This document shows, piece by piece, positions 1-64,000 of a stretch of 64,000 bases of DNA (positions are counted from its first letter, which is position 1; each line of letters begins with the position of its first letter). Position numbers and translations under genes: made by a program. Under the pieces are notes generated by a model, which ran no database searches, was not told the DNA's origin, and was given only the letters and a program-made list of their open reading frames with translations. The stretch comes from Odontesthes bonariensis (taxonomy: Eukaryota > Chordata > Actinopteri > Atheriniformes > Atherinopsidae), in the NCBI RefSeq assembly GCF_027942865.1, contig NC_134522.1, positions 6,988,849 through 7,052,848 on the forward strand, given 5' to 3'.

Positions 1-351
1 TATAGTAGAAAGTTCCCACTTTTTTTTTTTTTAAACATAGAACCTTGACAACACATAATAGACAAAGAATAACATAAATCATGTATCTAAATAAATAACA
101 ACAACAACAATAAATAATAATAATAATAATAAACATCAACAAAACAATATATGGGGGGGGGGTATAATAAAGCACAATAAGGACACCTACAGTGTACTAC
201 AAGACTATTTAAATCTGAATTTAAGCTATGTGGGGTTAGCCTCTAGTTCTTTCATATTATCAAAGTGAGTGATAATGGGTTGCCATCTCAAATTAAACTT
301 ATTCATTGAACCTCTAAGGGTGAATTTTATCTTTTAAAAGATAAAGCTCAC
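1..351. repeat. intronic simple repeats at left edge
   Basis: A T-run (20-32), CAA/TAA microsatellite (98-132) and a G-run (152-161). No coding exon seen. Confidence 0.6.
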
Positions 352-444
352 CTTTTTGTGGCTGTTTGTTGCAGAGTTGGACCCAACTTCTCCAGGCTTT
401 CACCCCGTAGACGTGGTTCAGTTTGGAGGCGGCCGGGGTGGCTA
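352..444 (-). CDS. zmym4: zmym4 exon opening the DUF3504 region
   Basis: Encodes SKLNHVYGVKAWRSWVQLCN, matching LKYMYGVNAWKNWVQ at the start of the DUF3504/KCTD1-like C-terminal domain. The donor (GTGAGC) is clear and leaves phase 1. The acceptor is uncertain: 444 gives the right phase but a weak pyrimidine tract, and the frame stays open to about 530. The remaining exons lie left of the window. Confidence 0.82.
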
Positions 445-3400
445 CTGCACGGCGGCCGACCAACCCGGTCCGCCTGCGACCCTGCACGCTCAGACAGCAA
501 AAAGTCCCGGTAAAGACGGTAAAACGTCCCAACCCTTTTCTTCACTTTCCCCCCGAAGCCACGCCTCTAGAGTACATGAACGCGCACGAGCACGAAGGTG
601 CACGAGCGCTGTTCTGACAGCAAGCATCGATCGTTGCCGTATTTAGTATTTAGTTTATGCTAACTATACGTTTAATAATGCTAGGTGCTAGCCAAGCTGG
701 CTCTAGTTTAGCTTCCTGCCAAGCGTCTGGACGCGTAATTCGTTCACGGAGCAGGGTACGCGCATGGGGGGGGGGGGGGGGGTGGGGGGGGGGGGGGGGG
801 GAGGAGCAGATTGCAGTTTGATAGACGGCATCAGTATCCAATCATTGTGAACGGTCCGTTCAGTATGATTGTTTTTCCTAGATTGTACGTTCTAGAGGCC
901 ACTAAAACCTTTCATTTTGCATTTTGAATATAGCCCCACAGTATGATAAAACCTCCCCCGTGTTTTACTGTAGTTAGGGTTGTTTTTTCTCCTTTTTGGC
1001 TTAACTTTATTGCCTGAATAGCTCTACTTTTTGCCCCAGAAGTGGCTTCTTTCTTGGCCTTCACCCATGAAGCCCTTGTTGGGCTCCAGACTTGCTCCAC
1101 ATTGGCCTCTTTAGATGTCTCGCTTTGTTATCTTTCTTTCTTTCTTCTTAGAACCAGACACCGGAAGCGTCCTCACGGTTCTCAACTGTCCTAAAACTTT
1201 TGAAACGGACGTAACCAGCTGCTCCTGCTCTTATATTTCTATCGATTTGGACAAAGAGCTGATAATTGGGCTGCTTTAAGATGGTTTGTTACAGTAAAAA
1301 CTTAAAGAAGTTGCTCTTTTTTTAATGTTTCTGTGGACATGGCATGAGGTTTCAGAGGTTTACGCTGTTGATTAAATCATCTGTTTGTGGTAAATGTCGA
1401 CATAGCAGGTAAGTGAATGTTTATTGTGCTTTTAATCGATGATTTTTATAACCGTTTTAACATCTGGAAACATTTAGAGGTTGTTTTAGTAATAACTGGG
1501 TTTTTACAATGACTGCTTGGGCATCAGTTTGGTTTTGTTTTGTATCATTTGGTCCTTTAATATTCTAACACATAAGTCCCTAACAGCATAAATTATATAT
1601 AAATTATTTTCCACTTTAAAAGACTCATTCTTTTAAAACTACTTCAGGTTGAAACATACATAGCAAATATTAAATATATTTTTGCTGATTTTAACCCTTT
1701 ATAAGCCAGTATGTTCACTATATCCACAGTTTTTTACCCAAGAAACACCACAAAAAGGATTTCCTTCAAAAATATTTCAAGGAGTATTTAATTATTATTT
1801 CTATCAGGCCCTGAGATGAGTCAATGATTGGCAGCAACATTGATTTTCCTGCATTTTTACTTGCTGAAAACAGTAAAAAGCGTTAAATTTTGCTGCATGC
1901 TTTTAATGGTAAAGGTAGCTACATCTGGTGGATAAATACAACAATTAAATCTTCACATAAAGGATTGTGAGGGATGTGGGATCAGAAATAAGAGTTTTCA
2001 AAAACTTTCAACGGGACAAAAGCGTCGGTTATTGTGCAGATTTGCTATTTTAGACTAATTTAAGGAACTAAAAATTAAAATCCTCTGGCAAATTGGAGCC
2101 AAAATGGTTTGAAAATAAAAAAACTGGATGGCAAAAAACGTTCCTGAGATCTCCAAAGGAGCGCAGTGACACAAATTGTTTGCTGGTTTTGTTCATGCGT
2201 GACGTTATTACAGTGATTCTGACACTCTGAGTGCAGTTATCTGTAATTTATTCATCACTTTTGGTTGCTTTCGTTGTTCTCGTTGAGTAAGATCAGCCCT
2301 GACTGGATTGAATATGACCCCATGAATCATAAAGTTCTATTCTTTAGTCAGATATGTTTTATTGTTAAACCTGCAGCCCAGTCTCTCCACAGGGATTTAA
2401 AGATCGTTGGCGGCTGCCTCTGAGTTTTCCTAAAACAGCTGAAACACACTAACACCATCAATTATCAGACTGAAGGGTTTGAGGAACAGCAACTTTCACT
2501 GTACTGGGAGATAAAGAGTCAAATTAGATCAAATGAATCTGAGATCTGCTAAAGATAGCAGATAAATCAGGGATGTCATACCCGTTTCCGGCCGGTGGAA
2601 CCCTCCCTGGATCTCTTCACTCCTCGCTGTGGAACAGTCGGCTTCTGATCCAACAACTCTGCAAAAACAATCGAGTGTTTGGCCTTGTAGCATCCCAAAC
2701 AACAACGCTGTCAAACTCGACTCAATCTGAGCTCTCACCAGACGGGAAGTCGGTTTCCAGGTCCATCACAGGCGAGGAGGGAGGCAGATCTTTGGGACTG
2801 GTGTCGGGAGGGCCGCTCGCCGTTTTGCTCGTTCCTGGCTGGATATCAAGCTGAAGATCGGCGGACTCTGGGCTCCGCTCCGAATGTACAGTAAGGTGCA
2901 GGTCAGTCTGTACTGCTTTGTGAGCCTTCTCATCCACAGGAACTGTGGGAGTGACAACTCCAGACTTCATGTCTCCGGTAGAAGTAAAGGTGCTCTGGTC
3001 TACAGAGTAAAGAAATCACAGTTTAGGGCAGGGGTGTCAAACTCAATTGCACAGGGGGCCAAAATTCAAAACACACTTTAGGTCGCGGGCCGAACAGAAT
3101 AAACGTTTATTGAACACACTAAAACTAAATGTTTTTTGAACATAAATATGAATAAAAACAGAAAGGAATGTTATTCTGGAATAAATAAACTTAAACTTTA
3201 AATAACTTAAAATATCTTGCTCTCCATAAAAATATATCCACTCAAAATTATACAAGTTAGAAATATGAACGTGCTGCAAAAAAACGCCTGAAAAAAAAAA
3301 ATATATTAAATATTAAATAAAATATTGTGACAGTGCTTGTGCTTTAAGTCAACATTAAAATAACAAATCAAAACATTTGAATTTCTTTGCTTTTGTCATT

Positions 3401-6400
3401 TTATATATATATATATAAAAAAAAACTTAAATTTTAAATATGCCAAATGATTTTACTCTCCATAAAACTTTCTCCTGTCAAAATTATACGAGTTAGAAAT
3501 ATGAACATGCTGCAAAACAAAACCTGGAAATGTAAATAAAATTTGTGCTTTTCAGCAATAACAAAGAACGAATCAAAACATGCAGTTTTCTTTGCTCTTA
3601 TGCCATTTTATATGGGATCTGTAGTTTATTGTGTTACCGGCGCTTCATATTGCCGGGCCATTAGTAACAATAATATAAAATGATCTCGCGGGCCGTGTCT
3701 TCATAGGACTTAAATGCTTAAAAACTGGGATAAAATCGCAGTATTTCCAAGCCTTCACCTGCTGTGGAAACAGATTCCTGTTTTTCTTCTTCTGCAAACG
3801 TCTCTGACTGGACACCAGCCTCTTTGGTGTCTTTGGCCTGTGGTGGCACTACAATCGGTACTGGAACCTTGAACAAACAAGAGAGTTTGATTTTCTGCCG
3901 CTAACACTAATAAAAAACATCTATTAATCATTAGATTTCCTACAAAGTAAGTGAAGTGTAATGAGACATACAGGCACAGGTATCACCATCGGGACAGGTG
4001 TGTGCTGGGAGTACATGTTCATAGGCACTGGAATGAAGACTGGTACTGGGACTGTAACCATTAACACCTTCACATTCTCCTTCCCTGTTGTGGAAAAAAT
4101 TAAGCAAATCATTTTAAAAAGAAAAAATGTCAAATAAATCCCCAAAAAGACACCTTCTACGTGACAAAATATGACGAAATAAAGTTTAAAATGTGCGGCA
4201 CTATGGAGTTAGCAGAAAGAAAACTCGATTCAAGTGTGATTTTTATCTAAAAAATGTCAAATAAACATGTGTTTGACACACATTTTGTTACAATTGGAGG
4301 AGATTTGAACTGTTAAACTGTAGCTTTCTATATTTTATTTTTACTGGAATCCAATATAAAGAAATGTGACGATGCACCATCAGTCATATCGTTACCTTCC
4401 TAAAATAATCGCTTAAGTAATTTTTTCAGGAAACACAAAAAACTCCCCCCAAAAGTTAAATTATCGCATAAAATAATAATTTCAGTCAGTAAGTATGTAT
4501 CAAAGGATGATGCTTGACATATAAGAACACTTATTTTTCATTAAAACTAAGATTAAATAAATGACTTAGGCATTTTTTGGATCACACCTTTGATGACAAA
4601 ATGACTTAGGCCATTATTTTAGGAAGGTGACGATTGTACAATATAGTCTTTTCCAGGCTTTAATATGAATGCAATAGCTAGATTTGGCCAGCAGATGTCA
4701 GCATTTCTTCTATAACAGCTGAATTATACCAGTTTTTATCCACATCTGCTCCAAACCATCAAAAACATTGTCTTTAACATCTTAAAATCACTGCAAAGTT
4801 AAGTTACAATGATTTACCGAAGCTTATTATTGTTTATCATGGCGTTTGCACATCCTCAAAATGAATCATCAGCCCAAAACGAGGCCATTCGTGTAGGAAA
4901 TAAAATAAAAGTAACAGTCACACACGTTTTCTTTTCTCTGAAATGTCATTTATTGACATTATTTGCTTAAAGAAAAACAATCTTTTCAATTTACTTGTAG
5001 GAAAAAAAAAAAGGGAGAAAAATTAAACATGCAAATACAGAAAATATGAGGAAAAACATAGTTGGGTGTTAAATATGTAAACGTCAGAGAAGTAATACAA
5101 AGTTTGAATCAGCTCTTGTTTGAACTGAGTCAGGGGTAAACGTCAGATGAATTTAAGACAGCCTCGGTTGAACGCATCAGTAAACCACACATTCAGACAT
5201 TAAAAACAGTGGAACAATGCAGTTAGATGGACGTCAGCACGACTCAGGGAGCTCAGAAGTGAAGGAAGATTTCAGATTAATCTCAAATTAAAGATGAGAG
5301 CGAACACCTGAGTGCACGTTCAGGAACCATCGATCCTCTCAGCCAACGCTAAATCCCTCTATGTCTTTCACAAAATCTATTAATTATTATTTTTTTAACT
5401 CCCTCTGGATTACATTACGACACTTCTGTGAAATGAAGTCTACAACATTGTCCTAACAAGACAAATTCCTCTACAAGTGTAGTGAAAATCCTACAGAAAC
5501 GAGTGTTTTCTGAAGCACTCAAACGCAAAAAAACACCAACTTAACACTGTTTACTGGACAATTTCATTCATAAAAAGGAACGTTTAGTAGCACGGCTGTC
5601 TGGGTCCACTTTGCCCATGAAGTAAAGAGCCAAATAATAAACTCGGCCTAAATAATGTTCAACTGGGGATCCACATTAGATGGATGATTTCAGGACACCT
5701 GGCATTGTACCATGACTGGAAAACAGCTTCAATGACACGTTTTCATGTATTCTGACACACAATTCATGAGGTAATATCTTTTTTTTAAATAAAATATTAC
5801 AGTACGATTTTTTTTGTCAGCTTTAGACAAACAAAATACTCTTTAATGGCAGGAAAATACAGAGAGTCATGCAATTCTGCTCCTGCAGATTGGATCATAA
5901 ATACTACAATCTTTATTATAAAAATACAGAAGCACCTTCTTTTTTGACTCCATCTGCAGTGCCTGTTGGCAAATACATTTTGCATGAAAACTGAGAAAAG
6001 CTCAACTAGCTCTGGTCTTGCTCCCAAAAAGGTTTTTGAGTAGTGTTGGTGTGAACACGAGCGTCCACGACGGCGTCTCCGGTCAGCTGATCAGGAAGCT
6101 GTGGAGAAAAAAACCCAAGTGACACACTCGACCCTCTTAAGAAGTCGGTATAAATTTAAACAAATAACGTCAGCAGATTTGTTTTACTTTGACTAAAACA
6201 TGACAGAATTAACACCAAAGTTAGTATGGTTACTTAACGAGACTAACTCTTATTTTCTACATGTTTAAATGTTAATGAATTAAAGGGACAGTTCGGGTAG
6301 CAGCTTGTAGCTTATGGGGAAGCTAAGCTAACAGCTACTGAGAGCAGGGATAAAAAATAAATAAATAAAAAGAACAAGTTTTCAGCATCTTAAACAGCTC

Positions 6401-9400
6401 AGAAATTAGATAGAAACTTAGTAAATGCTACATTGTACTTTTCTTTTTTGACAAACGTCACTATTACACGTTTCTAAGGTAACGGAAACTCTTGGTCAAT
6501 TAGCTTCTTTTGCTAACTTTCCACCTACGTCAAATCTAGTTTTTATTACTTAAGAAATGTTGCAAAGTTAACTCCGATTGTGTCACGCTCAACTGGAAAT
6601 GATTATTCATGCATTTATTTACTCATCTCTGGATTATTATTGTGATTCTTTGTTCACTTTTCTTAGCAAAAAGCTTCCTGGAACATCGGCTCTGAGGCTC
6701 CTAACGAAGTCCTCTGAGTACTCGCATGTCACCTTGTTGCTAATTCAGCTCGCCATCAACTTCAGAGTCCACGTTAAGATGCCGGTTTGAACTTTTAGAG
6801 CTCCGCATGGACACAGAGAGCTTTTACAGAGTATGTCACTGAGGAATATCTCTCCCACTGAGCCCGAGATGGTTTGTGATATTCATCTCAAAAGGAGTCT
6901 CACACAGATAACATTTAACTTCTTACATCAGACCGTTGTTTACTTTGTCACCATTTTCTCAACCGCGCGACGTCCGTCCGTCCGTCCGTCCGTCCTTCCA
7001 GATATCCTTCAGATGTCCTCTTACCTCCCCAGAAAAAGGCGCGTTGTCGTCTTATCTCTCGTCTTATTTGCTCATTTTCACTGTTTTGTACCCGTAGTTT
7101 TGGGATTAGACAGAACTGCGAGTCACGGCTGATACGTTAAGCAGCGACAAAGTGAACAGGGAACGGTCTGATGCAAGAGAAAATGTTGTGAAACAAATCT
7201 ACAATGTAGGATTCGCTAAACCGCCATTAAATTTCTGAGGTTTGAGCTGTTTTAGATGGTGAAAATCCGCTCTCAGCAGCTGTTAGTTTAGTTCCTCCCT
7301 GATTCTCCAAACACAGAGCCGTTAAGATACTAAATACTCAGAAGTACTTTGCATAAATACACCCGAACTGTCCCTTTAAATCGTTGGTGTTACTCAGGTG
7401 GCTCACCTTCCGTTTCCAGTTCGGGAGCCGTTTTGTAGATCAGCCGGGTGTGGTAGAGTTCAAAGCACGGCACAGGACAGAGGCTGGGCTCTCCTGAACA
7501 CGTCTTACAGTAAAACCACGTCTGTGTTTTTGTTTTCCCACAATCCTTCACTTCAGACCGCTCCTCTTCCTCTCCGCCCACCCTGAGAGAGGCTGCTCCG
7601 CCCCCTTCCTCCTCTCCTCTCTTCCCCGGCTCCTCACCCTCCACCATCTTCTGCTTCTTCCTCTCTTTCTCCTCTTCCTCCACCTTTTTTCTCTTGTGGT
7701 GCGAGCAGACCTTGCAGTCAGAGTTTGTCTCCCTCTTCCCCAGGAAATGGCGCCCGGTTAGGCGTGCCGGCACGCCGTTACACGGCTGAGTTTGCTCCTG
7801 ATGTTTCGGTGATGGTCGGTCGGGCTGCGAGGACCTATCTAGTAGAGCTGGTGCAATTATTAAAACAACTAATTGTGAGCAACGAATAATTAAACGAATT
7901 CCCTCAAAAAAAAAAGGGAGGAAATAAAGTATGTTTTGACAAATAACCAAGTTAAGGAACCACAACTATGGCTTGTGGGAGCAAGGCTACAGTATTTCGT
8001 GACATTAGTGCCAATAATAACCATTAAAATGAGAACATCCTGGGAGAAAATTAAGACATTCCATATTTTCAGAGCCCTAAAACAAAAGTTTTGACACTAA
8101 AATAATCAAAATAAAATCGCAGAAAATAACAAGTGTGTTTTAATAAATCTAACTCGTCTTATTTTGAAGGGGTGTACTACAAAGAGAGATTAGTGAGGCA
8201 TTTTGAGCCTAAAGTTAGAGTTTTGTGGCACAAAGGTGGCTCTAATTTAACCTGGCTAGACTTCGGTCAGCTTTGATTTACAGACGAGGCGTGTTTATCA
8301 CGGCGTCCACACGCATGTCCTCAAAAATTAAAGCTACACATACAGGCTGCAATATGCAGGTGACCAGTAGGGGCAGTATACATTTAACTGGATGTGGGGT
8401 CACATTGGCAGTGGTATACCGGTATCTGTTTGTTCGTAGGGGAAAATGTTGCCGTTATTTTGGCGCCCATAACAGATTAAGTTACACAAACGTGTTATTA
8501 AAAAGCAGTTTCAGGTTAATTCATCTGTAAAAAAAAAAAAACGACATAATTTCATAGATTCTTTTCTCGTTTATGTCCCAGGCAGCAAACATCAGACTGA
8601 ACCAACATTTAAATGATGTCGGGCAGAAGAACTGAATCGATCTTTGGGAACTTGAAATAAAAGACCTGTTTAGGCACGAGGTCGCTCAGCTGGTTGAGCG
8701 GGAAGGGAAACCTTCTGCTCACTTTCCTGTCCAAGCTACACTCTTCATAAAGGCTTCGAGAACCGAAAAAAATCTTACTATTGCTGATATTTGATCTAAG
8801 AAAGATTAAATTATTCTATACATCAAGAATATTTAGTCAATAAAATCTATTTCCCTTTGATTTAACCTGATTCTTAAGATGATTTCTACATTATTTTTCA
8901 AATAGTATCAAAGCTAAATGCGTCTTTTAGAATCTATTAAACCTGTAAATTCAAACCTGCTCTTTTTATGAATCAAGTTTCAGGGGATTGGAGTATTTTG
9001 TGCCGAAGATGGCGTGTAAAATACCTATTTTTAAGTCAGCGTGAACAGAGAGTGGAGCGGAAAGCCTGAGTAGCAGAAAGATCGTGACCACCTAACCTGG
9101 CTGTGTTGAACTGCTCCGTAGTACACCCCTCATCCCTGAAGCACGTGCCACAGAAAAACAATCACAGAAGCTTAAAAATAGCCTCAAAATGAGACCTAAT
9201 CCTCCACGACTGAAAGCAGTTTGATTTGATCAGCTGAAAGAGCGACATAAGTTATGGCAACGATGTTCCAAACGTCTGCAAAAGTGCTTTGTGTTCGTAC
9301 TTTCTGTATCTCAGTCAGGTCGGCAACGCTGCGCTGAAACAAACATCAACTAGCCAAACTGGTTCAAGTAACTCTTGTAGTTACCTCCTGATTCGGTGGG

Positions 9401-12400
9401 CAGCTGGCACATGATTTCTTGGTCCACGGTGAACGGTCGGCACAGAACCGACTTGTTCTTCATCTGACGGCGACGGGGCGTGGACGCACGCATGGCGTCG
9501 GTCTGAGTGCTGGCCTGGACGTGGACATAAAACAACTCTGAGTGACTAAGACTGGACTTCCTTCTTAATTCACTTTTCTCCAATCAAACGCAGCCTTTGT
9601 AGTCATTTATACACAGGACAGCAGATCTGAGTCACACAGGTGTATTAAGGAGAACTGGATGCCCCTCCCCCCTCACAGATATGACCTATTCTTCTGAGAT
9701 ATGCAGCCCACTCCACTCAAATGACAAAAACAAAAGGTTTCAAGGATTAAAAAGTCATTAAATAAAGTTAAAAAATCCACAGGACAGAAACTAGGCTTAC
9801 AAACACCTGGCTTTCAGATCAGTAGCCATGTAAACTTATTAAAACCTGGTGGGATATGCTCATTTTCACACTTACACGCTATAAAACCAGATGTTTATTG
9901 ACAGATGTTTAATTTGCCATGTTTACTGGCAAAAACAAGGAGTCAAAAGCTTAGATTTTAGTCAAGAGTCTCCATCGTCTATATTTTTAAAGCAGACGTC
10001 CAAAGAAAGCTAACAGAGCAGAGCTTTTATCCACATATTTTCGGGCCCTTACAGGGTACACGCTCACTGTGGTGTTTTAGATAAATCTGGTGTTTGCGGA
10101 GAATACGTTTTGAATAGGGCTGGGCGAGTTAACTCGTTATTATCGCGTTAACTCGCTAATTATTTAACGCCGACAAATATTTTAATCGCACATTAACGCA
10201 GGTTTTATTTATATATTTTAATTTAAAAAGGCTTTTGTGCCTTTAATGGATAGGAAAGTTCAGAGAGACAGGAAGCAGGGGGCAGAGAGAGGGGGAACAA
10301 CACGCAGCACAGGGCCGTCCGATGCAGGACTCCAACCGGGGCCAGCTGCAGCGAGGACTATAGCCTCTGTACATGGGGCGCCTGCTCAACCCAGTACGCC
10401 ACAGACCACCCCTGTTTTTTTATTTATTTTATTTTGTAAAAGTCTGTTGCTCACAGGCTTTTATTTTGTAAAAGTCTGTTGCTCACAGGCTTTTATTTTG
10501 TAAAAGTCTGTTGCTGCCTGCTGCGGAACCGGAAAAGAAAGTAATCGGCGGATCCACCAAACATGGAGAAGGGTACGGAACTTTTACTCGGCCATTTTCA
10601 TTTTAAAGTTCTTCCAGACGGCGGAGTCGACAGAACCAAAGTCATCTGTAAACACTGCCAAGTTGAATTGTCTTCTCAGCGTAGTAGTTCCAGTCTAAAA
10701 TATCACTTAAAGGCAAAACACACAACTGATAGCAGCAAGTCATTCAAGGAAACAGACAGTGGAGCGAGGCTTCTACATAAAAACTACAGAAAGATGCTGA
10801 TGTTAAAAGTGTGTTTGCACAACAAATGTTATGGCACTTTCATTCATATGGCAGCACATTTATAATAAAACTAAATGCTAAAAGCTATACACTACTTTTG
10901 GATTCATTTTTGGATTTTGCGTACAAATGCGATTAATCGTGATTAATCAGGGAAATCATGTGATTAATTAGATTAAAAGTTTTAATCGTGGCCCAGCCCT
11001 AGTTTTGAACCACATGAGTTTGACAGCCGACCCCTGGGAAACAAACACCAGAGTAGCAGCATCTCTTCATAAATCCGTGCTCTACTTGTTTGCATTGGCA
11101 GCTCAGAGTTATCGTCTGTGCTCCACATCCTGTGCTGCTCATTCTGCTCCAGGGACTGTTTGCTTTGTCACCTTTGTCAGTTCACTTTACTCTCCCTGCA
11201 TGAGAGGTTTTCAGTAGATAATACCAGATAGTAATAGAAAATAAATCAGTTGATGTTCGTTTCCACCTCTGGACGCAGAGGTTAACGGAGGAGCAGCTTC
11301 TGGAATAGCAGAGTCAAAACAACATCTTTTCAAAGCGGCAAATGGTGGACTAGAAATATAAAATATGCTAAATGCACGATATGTTCCATTTAAAAAGTCT
11401 AACCTGAGACAAACACACAGACACAGTACATACGTGGTCGAGGTTCTTGCCGTCTACGTTGGAGGTCGGAAGCGCTCCTACGAAACAGGAATGAAAACAA
11501 CACTGCTGTAAACCGGCAGAGTGTGACTGTAACTGGCTGAAACATTTAAGGAAAACTAACCGAAAATACAAGCTTTGGTAAAACAACAGAATCAAAACAT
11601 TTCAGAAAACACTGAAATAAACCAGGAAGCATTAAAAGACACAACAATGCAGAAAAAACCGAGGCTAAACACACACTTCAAATCATTTTTCCAACCATAA
11701 AAGCAAACACGACAGCACAAAAACACCAGAAATTACAAAAGAAAACAACATTTCTCAAAGGTTTTGGATTTGTTGTGTTTTTTTTATGAATGCCAAATCT
11801 TCTAAACTGTCACATTTCCAGTTTGTTGCCGTTGTTTTGAGCAGTTCAGGGCCACGTATGCATGTTTAAAAGGTTTATAAGTATATGGTTTACACTTCAT
11901 GGGAAAAAAAACTGGAAATCAAAAATATCTGGCAGCTCTTTCTTTTATTATTCAACCTTTATTTAACCAGGCAAGTCATTAAGAACATGTCCTTATTTAC
12001 AATGACGGCCTGGAAACACGAAAAAAAAAAAAAAAACTTTGAGGAAACTGAGGTAAAAGAGCAACAATTTAAAATTAGGTGAATACAATCTTAAGAAAAT
12101 GATAAAAAACTACAATCAATACAGCAAGACAGAAACTAAATACACATGAAGCGTTTCCCCCCCATTAGCTTATTGTAAAGAGTCGCTGTAACATGTAGAA
12201 AATGGCAACAACACAGCAGCAAACCAACAGTTTGTGACGTGATCTTACCGGTCAGAGCGGTGTCCGCCGACACGTTGGGCTGAGTGGCCGAACCGTTGGC
12301 CAACGAGACGACGTCAGCGATGACGGGATTCATCTTTGAGTTGTGGTGGGGCTGTGTTGGAGCTACAGGAAGGAGGGAAACGAGGGGTCACAACCAGCCT

Positions 12401-15400
12401 AGACGAGAGACGTTTGCTTCATACAGGCCACATTTACACATAGCTGGGTATTTAGAGAAACGAATATTTCCCCCCCTCCGTTTTCAATAATAACACCGTG
12501 CACACAACATCGTTTTCAAAAAACTTGTCATTTACATCAACCCGCATAAATACACCGTCAAGCGCCATAATAACTATGCCAAACCTATTGGCGGCAGTGT
12601 AGGGAAAGGAATAAAGCCATGCAAGCCAATCAAAATCCTCAGAATCGAGGACTTTGCTCATGTGAAGGAGGAGATAACGCGAGCAAATATCACAACAAAA
12701 CTGAAGGCAATAAGAGGGAAATATAGACAGTCAGTGGATACTGCTGGACGCAGGAGCGGCCACGGAAGAGTGGTGCTCCTCTATTTTGAACTGTGCGAGC
12801 AGGTTTGGGGTGGCAAATGCAATAAGGCCAGAATCGTTTGCACAGAACTTTAACATCATCCATGATAATCCTGATCAGTAGCCAAACAAACTGTAAACAT
12901 AAGGCGCTCGTATGACGTTAAGCATTTTCTGGCGCATAATGTGATGTTTAAGAACCTAAAACGCCGTTTCTCCCAGTTGACACGGCAACACATAACCGGC
13001 GTTATCAGAAATCTACACTTTGGCCGGAGGTTTTTAGAATTAATCGTTTTCTGTGATAAAAACGGGGTTTTGGTGTAAATGAGAGGCCAAACCGCAGGAA
13101 AATATCTGCGTCTTCCCATCGTGTAAACGGGGCCTCAGTCCGGACGTCCAACTTATTCTTCCACATTTCTGTGGGCAACACTAATGCCTTTTTTTTCCTT
13201 CTTTTTTAGTTATACTTAGCTTTAAAATCCAGTTTTTGTTTATAGAATTTAATTTGAAAAGGGACCAAGCACAATATTAAACATAAATGAGTTAGCTTTA
13301 AGCTAATTAACATCTGCAACGTGCACGAAAGCAACTGTACCTGATAGCTTTAAACAGTTTTCTAACGTGTGACTTGAAAGTTGAGATTTGAGTCGAGCAT
13401 TACACCAACATCTCTAACTATTTCTGTCCGACAGGTTGGTGCACCTTTTGTTTAGTTAAGGTTAAGGTCTAATTACCGCATGGCGTTTGAGGGGCAGTAC
13501 CAGTGCCATTACTGGTGCCGTGCTGGCTCGACTCAAAATTAAGGTAGCAGTACTGCAGCAGGCAGGGCATGTTGCAGAAGTTACGGACCGAACCCAAACA
13601 CTGCAGCTTCTCAGTCATGTAGCCCTGCTTCCTACAGCCGTCACACCGACCCATCTGCACAGAAACGGATGGAAAACAGAGCAGAAGTCAGACAGCAGAC
13701 ACTTTGTTTGTGTGATCCAAAGCAGAGCGCGGCGGGATGTTCGTCCTCTCACCCCGTAGTAGAGAACCGTGTACTGGGACATGCAGTGAGGCCTGCAGAA
13801 CTCCTCAATCTTGCCTCCGTAGTGGCTGCAAAGCATCTTCTGAACAATGCCCGAGCAATAGGTGCAGGGAAGCCAGCAGTGGTCCTTGTTACGCGAAGTC
13901 ACGTCATGTTTGAAGAGCATCTTACAGTCTGCAACACAGGGAGGGCGGATATGCTCATCAGTATTCGTTTCAGACCCGTCATAGTTGATAAGTTGTGTCA
14001 TGACTGACTGACCTTTCAACCTTTCCACTTCAGACCCGAGCTCTTGTTTTAATTTAATTTTTTTTTTTGGAACCTCATAAGTATAAAAACTAAGCATCAT
14101 CTTTTGACATGACGTAGTTTTTAGAGAAAAATTATGTAAACTTAAGTGGACTCTCGTTTTGTCACCGTTATCACCAGATTGAAAAACTTTTTTTCAGTCC
14201 TGGACGGGGCAGTTTTCTTACCCGACTTGTTTTGCATGAATTCACAACACATACAAACATATTTTTGAACATGTTCTGAATGTCACAGTTCCAAAAAACA
14301 ACATGAAATCGCAACATTTTTGTCCCTTTTGGACAGTCACAGCTACATAATCTGAAATGCTGCAAACAGCTGCAAGAAGACCTCATATGCCTGTAACAAA
14401 ATATAAAACATTCAAAGCATTTTGCATTGGTCATGTAGGCCCTTTTCCTTTAGGATCATGTATACACCTATGTGTGAAAAGATCTAACAGTTGTCATACC
14501 TTCAAATACATGGTGATAGAAGTTACAAAACCTATGTCTCTATTATAGCTCCATGAGTACCAAATCTGTCCTGTTATGAATCTCATCCTGATATTATCAT
14601 TATATTTCCTATTATTATCTTTATAATTGCCAAACAGTTTGTTTACATATGCATTATGGGCCTGCTGCTGTATGACTGGTGCTAATCTCTGTTTTCAACA
14701 TCGTCACCCTATTAAAATAATGGCCTACATCCTTTTTTCAAGTTTTTGGGGGAAAAAAAAAAAACACAAAAAACTTTACCAAACGGAGAGCATATAATAT
14801 TCATTAATCATTTCCATCAAAAAGGCCTTGACAGTGGATGACTGTTGACATACATAGAACGTTGTGTGTCAATTATGCAACGTATAAGAATAAAGTGACT
14901 TAGGCAACTTTAAATCTGGCTTAAACTGCCCTTTCATTCCATATTACAAACTCAAAACTTGTCAGGTAAATCAAATTGGTCACTTTCCTCACTTCAGGTC
15001 TTCTTTGCTGGGTCTTTTTTTTTTTTTTTTTTTAAACCTATTCTATTTTTGATTTGCCCAACTATGTGGCAAATTATTAAGGCGATTTTACCAGAGGTGG
15101 CCAGCATTATTAAGAGATGATTTAGGCCAAAAAGTCATTTTCTTCAAAAAATGACTTCGGCCATTATTTTTAATAGGGTGACGTAGGGCTGTCGCGATAA
15201 CTGCAAAATGCAATGACCGCGGTGCTGAGAGGACCTCCGCGGTGCGTGTCCAGGCCACCGCCACCACCGCCCACCGCACGCAAGCTTGCACGCGCAGAAC
15301 AACTCGAGAAACTGAACGAGTTTTTAAGACTGCACAGTAGATACAAAGCGACTGACAGAACTGATACTTTTTAAAGCCAGCACAGTAATAATGATAAATT

Positions 15401-18400
15401 GCATATTCCCCTCAAGGCAGGAGAAACACATTAACACAGCGAGGTGCCGCGTTTCTGTCGTCATCTTTGCATATAGGCACCGCACACGCACACACGTCTG
15501 CATGCTACTCGTTGTGGTCTCATTCTCCCTCAGCAGCTGATATTACAAGAATATGCCTACTCAGTGTCGTAGCAATAGAAGTTAAAATAAAATGCAGTGG
15601 CCTACCTTTATCTCGGCTTTACTCCTCTGCCTATAGTCCGGAAACTTTATGGCTTTGAATCTTCCCTTATTATCCATGTTTAATGTTGTAAATGCGACCG
15701 TCTAATATCAACAATAAACTAGCTTCCACAGAACCACAGCTTGGTGTGCACATTTGCTGTTGGGAAATACCTGATCATTTCAACAAAACTGTGTAGGTGA
15801 AACTATTAAAAAAAAAAAAAAAAAGTTTAAAAAATGTGCCGGGGTTGGTTGGTCGGCGGCAGTCTGTTAAAAAAAAACTGTATCCCGGACACGTGAGCTC
15901 AACTGCTGCCCTGATCTGCTTCGTTTTTCTCCGTCATTCCTAAACGAAACGTGCCCAGGTCTGCAACAATGTTGATATTTGCCATGTGGCACTGGCAACA
16001 ATGTTGCAGAACTGGGGTATGCGCTGCTTGATCTCCGCTATGTTGGTCTGTGAGCGAGTAAATGACAGGCAAAGCAAAGCGAAATGTCAGAATCGCTGGG
16101 AAAAAAGCCGGATTATGCGCTCGATTTTCATCTAACATTGCCTGTCGTGGAAAGTAGCCTAATGAACAAAAATGCGATATCACCGCATACCGCACTGTTT
16201 AGCGGCTATGAGTCACCGCGGTGGGAATTCCCTCACCGCGACAGCCCTAGGGTGACGACATGTTTTTTCAGTGCAGCTGCAATCCCAACAATAACAATGC
16301 TTAGCTGTTTAATTAATCTGATTAAAATGTCTTTGTCGCACTGATCTGTGTTGAGGAGAAGGGAAAGATGCTTATTTTGAACTCACTTTCACCGCAGAAT
16401 GACAGGTCCTGTTGGTTGTAGCTGATGGTGTCCAAAAGCACCTTCTCCTGTTTACAGTACTCGCAGAACCCAAGAATGTTCTTCTGCGTTTTATACAGTT
16501 CAGAACACGTCTTACTGCAGAACATAGATATCCGGCCCTGAGGACAGGAAACAAATCGTATATCAGTGCGATCTTTGTCATAGAATTAAAGAGGTTGGGT
16601 ATGTGAGCCGTTTTTTTCTTACTTGCTGACTGAAAAGCAGCGGCTTGGTGCCGAACTGTCTGCTGCACTGACAGCAGGTCAGTTTGGGAGCGTCACCGGA
16701 CCCGTCTGCTGGTTTCAGCGGCTGATCTGGGGGCGATCTGGACTGGGCTTGTCCCGACACGACTGGGGAGGACACGGCCGAGTAAGGAGGCACTAGTGGG
16801 GGCACTGAGGTATGACTGGGATGATGGCCTGGGTACGAGACTGAAGATGGGCAATCCTGAGGAATGGGAGGGACCGAGCTGGCTCCGGCTGAGGGTCCCG
16901 GCTTTGGAGCATCTCTGACGGAGGGGTCCCTGAGAAACGAGGTTCCATTGGTCAGCTCTGACTGAGATGTGTAACCAGACTTCTGCAAAACAACGACGGA
17001 AAAAAGTCAAATCTGCCCAGAAGAATGTAGAAAGTATCTGTTGATGGATTTATAAAATACTACTAATGCTTTACCCTGTATGTGGTCACACAGGCGTGGG
17101 AGCAGAAGTTTCTGATGGTGCCATCCACCATGGCCAAATGATACTGAGGAACGGCTGAAACTTTGCACAGGGAGCATGGGAACGGAGTACCTATAAAAAC
17201 AGCAGCATTAAAAACAAATCAAGACTAGGCCTGTCACGATAACAAATTTTGCTGGACAATAAATTGTCTAATAATATAATAATATTGTCGTTCTGACATA
17301 ATTTTCATCTTATACAATGATAATGGTATAATAATGCAGGTACACCTTTTCAAAGAGAAATAAACTTTTATTTTTAAAGAATATTTAACACTAGAACACA
17401 ATAAATGAACAAACAACCAAAAACAATAAATAAAATGGACTACAGTCTGTCAAATGTTTGCAGCATTCGTTGAAATGATGGCTTTTCGACGATGCTAAAG
17501 GGCAGCATCTCTTTAGCAATGAAGCGAACTGCACTGTCTGTGAGTGTAATCCATTTCGCACCGTCCTGTTTGTACTTCGTTTGCCGACTGAACGCCCCAG
17601 TGACTGTGCTCTGTCAGGAAGAGGAAGACGGCCCACTTGTTGTGTTTTTTTTGGAAAACTGCAGCGGATGATTGTGTTTTAGATGCATGTTTGTTGTGTT
17701 GCCGCTTTTAATTGCAACTGTTTTCCAACAAATGCGACACACCGACTCGCACACGTTCAGTGGTTCACCACGGGTTTAAATCCGAAATGCTCCCACACTC
17801 CAGCTGTCGCATTTGGCTTAGAAACCAATTCCATCTTTTTTGTCTTTATTAGGCGTAGCGTACTCGAACTCGCAACTAGCTTTCTCTCTGCCTGGTGCCT
17901 ACCGGTATATCTCTCACGCGGCTCTTTAGTGACTGACATGAGGGTTCACTCATCGTTACTCTTAAGGACCCGAGAGGGAGCGAGAGAGACGAGGGAAACA
18001 AACAAGCATGCAAATGGCATTTATCGTGGCCAGAAAAATTATTGAGATAATTTTAATTATCATGCGATTAATTGATTTATTGAATATCGCGACAGGCCTA
18101 ATCAAGACCATGGTTGTCATATTAAGCCTGAAGTTTTAGCCTGTTGACCAAAGCCAACTTAAACGTCCTGGGTCTGTTGCATTTCCACTTAGCTCCAAGA
18201 TTCATCATAAATTATGTAAATTAAGTCAGCTGAAGTGTGTTGCTCCCACCCAACAGAGCAGCCTGCGCTTAACTGGACAGTAAAACCAGGAAGTCTGCTG
18301 TATCAACTCAAAATCAGTCCATGTGACACTTTTATGGGATTTGAGGTGTTTTTTTAAATTTATTTGTGTCTTAGAGCATAAGCTCCTTGAAACGATAAAA

Positions 18401-21400
18401 GATGAGTTATTCACATCTTATTACAACAGCTGCCGCTTCAGTTGTCCTCCATGGAAACGGCTCATTAATGTGCTGATCAGACCTCCAAACAAGGAAGTCA
18501 CAGCTTCAGCTGCATTACCTCAAAAGCTTAAAGAAAAACCTCTTTTAGTGCTCTGATTTAACTGCTTCCTTCTCACAATCTGAGAACCGACTTAAATAAA
18601 TTGGCTGATTGTGAATGTTGTGTTTAGAAACAGTTGAATTGTACAATTTAAAGTTATGAAGTTATTGTTCATATTCGATCTGAGGGGTAACTAGACTTCT
18701 TCTTCTTGGTTCTTAAAGATATTTCACCTCCCAGCTGGAAATACTCAACAGGGATCAAAGCAGCCTCCAAAGTACCCACTCCCTGTAAGATCTGGGTTCC
18801 TGTGGTGGAAATGCAGCTCTAGTGTGCGTTTCTGTGGCGTGTTGTACCTGTGAGATTATGCTGTGGTGGTCGACTCTGCTCCACACAAGCAGATGAACAG
18901 TAAAGCTGAATTTTGCCCTTTTGGTCTCGTTCCATGATGGTTGAGGATACTATCGCTATCTTGCGACAGTTAGCACACTCTGTCGTCTTTCTGCAGGTCT
19001 GCAAAAAAACCAGTTTCAGCTCCGTAAATATGAGGACACGCGCGAGTATAAAACATCTCTGTTTGTTACGTACCTGTTTGTAGGTGGCAATGCAGGTGGA
19101 ACTACAGAAGTTGAGCGGAGATCTGTCAATTGTGAGAGTCTGACAGGAACCTGAGTTGCTATTACAGTAGAGTCCACAACCGTCGCAGCAGTTCATGGCG
19201 AGCTGACGCAGCTTACGCCAGGTTACAAAACAGGCATCGCTACAGAGTCTGTGCAGGCGGCCTTGATGGGTGACCTCATGCTCGATCTGCTGTAGAAATC
19301 AGTCAGAAACAACAACAAGAGAGACATAAGATCAAAGGGAAGAGGTGAAGAGAATCTCACGTGTTCATCTGACATTTACACACCTTCTAACCTTTAAGAC
19401 AGTCTCAGAGTTCACCTTTCAGGCCAAAAACATGCTCAACTTATGAGAAAACAGCATATTTTTGATAGCTGGCTCATTCATCAATGTCAGAAATCTAAAA
19501 TTCACACGTATTCATGCGTAGCTTAAATATAAACCACATACGAAAGCAAAAGAAAATGTTTAATTAAATCTAGACTGCGAGGATGAGTTTGACTCATAAA
19601 GTAGCTTCATGCAAAGATGCAGTAAAAGCCAAATGGATATTTTCTTATGATATTCATCTTTTAATATGACTTATTGTAGTCATAACAGTTTATTTACCAA
19701 ATAGTTGTATAATTTCCTGGGATACGACTGCCTGGTAGCTTAAAAACATCATCTTACTCCAATACAAAAATGTTCCAGTAGAAGTTAAACAGCGTTTTCA
19801 CCACAAACCTCCATAAATTAACCGAGTGCATGAAATCTACCGTAGGTTTGGATCGCATTCTCAAACAGAGAGTTATATTATTCAGAACTTTTTTAAGGCG
19901 GTGGAGGACACTGATAAACATCCATCCAACCATTTTCCCTCCACTTATGGGGTCATAGAGGCAACAGGTCCAGGAAGGAAACCCAGACATGCCTCCTCCA
20001 AGTTGGACGTGACTGTAAAACCTCTAAAAGGAGGCGACCAGGAGGCATCTTAACAAGAACTCATTTCAGCCACAACCTAATTTTTTGATCTGAGACCAAG
20101 ATACAACAACTCTTGAAATGAGCCACTGCTTCTCCCATTGATTAGAACTGAGCGGGGCAAATTTTGAGCACCAAGAACCACAAGATAAATAAAAAGATCC
20201 ACAAATGTAAAGAACCTTTTACTGATATCCAGGTTAATTATGCGTTTCCCATTCACACAAACAGTCACACAACGCTTTGTATCCAACCAAATTACACACT
20301 CAATCACAGCAGGGACGCCTCGCTGTCAGACTGCAATAATCACCATTATAAATACTCTGAAAATCCACGTTTAAACATCTGCAACGTAACATAAACTGAC
20401 CCAAAACACAGAGTCATAGTTCTGTTTCGCCTCGTGATATTTTTGTTTGTTCATGTCGGTTTAGAAGAGCCATTTCAGTTGCACCTAGGTGGAAAAAGTC
20501 AGGTCTACCTGTGCTAAAAGTCGAGCTCTGCTGTCTTGACGTTCCTTTACCTTGTTGGTGACTTTGCAGACACTACAAACGGGTTTATCGGGCAGACGCT
20601 CCACCTGCTTCTCGGGCGGTTTCTCGGGCTTCCTCTCCAATTGTTTATCAGTCCAATGCTCTGGAATCTTATCAACCTGTTTCCTCTTGTGTCTGAAGAC
20701 GGACAGACAGAACTGACCACAAAAGTGCATGATGGTGTTGTCGCTTGCTGGGATCGTTATCATGTCCCGGGGCTGAATGATCTCCCTGAAAAGAGAGCAA
20801 TGTGAGCAATAACTGACAGTGCAGGCTGATGAAGTGCTGAGCCACATGCGTTGCAGATTTAATTTTTAATAAAAGGCCACTCTGAGTTCTGTGGGCTTGA
20901 GTCTTGAGTAAGAAAAACCTTTGTCTTATCTAAGTTTTTCCCCCCTCTGCCAAAGAGATCATGTGAGAGCCAGCTCATCGACGTTTTGTATCAGCAGCTT
21001 CGTTTGGTTTATTTTCCCAGCCTTATAGCCAATAACAATTTAGTAAAATGCAACTAATATTCGCAATGCCAACTAGTTTTCCTTTCTAATTTGTAGCTCA
21101 AGCTGTACCGACCAATCATATTTGAGTGGTCTTTGATATCCAGGGTGTGGGACAGGAAGTCTTAGCCCTGTGTTTTGCCATCTGGATACCCGCTTGCTAC
21201 AAAAAAAAAAAAACCTCTCCAAAACATTTGCATCCACAGAGCCAGAATGCCATCAGTGACAAACTTGCTAACCAGCTGCGAGGCGATAAACATGCAGGGA
21301 AAAGTAAAAGCTCTCGTGTCTGTGTGGCCGCCGTATAAAGAGAAGAAGCACCTGTTGCACTGGAAACAGGCTCGGTTCTTGCTGGCTGGAGGAAGGTGGC

Positions 21401-24400
21401 CCGTCAGACAGACTGTGGAGCAGAAAAGCTGCGTTGACCCTTTTCTCTGGAACGCCGTTTGACCTTTCAACAGAACCTGGGAAAAAAAAATTGATTAAAA
21501 TGTGAAAAACATCACCGCCACAAGTCTGAACCTACATATACAGAGCCCTCCATAATGGTCCCAATCTGCTCCTCAGAGTAATTCTACATCAAACAATTCA
21601 GATGTGATTAAAGTCACATTCCAGACTTTAATTCAAAGTCATTTTCATACATTTTAATACACAGTCCCCCTCTTTTAGGGCACCATAATCGTTGTGGTTA
21701 CTCAGGTGTTCTGGACAGATGAGACCAAGATGAACCTGCATCAGAGGGATGGCAAGAAGAAAGTGTGGAGTGCCCATAGCAACTCCTCTGTTAAACACAG
21801 CGGTGGGGGTGTTATGGTGTTGGGCATGTAAGACTGCCACAGGCACTCAGCACACTTATCTCCATTGATGGCAGCTGCACAATGAATTCTGAGCTGGACA
21901 GAAACATCTGATCGGCTCCAGTTCCAGTAAATGTCTCCAAACTCATTCATTCCTGATAATGATCCCAAACATCCTGCTGAGGCAGCATCAGAGTTTCTCA
22001 GAGATGAAACATGGCTGAGCCAGTCACCTGATTTAAATCCACCTGAGCGTGCCTTCAATGTGCTGAAGAAGAAACCTAAAGGGACTGCAGTAGAGGCTCG
22101 GAGAGCATCACCAGAGAAGATACTCAGCACATGGTGATGTCATCAGTCACCGACTTCTAGCAGTCCATGGCTGTGTCAGAAACCGCATACTTCTCCTACT
22201 ACTCCCACTACTCATACTAACTTTTTGAGTTAGTATGCGAGTTAGTATGTTTGAGCGAGAAGTTCCCGGATGCATACTAGATTCTCCAAAATGTTGGGTA
22301 TGCATCATGAGGTTACTACTCCTACTCAAACTACCCAAAATGCAACGTAACGTGACGTCGCCGATCGTCAATACGGCAGTTTCAAGCTAGCTACAACGAG
22401 GGTAGGTTCACTTCCTGTTTTCAAAACAAAAGCACCAATTGTATCGTAATGGCTTTCCCTATGACAAAAGGCAACAGGTATTTTATTTTGTGAAAATAAG
22501 TGGAAGTGCGTTGCTCACTGCGGCTAGCTTTAGTAGCGCCGAATTCGTGGGAACAAAATTGTAAATAGCCGGTATTTTGTCAGATTTTCAACACGTTGGG
22601 GATCTAAACGACTACTTTCTCGCCTGAAAATGTTTCAAATGTTGCTAAAGTTTACAGAGTTTAGAGCTTAAGGGAAATCAGCTTCAGGCCGGCTGATTTC
22701 GGCAGGAGCGAAATGCATTGTGGGTAAACGCTCTGCATACTGTTGGATCGATCAGTATGCAGTATGGAAGTATGCAGTTTGCAAGTATGTAGTATGCGGT
22801 TTCGAACACAGCCATTGTGTGTAAAGGATAAGCAACAAAGTAGTAAACATGGCCGCTTTAACGTACCCACCATCACTCATTCACATTATGAAGGGCGCTG
22901 TATTTCTGTTGTTTATCAGTAGATTCATCAGGTTTTACATTATAATTCAACTGTTACACGGTACCTTAGAGCAGCCGCTGCAGCGGACGCTACCAGGAAC
23001 AGCGGGCTGCGGTGGGCGTGGCAGCACTGGCGCCAGAGTGGCGAGCGAAGGTGGGATTGGAGCTGGCGGTCTTATCGTGAGGGGAGCCATGGCCTGCAGG
23101 ACAGCTCCTCTGCCAGGGATAAAAATGGCTGTCGGAGTCGGGGCTGGGACAGCTGGTGGCACTTGAGTGGATAAGAAAAGACAAATGACCTTGAATAAGT
23201 TTGATTATCAATTCTGTACACTTACATATAAAAATGGAGTAATTTATTCCAGAGAAGGAAGAAATAATTCAAACTTTCAGAGGATTTCTGCTCTGGAAGT
23301 GCAAGTAAGTAAAAACTAAAAGATTATTCTGTGATGGTCTTAGTGATTTTAGGTATCAAACTTCAATTTAGAAACCATTTTTGATTAAATAGAAACAATA
23401 GCGGGCAACTTTTGCACACAAACAAGCGGATCCGTCCCAATTACACCAGTATACATGTGGAACTGGACAAATAAATCAACTCACAGGAAGGGGAGGTGAA
23501 GGTGTTCCCTCCTCCCACAGAGTAGACGGAGCTGATCCTTAGCTCTTCCTGAAACAATCAAACACACAGAAAACCACATGGTCAACTTTGTGTTTCCTTC
23601 GATGTATATTGGAACACAGAGTGGGCTGTCAGCAGGTTTTCTTCAGACCTCCTGTTGCTCCAGCTCCTCTTTGATTTGCCTGATGGAGCTCTGAGGAAGC
23701 AGAGCAGCATCATAACCTTCATCAATAGGCTCGTCTTTGATATTGATGGTTGGAGGCGTCGGGGGATTACTGTCCTTCACTGGAGCGGCCTCAGACGTCT
23801 GAAATAAAGAGTCTTCATAAACACCTGGAGAGGATTCATAAAGGCAGCTCATCTCCAGTCCATCTAGATCCTCACCTCTTCCTGTTGGCTGTCTTCGGTC
23901 TCCTCCGTCTGGTTTAGGACGCCATCATCTGACGATAAGACAAAGAGAAAGAAAAGTTCTTAAGTCCACAGCTTGAACAAAGAAGGGGGAGGGTGGTGGA
24001 GACTGAGTCGATAAGACATCGAGACTCATGGAGACAAGAGTAGCTGCTCAGTGGAGGAGGTAAGGAGTGTCGATTCTGGGCAGATCACACCAAACTGTGA
24101 CAACAACTCTATTCAGACCAGGTAAAATCCATCCTGGAGGATCTGATCACTAGTGTGAGATTCACTCACAGACATTTCAAAAAGCTCAGTTCTGTGGGCC
24201 AACACACGTGATACGAGGGAAGTAAAGGTCTCAGAGATCATCAGCCCACCTCTGACGCACATTTAAGCTTCTAACGGCTGTTTTCTGCTCAAACGTACCG
24301 TGTATAAGTGGCTGCACATGCAACATACCTTTAGACTATCTATTTTGGACAATTACACTCATCCTCTGCACAGTGAATTTCAGCTTTTACCCGCTGGTTC

Positions 24401-27400
24401 CCGTTTTAAATATCCACTAGCCCGGACATTGTGTATTTATTTATTTTCAAGGTAGGTCTAGTTTTTTTTTTATACTGTGCATCTCACTTCTCCATAGCAT
24501 TTTTATCTTTAAATCTTACACTGTGCAACCCCCCCCCCCCCAAACCCAAAAAATGTATTTATTCAATATTATTCTTTTTATTCTTTTTATCTTTTACAAG
24601 TTTTATAATGTCTTATGGAAGTATGTGAGTGTATGCGTGTGTACTACTGCTGCAAAACAATTGCCCAAGTTTGGACAAAGAAAAAATAAAATAATAAAGT
24701 TACTTACTTATTAGACAGCCGAGGTTGTAATTTGATTGATCCAAACTCAGCAGGTACGATCAACCCCAACAAATATATACAAGCAACTCACCTGGGTATA
24801 AATACTTGTGGCCACAGGCGCCAATAGCCAACTGTGCAACAAGACAACATCCATGGCCCTCTTATGCCATGTATGCACCCAAGCTGGCTGTAAATGAGCT
24901 TGTTCAGAACAGAACCGAGAGTTTAGAGCCGGGCTTAAAGCCACTGCCCTCACCGTCTTTGTAAAAATTCCCATCATAGACAAGCAGGAGGTTTACTGTG
25001 AATAATTCATCGTGTGAGCTGGATAAGCTACCACCCATATCAAGTGACTCCATCATAAAACATGTTTAATAGTCTAGTTATAGCCTGAAAAATGTGTTAA
25101 ATCTGTTCCAGCATCAGGAAAACTCTCTTGGCTCCTCACATTAGGCGTCAATGACAAGCCAAGAACACTGGCTTTGTTCTGAAATCACAGTATAATCCAG
25201 AATAATTAGAAGCAAACCGGCTTTATAAGTGAGAAAATATAAAATGGCATTAGTCAATGGATTACCAGGAGCCTTTATAGATGAGGTTTGTTACATATGC
25301 ATCCACTTATACTCATTTCAAAACACTGTTGAAAACCTGAAAATTTCCTTCTGCTGGCTTTTATTCCTAGTTTAGCAGGATACAATGGCTTTTATCATGC
25401 AAGCAGTTTAATTTACCCTCGATTTAATTTGATTTTATCTTATGTTTATTGTCTGATCAAACTGTATCTATGATGCACTTTTGTCGACTGAGCTCGTATT
25501 TCTATAGAAATTGCCTTTTAATTGATTTATACCAAAAAATATGTGCAAACAATGAATCTAAAGGCGTTTTTCAAAATCCCACTAAATGTAAAATCCCTTT
25601 TAATGCAGAACAGTATGTTCTCCCTTTCAGCTTCTGCCTCCATCAGTAAAGAGGCTCTCAGGGCTTTTAGCTGCTGATGAACGGAGCCAAAGATGCACAC
25701 CGTATCCAAGTAGCGATGATGACTGACCACAGATGCTTAAAGAGGCTCTCCGCCCACAAACAAAAGGACAGTTCAGAGAAAACTGGTCGAAATCAAAGCA
25801 GAAACAGCTGAAACACGCTGGTTTTTAAGTCTAGTTTGGTTTAAACTTTGCCAAACACCGAATCCTGCATTTCCCCATAATGCAACACAATCCTGTCTTT
25901 TGTAAACTCTCCTTCCCGGTATGTGCTGTAGCTTTTTCTTTAAACATAGGACCTGTATGACACTAAATTAATTGGTTTGTCCGGGCTCCATGAAGGGTTT
26001 TTACCTCTGCTGTTGTCCGGTGTGTTGTCCCGGGAGGAGTGGGAGGTGTTGGCAGACTCGCCGCTCCCCTCCCTCTCTTGCTCCTCCTCTTCCTCATCTT
26101 CCTCTCCAGGCTTAGGAGCGAACGCATCGCCTTGGGATGCGCCGCCCTGCTGTCTAAGTTGGCTTCTTTTTGCATTGGCCTTACCCACGTCAACATCCTC
26201 CAGAGAGCCCATTGGCAGGGCAAAGTGCCAGTCTTCGTCCTCCTCCTCTGGTCCATACAGAGGAAGGCCATCCAGTGCATCGTCAAACGCTGCACCCCCA
26301 CTTCCTCCACCTCCTCCTTCTCTGGTTCCCATGTTAAATAAGGAGCGCTGTTTAGGGGACGAGGACGTAAGGCGAGGAAAGCTCGACTCCCCCACAGCCT
26401 CATCCACCTTTTCCTCTGGTCTGCTGCAGTTACTATCTTCTTTTACCGGCTGGTTTTCTCCTTGTCCGGACGTTTCATCTAGACCCTTTGCGTCGTTCTG
26501 ACCGCCACTCTTGGAAGAAGAGACGGAGCCCCTGGAGGAGTCGGCAAAGTCTCCCAGCCCCATCACTTCATCGAACACTCTGGACATGCGCTCCTCGTGC
26601 TGTATAAAAGACAAAAAAAAAAAAAAAACGCGTTTCAAGGGACAAACGTGTCGCAGAGGATCCACTTTACACAAGCTGACAAACTTCAATGCTTCTAACT
26701 TTAAAAAATATCCTTTTCTACAAGTTTAGACAGAAAAACATTCCTCACATTGAAGGTTTTAACCTTTTTTTTAAGAGATAAAATGTAGCAAATGTAGAAC
26801 AAAACAACAGAAAGCTGAAAATCATTGTGTACAATGTGTTGCGCTACACGTCAGACCGCACTCATCCAAAAACTTTGAGAAATAAATGTCCCATTCATGC
26901 ACCACTTCACAGCATATACACAAAGAAAACTAGAAATGCACTCAGAGTGCAGACCTCCGCCAAGGAAGCTCAGTATGTTTTCAGACATTAAGGATATTTG
27001 TGTCATGATGTGGTGTCATCCATGCAGATTTATACATACCATAGGTGTGTTCAGAGAATTGAACCATAGTGTTAACTAGAGGTGCACCGAAATGAAAATT
27101 TGTGGCCGAAACCGAAAAATAATTAATCACTTGGCCGAATACCGAAACAGAAACCGAATATTACAGTTCAGTCAAGTTATCAAGTTAGATTTTTCACCAT
27201 TTTTAAATATTACTTAAATCTACGCCTTACAATAAATGTTTAGACATGTTTTTCAAAGAAAATAAATGTTTATTTGAAATCTTCAAAAGTTATTACTAAT
27301 AACTATAACTAATAACTAGAGATAAGTTTCATTAATTCCCATTTTCAATTCATTCTGGGTTTTTTTTCATTCATTTCATACAACAACAAAAAATACAAAA

Positions 27401-30400
27401 TATTATAAAAGCGTTCCAACACAAAAAAATAAAAACATGCAATATAACAAATTATCTGAGTGTCCTAGCCTGCTCCTTCAGGAACAGTGGCAGCATTTTT
27501 TGTAGTTTGTGTGTTTTGCCTTTTAGTGATATTTTAGACTGAAACTACTACGATGAGAAGACAATTCAACTTGGCTGTAAATGCAGGAGTTTTTTAAAAA
27601 TGTATTTTGAAATACATGCTTTTACGTTGAAACAAGTAAAACAGGAAGTAGCGTCGGTTAGCTCCGTGAGCTTCACACAGAGACCGAGGAGCACCTGTAG
27701 CGTGATGTTACCTGCTAGTTTATTTTTATTTTATTACTCCATGCTTCGTGGTGTTTGCTGTAACTGTGTGAATGTGATGCAGAGGAGAAGTGTAAGTTAA
27801 AGAATCCTAGTTCTGACCGTGAAGATTGCCCCTGGGGAATGACTCTGCCGTTGGTTGAGAAGCAGCTAAAGTGGCCAGTATTACTTTGATTATTTATTGG
27901 TACCAGCGACAATGCTAAGAGTGCTATTTCTTTAATGATTACAACAACTAATGTTGTCTTTTACTTTGTTTACTTGACCATTTAGTTATACGGTGTTGAT
28001 GTGGAGTTAATAAACATCTGTGAAAAGAACCGGAGTCTCGCATTGAATCAATGGGCGGCATATTGGCAGAGTTTACAGATGACTTTGGTTCTGTCGACTC
28101 CGCCGTCTGGAAGTGGATCATTTTGGGTCACCACGATTCGGCCACTCATTCGGCTTTCGGCCGAAAGCCGAATGTGGTTTTTTTTTTGCGTTTTCGGCCG
28201 AATATTTTCGGTTGCCGAATATTCGGTGCGCCTCTAGTGTTAACCAAATTACATCTGTCTTTTTTAGAATTACTATGTCACCTGTTTACCTGTGGTCTGT
28301 TTAGCTCACCTGTGTTTTTGGGATTGAAAATGTGATTGTTTATGCCATACTGTGATTTGCAAATGCACTTATTGAAGCTCACAAGTTATTACATATTGGT
28401 CACATAGCTATAAACATTTTGATGATTGGCAGCATGTCTTTCATCACATAATTGTTTAGCCGGACAATTTAAAATGTCACAGCTATTCAATGTAGCACTT
28501 AACAGAGCAGTTAAATGTAATTACAGCATTTCATTGTAATTGGTATTGTGCACATATTTGTTTGTGTTGATTTGTTTAACTTTTCTTTTGTCTGATTTTT
28601 ACTAGCTGTAAAGAGGAGAAATATGAGGAACTTTACCATTTTTTCAATACTAAATAACAAAATAAGAGAAAGGAGGACTAGATTGCTGAAGTTTTAGTAG
28701 TTCAATGAACCTTTTTAAAGTACATCTCAAGTGTCCAATAATATGTAGTCAACAACTGTGATCAATATCTGGGAAAGATCTTTACAGCTTAACTAAGTTA
28801 TTGAAGAGAAAGTGTTACATTTGAAATGAACTCAAACAAGAACATTCTATTACAGAAGTTTTTATTAGAAAGTGAATATAAAGGTGAAATATTATATTTA
28901 CACTATTAACATATTATATACAACTAAAAAATTAGATATTAAGACATAACAGTATGGTCATGTAACATTGAGCAAGACTGATGTAGAAAAGTAATATAAA
29001 AAATAAGTTTTCATAAAGTTCACACATTGTGTTTCAACAATGATTCATGTTCGTGTTCACTGGATCTGATCAAGCGTAATTTTTGATCTTTGCGTCAATC
29101 ACTGGAAATGTACTTTGAGTGGCTTGATAAATATCAAAGATACATAAACCAAAGCAGCCAGGCCACATTGAGCAAGACTAATTTAGAAAAATAAGTGTTA
29201 AACACATGTTGTTACAGAGTTGCCATCTTTGTATTCCAATGTGATGCAGATTTTAGTGTTCCCTGGGTGTAGGATAGTTAATAACTTATCCTTGTGTTTT
29301 CCTCTGAAGTGTTCTTTGAAAGCCTTGCTAAAAGTTCAAAGATACAGAAATGACATCATGGTCAGAAAAGTAACAGTCTGTAACATTGACTTGAGGAGAC
29401 TGGTCTTGGTTGACATACACATGATCAAGCTGACTTCCATAGTCAGTGGTTGGTCCTTGGACTAGTTGTTTGAAGCCTAATTGTTGCATTGCTTTCAGGA
29501 GGTCATGGTTGGGAGCTTGTAGAAGATCTACATTGAAATCACCAAGGATGACAGTTGGTACATTTGTTTGGAGAGATGATAAAAGGGATTGCAACTTTTT
29601 GATTGTTGTAGTAATGGGATTGGATGGAGATCTGTAAATGGTGATTATGAAGATCTGTTTAGAAAAGGCCTTCACTGAAACTGCACTGTATTCCAGGCCT
29701 GTGAGTTTGAATGTCATCTCCTCAGGTGAAATCTCCTGTTTTGCAACAGTCATCACACCACCTCCACGTCCTATTTCAACTGGTCTGTCTGATCTGATGA
29801 CTTAAGAGTTTGGTAGAATTGGTGTTATTTCTTGATAGGGATGCAGGAATGTTTCCACAAAACAGAACACATCTGTTTGTTGAAGGCGGCTGTCCATTTT
29901 TAAGTCCTGCTCATGCATTAAGTAGGATCTGATATTGAGCATCTTGATTTGCAATGCCTGTTTGTCACTTGGGGGAATGGAAATAGGGAAGCACACCACA
30001 TTTTCTTCCTGTCTAAGGCGATCCATTTCGCAGATGACTGTTGGGTTTGTGCGAATGGCTTTTTCATCAAATCCTAGAAGGAAAAGGTTGTTCATGCGTT
30101 TGACGCGACTCAGGGCAACGTATGCCTGGCCTGGCATGAAGGGACGTTTTCCTTGCATGGACACAACAATCTGTTCCATTGTCTTGCCCTGGACCTTGTG
30201 TATGGTGCATCCCCAAGCCAAAGAGAGTAGAAATTGGCTCCTTTTTGCTTCAACAGATCTTCTACCCCAGCCAGCATAAAATTGAACATGTTGTCTTTTG
30301 ATGGGTACTGTGTCTGGAAATGATTGCTTGTATTGGCTGTTAGAGATGGCCTGTTTACCAACACGGCCACTGTCAAATTTAAGCATGATTGTGTGAACAG

Positions 30401-33400
30401 TTGTTCCAGTGCAGTCAATCCCAACAACTGTGCCACAGACTCCATTAGCCAGACCATCTGAGACATGTTAACAGTCACCATTACTCTAGCACCCACTGCT
30501 ACAGACACTGTTTCCCTGAGGCCACCAGTGTCACATGCTTTGGGGGAAATTTCAACATCAATCAGGCCTGTCTGGATGTCCTTTTTGTGATCAATGGCTC
30601 TGATTTCAAAAACTGGGCTGGAGAGTTTCTTCAGATATTCTTTGTTGTGCTCATCAACTTCTTTGTTTGTCTTGAACACATGAAGGGCATTTGCTGGGTA
30701 ACCAGCAGAGTTTTTGGTGATGACTCTTGTTTTGAGAGTGGTGATATCCTCTTCTGTGCAGGAATCTGTCCTGGCCCTCATCAAAAGCTGGGCAAAATCT
30801 TGATCATCTTGTTGTCGCATGCTTTCTGTGAGTTCCATCAACTTGAAGTTCTCCTCCCACAGTGATCCATGTAAACGCGCATAGTGGTCTGATGGGAGGT
30901 CGAAGACATGGTTTTGGCCAAATGTTTCATCATACCACACAGACAGAACCGGCGCGTGTTTAATAAGTTAAACTTACACGTTGTCTCCTTTGTCTGCGGC
31001 GCGCTGCTCTCCTTTCTTCCTTCATGAAATGAAAAAGTATCGTCTCCTGACTCTCTCTGTGAGCTCTTCCAGCCTCGATATTAGACGCCTGATGTTATTG
31101 TCCATGATTAATATCACCATCATGCAGACCATGAACACGGTGGCCTCCTGGCTCTCCATATTAGCTTCTTTGTGGTGTTTTTTCTTCTCTCGGGTTTTGT
31201 TTTGTTCCGTTTTGTTGTTGAATGTGGCGCTAAACGGCTAACGGCTAACACGTCACTGACGCGGACGGCTGCGCGCGGCGCATCAGTCCCGACTCATGTG
31301 CGAATGCACACTGAAACAGTTCCGCTGGGGAAGGACAGTTATCAGAACGAAATTCGAGTAGGACAGTTCTGATAACTACTCTGTCCGAAAGCGTATATCT
31401 CTACGGACCAATCAGAGCTTGCATGTGGCAGTGTTTAAATGGGTCCTGAAGGAAACTCTTGCAAAATAACAGTTCCGTGTTCAGAAAACTTCCGTACCGT
31501 GTGTATTCTGCGTGGAAATGCGTGTACCGAACCGTGACCCCCGTGCCGTGACGGTTCGGTACGAATACATATACCGTGCCAGCCCTAGCCCCAACCATAG
31601 ACACTTCATCTATAATTAGGAGCTTCAGTTTTCCCAAGCGAGAGCGGAGTGTATTCAGTTTTTCACTGCCTGCAGCTTGGTACTGCTTTTGCCTTTTTGG
31701 TCCACAGGTAAATCCAAGGGCGGAATGAAGTGTCATGCCCTCAACGTAAATGCTGCTGTTCCGGTGAATGCAGTTAGCAGTACAGGAAGTTCATCAGGAT
31801 GAAAATGTCCAGAGAGTGGTTTCAGAAGCTTCAATGTTTCATAGTGTATGAGCTTGATGATGTGACTTTTCCCCACTCCTCCAGGACCACTGAGAAAGAC
31901 TTTGTACTGTGGCATGGGTTGGTTATTTTTCAGGGCAAAGATTGCATCTTTGCACCATCTTCTGTGAAACATAACAGCTTCCATTTGCTTGTTGTTTGGT
32001 GACCGCATCATGGCTCTATACTCTTCAGGGCTCATTAGCACCTTACTCAGCTCTGCTGTGAAACGAGCGTGAAGTTCCGACTGATGATTTGAAGTTGAAT
32101 CCTGGGTTAGGTCAACATTGATTAGTTGATCTTCCTGTGGGAGGTCCCTTTCTTGAACAATGCCTTCATCTTGTTGTTCTGCCCGCTGGAATTCCACACT
32201 TGGTACTAACTGATCCCAGGCATCTTCTGGAGGACCCATCCTTTGGAAGTCCTCATATGCTTTGTCCACTTGATCAGCATTCACACTGAACATTGCTTCA
32301 TTTGTATGAACAATGTTTTTGACATGTTCATAGTGTTGTTGGTAGGAGGGGAAGTTGCCTTGTAAGTCAGCCACCTCATCTCGCCAGGGGTAGTACAGCA
32401 TGAGCAGGTTCATGTACTTGTCTTCCCCTTCCTTTTTTTCTTTATGAAACCTGATAATGCAGTGATGTTGTCGCTTTTTCATGTATCCCAGGCCATTACG
32501 CAGAGTGATAACTGTAGGGAGTCTGTTGACAGCTTCAGAGTCATTGCCATTATCAGCATTGTTACTGCCATGTAACACATCAGGGACATGGTCTGTGGCT
32601 TCTTCTGGAGAGTTTTGTCTTCCAGTTGTGTATGTTGCTGAGAATTCGGCGAGGGACATGTCTTTCAATTCGTCTGGTCGAGCAGCATACCTGCAGGTGA
32701 AAAGTAAATACATGATATCATGTACATGAACATATCAGCAACTCCCTGGACTGTCAAGTTGTCTGCCCATGCACCATGTCTTAGTGCATCAATATATGTA
32801 CCAAATGTTCTTTTCTGCTGCTGAATTCGAGTCTTGAGTTCAATTGATTGAGGAGGACTGTTGCTGAGTTGCAGAAAGCTACTGTAGTGTTGTTTGAAAG
32901 GTGATATCTCAAGGTAGTCAATGAGCCTTTGACGTATGTCAGGTCCGCTGAAGTACTGCATTCCAACTGAAGAAAGGGATGCAGAGACTGCATGAAAGAA
33001 GCAGTTACCATACCCGGGAACTTGTTTTATCTGCAAATTTTGTCTTTTTGCCAAATGTGCTAGAATGGCGTAATTATCTGCAGTTGGCAGGGGTGACATG
33101 GGAGCAGGTGATGTTACCTTATACCCTTCCATATTCTCAGTCCCGTCCTTGGCTATTGTCTGCCACAAATCTGGGTCCTGGTTTTCCCACATGTTTTCCC
33201 AATCTGAGCAGATATCAATGTCCTTATAGAGAGGGTTGTTTTGTTTCAACCAGACGAGTGCCTCCATCACCCTTTTTGGTCTAACATATTCATGCATGTA
33301 ATGTCCTTTGTAACAGAGTTTTCTCTTTAGCTTCAGAGCCACAACTTCTGCTGTATTGGGAAGCCTTGGCAGCAAAGAAACAAACGGTTGCAACTTGGAT

Positions 33401-36400
33401 GGGACATTTTCTGCACTACCGTGGATGGCCTGTCCTCCTTTTGGAAGTCCCACAAGCTTCATAAAAGGGATTCTTTGACTGATCAGTCGCTGCTCCAAAG
33501 GCCTTAGGTCAGCTAATGCTGGTGGTATTTCATCAAGTGCCAAACCATTCAGCCATGATTGGATAGGGAGCTTTCCACGTTTCATTGTGTGATGACAAGT
33601 TTTTACACACCCATGATTTGCCATGGGTTAGCATTGTGCTGCCTGATGCGATCATATCCTGAATTACTTCGTTATTGTTGGGATATTTGTCAGCTTTCAA
33701 TTCCACAACACAGCGGTAATGCAGGCGGTGGCAACAAGCATAAATAGGGCCTTCTGCTATCTTAGACTTGAAAACAGATGCACATTCATCAACACTCAAG
33801 TCTTTCTTGTGTGCTCTACGATCTTGGGATCTCTTTTTCTCTTTCAGCCGACGAGTGTCAGCATCTTCAAAGGTTTCCTGCCTCAGATGACGCATTCGCT
33901 TTCGCTCTCTTACCTTGGCACGCCGATTGTCAGCAGCCTCTGTCGGCTCCTGTTGCCTCTGTCGACGTTTTTGAGCTCTTGCTGCAGCACGCCGATTGTC
34001 TGCAGCCTCTGTCGACTCCTGTTGCCTTTGTCGACGTTTTTGAGCTCTTGCTAAAGCACGTCGATTGTCTGCAGCCTCTGTCGACTCCTGTTGCCTCTGT
34101 CGACGTTTTTGAGCTCTTGCTGCAGCACGTCGATTGTCTGCAGCCTCTGTCGACTCCTGTTGCCTCTGTCTACGTTTTTGAGCTCTTGCTGCAGCACGCC
34201 GATTGTCTGCAGCCTCTGTCGACTCCTGTTGCCTCAGCCGACGCATTCGAGCTCTTGCCGCAGCGCGGTGATTGTCTGCAGCCTCTGTCGACTCAGTTTG
34301 CCTCTGTTGATGTTTTTGAGCTCTGTCTGCAGCACGGCGTTTGTCTGCAGCTTCTGTCGACTCCTGTTGCCTCAGCCGACGCATTCGAGCTCTTGCCGCA
34401 GCACGGCGTTTGTCAGCAACCTCTGTGGACTCATTCTGCGTCCGTTGACCCATTTGTGCTGTTGTTGAATCAAAGAGCACCTCAGCACCCTTGCTGCTAT
34501 AGTCCTGCTTTTTTCTGTAATGCGTTGTTGTCTCTGGTGTCGTCATTATTACATACTTATAGATTTGATCCGTGGCATGATTGTCAACTTAATCTGTTTG
34601 AATAAAATCAAAGAAAAGTAATCAGTAACAGTAACTGATCCACATGTACATTTTTAAACATTAGGTTGAAATGCATTTAGAGTCAGCCTACCTTAAGATG
34701 TTACATGTACAATAAAAAAAAAAAAAAAAAAAAACAGCCTATAGCCTAGTAATTAGCAATTAGCAAACAATAGTACGGAATTGCATATCTAACCCCCTTA
34801 AAGTGATACTCCGGAGTAGATTCAACCTGGGGTCATTTGAACTGTGATATCTAGCCAAGTAGCCCACCCGAAGTTTTTTCGATATTGGCTGAACATCAGC
34901 TGAGTTACTGAGTTATCCCGAATAGCTTCGTACAAGGGTTAATGGATCCTGGTCCGCATCTCCAAAATTACCACACTAAAATCACATGTCATGACACCAA
35001 ACTTCTACAGTAGTACAAATATGGTCTGTACTCACAAAGTGATGCATTTGGAAGTTTGAAAATAGTCCAGGAGTTTATTATTATCAACACAAGCCTGATA
35101 GCTTCTCTGCAGCTAAAGCTGCGTCGACGTCACTTCAGGGAGCTGGGAGCTTCAAAGTAAGATGAGGGTTGATCTACTACTGTAGACAAAGTATATGCTA
35201 TATTCTACATGTTTTTTATGAATTTTTATGTTGTAGAGTTGTGAAGTTATTTTATCAATGGAGAAACTGAGCAGCCTTGCTTTGTTGTCTACAGTAGTAG
35301 ATCCACCCTCATCTTATTTTGAAGCTCCCAGCTCTCTGAAGTGACGTCGACCCAGCTTTAGCTGCAGAGAAGCAATTAGGCTTGTGTTGACAGTAATAAA
35401 CTCCTGGACTATTTTCAAACTTCCAAATGCATCACTTTGTGAGTACAGACCATATTTGTACTACTGTAGAAGTTTGGTGTCATGGCATGTGATTTTAGTG
35501 TGGTAATTTTGGAGATGCGGACCAGGATCCATTAACCCTTGTACGAAGCTATTCGGGATAACTCAGTAACTCAGCTGATGTTCAGCAAATATCGAAAAAA
35601 CTGCGGGTGGGCTACTTGGCTGGATATCACGGTTCAAATGACCCCAGGTTGTATCTACTCCGAACTATCACTTTAATGGATGCAACAATAGGATTATTTC
35701 ACACCACTTTAACACATGTCCACGCACTTGCATCTGAAAATATTCTGAAAATGTTACGTAGTGGTACGTAGACATTTAAAAGAAATGACTGAAATGTCCT
35801 TTTAAGAAAGAGTTATCCTTTCCAAGTTTTACACTGTTTTATAGGAGGAAAGGGGTGTTGATGTTGTCCATTGTTTTCAAGGCCATAGCGTAACAGCTCA
35901 ACAATATAGAAGGCATAGGCCTATATGTTGTACATGAAAAGGTGTAGTCTGCAGCAAAATGTTCTGTTTGCCCTGATGATCCCACATCTTCACAGAATTC
36001 CCTAAAAATTGTTCATCATTTTATTGCATTATGTTGCTGTGCTCTGTTGAGGCCTTCAGAAGACATATTTGTAATCAACATAGGCTCTTTGTGCTCTGTT
36101 CTTATTGTTAATCGTAGAAACACTTTCATAAAAGTTAGTCAGACTTATTATAGAAGAAGTTCCATCATAGTCTGAACAGAAGACCTCTGAAATGTGAGAA
36201 ATCATTCTCAATGCCATTTTCATAGCACTGAAATACCTTGTGGGAATGTACACATTTTCACAATTTTATCCTGAAAGCGCCACAATCTCTTCATTTTCAA
36301 GATTTACATTTACAAGTGTTATGCACCTGTTTGTTTGTCATTTTACACTATGTAAAGACAATGTCACCATTGGCATTAATGTCTTTGGAAACAAGTCTTG

Positions 36401-39400
36401 GCTTTAACCAATGGAGGGAGCCACCTAAAACATGGTTAACTAGAAATGCACTCAGAGTGCAGACCTCCACCAAGGAAGCTTTGTTTTATAAGCGCATTTT
36501 TTTTTTATCCACCCATATATTGTAGTGAATGGTCTGAAACAATCACAGATGGCTGCGAAGGTGTGGCCTACCTGTGGATAGCGAGCCATGTATGGACATA
36601 CGTTCCTGATGTGGGCTACTTGTTCTTTGGCGCTGTCAGCAGAAGAGGCATTCCCTTCTCCCTATTCATTATTGAACAGCAGTGTTCGCCGTTATTATTA
36701 ATTATTATTATTCTTATTATAATGTTTTGTCGGGAAGCAGTGTTCGCCGTTATTATTACGCTATATGCAGTTATGCACACTGGCTTGCCGTGCAAGTAAA
36801 TCCGCGCACTATGCATTCTGTCTGGCTTTGGGCACGCTATATGCAGTTATGCACACTGGCTTGTCGTTGCAATCTTTTGTTGTGCTAATTACAGCAAATC
36901 CTTGCAATATGCATTCAATCCGCGCACTATGAATTCTGTCTGGCTTTGGCCCCTTCAGGTCGCGCCACCTTGTGGCAGGTCGCAAGATTGCAGCACGAAC
37001 AGACGAACATCCAGACAAACATCCAGACAAACTCGGGCGAGCACATAACCTCCTGGGCGGAGGTAATGATGGCTATTTTTTTTCATAGCATAAAAGAAAA
37101 AGAATGAGGTGCATAAAACGCAGAAAATCGATATTTTCAAAATGAAAATGTCATTGTCACTTAGGCTTCAGGAAAAAAATGTAGAAAAGGAAAACATATG
37201 TGCACATTTCCACAAGATATTTGGGTGCTCTGGAAAATACGTTGTAAAAAAATATTTCCAGATTTAAAAAAGATGTAAAAATACAACAATATAATAACTT
37301 TGAGGGACATTGGTTGGATCATGTAGCAAACATGAGCATTTTGCAGCACACTACATCCACTGAAGAAGGCCCTACCAGCATCCTACCGCATGTTGTAGGT
37401 AGGCATAGAGCTGTTACGCTATCCCTTTGAGAACTTTTCAGGAAAAAAAAAAAAAAAAAAACAATGGCTGAGCAACACCAAGACCCCCCTCCCCCATAAA
37501 ACGATCTGTAAATTGAAAAAGGATTCCACTTCACTGAAATGAGATTTCAGTCCTTTGGATTTCAAAGGAGCATGGACATAAGTTCAGAATGGTTAGACGC
37601 AAGTGCGTAAAGATTTGTTCAATTGGCGTGGAATGAGCCAATTATAATAGGCCTAGGCTAATAATCAACTCACCTTTTCAAATTAAGGAATGTTCCGATA
37701 ACCACCGGGGATTAACGTCGTAATCCACCACGTCCGAGAGAAAGCGATGCGTCTGCTTAAACTTGTGCATAGATTCAGCTGGCTCGTGTTCCGATTGAAA
37801 AGGTTTACAAAGTTAAGATGCTATCTTTCAGATGCGACTTCTCAGAAACGGCAAAGGCGGCTTCCATTTGTGTTTACCTTCCCCCCTGCGCAGTTAGTGT
37901 AACCTTTCCCCCTGCGCACCCCCTCCTAGCCCTCCCTCAACGACAACGAAACAACCAAGCCCAGAACATGTTAAATGTTTTTTTTATTATGATTATTTAA
38001 ATGAAAGTTGTGTCACAAATATGTCCTGGAGTGACTGGTATGTTTGTTAACTGCTCTATAAAATATAGCCAACAGAGATTGATATAATCTCCTATGAAAA
38101 ATTTGTTGTGTCACAAATATGACCTGGAAATAGGCCTAATGGTAGGTTTGGTAACTGCTCTATAAAAAAATATGGAGTGATTGATAGAAAGCCCTATGAT
38201 CAATTCAAAGCAAACATCGTTGTCAAGCTAAAGTGTCACATCCCTCTCAGAATCCCACCCTTTGTTTTATAAGCGCATTTTTTTTATCCACCCATATATT
38301 GTAGTGAATGGTCTGAAACAATCACAGATGGCTGCGAAGGTGTGGCCTAAATTTGATTTGATGTGGATAGCGAGCCATGTATGGACATACGTTCCTGATG
38401 TGGGCTACTTGTTCTTTGGCACTGTCAGCAGAAGAGGCATTCCCTTCTCCCTATTCATTATTGAACAGCAGTGTTCGCCGTTATTAATTATTATTATAAT
38501 GTTTTGTCGGGAAGCAGTGTTCGCCGTTATTATTACGCTATATGCAGTTATGCACAGTGGGTTGCCGTTGCAATCTTTTGTTGTGCTAATTACAGCAAAT
38601 CCGTGCAATATGCATTCTGTCTGGCTTTGGCTCAGTTTGGCTTTGGCACCTTGAGGTCGCGCCACCTTGTGGCAGGTCGCAAGATTGCAGCACGAACAGA
38701 CGAACATCCAGACAAACTCGGGCGAGCACATAACCTCCTGGGCGGAGGTAACAAGTACCAAGCTCTGAGGAGCTGGTCCATGATTAAATCCATCTGCATT
38801 TGAAAAGCACAAGCTGCCCTTCAACCTCTCAGACAGATTTATTCATGTGGTAACACCCACGTCTTTTCTGTGCATTTAGGCTGATATAACTGCTCATAAC
38901 CTCAATATTACCTCCAATGGAGCAGAAATATCAATAAAATAAATCAAGCTGCCCTTACATGGACAACTTCTGATCAAATCAATAGTCAAATCAGATTAAA
39001 AATCAGACCGATCAGATCCTGCTCAGTCAGAGTGAACCTTTGGAAACCTTCTGATAATCTGCTTTCACTCGAGTTGGAATAAGTATATTCTTTCTGACTG
39101 CTCAAACCACGTGGGGTAAGGACAAGGGCGTCAGTTTGGTTTTAGAAGTGGTGGGGACAAAAAACGTAATGCATTCTATGCCCCCCACGGACCACCCACC
39201 ATCCAGCACATTAAAAAGTAACGCATTCTAGATCTATTCCAGCGTCATGTTTAATAAGCTGCCCTTTTTTTGATGAACGCATACAGAGTTTATAAATGAT
39301 ATCCTTTAATTTCATGTTTCCATATCATTAGGATCTGATTCGAAATTATGTATTTATTCATGAATTAATTACTGTTAATTAATTACGCTACTGTACTGTT

Positions 39401-42400
39401 TGTAAGAAAGAACAGTGAAAATGATCTGAACAACCAAAAAAGGGGAAAAGTGCAACTGCAACTGCAGTTGTTAGTCCGGACAGACTGTCAAAACAAACAC
39501 AGACTTCGGCCAACGGGCCCTATAACTAAGCAGAAACCTGTAGTCTGTGGGGCTCCTCATTCCTCCTCATCGAGCCTCTCACTACCACCTTTCCATCAAC
39601 TACATTTGACACTGAGCATATACAGAATGTTATTTTCAGAAGTTGCTAAAAAAAACAAGCAAATAACTAGCTTAACGTTTCCTTGGATTACCTAATACTA
39701 AAATGCTAACGCTGCACGCGGAGACTTCATAGCCACCATGGCAAATTATATTCATAATATTATAGTCTACACATGACAAATATTTTACACACAGACAATA
39801 TTTCAGATGATTTCTATGGATCGTATATGGTTTGCTTATCATTACAAAACATGAATGTGCAAGGCTATTGAGTAGCCTACTGATAAAAATAAAACGTTAG
39901 ACAATTTACCTTGATAACTGTGTCTATACTCCACAAAGAACTTGTACCCTTTCCTCAGCCTGGACTGTGGTGTTGGTGAGTGTGACTCCACGATCCTGTG
40001 TATATCCTCTAAAGTTATCCTTGGAAGAACCACCAGCGAAGTTGCGAAGAAACGCTGCATTTTTGTTTGTGTAGAAGTAGCGCTAAATGAGTTTCGCCGG
40101 GAAAGCGGTTTACCCGGGGTCCGTTTCACAAAGCAGGTTCAACAAACTCTGAGTCTAATCCTGATCTCTGAGTTGATCTACTCTGAGATAGAAAACTCTG
40201 AGTTTTCGGTTCCAGAAACGCTGATTTGAGTGAGTTTAATCAACTCTGAGTAAGTTCACCTTGAGTTTTGCGTGTACGCCACAACTTTAAAAAGCCAGCA
40301 TCAACGGAGTCCCGATTCGACGAGTCACCATGGCAACGGGGAAGAGGAGGGGCTACGTTTTTCACCAACCTCGAATTGGAAATCTTAATGCGCTCATACG
40401 GCGAGTTTCAACACGTTTTTAGAAATAAGTGCAACACCACTGCAGCAGCAAACGTGTAAATTTAAATGTAGTCCTTTGCAATCACAATAATATTACAGGG
40501 AAACTGCTTGAATGGTAGCCCATTCATTTATTTCATTTAGGTGCAATCTCGCGGGGGAGAAGCGCACTCTGCATCAGTTTAAGATGAAATATAAAAACAT
40601 TATTCAAACAGATGAGACCTCAGCATGGAGGTACCTCATTCTGATCATGTTTTACACTGTAAAGTAAATAGGCAATGCAAGGCAAGGCATCTATTTATAT
40701 AGCGCATTTTCATACTACTACAGGCAACTCAATGTGCTATATTTAAATATTAAGTGGCTATTTGACTGTGCAGTTATTTTATTCCCAACATAATGCTGTT
40801 TTCACACACATAAACTATGTCTTCTCATCTATATCATGTTCTGTTAAATAATTAAGCCTATTTAAACTAACACAGACTTCTACTGAGCCAACAGAAAGAA
40901 GGCAGATGCCCGTAAAACGGGTGGTGCCCAGCACCACCACCTCTAACGGGAGGGCAGTGGCTGAGGGAGTCCACCCCCAAGACACGAGTGCCTTTATAAA
41001 ATATAATAGGCCTATATATGTCTTTTTTAAGCCTATTCATACAAATATTTATTTGTCTTTTTTTCCTTTTGTCCCAACAAAATTCTGATGGTGCCGCTCA
41101 AAAAGATAATTGTCTGGAAATGCAAAAATCTATGCGGTCTGATAACCATCTCCTGAGGAATATTTAATTCTCTGCGCAGTAATGCTGCTCCTTCATCCAC
41201 GGGATCGTTGTCAAAAGGACATGTTGGTGGAAACAGTTGTCTCCTGCTGTGCCTAATGGACTTATAGAAGTAGAAGAACTCGCTCTGCTGACTGAATGAA
41301 TGAGGAAATCAATGGCGTGTGTGGCTGAAAGAGGGCGGAGACAGAAAGAAACTTGAGGTTTCTTGAGTAAAAGTTTCCCTCATTTCAGGGTTAATCAACT
41401 CAGAGTTTTCACTAAACCTGCTTCGTGAAACGGACCTCTGGTGTGACGTCATTGGAATGCATCGACTCCGCTGTCATTTTACAACTTCATGTTTCTACAG
41501 TGGCTCACAGTCGGCAAATCAAACGACTAAATACCAAATTGGGGTTTTCACATGTTCGTGCGCGCCCATCGCATGATTTAGACTCGACGATTTCGGTTGA
41601 GTATGTGGGGATTTTTTTTCGGTCGCATCAGAGCACATTTTTAAAAGTCGTGGGGACAAAATTCAAATCATAAATAGTGGTGGGGACATGTCCCCACCGC
41701 CCCCCCGTAATCGACGCCTATGTGCTCGCCCGAGTTTGTCTGTTGCTTTGTCTGGATGTTCGGCTGGATGTTCGTCTGTTCGTGCTGCAATCTTGCGACC
41801 TCCACAAGGTGGCGCGACCTCAAGGTGCCAAAGCCAAACAGAATGCATAGTGCGCGGATTTGCTGTAATTAGCACAACGAAAGATTGCAACGGCAAGCCA
41901 GTGTACATAACTGCATATAGCGTAGTAATAATAATGACACAAATATCCTTAATGTCTGAAAACATACTGAGCTTCCTTGGCGGAGGCCTGCACTCTCTGA
42001 GTGCATTTCTAGTTTAAATCTCTCACCAGAATGATTTCAAATTAGATAGAACCAATATTTGTCCATAAAAAACACAGCTACTGTTTTACCACTGGCGGTG
42101 AAAGCTTCCCCTCCATTTTTCCCTCTTGCTCCATAAGAGAAGTGGCTGTAACAGTGGTAGAGCAGTCGTTTTTTGACCTCTTAGCCCCTTCCTACAGGGC
42201 CACAAAACACATCTTCTCAGCATCAAAATTGCAGTTGCAGCCGTCAGATCACTGAACATGTGATGTTATGTAGGCTAAAAGAAGTAATAATGATTTTTTT
42301 TTGCTGCCCGATACAAAGTAAAAGACACGCACAGCACTTAAGTTATTCAGGTGGCTTCTGAAGAGACTTTCGGTGAGATCTGACCGATTTAGCAAAAAAT

Positions 42401-45167
42401 GTACTCAGATTTAAGAGTTCTTTTAAACTTTCTGTGCAAAGGAGAAGAGGTTCTTGTAGGTGAATGACATGGAAGCAACAAACGTGCATAAGGAAATTAA
42501 AGAGCAAAAGAAAACGTTGGTTAGGTTGGACTCGTTTCTCTCTTATATCAAGAAACGGCCACAAGACTGGAAGAAGGATTTAACTGTTGCATCATAAGAT
42601 CACTACCCAGGGTAGAAGAATCTACAAAATGAGACCAAATAAATGTATTCAAGCCATTAAGTGAACATTTCTGCCCCTACATCTCTTACAGGCAGCTGCT
42701 ATGCTTTGGATCTTGTGCTAGTGCTTGTTAACATACCGTATTTTCCGGACTGTAAGTCGCATTTATTTAGAAAGTTATTTCACAAAATCCAAGACCAAGA
42801 ACAGACATTTAATCTGGAAAGGCAAGTTATTCAGCTCATATGATCCGGGTGACACGTTGTGTTCAGTTACCTCCTCTTCAATGAACTCACGGAAAACTGT
42901 AGACCTCGGCTTGGAAGTCTGCCGGCAGTTTGTGACACCGCTGTTCGTGCTCTGATAGTCATTTATATTCATCTCCTTTGCAAGTACCAGGGCGTGGAGA
43001 CGTAATTGCAGCGCGTTGTTCCAGCACCCACCTGTGGACTCGTTCCTCCAGCTCTGGCCACCTCGCTTTCAGTCTCGCTTTCTTTGTTTACTTCATTGCA
43101 GTCAGATGAACCTCTGCTTTTCGCCAGTCCCTCACAAGTTTCTCATTCACTCCAAACTTTTTTTCTGCTGCTCGATTACCGTTTTCGTCTGCATATTTTT
43201 CTACCTGCAGTTTGTAATCTGCAGAATAGGATTTTCTTTTTGGCTGCATTTTTGTTTGTGTTCAGTCTTCCTCAGTTGTCTTTAAGTTAATGTTTCAGTA
43301 GTACGGGAGCAGCAGATAGAGTGTCCTCTTGTGGCTGTAGATAGCAATGTTTACTCCTTGGTTCATGTCAGTCAATAAATTAAATATATTTTGATATATA
43401 AGTCGCAGGACCATCCAAACTATGAAAAAAAGTGTGACTTATAGTCCAGAAAATACGGTACTTGTCAGTGTACTAAGAGCCTAAGGAGCAAACTAGAAAG
43501 CTCCGACCGTACAAACTTTCTATTTGTAGCATGTAAACAATAACAAAGGCAACAACAGAGGAAAGTATGTTAAGACCGTTCAGAAACAGCGACAGCATCA
43601 TAGTGGAAATAGTACGCAAGTGATGTAACCTACGATGATATGTGAGCCTTGACTTCTGTCCACATTTACTTCCTCTCTGGTCACCTGCATATTGCAAATT
43701 GAGAACACAGTGTTGATTTCTAAGAACATATCTGTGTAACGGATGCTCAAAAACAGGTGCAGGATTCACGAGGCAGACAATTTTAGCTCAAGAACACTTG
43801 ATTTAAAACAATATAACAACTTTGTTCATATAGCACCTTTTACAGGTAGAGGAAACTGTGAGCCAAACAGCTTCAAATTAAGGATAAGACAGGAAACAAA
43901 AGACAGGGAATAAAAAGTACAACATTCATAGGAATAAACGTTTAAAATACCAAAAACAGTCAAAATAAATAGAGGACAAGGCATATTAATGTCAGTCTCT
44001 GAAAAAAAAAGGGTTTTAAGAAGTGATTTAAAACAAGTAACTGATTTTTCTCACAGTAACAGGTTCAAACTTACACTTATTCTCTCAGTCCGTCTGTGTG
44101 TGTGCTTTTTAAAATCACAAGTTATCCTTATTTGTCTCGGCCACTTTGGGAATTGCTTTTAAATAATCAGTTTATAGTAATTTTATTATGGATGTTTATA
44201 GGTTAAATATCCTTAAGTTCACTGGGGAGCCTCCAGAAGAAGATGCACAGGTGATATTCATCACATTACTGAAAAGCATAATCTCCAAAAGTGGCAATCA
44301 AGATACTTCTTTGTTAAGGCGTGTGTGTATATTTTCTTAAATGAGCTCCTGTTTAACTTATCAGAAAATATTCATGACATTTGGCAAATGCTTTTGTGTT
44401 TTGTAATGCGCCCAAATACCAGTTTATGTAATGTTTTACGATCCTTTAGAAGCTCTTTGAGATTTACTAAAAGCTTAATTACCAAAACACATCTGGGTCT
44501 TTGTTTTCAACGTCTTGCTTTGGTTATTAATGGCTCCAGGCCTCGTGCTGTTCAAGCAAATGTGATGTAAAAGGCGTCCTACCAAACTCAATTAAAAAAT
44601 ACTGCAAAATATTGCTTTTTGGCGTATTTATAAGCATATGAAATATACACACAGCGGAAACGGTTCTCAATGAGAGGGCGGTAGTTGCTGGGCCTATACG
44701 GCAATAAATACATTACGGTGAAAACGCATTATTTCATCATAATAAGCTTTTTTTTTTCTTAAATTGTTCACAGCACCCCTTGGCGATGCAAGGGCTTTGT
44801 TGGATCAACACTCAACTGCAACATAGGGCTATATTGCTGGGTTAATAAAGACTATTGACGCCGAAATAAAGGGATATTGTGAACGGTATGTGCGTATTCA
44901 GTGTCCATTAGCAAGGCTGCTTAATTAAACTAGGTGTAGCTGCGTGCATCAGTACTGAATAGCATGCAGCAAGCTAGCTAGCTAGCTAATGTTAGCTTAA
45001 AAGAGCACATCTCGACCGGAAGCTGGCTGACAATATTTCAATACCATAACATCTAAACTGGTTCAGCAAACACGTCTATGTTGAGTCTGACTGCTCATGC
45101 GATTATGGCATTGATGTATATTTCTTACCTGTAAACGTTTAAGTCTAAATTCCTCCGAGTCCGCCAT
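352..45167 (-). CDS. zmym4: zmym4, zinc finger MYM-type protein 4 (gene level, 23 coding exons, 3' end outside window)
   Basis: Nuclear protein of the ZMYM family, thought to act in transcription and chromatin complexes. The first Met (45167) opens a 13-residue exon followed by an acidic exon containing RVFDEVMGLGDF, like the human ZMYM4 N terminus. Then come SUMO-type IKDEP and IKEE motifs (about residues 245-275), a run of FCS/MYM zinc fingers with paired CxxC and FC(S)xxC motifs (about 360-930), a STQTDA motif, a VPVPVFIPVPM Pro-Val segment, LETDFPS, and the HVYGVKAWRSWVQ start of the DUF3504 region. All placed exons are phase-compatible and give about 1,367 residues; human ZMYM4 is about 1,550, so the end lies left of base 352. 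It is head-to-head with adprs, and both are on human 1p34 as I recall. The least certain parts are the last exon and the piggyBac-like exon at 7407-7838. Confidence 0.93.
763..801. repeat. poly-G tract
   Basis: Two near-perfect runs of G broken by one T, in a zmym4 intron; possible G-quadruplex former and a likely assembly or length-variation hot spot. Confidence 0.9.
897..1105 (-). pseudogene. Tc1/mariner transposase fragment
   Basis: The minus frame includes TTVKHGGGFIILWGYIQNA, matching the TVKHGGGSIMLWGC motif of Tc1 transposases. Only about 60 residues remain. The rest of the intron, 1105-2738, shows nothing recognisable. Confidence 0.65.
2739..2999 (-). CDS. zmym4: zmym4 exon with LETDFPS motif
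   Basis: 261 nt encoding a Ser/Pro/Asp-rich stretch with VVTPTVPVDEKAHKAVQTDL and, near the end, VMDLETDFPS (human DLEADFPSDS). Acceptor CTGTAG, donor GTGAGA, phases 1 to 1. Confidence 0.85.
3030..3710. repeat. degenerate hAT-like interspersed repeat
   Basis: Starts GGCAGGGGTGTCAAACTCAA, the common 5' end of vertebrate hAT-Charlie-type elements, and ends with GCGGGCCGTGTC. Internally the block AACTTAAA...TCTCCATAAAA occurs twice (about 3190 and 3425), showing internal duplication. Confidence 0.6.
3759..3867 (-). CDS. zmym4: zmym4 acidic linker exon
   Basis: 109 nt encoding VPVPIVVPPQAKDTKEAGVQ followed by a Glu-rich run. It continues the Pro-Val segment in frame; phases 0 to 1. Confidence 0.82.
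3972..4084 (-). CDS. zmym4: zmym4 exon 19/20, Pro-Val-rich segment
   Basis: 113 nt encoding KVLMVTVPVPVFIPVPMNMY and SQHTPVPMVIPVPV, the hallmark VPVPVPVFVPIPLHLY stretch of ZMYM2/4. Phases 1 to 0, GTATGT donor. Confidence 0.95.
4393..4631. mobile_element. small MITE
   Basis: Inverted ends GTTACCTTCCTAAAATAATC and GGCCATTATTTTAGGAAGGT with an AT-rich core. Related ends recur at 14702 and 15160-15183. The rest of this intron up to 6280 shows no recognised feature. Confidence 0.65.
6280..7379. mobile_element. TTAA-flanked MITE (piggyBac-like insertion)
   Basis: Inverted ends AGGGACAGTTCGGGT (6284 on) and ACCCGAACTGTCCCT, each flanked by TTAA (6280-6283, 7376-7379). Contains a (CGTC)n microsatellite at 6968-6995. 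Its right end is 27 bp from the donor side of the zinc-ribbon exon. Confidence 0.8.
7407..7838 (-). CDS. piggyBac-type zinc-ribbon exon, probable cassette exon of zmym4
   Basis: 432 nt (144 codons), phase 1 in and out, so it keeps the zmym4 frame whether included or skipped. The donor is a good GTGAGC; the acceptor (CTACTAG) has a modest pyrimidine tract. The protein reads LTGRHFLGKRETNSDCKVC, a long Lys/Glu-rich insert, then TWFYCKTC and LCPVPCFELYHTRLIY. This is the C-terminal zinc ribbon typical of piggyBac (DDE_Tnp_1_7/PGBD) transposases, with CxxC, CxxC and C-x3-C-x5-H ligands. The catalytic DDE part is not seen nearby. I read it as an exonised transposase zinc ribbon; alternatives are a dead remnant or a short separate gene. 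Human ZMYM4 has no such segment, as I recall. Confidence 0.55.
8168..9129. mobile_element. Harbinger-like MITE
   Basis: Inverted ends GGGGTGTACTACAAAG and CTCCGTAGTACACCCC. Inside, 8673-8695 has GTCGCTCAGCTGGTTGAGC, similar to a tRNA A box, but no cloverleaf can be drawn. Confidence 0.65.
9385..9514 (-). CDS. zmym4: zmym4 exon 18, STQTDA exon
   Basis: 130 nt encoding ASTQTDAMRAS and MKNKSVLCRPFTVDQEIMC, like ASTQTDALKL and LKNKALLCKPIT in human ZMYM4. It ends in phase 1 with a GTAACT donor, so it can join either the zinc-ribbon exon (7838) or the VPVPV exon (4084). Confidence 0.92.
10222..10405 (-). mobile_element. tRNA-derived SINE nested in the hAT element
   Basis: On the minus strand GGCGTACTGGGTTGAGC resembles an A box and GGTTGGAGTCC a B box, followed by a CT-rich body and AAAGGCACAAAAGC tail. 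Typical of fish tRNA-derived SINEs. Confidence 0.65.
10563..10740 (+). pseudogene. hAT transposase BED zinc-finger remnant
   Basis: Starts MEKGTELLLGHFHFKVLPDG and contains VICKHCQVELSSQ then LKYHLKAKH, giving the CxxC...HxxxxH ligands of a BED finger. The catalytic RNase H-like domain is gone. Confidence 0.8.
11434..11477 (-). CDS. zmym4: zmym4 exon 17 (small)
   Basis: 44 nt encoding GALPTSNVDGKNLDH, parallel to GAVPTVTAKIIGD. GTATGT donor, phases 1 to 0, directly before the STQTDA exon. Confidence 0.78.
11949..12085 (+). repeat. common fish interspersed repeat fragment
   Basis: TTTATTTAACCAGGCAAGTC followed by TTATTTACAATGACGGCCTG, a motif seen repeatedly in teleost genomes. Family assignment is from memory. 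Confidence 0.5.
12249..12362 (-). CDS. zmym4: zmym4 exon 16
   Basis: 114 nt encoding NPVIADVVSLANGSATQPNV, matching TPVIANVVSLASAPAAQPTV. The acceptor at CTGTAG is the only nearby one that keeps frame. Phases 1 to 1. Confidence 0.9.
12420..13135. repeat. interspersed repeat in zmym4 intron
   Basis: Ends in CCGTTTACACGATGGGAAG (minus reading), with several internal inverted stretches (CCCCGTTTT and AAAACGGGG types). Looks like an old non-autonomous DNA transposon; ends not resolved. Confidence 0.4.
13477..13654 (-). CDS. zmym4: zmym4 exon 15, last MYM finger
   Basis: 178 nt encoding MGRCDGCRKQGYMTEKLQC and VRNFCNMPCLLQYCYLNF, the counterpart of AKCDACKRQG in human ZMYM4. Phases 0 to 1. Confidence 0.94.
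13753..13928 (-). CDS. zmym4: zmym4 exon 14, MYM finger
   Basis: 176 nt encoding CKMLFKHDVTSRNK, LPCTYCSGIVQKML, GGKIEEFCRPHCMSQYTVLY, the counterpart of GGKVEEFCCEECMSKYTVLF. Phases 1 to 0. Confidence 0.95.
14702..15183. mobile_element. MITE interrupted at its right end by a hAT
   Basis: Ends GTCACCCTATTAAAATAATG and CATTATTTTTAATAGGGTGA. The hAT at 15184 inserted inside the last bases of the right end, so the MITE is older. Confidence 0.7.
15184..16249. mobile_element. hAT transposon with 8-bp TSD
   Basis: Ends TAGGGCTGTCGCGATAAC and CCGCGACAGCCCTA, flanked by perfect GGGTGACG (15176-15183 and 16250-16257). Subterminal CACCGCGG motifs are inverted at both ends. No transposase frame. Confidence 0.92.
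16387..16537 (-). CDS. zmym4: zmym4 exon 13, MYM finger
   Basis: 151 nt encoding MFCSKTCSELYKTQ, FCEYCKQEKVLLDTI and LSFCGE. The donor GTGAGT leaves phase 1, so the join to exon 14 reads SFCGENCKMLFKHD, matching human SFCSEGCKLLYKHD. Confidence 0.94.
16623..16982 (-). CDS. zmym4: zmym4 exon 12, Ser/Pro-rich linker and finger start
   Basis: Exactly 120 codons. A long Ser/Pro-rich, probably disordered linker leads to LTCCQCSRQFGTKPLLFSQ, matching KCQHCNRLFATKPELLDY in human ZMYM4. GTAAGA donor, phase 0 at both ends. Confidence 0.92.
17075..17190 (-). CDS. zmym4: zmym4 exon 11, MYM finger
   Basis: 116 nt encoding CSLCKVSAVPQYHLAMVDG and IRNFCSHACVTTYR, the equivalent of AIPQYHLAMSDGSIRNFC in human ZMYM4. 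Phases 1 to 0. Confidence 0.95.
17226..18100. mobile_element. hAT transposon with 8-bp TSD
   Basis: Ends TAGGCCTGTCACGATAAC and ATATCGCGACAGGCCTA, flanked by ATCAAGAC (17218-17225, 18101-18108). Non-autonomous. The rest of the intron to 18847 shows nothing. Confidence 0.92.
18848..18998 (-). CDS. zmym4: zmym4 exon 10, MYM finger
   Basis: 151 nt encoding CANCRKIAIVSSTIMERD and LYCSSACVEQ, a complete finger. Phases 0 to 1 with a GTACAA donor. Confidence 0.93.
19074..19289 (-). CDS. zmym4: zmym4 exon 9, two MYM fingers
   Basis: Encodes IEHEVTHQGRLHRLCSDACF and MNCCDGCGLYCNSNSG, then FCSSTCIATYKQ before a GTACGT donor; this is the counterpart of MNCCENCGGYC in human ZMYM4. The acceptor could be 3 nt further in (19286) because CAGCAG repeats at the junction. 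Confidence 0.94.
19918..20060 (+). repeat. CATCCATCCA-type fish repeat fragment
   Basis: CATCCATCCAACCATTTTCC then GGAAACCCAGACATGCCTCC; a recurrent teleost repeat. The rest of 19290-20550 shows no supported feature. Confidence 0.5.
20551..20785 (-). CDS. zmym4: zmym4 exon 8, MYM finger and charged linker
   Basis: 235 nt. MHFCGQFCLSVF is the FCxxxC half of a MYM finger; a Lys/Glu/Pro-rich linker follows (KPEKPPEKQVERLPDKP, longer than in mammals), then CSVCK opens the next finger. Phases 2 to 0. Confidence 0.92.
21352..21476 (-). CDS. zmym4: zmym4 exon 7, MYM finger
   Basis: 125 nt encoding GQTAFQRKGSTQLFCSTVCL, nearly identical to the human ZMYM4 finger, followed by the CFQC pair of the next finger. 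Phases 0 to 2. Confidence 0.95.
21539..22860 (+). pseudogene. Tc1-like transposon remnant, split by a MITE
   Basis: Left end CAGAGCCCTCCATAATGGT. Plus-strand pieces read GGGVMVLG, then DNDPKHPAEAASEF (21956 on) and WLSQSPDLNPPERAFNVLKK, the third catalytic block of Tc1 transposases, with several stops. The copy resumes after the MITE at 22815. Confidence 0.8.
22168..22814. mobile_element. MITE nested in the Tc1 remnant
   Basis: Inverted ends GGCTGTGTCAGAAACCGCAT and ATGCGGTTTCGAACACAGCC with many inner copies of AGTATGC. CAT may be the 3-bp target duplication. Likely Harbinger- or hAT-related; superfamily uncertain. Confidence 0.7.
22965..23161 (-). CDS. zmym4: zmym4 exon 6, Pro/Ala-rich linker and start of first MYM finger
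   Basis: 197 nt. It encodes a Pro/Ala-rich linker ending in VRCSGCSK, the first CxxC of the MYM array (human VSCSGCKK). Phases 1 to 0. Its donor lies close to the end of an intronic Tc1-like remnant. Confidence 0.88.
23485..23548 (-). CDS. zmym4: zmym4 exon 5
   Basis: A 64-nt exon encoding EELRISSVYSVGGGNTFTSP, which parallels GELKISAVFSVSGS in human ZMYM4. Phase 0 in, 1 out, GTGAGT donor. Confidence 0.8.
23649..23798 (-). CDS. zmym4: zmym4 exon 4, SUMO-motif exon
   Basis: Fifty codons in phase 0. It contains INIKDEPIDEGYDAALLPQ and IRQIKEELEQ, equivalent to IRIKEEPLDDEYDKAM in human ZMYM4. Both IKDE and IKEE match the psi-K-x-E SUMOylation consensus; that they are modified is inferred. Confidence 0.9.
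23876..23928 (-). CDS. zmym4: zmym4 exon 3
   Basis: A 53-nt exon encoding DDGVLNQTEETEDSQQEE, with phases 1 to 0 that fit both neighbours and a GTGAGG donor. Confidence 0.75.
23929..26004. other. zmym4 intron 2, no recognised feature
   Basis: AT-rich with T- and C-runs near 24460-24540. No transposon ends or exons were seen. Confidence 0.4.
26005..26599 (-). CDS. zmym4: zmym4 exon 2, acidic N-terminal region
   Basis: Acceptor at TATACAG, donor GTAAAA, length 595 nt, phase 0 in and 1 out. It encodes a Ser/Glu/Asp-rich low-complexity region with a run of acidic residues (EDEEEEEQ). It carries no recognised fold and is probably disordered. A long open frame on the opposite strand here is only its shadow. 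Confidence 0.88.
26927..27012 (+). repeat. fragment of the AACTAGAAATGCACTCAGAG repeat family
   Basis: Shares AACTAGAAATGCACTCAGAG, ACCTCCGCCAAGGAAGCT and GTTTTCAGACATTAAGGATA with the copy at 41720-42014 (opposite strand). Confidence 0.75.
27077..28236. mobile_element. hAT transposon with 8-bp TSD
   Basis: Ends TAGAGGTGCACCGAAATGA and GAATATTCGGTGCGCCTCTA, flanked by GTGTTAAC (27069-27076, 28237-28244). Subterminal GGCCGAA motifs cluster at both ends. No transposase. Confidence 0.92.
30945..31590. mobile_element. hAT-like fragment inserted in the Helentron helicase
   Basis: Right end (minus reading) is TAGGGCTGGCACGGTATATG, directly after the Walker B codons. No matching left end was found near 30950, and the helicase stretch after Walker B is missing, so insertion came with a deletion. 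Confidence 0.65.
33812..34432 (-). repeat. in-frame 69-bp tandem repeat in the Helentron ORF
   Basis: About nine units of a 23-residue basic repeat, typified by ESTEAADNRRAAARAQKRRQ plus RQQ. Gives a long Arg/Gln-rich coiled or helical arm. The plus-strand open frames here are shadows. Confidence 0.93.
34798..35676. mobile_element. fold-back MITE with very long inverted arms and TTAA TSD
   Basis: TTAA at 34798-34801 and 35673-35676 flank ends AGTGATACTCCGGAGTAGAT and its inverse. The two arms (about 390 nt each, roughly 34802-35190 and 35286-35672) are near-perfect reverse complements around a loop of about 95 nt. Confidence 0.92.
36439..37064 (+). repeat. AACTAGAAATGC family, longest copy
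   Basis: Begins AACTAGAAATGCACTCAGAG, AGACCTCCACCAAGG and ends CCTGGGCGGAGGT; the CCTCCGCC / GGCGGAGG pieces are inverted. Also contains short internal duplications (GCAGTGTTCGCCGTTATTA twice). Sequence between 35690 and 36438 shows nothing recognised. Confidence 0.75.
38262..38751 (+). repeat. AACTAGAAATGC family, second copy in direct orientation
   Basis: From CTTTGTTTTATAAGCGCATT to CCTGGGCGGAGGTA it repeats 36478-37064 with small indels; the first 40 bp are missing. The two copies are 1.2 kb apart in the same orientation. 37065-38261 holds an A-run and no gene. Confidence 0.85.
40330..40985 (+). pseudogene. Harbinger MYB/SANT-like gene remnant
   Basis: LELEILMRSYGEFQHVF then KCNTTAAANV (40365-40456) matches the MYB-like partner protein of Harbinger; 40898-40935 reads KKADARKTGG of the same protein. 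Frame is broken. Confidence 0.65.
41085..41310 (-). pseudogene. Harbinger transposase N-terminal remnant
   Basis: Minus reading gives FDNDPVDEGAALLRRELNIP then HRFLHFQTII, resembling the N-terminal exon of Harbinger transposase. Opposite in strand to the MYB remnant, as in intact Harbingers. Confidence 0.5.
41720..42014 (-). repeat. AACTAGAAATGC family, inverted copy
   Basis: Minus reading runs from AACTAGAAATGCACTCAGAG to GGGCGAGCACATA, where it is cut by the end of the element at 39126-41719. Confidence 0.8.
42733..43461. mobile_element. Tc1/mariner-like MITE
   Basis: Inverted ends CCGTATTTTCCGGACTGTAA and TATAGTCCAGAAAATACGG with TA at both sides; subterminal AAGTCGCA/TGTGACTT motifs. 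The stretch 43470-45128 beyond it shows no recognised gene or element. Confidence 0.8.
45129..45167 (-). CDS. zmym4: zmym4 exon 1 (start codon)
   Basis: Thirteen codons starting at ATG 45167, reading MADSEEFRLKRLQ, then a strong GTAAGA donor. It joins in phase 0 to HEERMSRVFDE in exon 2, which resembles the start of human ZMYM4. The roughly 18.5 kb intron that follows is filled with transposons. Confidence 0.8.
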
Positions 45168-47477
45168 GTTTTAATTATACTGCAGACGCCGCGCTTCCAA
45201 ACGCCCACCTCCTCGGAGGGTTATGGGTCACGAAAACCCCCAGCTGGAGCAACAACCGGAGGCCAGCTAACCAATATTGAACCGTGCCAAATTAATATAA
45301 ACATGTCATCCCGTTTTTCTTATTTTTCTTTTACTTTGAAGCAAACTTTTAAAAGATAGACGAAGAAAAGTACTTTATTGGGGGAGATGCGGTTAAGCGT
45401 TACCGTAAATATTCGAGTAGTTTCTAGACTGGATTATTGTAGGTTTGTAAAAATTATTTTAAAAAGTTACCCGTTTCGGTGATTCTTGTATTAGCTGAGT
45501 CAACTGATGTAAATACAAACTGGCACGTTTATTCATTCCTCAAAGAAAGACATCAACTGACGTCAAACATCGGTTTATTCATTCATCAACAGGAGAAAAA
45601 AATGGCGTCTCTATTTGGGTGAGTACGGTAATAAAGCTTCATAATGACTGAACTAATGCTGCATTCAGAGTACAGTAAAAGTCGGAAACTTGGCTTTGCG
45701 TTATTTTCGACTGTTTACGATGCACAAAGTAGGCAAAGAGACATGGCTACCTCCGGATTTTATTTAATGTTTAAATATCAATGACAAACACGTTGGCAAT
45801 TTTTTTAACTGATAAGGAAACGGGACCTCTTGCAGTATTTTTTCTTTAGAATATTTTTATTTTTCCTTGTCGCATTTAAGAATTTCGAGTTCCAGGCAGA
45901 CAGCGAATGCAACTAAAGCGTCATGGCAGTTTGTGTGCTCTTGTTTCACGCTTGAGCTGTAAACCGAGTGACTGGCCATCAGTCATTAATCGGTTTGGTC
46001 ATATTCCCAGTAGATTACGCATATTTTTGTATTTTTTTAATTTACTTCTGGCTGTTGCCATCTAACGAGGCTAATTTATATCAGAACACAGTGTCTCTGA
46101 TGTATTAGATCGCCTGTCCACAAGAGGGCAGTATTCACACTGGATCTCTACAACTCTACCGTAAAATATAGTATATGTACTCAACATCACACGTATATAG
46201 GTATATAAAAGCACACATTTAATGATTATTTAACGATTACTCGCAAATAAATCACCTAATTTTCTATAATTTTCCTTTTGCCACCAATTTTCTCTTAATT
46301 TATTAGTTTTTTAAAATAATTTTCGTAATTGGACTTTGTGTTAGGAAAATTTCTTGCGCATTTATAATATCACTTTCGGTAGCAGGCGGGTCTGTTATTA
46401 TAGATATAGATCAACTAGATCAGACATGGGGAGGATCTCTCATTGACAAGCCTGTCTGTCTTGGTGTATTTCTATGTCCGACGGCCCGAACTTCTCACCG
46501 GAGGGTCAAATTGGCATCAGCGTCCCCAGGAAGCAGATTAGTGGAGGAGACACATCTTATTAAGAGTTAGAAGCCTAGGTTTAATGGTTCAGTTTTGTTG
46601 GGTTTCAGCACATATTGGAATGAGAGGAAATGAAAAGGCAGACGGATTAGCTAAAAAGGCTCTAAAAAATAAAGAAATAGAAATCAATGTTCTAATTGGG
46701 AAAGGAGAAGCGAAAGCTAAACTTAAGTCTGAAATGATAAAGAGATGGCAACAGGAATGGGACTCTGAACCAAAGGCTAGGCACAATTACAATATTCAGA
46801 AAAATATTAGAGGAAAAGGAATGAATATGCAAAATAGAAAAGAAGAAATAGTGTACTCAAGATTAAGAATGGGACATACAAGATTGAATTCAACACTTAA
46901 ACTATTAGGTAACAGTGATGGTCTATGTACTGAATGCCTAACACAGGAGGATGTGGATCATGTTTTATTTAGGTGTAGGAGGTACAATGAGCAAGAAAGA
47001 TATGGCAAGACTTAGATGATCATATTGAGGATATTCTTGGGGAACAAGGAATGCAAAGAGACAGAATTAGAGCCTTACGGTATTTACCTTCCTGAAAGAC
47101 ACTGAATTAATGAAAAGAATTTTAAAAAAAAATTTAATTGTTTATTTTATATTCTTTATTTGTTGGTTTTGTTTTGTTATTACTTATTATCTCTAGATTT
47201 ATTTTACACCCTCTTGACTGATCAGATGAAATCGCCATAGTATCACTCTACACACTCCTGTACGGTAGGTGGCGGTATACAACAACCAAAATATGTAATC
47301 TGCCAATAAACGAAAGAAGAAGAAGAAGAAGAAGGAAGCAGATTAGTGGAGGAGTTCAGTCCATATTTGTTGTTGTTCCGTGAATTGTTCCATCCTCCTC
47401 GCTGTCAGGTAGTCTGCTCGGAGGATCAGCGAAGCTTTTTCAGGGCGTAAGGCTGAAGCCCCTTAACCGGCGGATGA
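45168..47477. promoter_or_regulatory. head-to-head zmym4/adprs intergenic region
   Basis: About 2.3 kb separates the two divergent start codons. Roughly 0.8 kb of it is a LINE insertion (46550-47333), so the ancestral spacer was about 1.5 kb. GC rises near both starts (45175-45240 and 47400-47600). No TATA box is convincing, as expected for housekeeping promoters. Confidence 0.5.
46550..47333 (+). mobile_element. 5'-truncated non-LTR retrotransposon (RNase H-carrying, I/Jockey-like)
   Basis: An open frame at 46584-47015 encodes FCWVSAHIGMRGNEKADGLA, the RNase H end of an I-type LINE ORF2, and a C-terminal CxxC...HVLFRC knuckle typical of that group. The 3' end is a (GAA)n tail at 47313-47333. 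A perfect 21-bp target duplication flanks it at 46529-46549 and 47334-47354. Length about 0.8 kb, so it is dead on arrival. Confidence 0.9.
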
Positions 47478-47664
47478 ATGGCAATGACGGCAGTGAGAGC
47501 GGCGGCAGCGGGGGGCCCGGCGTCTTTGTCCCGCTTCCGGGGAGCGCTGGTGGCGGCTGTGCTGGGAGACTGCGTCGGTGGAGAGTTCGAGGGAGCGGAG
47601 GAGGTTCCCATGGAGAGCGTCCTGCAGCACCTGAGCAGCCTGGACGACGAAACTAAAGGAAACG
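47478..47664 (+). CDS. adprs: adprs exon 1
   Basis: Encodes MAMTAVRAAAAGG, SLSRFRGALVAAVLGDCVGG and ends GN(G) before a GTTAGT donor, phase 1. It contains the first metal-site acidic residues. Confidence 0.95.
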
Positions 47665-50600
47665 GTTAGTGACTGGAGGACGTGATGTTTTTGTTTATTT
47701 ATTTATTATTTATTAGGAGCCCCATTAGCTGCAGCAATCTGCCGCTATTCTTCCCGGGGACCCTCATCAAAATACATTACAAATAAAGTACTTTACAAAA
47801 AATTATTTCGTGGCATTGAGTACATTATATAATGCATTAATCAAAATTCACAATTCCATTTCAAATTACATGAAATCCAGAACATAAATACCAGAGGTGG
47901 GGACTTGGACTCGAGACTTGACTTGGACTCGAGTCCCGATTTTGATGACTTGAGACTTGCTTGACCAAATCAAAAAAAGACTTGGACTCTACTTGGACTT
48001 GAGAGCAAAGACTTGAGACTCTACTTGGACTTAACCCTCTGGACTCGAGTCAATTCACATGCAGCAAGCACAAATATTAAAATATTTATTATAAGTGTCG
48101 CATCAATACTGTAGCAACCAGCCAGAAATCCCAGCTGTCAGTGAACCAGTGGTTCAACCTGGTCACATCTGGGTGCAGCTGGTTTTGAATGGTGTTTTTT
48201 TTTAATGATTTTTTTATGTGCAAGTTTTAGCAAGTTTGTGTAGAAATAAAAGGAGAAATACCTCCCAAAGTCTATTGTCAATTGATTTACAAATGCACTC
48301 CTGTTATCAGTCTTGGCTGGTTAATTAATGCCAATACACACAAAAAAAAGATACTAAAGATATCGGCCAATTTTTTTAAATTTCAAATAGCTTTATTGGC
48401 ACAAGAAGGTAGTGCTTATATTGGTAAAGCATCTAAACACAATATTAATAAAAATAAACAAATGAATAAGTGGCAGAACATGAACAATAAAATATAAACA
48501 ACTTAATTGAGCGTGGACCTGATCCGTATAATTAATTATAATCGATTTGTTAGGACTTGGTTGGGACTCGAAACAAAAATCTTAGGACTTGGTTGGGACT
48601 CGAAAACAAAAATCATAGGACTTGACTTGGACTTGAGAGCAAAGACTTGAGACTCTACTTGGACTTGCAACATAGGGACTTTCTCCCACCTCTGATAAAT
48701 ACACAGTTTCCTTCCATCTAATCCAGTCATGATAGTTCCATACATACTAAATCAGTCCACAAGGCCCTTACCATTACACAGGTACTTTTTTAAGGTCTTT
48801 TTAAACAAAGATTTACCATCAATTTGTGAAATGAGTTTTGGAAGCTGATTCCATTCCTGCATGCCCCTATAAATCACTGTTCTTTTAAAAGCATTTGACC
48901 TCACTTTAGGTAATGTAAAATACTTTCCCACTGCATGTCTAGTGTGTGTCATCGATCTGTGCATCTCACCTGTGCAGAACTGTCCTGCAGGCTTGGGAAG
49001 GATTCGTTAACCTGTTATCTTTAAGATACGCGTCACCAAACTTGATGGTCAAATCTATTCATAAAGCACGTTTAAAAGCAAATGCCTTGGGACCAAAGTA
49101 GACCAATTAAGAAAGCACAAAAATGCAGAAAAAATAAGGACAAACTGATTAAACTATCATTGTGTGTTGTAGAAAAATATGAAGTGTGTCCATAATTTGG
49201 GGGCCTGGTCTCCTCTAAAACAACAACTAAAGGCAACTGATCAGCAGATGCATGGTTGTAAAAGGTCAGAAAGATGCAAAGTGCCTTAAAAGTTCACAAT
49301 AAAACCTTGAAGTCAATCCTGAAACATACGAGGGAAGCTTCCTTAATGCCAGCATATAGGACATTACAATAGTCCAGCTGGGATGTAATAAACACCTGAA
49401 AAAGCCTTTTATAATCATTAAATGATGGCGACCTCTGAAGATTTCTACCACACCTTCCTCTCTGCTACACGTCAGTTTTCTACAGGTTTATCAGCTGATA
49501 TACATTTTATTTTGTCACCGATCTGTAACACCAGGATTTCTTTGATAATAATCAATTCAGCAGCCATATCATAATGTTATTGAAGTGAATTAGTTTAAAT
49601 TGAATGCTTAAGGCAGCATCAGAGCTCCTTTTTTTAGTATTTAGAGAATTCAAACAGCTCTTTTAAATGACGTTAGGAAGGTTTGTGTCCCATGGACACG
49701 AAGGGGGCTGGAGCCCATCCCAGCTGTCATTAGGCGAGAGGCAGTTACTGAGAAGTTACCAGAATTAATCATTCGAGTCACGTAAACGTGTCTGTGTTGC
49801 GTTACAAAGTTTGCTGCCGCTATTTCATGGTCAAAACTTGACTATTTGTGATTAAAGAAACGTGTTGAACCATAACCTTTGCGTGCCTTTGTTTGTTCCA
49901 GGTATCCTCGAATACAGCGACGACACAGCAATGGCCCGCTGTGTGGTCCAATCTCTGCTCACCCGGGCTGGCTTCGATGAGCAGGACATGGCTCGCAGGT
50001 AGACGCACAGCCGACGCCTCTTCAGCTCCTCTGGAGGGTTGAGGTCTAACATCAGAAACTTTGTGTCTCACCCCTCGAGGTTTGCGAAGGAGTACGGTGC
50101 CTCTCCAGGTCGTGGTTACGGATCCGGAGTGATCCAGGTGCTGAAGAAGCTCGCCTCCCCTCAGCTGAGTGACGTTTATCAGCCGGCCAGAGATCAGTTT
50201 AACGGTCGGGGCTCCTTTGGGAACGGAGGGGCCATGAGGGCGGCCCCCTTTGCGTTGGCTTTCCCTAATTTAGCTGATGTTAAAAGGGTGAGTGGTGCAT
50301 ATTTACCTAAAACAGCACAAAACACTTGTTCATGTAAATTTACCCTAACGCTAAAGTGCTTTCTTCTCTTTTCCTCTGCAGTTTGCTTGTCTTGGCGCCA
50401 TGCTGACACACTCCTGCTCTCTGGGTTATAATGGAGCAGTGCTGCAGGCGATGGCCGTCCATCTTTCCCTGCAGGGGGCTCTAGACTTGCCTCAGCAGTT
50501 CATAAGCAGGCTCATCACAGAGATGGAAGAAGTGGAAGGCGACGAGGCGACACGCAGCGACGCCAGAGTGTGAGTTGTGGACGAGTAAAGCTTCGCTTTT

Positions 50601-52276
50601 GTCAGGAAAGATGAGAAAGCGATTTTCTTTCAAGGTTTACGATTTATTTTCCAGACTGAAAGAAGCCGAGAGGCCGTTCTGTGAGCGTCTCCACAGAGTC
50701 AGAGACCTGATGGGCAGGAGTAAGGTCAGCATAGAGGAGGTCATCTCTGAGCTCGGTCAGTATCCGTGTGAATGAGGCTTTTCATCGTCCCTCCATCCCT
50801 TTCAGTCCCTTCTTCTTTTAAATTTGACATGAAAACAGATTTTGAAAGACAGATCCATGTCAGCGACATGTTACTTGGTTGCTTACAAAGGTGCCTTAAA
50901 GGTATTCATCTTTACATTCGCGGCCTCTTCTTAGAAATACATTTATTCGCCCGAACCAGTCGAGGTCAAATCTGTTTAAACGGGACAAAACCGGATGCAT
51001 TTAGTCAAAAAATGAAGCACAAGGCTAGCAGTATCTGCTATAAATATAAAAAAAATGACCTTAAGTGTCAAAATTGAGCATTATATAATGAGAAAATAAA
51101 ATTAAAGGTTCAACTTACATCTTTTCTTTGAGGGTTAGGGTGATTAAAGTGTCCTCACTCATTCGTCAGAGCCCTCCAGATTTTGAATTCACCAACTGGT
51201 TTTTGGAAAAATGTTCCTAAGCCCACGCAGTGATTTCCACTTTTAAACCCAATCTTGTTACAGTCTGTGGCCACTTACCTGTGAGATATTCATGGAGAAT
51301 TCAAAATCAGCATTTTATTTTCAAATCGTTTAACATTTGTGTCTATGCATGAAATCTGCACGCTATCTTTTAATTGATCTAGACTGTTGCTTGTTTTTAA
51401 ATTCATTTAAGGTATTTTATTTGTTTCTCTTTATATTCTTTTATGTATTTTTAATGCTTCTGCCACTCCCTGCTGCAATGCTTTTATTTTATGTAAAGCA
51501 CTTTGAATTGTTTTGTACATGAAATGTGCTATACAAATAAGTTTGATTTGATTTGAAATCATTTTAAATTAAACATGCGTGCTAATCTCCTTATGTGCAT
51601 TATATGGAGGCTTTAAGCTTTTTTTTTTTTTGCCAGGGCTGCATGCTATCATCATCCGATATTGATCAGGATGTGACTTGTGTTAAATATGTTAAATAAA
51701 TGGTGCTAATCTCATTAAAATCTCATTAAAATAAGGTGGATTAATGAGGGCTGCATTCCACTTCTGCACACATGGTAGAACTTCCTCTAAATGGAACGCA
51801 GCCCTGATTCATCCTGCTTTGAGTCACACTGGACGTATTCCAGTCGTACGGGAGAAGTTAGTTTTGCTTTTCTCTTTTCTTTTTTTCTCCCAGGTAACGG
51901 CATCGCAGCGCTCCACTCAGTCCCCACCGCCATCTTCTGCGTCCTCCACTGCCTGCAGCCCCAGGAATGCCTCCCAGAGAAGTACGGAGGCCTGGAGAGG
52001 ACAATAGCATACAGCTTGGCCCTGGGTGGTGACACGGACACCATAGCCTGCATGGCCGGGGCCATCGCAGGGGCCCACTACGGCATCGAGGCCGTTCCTC
52101 AGTCCTGGATGAGGTGTTGCGAGGGCGCGGAGGACGCCAACGTGAACGCAGAGCGCCTCCACAAGTTGTACCACCAGTCGTCACAGGGGGGCAGGAGTGA
52201 GACGGCGAGGCAGCGCCGCGAGGAAAAATCTGAAAAGGAGTCGAACGGTACGGAGAAGAAAACCGGAGCCGAGTGA
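47478..52276 (+). CDS. adprs: adprs (ARH3), ADP-ribosylserine hydrolase, complete, six exons
   Basis: Removes mono-ADP-ribose from serine and cleaves PAR and O-acetyl-ADP-ribose in nucleus and mitochondria. CDS 1,164 nt, 387 residues (human 363). Exons: 47478-47664, 49902-49998, 50080-50287, 50382-50569, 50655-50755, 51894-52276, all phase-consistent. Mg ligand motifs are present: GDCVGGEFEG (D31; E38 matches human E41), EYSDDTAMA (S68-D69-D70), LGGDTDTIA (D307, D309, T310). Also QFNGRGSFGNGGAMRAAP and SLGYNGAVLQAMAVH, both family signatures. The start aligns with the human Ala-rich N terminus; an upstream ATG at 47474 is out of frame. The C terminus has an extra charged tail of about 30 residues. 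Divergent from zmym4 and convergent with the SLC7 gene. Confidence 0.97.
47892..48694. mobile_element. hAT-like element with 8-bp TSD
   Basis: Ends CAGAGGTGGGGACTTGGACT and ACTTTCTCCCACCTCTG flanked by ATAAATAC (47884-47891, 48695-48702). Subterminal GACTTGGACT repeats at both ends. It lies inside a LINE fragment. Confidence 0.9.
48700..48970 (-). pseudogene. LINE reverse-transcriptase ORF C-terminal fragment
   Basis: Minus frame encodes FKRTVIYRGMQEWNQLPKLI and SLFKKTLKKYL, the usual C-terminal end of fish LINE ORF2. Confidence 0.75.
49902..49998 (+). CDS. adprs: adprs exon 2
   Basis: 97 nt encoding ILEYSDDTAMARCVVQSLL and FDEQDMAR; holds the Ser-Asp-Asp metal ligands. Phases 1 to 2. Intron 1 before it is 2.2 kb of repeats. 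Confidence 0.96.
50080..50287 (+). CDS. adprs: adprs exon 3
   Basis: 208 nt encoding FAKEYGASPGRGYGSGV, the QFNGRGSFGNGGAMR loop and NLADVKR; GTGAGT donor. Intron 2 is only 81 nt. Confidence 0.96.
50382..50569 (+). CDS. adprs: adprs exon 4
   Basis: 188 nt encoding FACLGAMLTHSCSLGYNGAV and the helix ending DEATRSDAR. The donor follows AGAGT so that the junction codon is Val; phases 0 to 2. Confidence 0.95.
50655..50755 (+). CDS. adprs: adprs exon 5
   Basis: 101 nt encoding LKEAERPFCERLHRVRDLMG and VSIEEVISELG, matching human REEVVSELG. The donor is the weak GTCAGT. Confidence 0.95.
51337..51560. repeat. interspersed repeat in adprs intron 5
   Basis: Inverse of the 55300/59808 family: CACTCCCTGCTGCAATGC, TTTTATGTAAAGCACTTTG, GAAATGTGCTATACAAATAA. 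Confidence 0.75.
51894..52276 (+). CDS. adprs: adprs exon 6, catalytic C-terminal end
   Basis: 383 nt starting NGIAALHSVPTAIFC, with LALGGDTDTIACMAGAIAGA and the stop at 52274-52276. The last about 30 residues are Arg/Glu/Lys-rich and absent from mammalian ARH3 as I recall it. Confidence 0.96.
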
Positions 52277-52443
52277 TGCCTCGGCTGTTTTCATCAATGA
52301 AAAGGACTTTGATATTTCCAGCTGTTTGGATCCAGCTGGTGTTAAGACTCGTAAGCTTATAGTAAAAAAAAAAGTTGTTTCAGAACTGTCCACATGTTGT
52401 TTGTAAAGCTGAACCAACAAAAATAACACGTCAAAGAGTAAAT

Positions 52444-52449
52444 AATAAA
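52444..52449 (+). terminator. adprs: adprs polyadenylation signal AATAAA
   Basis: AATAAA about 170 nt after the stop codon; a typical distance for a short 3' UTR. An ATTAAA-type alternative lies near 52590. Confidence 0.6.
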
Positions 52450-53671
52450 GACATCCGACAAACTTGTATGAACTCAACTCAAACATAAATCTGCTACCTG
52501 TTCTTTGTCTGTTATGTGCTGAACAATCTTTTATCCTGAGGAAAGTTGCACTATAAATTGGCCTTGTCTCGTTTTATCCTTTTGATGGTGATTAAACAGT
52601 TTTTTTTTTAACTGACACGTTTGTGAATTTATTTTGAATTGAAGACCCAAAAATGATGAACTGAAGCAGCACGAGCTGCTGTTATAAGAAGAGTCCAGTA
52701 CACCCTCCTTAAATTGTGAGGTTTTTTAATTTCTTTTTAGAGAGAAGAGGCTTTCTCCTGCAGCCCTTACAAACAAGCCATACTTGCACAGTTGTATTAA
52801 ATTCTTTAGACACTACTTTTAACTACTTTTTTAGACAGTGTACTCTGGTTGTGCCCTGACATTCTCTTATAAAAAATAATGTCAACTAATTAAGAGGGAG
52901 TACCACAGTTTAGTCCCACTGAACTTTAATTTCTGATCAAATTATGACAGAAAATGGAAAATTTGATCTGAAAATGGCTGCCATCTGGGTTGTTCCAGTG
53001 CTTGTATTTCAAAGTGAAAGATTATTCTGCGATATTCACCTAAACTGCAATACTCTGACCAACATGGTGAAGCAACATCTTTGTGTCCAAGCTGCCAAAA
53101 CTTTGGAAAATTTGATTAACCACAATTGCTAATACATCTGTTCTAGCTTTTAAAATAACTGATAGTGCTTAATTTAGTCGTTCTTATTTAAACAGTTTAA
53201 AGGACACAATTTATTAGAGCAATATCACTGCTTTAGATCATTAATCTACCCCTGATTACATGGTGGCAGCAGGTTAAGTTGAGCTCACTGGTAGTTAGGA
53301 TGTGAAAACAGTTCATTATCGTGCGGTTTCCTGTAATAATGAGCAGAATTTAAAAGAAGAAGAAGAAGAATGTTCAGTCATGTCTCCACTAGTGACTTCA
53401 GCTAAGTTCCCACAGGATTATTCTATTGAAATAACATGAAAAACACAGCTGGAAACAAGATGTTGTAAACAATTCTTTACACAATATAGGGTTCAAATTC
53501 ACAAAAACAGATTTTTTAAACAAATTTGATCAAAAATTTAAGTGCATCTGTGCAAAAAGAGACAAAATATAAGATAATTATAATAAAATAGAATAAAAAC
53601 CTGTCCTTCTAAACAAGGAAGGGAGTTTTATGTTAACCTGCAGCACCTTGTAAATGTTAAACATCTGTGCA
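52450..53671. other. convergent intergenic region, adprs to SLC7 gene
   Basis: AT-rich sequence without a supported gene. On the minus strand an AATAAA (TTTATT at 53210-53215) lies about 460 nt past the SLC7 stop and is a candidate polyadenylation signal. A short GAA run sits at 53355-53370. Confidence 0.5.
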
Positions 53672-53902
53672 TCACAGGTTTTTCTCTGCCGGGGCGACCT
53701 CTAAGAACAGCTGCAGGAACGTAGTCAACTTGGTCAGCAGTCCCGGGCAGAGCTTGTAGTGGATGAACGGGACGTAGACTACAGCTCCGCTCAAGATGAA
53801 TAAAGTCACATAGAGGTATTCAATCTGAGGATCATCTATGATGGGCGCCAGCACAAGGAAGACCGCCACAATGAGGACCAGTATGGGGAGGATAATGGGA
53901 AC
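53672..53902 (-). CDS. SLC7 shared exon 6 with stop codon
   Basis: 77 codons including the stop. [20 protein letters not shown] (TM11), [20 protein letters not shown] (TM12), then the cytosolic end [17 protein letters not shown]. Confidence 0.95.
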   Translation of the reverse strand, partial: VPIILPILVLIVAVFLVLAPIIDDPQIEYLYVTLFILSGAVVYVPFIHYKLCPGLLTKLTTFLQLFLEVAPAEKNL

Positions 53903-56900
53903 CTGTGGACACAGGAAACACAAGCATGACAACAGTCTCCTGTGTATGGAAGCCCGTTTCCGCCACTTAATAAAAATACATTTAGAAATACTATCTCATA
54001 ATTATGAGATACTAAATTTAGTATCTCATAATTTCAACTTAGTATCTCATAATTATGAGATAGTATCTCATAATTTCAACTTAGTATCTCATAATTTTGA
54101 CTTAGTATCTGATCATTTTGACTTAGTATCTCATAATTATGAGATAGTATCTCATAATTTCAACTTAGTATCTCATAATTTTGACTTAGTATCTCATAAT
54201 TATGAGATAGTATCTCATAATTTTGACTTAGTATCTCATAATTATGAGATAGTATCTCATAATTTTGACTTAGTATCTGATCATTTTGACTTAGTATCTC
54301 ATAATTATGAGATAGTATCTCATAATTAACTTAGTATCTCATAATTATAAGATAGTATCTCATAATTTTGACTTAGTATCTCATAATTATGAGATAGTAT
54401 CTCATAATTTCAACTTAGTATCTCATAATTTTGACTTAGTATCTCATAATTATGAGATAGTATCTCATAATTTCAACTTAGTATCTCATAATTTTGACTT
54501 AGTATCTCATAATTATAAGATAGTATCTCATAATTTCAACTTAGTATCTCATTATTTTGACTTAGTATCTCATAATTATGAGATAGTATCTCATAATTTT
54601 GACTTAGTATCTCATAATTATAAGATAGTATCTCATAATTTCAACTTAGTATCTCATAATTTTGACTTAGTATCTCATAATTATGAGATAGTAGCCTATT
54701 TCTAAATGTATTTTTATTAAGTGGCGGAAACAGGCTTCCATACTTGTGGGAGAGAAGAAATTGGGAAAATAGTACGTAACACTGACGCTGTACGGCCTGG
54801 GGAGCTCCGGCTTCTTGATTTTGAGGTAGAGGAGCCCAGACAGAGTGATGGCGTAGAAAAACCAGGCTGTGAAACTGATAACAGCAATGAAGAGGAATGT
54901 CAGTTAAAAGCTAAAAGACGGTGTTTTATGTAAGAAAAAGCCGTCACCTGAAGAAGTTGACGATACTCTGAAAGTCTCCTGGGATCAGCACCACCAAAGA
55001 GACGGCTGTGGTGAAGATCAGCGCCGGAGACGGAGTCAGCCGGTGTACGTGAGCCATGGACAGGATATCTGGCTGCAGAACCAACACGAGTCCGGGTGAA
55101 ACTCTGCCACGGCTTTATTCTAAACAGCTGTTCGTGTTTTGATGTGAAGGAGAAAACGTTACCATGTGGCCTTCCCTGGCAGCGACAAAGCACACTCGCC
55201 CCCCGCTGAAGAACGTCCCGTTTAAGGAACCAAAAGCAGACAAGGCCGCAGCCACTGACATGATCCACCCCCAGCTGCCGAACACCTTGTTTCTGCAGGA
55301 AAAGTTTCAATATCAAATCCAATCCAATCCAATCCAATCTATTTGTATAGCACATTTCATGTACAAAACAATTCAAACAAAACAATTTATATCAACCGTT
55401 CTGTTATTAGCTATATTTTTAAATGCCTCCTCTTAGAGGAAAGTTTATCCATGTTTGTTAGCTTTTGTTAGTTTACTCAAATTACCTGTTACAGTTATAC
55501 CAATCTTACTATTAGCTAAATTTAATTTTGCTCTGTTATAGTTATACCAATCTGACTGTTAGCTAAAATTAATGTTTTTATATACCTGTATTTCTGTGTT
55601 GTATTTTTTATGTCTTTATGTAAAGCACATTGAGTTGCCTGTGGTATGAAATGCGCTATATAAATAAAGATTGATTGATTGATTGAAAGTGCTTTACATA
55701 AAATAAAAGCATTGCAGCAGGGAGTGGAAGAAGCATCAAAAATACATGAATATAAAGAGAAACAAATAAAATAATTTAAACAAATTTAAAAACAAGCAAC
55801 AGTCCAGATAAATTAAAAGATATCGTGCAGATTTCATGCATAGACACATGAGAAAAGAAATGTTTTTAACCTGGATTTAAAAACGTCTACATTCAATACA
55901 GTGTTTTACTGTTATCTCTTCCAGACAGAGAAGGTCAGAGGCATCAGAGCATTGCTTTTAGACACATTTTCAGTCATTTATTCACATCAGGAAAATCCAA
56001 AAAGGTTACTGACCCAGGAAGCCAACTTTGGACTGATCCAAACATCAAAATAAGTCAGTGGCTCAGAAACGTATCTAGTGTTGCTTTAAACCATAAATAC
56101 TCTTAATTCTGATTTCGGCAGACTCTTAAAAACTGAAGAATGGGATTATATGTCTGGAAAACCCTTCACAAAACATCCAAATCAGTGAAGAACAGAACGA
56201 TAAATGATCATATTTCACCCCCGTTCGACTGCACAATATGGGTTTAATGTGTGATAATTCAGGATCAGGGTACTTTTGGGAAAATGTTACACAGTATTTG
56301 GCTGAAATTGTTGGTTCTACTCTTCACTGTGATCCGGATTTATGGCTTTTGAACCGTAATGCTGCAGGAGCTTTGTCCAAAGTTAACAAATAAATTCTAA
56401 TAACTGGATGCATGACGGCTGAGAGGCTGATCGCAACGAACCGGAAGGATGCAGGTCAACTGAAAGATGGACTGTGGCTGCTGAAGGGGCTGCGTCCCAT
56501 CTCTCTTCCTTCATAAAGAGGACCAACAGTTGTGGAAAACTATAAAAACGAGACAGCTTGGATATCTGGCTCCAGACATGCATATTTAAAGCTATACATG
56601 TAGATTTTTAAATATCTGTCGAGCTCATCTGCCATCTCACTCAACGAGTTTTGTTTCTTTACCATTTGATTTATTCAGTTTACTGTGTGTTTCTTTTTCT
56701 CCACCGTTTAAAAGTATATAACAGGTGCTGAATATTTGTTTTTTTGGAGGCTAAGCGCTGTTTGGCCAAAGAATGGAAAACAGAAGTGTCCTGTGTTTTG
56801 GCGCAGTGGTTGAAAGGAATGTGCTTTTATTTTGCTTTGGAGAGAATTAGTTATACCACAAAAGGCAAGCTAGACAAGTTTTGGAAGATTTGGTACATAT

Positions 56901-57010
56901 TTTGCGACTTTCTTGAAAATAATAATATTAAAGTAGAAGGCTGGGATACTGTTGGAATTTGAAATGAGCCCCCCCCCCCCCACCCTTTAACTTTATTTTA
57001 TTCTATTCTA

Positions 57011-57044
<34 letters not shown>

Positions 57045-60000
57045 GGTTTGTTTTTATTTAAATTTATTTAATTTTTATGTATTTTCCTTTTCCCTTTCAA
57101 AGAACCCACAACTTTATCAGTTCTTTACCGATTGCTTTTGTTTGTGTGTATTGCATTGAGGCTGAGACATTAATCAGCTTTACATAATACGTAATGTGTC
57201 TTTGAACATACATTTGGGTTGTTTTTGGACCACACAACAAGGACTTTCTGTCTTCAAGAGACTTTATTCCTTTATATTAGGTGGACACTTACAGAGCTCA
57301 TGCTTTCAGGGGAGACTTTCTATGTTATTTCAGTTTGTGCCTTGGGTTTGGGGTTGTTGTGTGTTTGTATAAAAGAACAAAACCTTAATAAAGAAATGTT
57401 TTTAAAAAAAGTATATAAAGGGTGTGTTCTTACCCCCAGGTGACAGCTACAGCATTGGAGGACATGAGCTCTTTAGGCGTCATTACGGTCAAATAGCTCA
57501 CGTTCACCAGCAGATACAAGCCGGTCACCAGAAAGATGGCAATCAGCAGCGCTCTGGGAAGATTCACCTGTGAAAGGAAGAGCAGTGAGTAACTGTTTTT
57601 TCTGCTTTCTACCCAAATGTTTGGTCAAATATGACTTTAATGCAGTTTCTGAAACAAAAACAGTCACCTGCTAAACAGCTACTACCTTCTTATCCATATT
57701 TATTTTGGATAAATGAGATAAATCTTAGACAGCAGTTTGGAGGACTTTTATTTGAGCAACTGAAGTGGATGTTAACAGTTAAATCTTCTTAAACTCTCCA
57801 TGAAATCAGTGTTTTTATACAACCTGTCTTCTGTACATCACCTGCACACGTGTGCTGATACAAAAAAAAGCTTTGCAGGCGTTATAAACTGTATTTTAAA
57901 GTTGTTTTAAAGTGTTGAAGAGTGAGCCTGCATCCAGCTGTGGATATCTGTCCTCTAGCTTGTAAATATGAGGAGACTAAATGCTTTCACAGGGACTTAA
58001 AAACAAACTTCTGTTGATCGATTGTCTTCCTCTGCTTCGGCACGTTTCATTAAGTTTCATGTTTTTCTTTATTTTATTCACGGTTTTTACATTATTAGCC
58101 GATTTTACAGCCCAGTCTCACCGCAAATGCGAATAAGTCAGAAAAATAATTACATAGAGTAACACTGTGTCCCCACATATTGTCAAAAAGTCATGAAAAT
58201 AAAGCATCAAAGTCCCCATTTGGGTTAATTTGCTGCTTCTGTTTAACATTTTACGGACTTCTTGGTTGAAGTTCTGTATTGCGATTTAACTGGTTAGGTC
58301 AACTATTAAGAATTATAACGTTAATATAAAGAAAACATTGCGGTAACATATCTGTTGCATCTTTCTTTGTTTTAATTTAATTGGAATCATTTAGATTTAA
58401 GTTTGGTTTCATTGAGACACTGAGGCTTTCTTTCCCTGATTTTGCCGTAAAAACATGCTTTCTATCTACATTTTCACATGTCAGGATGACTAATCTCAAT
58501 GATAGGATAACAACATTGTTAGGAAACACATCTCATCACAGTCAGGATAACAATTACAATCATAAAAAACAAGATAATTTCTTCTTATCAAACCCTGAGT
58601 GCCCTCGGATAACTTCTGACACTTTGCAATGCCGACACTTTGATAAGTATGTTTGTTTAAGTTCTGTTTTAAAAAGCATTTTTGACAGTACAGACACTAT
58701 CTCTGTCTTTATCCTTCTTATCCTTCCTTTATATCTTTATCACCTCACCTGGAAGAAAGTAAAGTTAAGACCCTCACAGTCTCACCTCTGGTCTCTTAAG
58801 CTCCTCAGTTACATGATTTAAGTTGTACCAGCCGGCATAAGACCAGAGTCCTTGAAAGAAACCCATTCCTAAAGCACTCACAGAGTAGTGAGTCCCTTTA
58901 AAAGAGTTCTCAACATTCAAGTTTTCCACAATAATAGCGCTGCTCTGTGAGATCTCCACCATCCCACCGATTACAATGACTGTCAGCGCTATAACTTTGG
59001 CCACCAAGAAGATCACTTGGACTCTGACGGCAAGGCGGACGTTCAAGATGTTGACTGTAGCGACGACCACAATCATGACAGCGGCGGTGCATTTCACAGC
59101 CAGCTCAGGAGGCTGACAGCCGGGGTAAAAGGGTGCCATGGCGTACTCTGCGATGCTTATTGCCATTGCAGCGATGCTGAAAGGTTTCACCACCAGGATA
59201 AAAGTGACCGCTGCAAAGAAGGCAGGGCACGGGCCATAGATCCTCAGTATGTAGATGAAATCCCCACCAGATTCAGGGATGACGGTCCCCAGCTCGGTGT
59301 AGGACAGCGCAGCAAACATTGCCACAACTCCCGAGAGAGCCCAGATCACCAGGCTCGCTCCGGGGCTTCCCACGTACGCCATAACAAACTGAGGGGACAT
59401 GAATATGCCGGACCCGATCATGGTTCCAGAAACCAGTGCCACACCTCCAACCAATCCAATTTCCCTCCTTATTTTCAGAGCTTCGGGTTCTTTGTCCGCC
59501 ATAATGATCCCCTTTTACAGAGCAGAATCCAAAAAGATCAGTAAGTATTCCAGACACTCGACTTGAGCTGTGCATATCAGAGATGGCAGGTTAAACAGTA
59601 ACCGGACTTTAAAAAAAACCAAGCCGTACCTGTAAATGTTTTAACATCCAGCTGTGGATTATAAACTCTCATTACGTAAGCCTTTATCTAGTTATGCATC
59701 TGACAGCACTGGCACACCAACCTCAGCCTTTCCACGAAGAAAAGAGTGAACACAAAGTTTCACAGTTGATGGTACCTACAGGTTCACACTCTTTTTAATG
59801 TGGTCTTCAAATCAAAATCAAATCAAATTTATTTATATAGCACATTTCATGTACAAAACAATTCAAAGTGCTTTACATAAAATAAAAGCATCGCAGCAGG
59901 GAGTGGAAGAAGCATTAAAAATACATAACAGAATATAAAGAGAAACAAATTAAATCATTTAAATGAATTTAAAAACAAGCAACAGTCTAGATAAGTTAAA

Positions 60001-63000
60001 AGATATTTCATGCATAGACACATGAGAACAGAAATGTCTTTAACCTACATTTGGTGAAAGTCTTATAAAGTATATTAGTGCATTTTGACAATCTTACTTC
60101 TGGACGTTTCAGCTCCTCGGTTAAATAATTCAAAGTGTTCCAGCCATCATAGGACCACAGGCCCTGATAGAAAGCAATGCCAATGGAGCTGACACCGACG
60201 TTCGTTCCCTCAAAGGAGTCCTCAAAGTTCTCCGTGTTGCCTCGGAAGAACACCACAACTCCTCCCACGATGATGAGCGTCAGTGCCAGCAGCTTGATTG
60301 CCATGGAAACCACCTGGATGCCAGTGGCCAGGCGGACGCTCAGACAGTTGACGATGGCCAGCGTCAAGATTCCTCCCGCAGCCACACACTTTAAAACCAG
60401 CTGAGGGGGGGCGCAGCCGCTGTAGAAGGGGGCCACGACATATTCGGCGAAGCTCAGGGCGATTCCCGTGGCGCTGGCGGGCCTCATGACAACGACGAAG
60501 CTGAACACAAACATGAAGGCCACGACTTTCCCCACAGTCCGACGCATGTAGATGTACTCCCCGCCGGACTCTGGTATGACGGTGCCCAGCTCAGCATAGC
60601 AGAGCCCCCCCAGCATGGCTATCAGCCCACAGCAGGCCCATATAATGAGGCTGGCCCCAGGGCTGCCGATGGCAAGCAGGACGTACTGAGGGGAGATGAA
60701 GATCCCAGATCCCATCATGGTCCCAGCAATGAAGGACACGGCTCCCATTAGACCCACTTCCCTCTTCAGACTGAGTCTCGGCTCCATTGTTAGATTGTTA
60801 GATCCTGCTGCTTCATGAGAGGAGCTCACACTGCACAGCACAGAGCTCAGAATAACTCTGAGCAACTAGGTAATAAACTCAACAACAGGTGAAATCACCC
60901 TTAAACAGACAATAAATCAAGGAGTGGCACGGCTGTTTGAAACAGCCTCTAATCAAGCTTTCTTTTAGGAGAATCAGAGCAGCTTGTTCTGAGTCAAGCT
61001 GAATGATAGTGACACGTTTTAAAACCCACTCTTTGAAATATTAACAGAGCAAGGACAGACTTATTCTGCATGGCCTGTTGGCCTGACCCACTTTTTACAG
61101 CTCATCTAAACTAAAGGTTGACTGCTATCGACAGACTGCAGCGTGTACCTGCACGCTTTCATCAAGTGACGTACAAGCCTTAAACCATCCTTCATTTATC
61201 CATATACTGCCAGGAAAACAGCAAATCACATTTATCAAATATAAATTGAACTAATGATTATAAATGTAAATAGAGTATTTAAGAAAAAAAGAAGTTTGTA
61301 GACTAATAAACTTTAAAGTGAACCTCTGCTCTGAGCTCCTTTCTCCTCCAACTCAGCCTGAACCCTCTCAGATGAGCTTTCTGTCCTCTCTTTAAGGAGT
61401 CTTCAGGAATAGTTCTCCAGGCTTCTTGAAGGACATCCCAAAGCTCTTCTTTGGATGTGGGCTGCCTTTTGTTGCGTTCTCTGCCAACATGATCCCACAC
61501 TGCTTCAGTAATGTTGAGCTCCGGGCTCTGGGGAGGATTCATCCCTCCATCAGACCTGCTGCCACTGATTTTCAGCCCACTTCTTGTGTCCTTTGGCACA
61601 GCTCAGTCTTTTCTCCCCGTTTCCCTTCCTTAAGAACGGCTTCCTGACAGCCACCCTTCCATGGAGCCCATTTCTAATGAGGCTTGGGCCAACAGCAGAT
61701 GGATCAGCTGAAGGTCCAGATGCATCTCTCAGCTCCTGTGTCAGGTCTTTGCTGGATTTTTTCCTCTTTCTTAAGGACATCACTTTCAGATCCTGTTCAT
61801 CTGCTGTAGATAGTTCTTTAGGCCTGACACTTCTTCTTTTGTCCTCCACTTGTCCAGTTTCCTCAAATGTTTTAAGGACACACTGCACACCATGCTGAGA
61901 TATGCCAAGTTTTCAGCTAACAGCTCTTTGGGAATCATTTTGTTGCTGCAGAAATCCTGTTTTCTGTCTGTCACACTGTGTTATCTTTGCTGTTTTGCAT
62001 AGAAGAAACTAAAGAAATGGGAACAAATGATGTGTCTCTGTGACAGGCTGCTAGTAACAAAGTGCCTAAAGATCTAATTTAAAATGGATTCTTTGCTAAC
62101 ACTGGTTCATCCCTTGAGTTAGGAACCTTTTTTAAGCCTGAATGATTCATAGGTCTGAGTTAAGTGGCTTAACAAACACACTTATTCCTCTGAAAAATGG
62201 TCAGGTTAAAGGACTGGACTGAAAATTACTAAAAAAGCAGCAAATGTCTAAACATAACTTTGAACTATTGTTTAAGATCAGTTAAAAATTAAAGTAAAAT
62301 AAATAGAATATAAAGAAATGAGGGTGGCTCAATACTTTTGTACAGTGCCGTATGATGCATACAGAAACATGATTAGTAGAACATCGATTGTTGATGGATT
62401 TACTGTCATTTTCTCTTTTTTATGATGCGGGTCAGGTCATCACTGAACAGCTAAATCATTCTTTATTTTAGTGCAATAACAAGTAAACCCTCTTACTCAC
62501 CTCTGGACGTTTCAGCTCCTCAGTAACAGAATTCAGATTGTTCCAGCCATCATAGGACCACAGTCCCTGGTAGAAAGCGATACCAATTGGATTGATGCCC
62601 ACATTTGTGTTCTCAAAGGAGTCTTCAAAGCTTGCCGTGTGCCCTCTGATCAGCATCACCACCCCTCCTATTATGATGACCGCCAGGGCCGCAACTTTGG
62701 CCACCATGAAAAACACTTGCACCGACATCGAAAAGCGAACATTCATGCAGTTCACAATAGCCAGAGCTATGATGGCAGCTGCAGCCACGCATTTCACCAG
62801 CACCACCGGAGGCGCGCACTCCGCGTAAAAAGGTGCGACGACATACTGGGCAAAGCTCAGCGAGATGCCAGCAACTCCAGCGGGTCTCACGAACAGCACA
62901 GAGCTGAAGACTAACATGAAGGCGACGACTGGACCGGAAGTTTTGAGGATGTAGACGTACTCGCCCCCAGATTCTTTTATGCAGGTGCCCAGCTCGGCGT

Positions 63001-63202
63001 AGCAGAAAGACACCATTATCACCAGTAAACCACAGCTGGCCCACACCACCAAGCTGGCTCCAGGGCTGCCGATGGAGTAAAGCACCGTCTGCGGGGACAT
63101 AAAGATCCCAGATCCAATCATCGTCCCCGCGATGAGGGACACGGCTCCCATCAGCCCCACATCACGTTTCAGGCTGAGCTTCTGCGCCTTTTCGTCCAGC
63201 AT
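53672..63202 (-). CDS. slc7a9-like: SLC7 (b(0,+)AT-like) heteromeric amino-acid transporter locus with three alternative N-terminal exons
   Basis: Twelve-TM APC-superfamily exchanger, light chain of a heavy-chain/light-chain transporter at the plasma membrane. Five shared exons (57567 to 53672) encode the C-terminal 235 residues with [19 protein letters not shown] and LQLFLEVAP, most like SLC7A9. Three upstream exons (C, B, A; 62501-63202, 60098-60787, 58786-59502) each encode an N-terminal half with the TM1 GSGIF motif, the extracellular Cys that bonds the heavy chain, and the TM6 end TEELKRPE, each followed by an intact phase-0 donor. Full proteins would be 469, 465 or 474 residues (human b(0,+)AT 487). 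The proximal A gene is certain; use of B and C with the same tail is inferred. Confidence 0.85.
53950..54733. mobile_element. TA-flanked MITE with inverted ends, carrying a palindromic minisatellite
   Basis: Ends are inverted copies of TGGAAGCCYGTTTCCGCCAC continuing to about 45 bp, and both are flanked by TA (mariner-type). Between them, about 54000-54690, lies a tandem array of about 21-bp units built on TATCTCATAATTATGAGATA, a perfect 20-bp palindrome, alternating with TCAACTTAG and TTGACTTAG variants. Inserted in the SLC7 intron between shared exons 5 and 6. Confidence 0.85.
54000..54690. repeat. palindromic ~21-bp minisatellite
   Basis: Over 30 units of GTATCTCATAATT followed by ATGAGATA, TCAACTTA or TTGACTTA. 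It leaves a spurious open frame at 53838-54329. Confidence 0.92.
54787..54874 (-). CDS. SLC7 shared exon 5
   Basis: 88 nt encoding [20 protein letters not shown] (TM10) and PELPRPYS. The donor is the weak GTCAGT, and a MITE filled with a palindromic minisatellite starts about 45 nt further downstream in the intron. Confidence 0.9.
54948..55072 (-). CDS. SLC7 shared exon 4
   Basis: 125 nt encoding [20 protein letters not shown] (TM9) and [12 protein letters not shown]. Phases 0 to 2 with a GTGACG donor. Confidence 0.94.
55163..55292 (-). CDS. SLC7 shared exon 3
   Basis: 130 nt encoding [20 protein letters not shown] (TM8) and [17 protein letters not shown]. Phases 2 to 0. Confidence 0.95.
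55300..55940. repeat. fish interspersed repeat (…TATAGCACATTTCATGTAC… type), two pieces
   Basis: The tail motif at 55330-55380 and the block 55615-55900 (AAAGTGCTTTACATAAAA, GCAGGGAGTGGAAGAAGC) match copies at 59808-60050 and, inverted, at 51337-51560. A GATT microsatellite (55670-55686) separates the parts. Lies in the SLC7 intron 2. Confidence 0.7.
56230..57410 (+). mobile_element. L1-type LINE 3' fragment
   Basis: Reading through with frame breaks, 56270-56340 encodes [19 protein letters not shown] and DPDLWLLN, and 56744-56962 encodes [19 protein letters not shown], the C-terminal end of L1 ORF2 in fish. An AT-rich 3' UTR follows to a run of A near 57405. In the SLC7 intron between shared exons 2 and 3. 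Confidence 0.7.
57434..57567 (-). CDS. SLC7 shared exon 2
   Basis: 134 nt encoding [20 protein letters not shown] (TM7) and [20 protein letters not shown], matching [21 protein letters not shown] in b(0,+)AT. Phase 0 in, so all three variable exons can join. Confidence 0.95.
58786..59502 (-). CDS. SLC7 variable exon A (proximal N-terminal half)
   Basis: 239 codons from ATG 59502 to [12 protein letters not shown], donor GTGAGA, phase 0. TM1 has [12 protein letters not shown] (residues 26-37); the heavy-chain disulfide Cys is C129 in [11 protein letters not shown]6 reads [12 protein letters not shown], with Ala223 where b(0,+)AT has Asp233; xCT (SLC7A11) has the similar YAGW. It lies 1.2 kb from the first shared exon and is the default 5' half. 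One large exon replaces the several exons of mammalian SLC7A9, as I recall. Confidence 0.93.
59656..59668 (-). promoter_or_regulatory. TATA-like box upstream of SLC7 exon A
   Basis: On the minus strand GAGTTTATAATCC lies about 155 nt upstream of the exon A start codon. A related GAGTTTATTACC (60868-60878) sits about 80 nt upstream of exon B. These could be separate promoters, one per variable exon; no other support. Confidence 0.3.
59808..60050. repeat. interspersed repeat between SLC7 exons A and B
   Basis: Same family as 55300-55940: TTTATATAGCACATTTCATG then AAAGTGCTTTACATAAAATA. It lies just downstream of the exon B donor. Confidence 0.75.
60098..60787 (-). CDS. SLC7 variable exon B (middle N-terminal half)
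   Basis: 230 codons from ATG 60787 ([15 protein letters not shown]) to TEELKRPE, donor GTAAGA, phase 0, no stops. [12 protein letters not shown] in TM1, C125 in FYSGCAPP, and Asp214 in [12 protein letters not shown], as in b(0,+)AT. The frame stays open upstream to 60865, but the 60787 Met aligns with exon C and is preferred. No C-terminal exons lie between B and A, so B must use the shared exons or be non-productive. Confidence 0.88.
61303..62350 (-). pseudogene. Tc1-like transposon remnant between SLC7 exons B and C
   Basis: Minus-strand frames encode an N-terminal helix-turn-helix part (61550-61974) and the C-terminal [20 protein letters not shown] (61303-61599), split by frameshifts. The right end at 62325-62345 (CAATACTTTTGTACAGTG) is a familiar Tc1 terminus. 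No intact transposase. Confidence 0.8.
62501..63202 (-). CDS. SLC7 variable exon C (distal N-terminal half)
   Basis: 234 codons from ATG 63202 ([16 protein letters not shown]) to TEELKRPE, with a consensus GTGAGT donor in phase 0. The open frame extends upstream only from a GTG, so 63202 is the likely start. [12 protein letters not shown] in TM1, C129 in FYAECAPP, Asp218 in [12 protein letters not shown]. It most resembles exon B. A degenerate Tc1 copy, but no C-terminal exon, lies between C and B. Confidence 0.88.
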
Positions 63203-63239
63203 CGCAGCAGTTACAGACCGTCTGCTGTCTGACACAGCG

Positions 63240-64000
63240 GGGAAAACACTGTAATTGTGTGGCCAAAGTCACTATTGCATAAACACATGAAGTTAATAAT
63301 TATGTGGGCGGTTCATTTTACACACATGCCTGTTTTGCTTAACAGCTTATGTGTTTCTTAAATAAGATAAGTGAAGTCAGTGGTGGCCACATGTGTTTTT
63401 TTTTTTGTTTTTTTTGAAGCTGTGCGTCTTTCTCTTGGTTCAGGCAGTGATGTATTACAGCTGAGTGCCAGCCAATACACAGAATGCTTCAAACTAGCTT
63501 TAAATTCCTCCTTTGGCTTAAAATTCTTGAAATAGTTCAGCAGAAAAGTCAAGTATGGAAGCCCACTGCTGCCAATATCATAAAAAAGTTCCTGCAAGTC
63601 ACTCTCACATGACCATCTCATTATAGTAAATATCTAAAGTAAGTTGGCCGCATTTTTAAAATGTAAATCTGATTAGTTATATATAAAAATAATGATAAAG
63701 AGATAGCATTAGAAAACAACCATTAGACTTACGCAGGCAAAAGAATTTGAACATTCTGACCAAATGTAAACAATGACAAACAAGCATGGCGGACACCCTT
63801 GATGGAGTTGGTTAGCAGACGTAATTAAAGATCCTCATAACTGTGTCAACAACTTTAGAATTAATACACACATGCTGACATGTGTAGCATCCATATTTAC
63901 TTTTTCTCCCATTAAACTGTCATGAATAGGCTTCCATACAGCACTCTCTTAATCAATCTGATTCCATTGTTTCCCGCTATGGTTCTATATCGAGCCATGT
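63240..64000. other. 5' flank of SLC7 exon C, nothing recognised
   Basis: No further N-terminal exon or other gene is visible to the window edge; the region is AT-rich. More variable exons could lie beyond. Confidence 0.4.

Follow-up and report, generated by a model that had tools for sequence, protein, structure and literature searches.

A b(0,+)AT-like SLC7 locus of Odontesthes bonariensis with three tandem first exons and one shared C-terminal half

The window, that is, the whole 64-kb stretch of DNA analysed here, carries on its reverse strand three N-terminal halves in tandem, each of them a single exon (A, B and C), downstream of which lies one constant set of five exons, entered in phase 0. 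The features are these:

62501..63202, reverse strand: variable first exon A, 702 nt, 234 codons, a TM1-TM6 half, Asp at the position of human b(0,+)AT D233
60098..60787, reverse strand: variable first exon B, 690 nt, 230 codons, Asp at the D233 position
58786..59502, reverse strand: variable first exon C, 717 nt, 239 codons, Ala at the D233 position
57434..57567, reverse strand: constant exon 2, acceptor CTTCCTTTCACAG, donor GTAAGA
55163..55292, reverse strand: constant exon 3
54948..55072, reverse strand: constant exon 4
54787..54874, reverse strand: constant exon 5, donor GTCAGT, exon end picked by homology
53672..53902, reverse strand: constant exon 6, with the stop codon
53210..53215, reverse strand: candidate shared polyadenylation signal, the first AATAAA past the stop codon

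All three first exons are open, end in TEELKRPE in phase 0, and are followed by the donors GTGAGT (A), GTAAGA (B) and GTGAGA (C). The original prediction had described three tandem exons of 702, 690 and 717 nt with this ending and phase-0 donors, and it proved exact to the base; splicing in silico reproduces its protein lengths of 469 aa (A), 465 aa (B) and 474 aa (C), and where it had estimated by eye that a third to half of the residues differ, the N-half identities are 67% for A/B, 50% for A/C and 52% for B/C. The homology of A and B stops at the exon and its donor. A nucleotide match of 605 bases between B and C was rejected, being an overlap of the cut flanks and not homology.

The same prediction held that the C-terminal exons form a single set, with no remnants between the copies. 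When the tail was searched over the window by tblastn, only its own exons and four weak matches (E 4.7-7.3) were returned, so that no second set was found in the window and no C-terminal remnant between the N-half copies. The window contains no N, the intervals between the copies included, and Rfam gives nothing in it at gathering scores. Over the 19.9 kb that adjoin the gene on its upstream side, neither an N half nor a tail was found at E 0.001. A search of the fish's own genome with half A, in which only the best candidates were scored, gave 29 matches, namely A (100%), B (67%), C (51%, full length) and 26 shorter pieces (24-51% identity), and thus no full-length N half besides these three among the scored matches.

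Are the three exons under selection, as was argued earlier from their open frames and conserved cysteine? The Nei-Gojobori dN/dS values between exons are 0.19, 0.19 and 0.17, which favours selection over decay, but the estimates for A/C and B/C are near saturation (dS about 2), and therefore conservation across species weighs more. Among seven species, this fish included, mean identity is 84% for A, 76% for B and 78% for C.

For a wider comparison, the best 120 of 1625, 1726 and 1500 matches from the protein searches were pooled to give 256 proteins, nine of which were examined as concatenated or extended models, and each N half was typed by its best BLASTP match to the window's halves A, B and C. 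Fifty-eight species were picked by eye as listed more than once (others may be missed), and 47 of them have at least two N types; Stigmatopora argus has a single entry, and outside the set are Sparus aurata (two A-type entries) and the concatenated models. Among the matches listed, the predicted proteins of 39 of the 47 species place a C half free of differences behind different N types, the N halves beside it being about 50-76% identical. All three types stand on one such C half in six of the ten species showing three types among these matches; in the other four the C halves differ at one residue (Pempheris and Gasterosteus), eight (Dicentrarchus) or 37 (Hippocampus zosterae). The eight species without a difference-free C half between types show 1 to 28 differences: 15-28 in Umbra, Siganus, Salarias, Centropristis, Sphaeramia and Myripristis, four in Hippocampus comes and one in Oryzias melastigma. 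The larger of these differences look like separate full-length copies. In Betta one and the same C half stands behind a single A-type half and three B-type ones. The typed halves of Diretmus P0109 (A) and Sphaeramia P0163 (B) have a C-like TM6 end.

Trees were built from 81 of the 256 proteins, chosen by hand, together with those of the window. The N-half tree (84 rows) clusters by exon type, with two type changes, and the C-half tree, limited to C halves of at least 225 residues, clusters by species, with 42. In the latter each of the 24 species with several proteins falls on one side of a branch; the label Oncorhynchus_k, which stands for two species, is not counted among the 24. In the other species the isoforms come from gene prediction, and they are therefore evidence for a shared genomic tail rather than for a spliced message. 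Read in that way, the comparison with other percomorphs is in favour of the original prediction, and the layout appears to be common to pike, salmonids, cod and percomorphs. The shared C halves, the split of the trees by type and by species, and the dN/dS values of 0.17-0.19 argue that this is a real, old and selected variable-first-exon cluster.

What would such a gene encode? Half A has an AA_permease_2 domain, and the closest solved structures for half A and for isoform C are of human SLC7A9/b(0,+)AT (PDB 6yup, 6li9), which is the best sequence match in the structural database and shares with the present gene both that domain and the heavy-chain cysteine. These likenesses identify the predicted product as an SLC7 light chain of the b(0,+)AT type. 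Cysteine at what we take to be the heavy-chain disulfide position occurs, among the matches listed, in all 92 A halves, 99 of 100 B halves and all 67 C halves. An AlphaFold2 model of the C isoform P0199, made from a 35-row alignment, had a mean pLDDT of 41 and was set aside.

A residue pattern new in this analysis divides the halves. Among the matches listed, the position of human Asp233 is acidic in 91 of 92 A halves, 93 of 100 B halves and none of 67 C halves; seven B halves and one A half lack the acidic residue, and the rule for A and B is therefore not absolute. This fish follows the pattern, and the C halves of some other fish have Ser or Gly there. According to the accessible text of a study of human b(0,+)AT (PMC9110406), Asp233 is needed for cationic substrates: D233G, D233I and D233S show no ornithine transport, D233S retains Tyr transport, and cystine transport is preserved in D233S and largely so in D233G. 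Ala, the residue of the window's C half, is not among the D233 mutants in that text (PMC9110406). Since the C version lacks a residue on which related transporters depend for carrying basic amino acids, the choice of first exon probably switches substrate selectivity.

The sequence upstream of the start codons bears on how that choice might be made. HNF1-like sites lie at matching distances before A and C:

63292..63304, reverse strand: HNF1-like site with 10 of 12 bases of the consensus, 90-102 bp before the A start codon
59590..59602, reverse strand: HNF1-like site with 10 of 12 bases of the same consensus, 88-100 bp before the C start codon

The chance of such a site before at least two of three exons within 150 bp is about 0.0005, calculated post hoc. 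No HNF1-like site was found before B, where the best match has 7 of 12 bases within 150 bp and 9 of 12 at -258. A single promoter upstream of A might instead serve the whole array, with a leader exon upstream spliced to one of the three halves at a time, as mutually exclusive exons. AG sites with some pyrimidine do precede all three ATGs, by 25 and 29 nt for A (pyrimidine fraction 0.68), by 46, 73 and 81 nt for B, and by 68 nt for C (0.63); by this crude measure they match or exceed exons 3 and 4, whose true acceptors score 0.58, and some predicted isoforms, for example P0104, have N-terminal extensions. The exon 2 acceptor scores higher, however, at 0.84, and each first exon brings its own ATG, preceded by an in-frame stop (69 nt upstream for A, 81 nt for B and 15 nt for C), to which the HNF1-like sites just before A and C may be added. 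We think a leader exon rather unlikely.

One might think that A alone is used, B and C being what remains of the N-terminal parts of tandem duplicates that have died; the want of C-terminal exons between the copies, and of an HNF1-like site before B, would agree with this. Against it stand the open frames and intact donors of B and C, their conserved cysteine, the low dN/dS, cross-species identities not far below that of A, and predicted proteins in many species that join B or C halves to the shared tail. Given that conservation the explanation is unlikely, and we hold it to be very improbable. Three complete tandem genes, with C halves that a faulty assembly has dropped here and that gene conversion homogenises elsewhere, would accommodate Umbra, whose three proteins each have a distinct C half, so that complete copies seem to occur in fish, and also the Lucifuga model, in which two tails follow one B half. 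Yet the intervals between the copies hold neither N nor tail, and the 39 species would demand near-perfect conversion that halted at the same intron every time. In several gene models, moreover, a single tail follows two or three N halves: Collichthys P0004 consists of A, B, part of C and a tail minus its first 45 residues, in the order of the window, Siganus P0002 and Knipowitschia P0003 are A-B-tail, and Scophthalmus P0005 is B-C-tail. An explanation by three genes is scarcely credible.

Very probably, then, the locus is one SLC7 light-chain gene built as a variable-first-exon cluster. Each exon of about 700 nt carries a whole N half: TM1-TM6, among them the two broken substrate-holding helices, and the heavy-chain cysteine. 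A separate promoter would start each first exon, whose donor would skip any first exon further downstream and splice to constant exon 2 at its acceptor; the C-terminal half would come from the five constant exons, and one locus would thus yield three transporters. A and B, being acidic at the Asp233 position, would be expected to accept cationic and neutral amino acids, and C, with Ala, neutral amino acids and possibly cystine, cationic ones not being expected. It is about an even chance that promoter choice among the N halves turns a cationic-plus-neutral exchanger (A, B) into a neutral/cystine-only one (C), in an array that has been retained and enlarged in teleosts from before the divergence of pike, salmonids, cod and percomorphs, perhaps from the teleost ancestor on.

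The layout cuts a LeuT-fold transporter midway, and therefore offers a natural domain-swap experiment in many fish species, one in which a constant TM7-12 half must function with TM1-6 halves only about 50% identical. Which half sets selectivity? The question becomes testable here, and the cluster suggests how fish could adjust their amino-acid uptake from a single locus, by the choice of promoter.

How does the locus compare with what has been described? At least one further SLC7 gene of this genome has its N half divided among three exons (L006, pieces 3-144, 147-187 and 187-234); the present locus has that half in a single exon, of which there are three versions. Zebrafish slc7a9 is a separate, non-duplicated gene in the accessible text of a 2021 zebrafish paper (PMC8478756). 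The probable orthologue is zmp:0000001267 on zebrafish chromosome 17, since the Sphaeramia family protein P0240 bears that name; in the accessible text of the same paper it is a table entry without function or expression data, and the words 'exon' and 'isoform' are absent from the main text (PMC8478756). The original prediction knew of no described SLC7 gene built in this way, and literature searches aimed at the layout likewise showed no description of it, but the statement should be qualified: besides the zebrafish entry, NCBI gene models already list isoforms, numbered up to X6, under the name 'b(0,+)-type amino acid transporter 1'. Within the family, SLC7A2/CAT2 is a gene whose alternative exons give isoforms with different transport properties; these are two short, mutually exclusive internal exons, in contrast to the tandem first-exon array found here.

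Few vertebrate genes have tandem arrays of similar coding first exons; in UGT1 it is the variable half that determines the choice of substrate. The likeness in layout to UGT1A and the clustered protocadherins, which the original prediction had drawn, holds: in the UGT1 cluster, and also in UGT2A, GCNT2 and the clustered protocadherins, tandem similar coding first exons are spliced to one constant set (PMC1885805), and here such exons precede one phase-compatible constant set. The tandem-first-exon genes named in the accessible part of that source code for enzymes, adhesion proteins or immune receptors, and the words transporter and solute are absent from its main text (PMC1885805). The present locus differs from UGT1 in belonging to another protein family, and in that a 12-helix membrane transporter is cut in mid-fold, between TM6 and TM7.

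The window carries, on its minus strand, a single SLC7 light-chain gene in which three alternative N-terminal halves, A, B and C, precede one C-terminal half, the tail:

63202-53672, minus strand, SLC7 light-chain gene: three N-half exons, then five constant exons

The N-half exons stand in tandem and are 702 (A), 690 (B) and 717 nt (C) long; these lengths and the exon coordinates, as first proposed, were all confirmed on the window sequence. Each opens with an ATG and ends at TEELKRPE in phase 0 with a GT donor, and the five constant exons downstream are entered at an acceptor at 57567 with a good pyrimidine tract. The spliced predicted proteins have 469 (A), 465 (B) and 474 aa (C). Identity between halves is 67% for A/B, 50% for A/C and 52% for B/C; the A/B nucleotide homology stops at the exon and the first bases of the donor, and in-frame stops lie 69, 81 and 15 nt upstream of the ATGs of A, B and C. 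Among 29 scored matches to half A in the whole genome (945 Mb), the full-length ones are A itself, B (67%) and C (51%), the other 26 being shorter pieces at 24-51% identity. No N half or tail was found in the adjoining 19.9 kb upstream of the gene.

Are the three exons maintained, or are they decaying copies? The original prediction favored selection, and dN/dS between the window's exons, at 0.19, 0.19 and 0.17, bears this out. Across seven three-type species, including this one, the tail averages 91% identity, against 84% for A, 78% for C and 76% for B. Purifying selection acts on all three exons, which makes decay very unlikely. HNF1-like sites, matching 10 of the 12 consensus bases, occur six times in the 64 kb, two of them 88-102 bp before the ATGs of A and C; by their density in the window, the chance of such a site within 150 bp of at least two of three ATGs is about 0.0005, though the motif was chosen post hoc. 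There is no such site before B, where the best match is 7/12 within 150 bp and 9/12 at -258. Separate promoters for the N-half exons are likely.

Predicted fish relatives are numerous in the protein database, most of those listed being named b(0,+)-type amino acid transporter 1, and among the matches listed several species have predicted isoforms X1, X2, X3 and up. The best 120 of 1625, 1726 and 1500 matches gave 256 proteins in all; the closest named one to isoform A, among the best 120 of 1625, is from Odontesthes bonariensis at 96% identity, which makes the fish probably a relative of the silversides. We cut the 256 at the junction, assigned each N half to whichever of the three types it matched best, and picked out by eye 58 species listed more than once. 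At least two N-half types occur among the predicted proteins of 47 of the 58, and in 39 of the 47 a difference-free C half, usually over an aligned stretch of 235 residues, stands behind different types. All three types occur in 10 species, six of which have one difference-free C half behind all three. In Betta, Epinephelus lanceolatus and two Sebastes species, further B-type halves share an identical C half. There are contrary cases, however: 8 of the 47 species show 1 to 28 C-half differences between types, the C halves of 4 of the 10 three-type species are not all alike (1, 1, 8 and 37 differences), and a Lucifuga gene model has two tails.

Three consecutively numbered Umbra pygmaea proteins (P0093, P0107 and P0252) have C halves differing at 18-26 residues; these are apparently complete tandem copies, unlike the situation in Esox, where the tail is identical.

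Run-together gene models give the order of the N halves: A, B, part of C and a tail without its first exon in Collichthys, A-B-tail in Siganus and Knipowitschia, and B-C-tail in Scophthalmus. Bagarius and Danionella models have two N halves, partly incomplete, then one tail.

A tree of 84 N halves accounts for the types with 2 changes, as few as possible; C is one branch (support 99), B is one branch (93), and A takes two changes, with Diretmus beside B. When the tree is built from the C halves of the same proteins, 42 changes of type are required, and each of the 24 species represented by several proteins is confined to one side of a branch. N halves grouping by type and C halves by species is the pattern expected for variable exons on a constant tail. 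An identical tail stands behind both a C half and an A or B half in Esox, Coregonus and Salvelinus, and behind both B and C halves in Gadus, which implies a layout older than the divergence of pike and salmonids from percomorphs. Proteins of elopomorphs and otophysans lie on either side of the branch separating C from A/B; this hints at an older origin, but is no proof of a shared tail in those fishes.

What would the choice of exon change? By alignment with human b(0,+)AT the N half spans TM1-TM6, so that both broken helices of the substrate site go with the variable exon. The TM6 residue Asp233 of the human protein aligns with residue 218 of A. Among 259 N halves (the window's three plus those of the 256 database proteins, with concatenated models counted), D or E stands at this position in 91/92 A, 93/100 B and 0/67 C; the C halves have 52 Ala, 12 Ser and 3 Gly. 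Close by, at the Asn236 position, 89/92 A and 96/100 B halves have Asn, and 58/67 C halves have Tyr. The presumed heavy-chain cysteine is retained in 92/92 A, 99/100 B and 67/67 C, so all three isoforms should pair with a heavy chain. The human b(0,+)AT mutants D233G, D233I and D233S failed to transport ornithine, while D233S kept its transport of tyrosine and of cystine, the latter being largely retained by D233G as well; the single mutants in the passages covered do not include Ala (PMC9110406). With these data the residue pattern predicts that A and B would carry cationic as well as neutral amino acids, and that C would take neutral ones and perhaps cystine. Two proteins, P0163 (Sphaeramia, typed B) and P0109 (Diretmus, typed A), have C-like TM6 ends, possibly through exon-to-exon conversion or stitched gene models.

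How might the cassette have arisen? Another SLC7 gene of the same genome (L006) has its N half split into residues 3-144, 147-187 and 187-234, and matches in two further stretches (L011 and L012) are likewise in pieces. The L006 tail begins in a further exon, so the junction intron looks old. The inner N-half introns of L006 are absent from the variable-first-exon gene; their loss may have produced a single-exon N half that could then be duplicated as a cassette.

Repeats and neighboring genes are as follows:

54016-54700, AT-rich tandem array of ~21-nt units (TTATGAGATACTAAG and variants) with inverted copies, in the gene's last intron
61550-61912, minus strand, Tc1/mariner-type transposase fragment (Pfam HTH_Tnp_Tc3_2), between exons A and B
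55326-55878 (intron between constant exons 2 and 3) and 59816-60052 (between B and C), pieces of one repeat element, 81-92% identity
51791-52276, plus strand, C-terminal exon of an ADPRS/ARH3 gene (ADP-ribosylglycohydrolase), tail-to-tail with the transporter gene
18819-19298, minus strand, ZMYM4-like MYM-type zinc finger exon; the ZMYM4 model scores below its cut-off
29328-34588, minus strand, long-ORF run, by eye Helitron-like with a PIF1-type helicase; a Pfam search of two pieces gave no match
10545-10865, plus strand, ORF with a BED zinc finger, near-identical to L009:1010-1333, plus strand, in another stretch of the genome; probably a recent transposon
L009:1989-2636, minus strand (that of the transporter gene), upstream neighbor, by eye UTP25/DIEXF-like

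The original prediction knew of no described SLC7 gene built this way. Among the titles and abstract openings covered, from open-licence papers bearing on alternative first exons in SLC7 or other transporters, none describes this layout, although the NCBI isoform models mean that raw annotation exists. As far as that coverage goes, the layout, the two-tree test, the residue switch and the age seem to be unpublished. Tandem, similar coding first exons are themselves known, having been described for UGT1, GCNT2, UGT2A and the protocadherins (PMC1885805).
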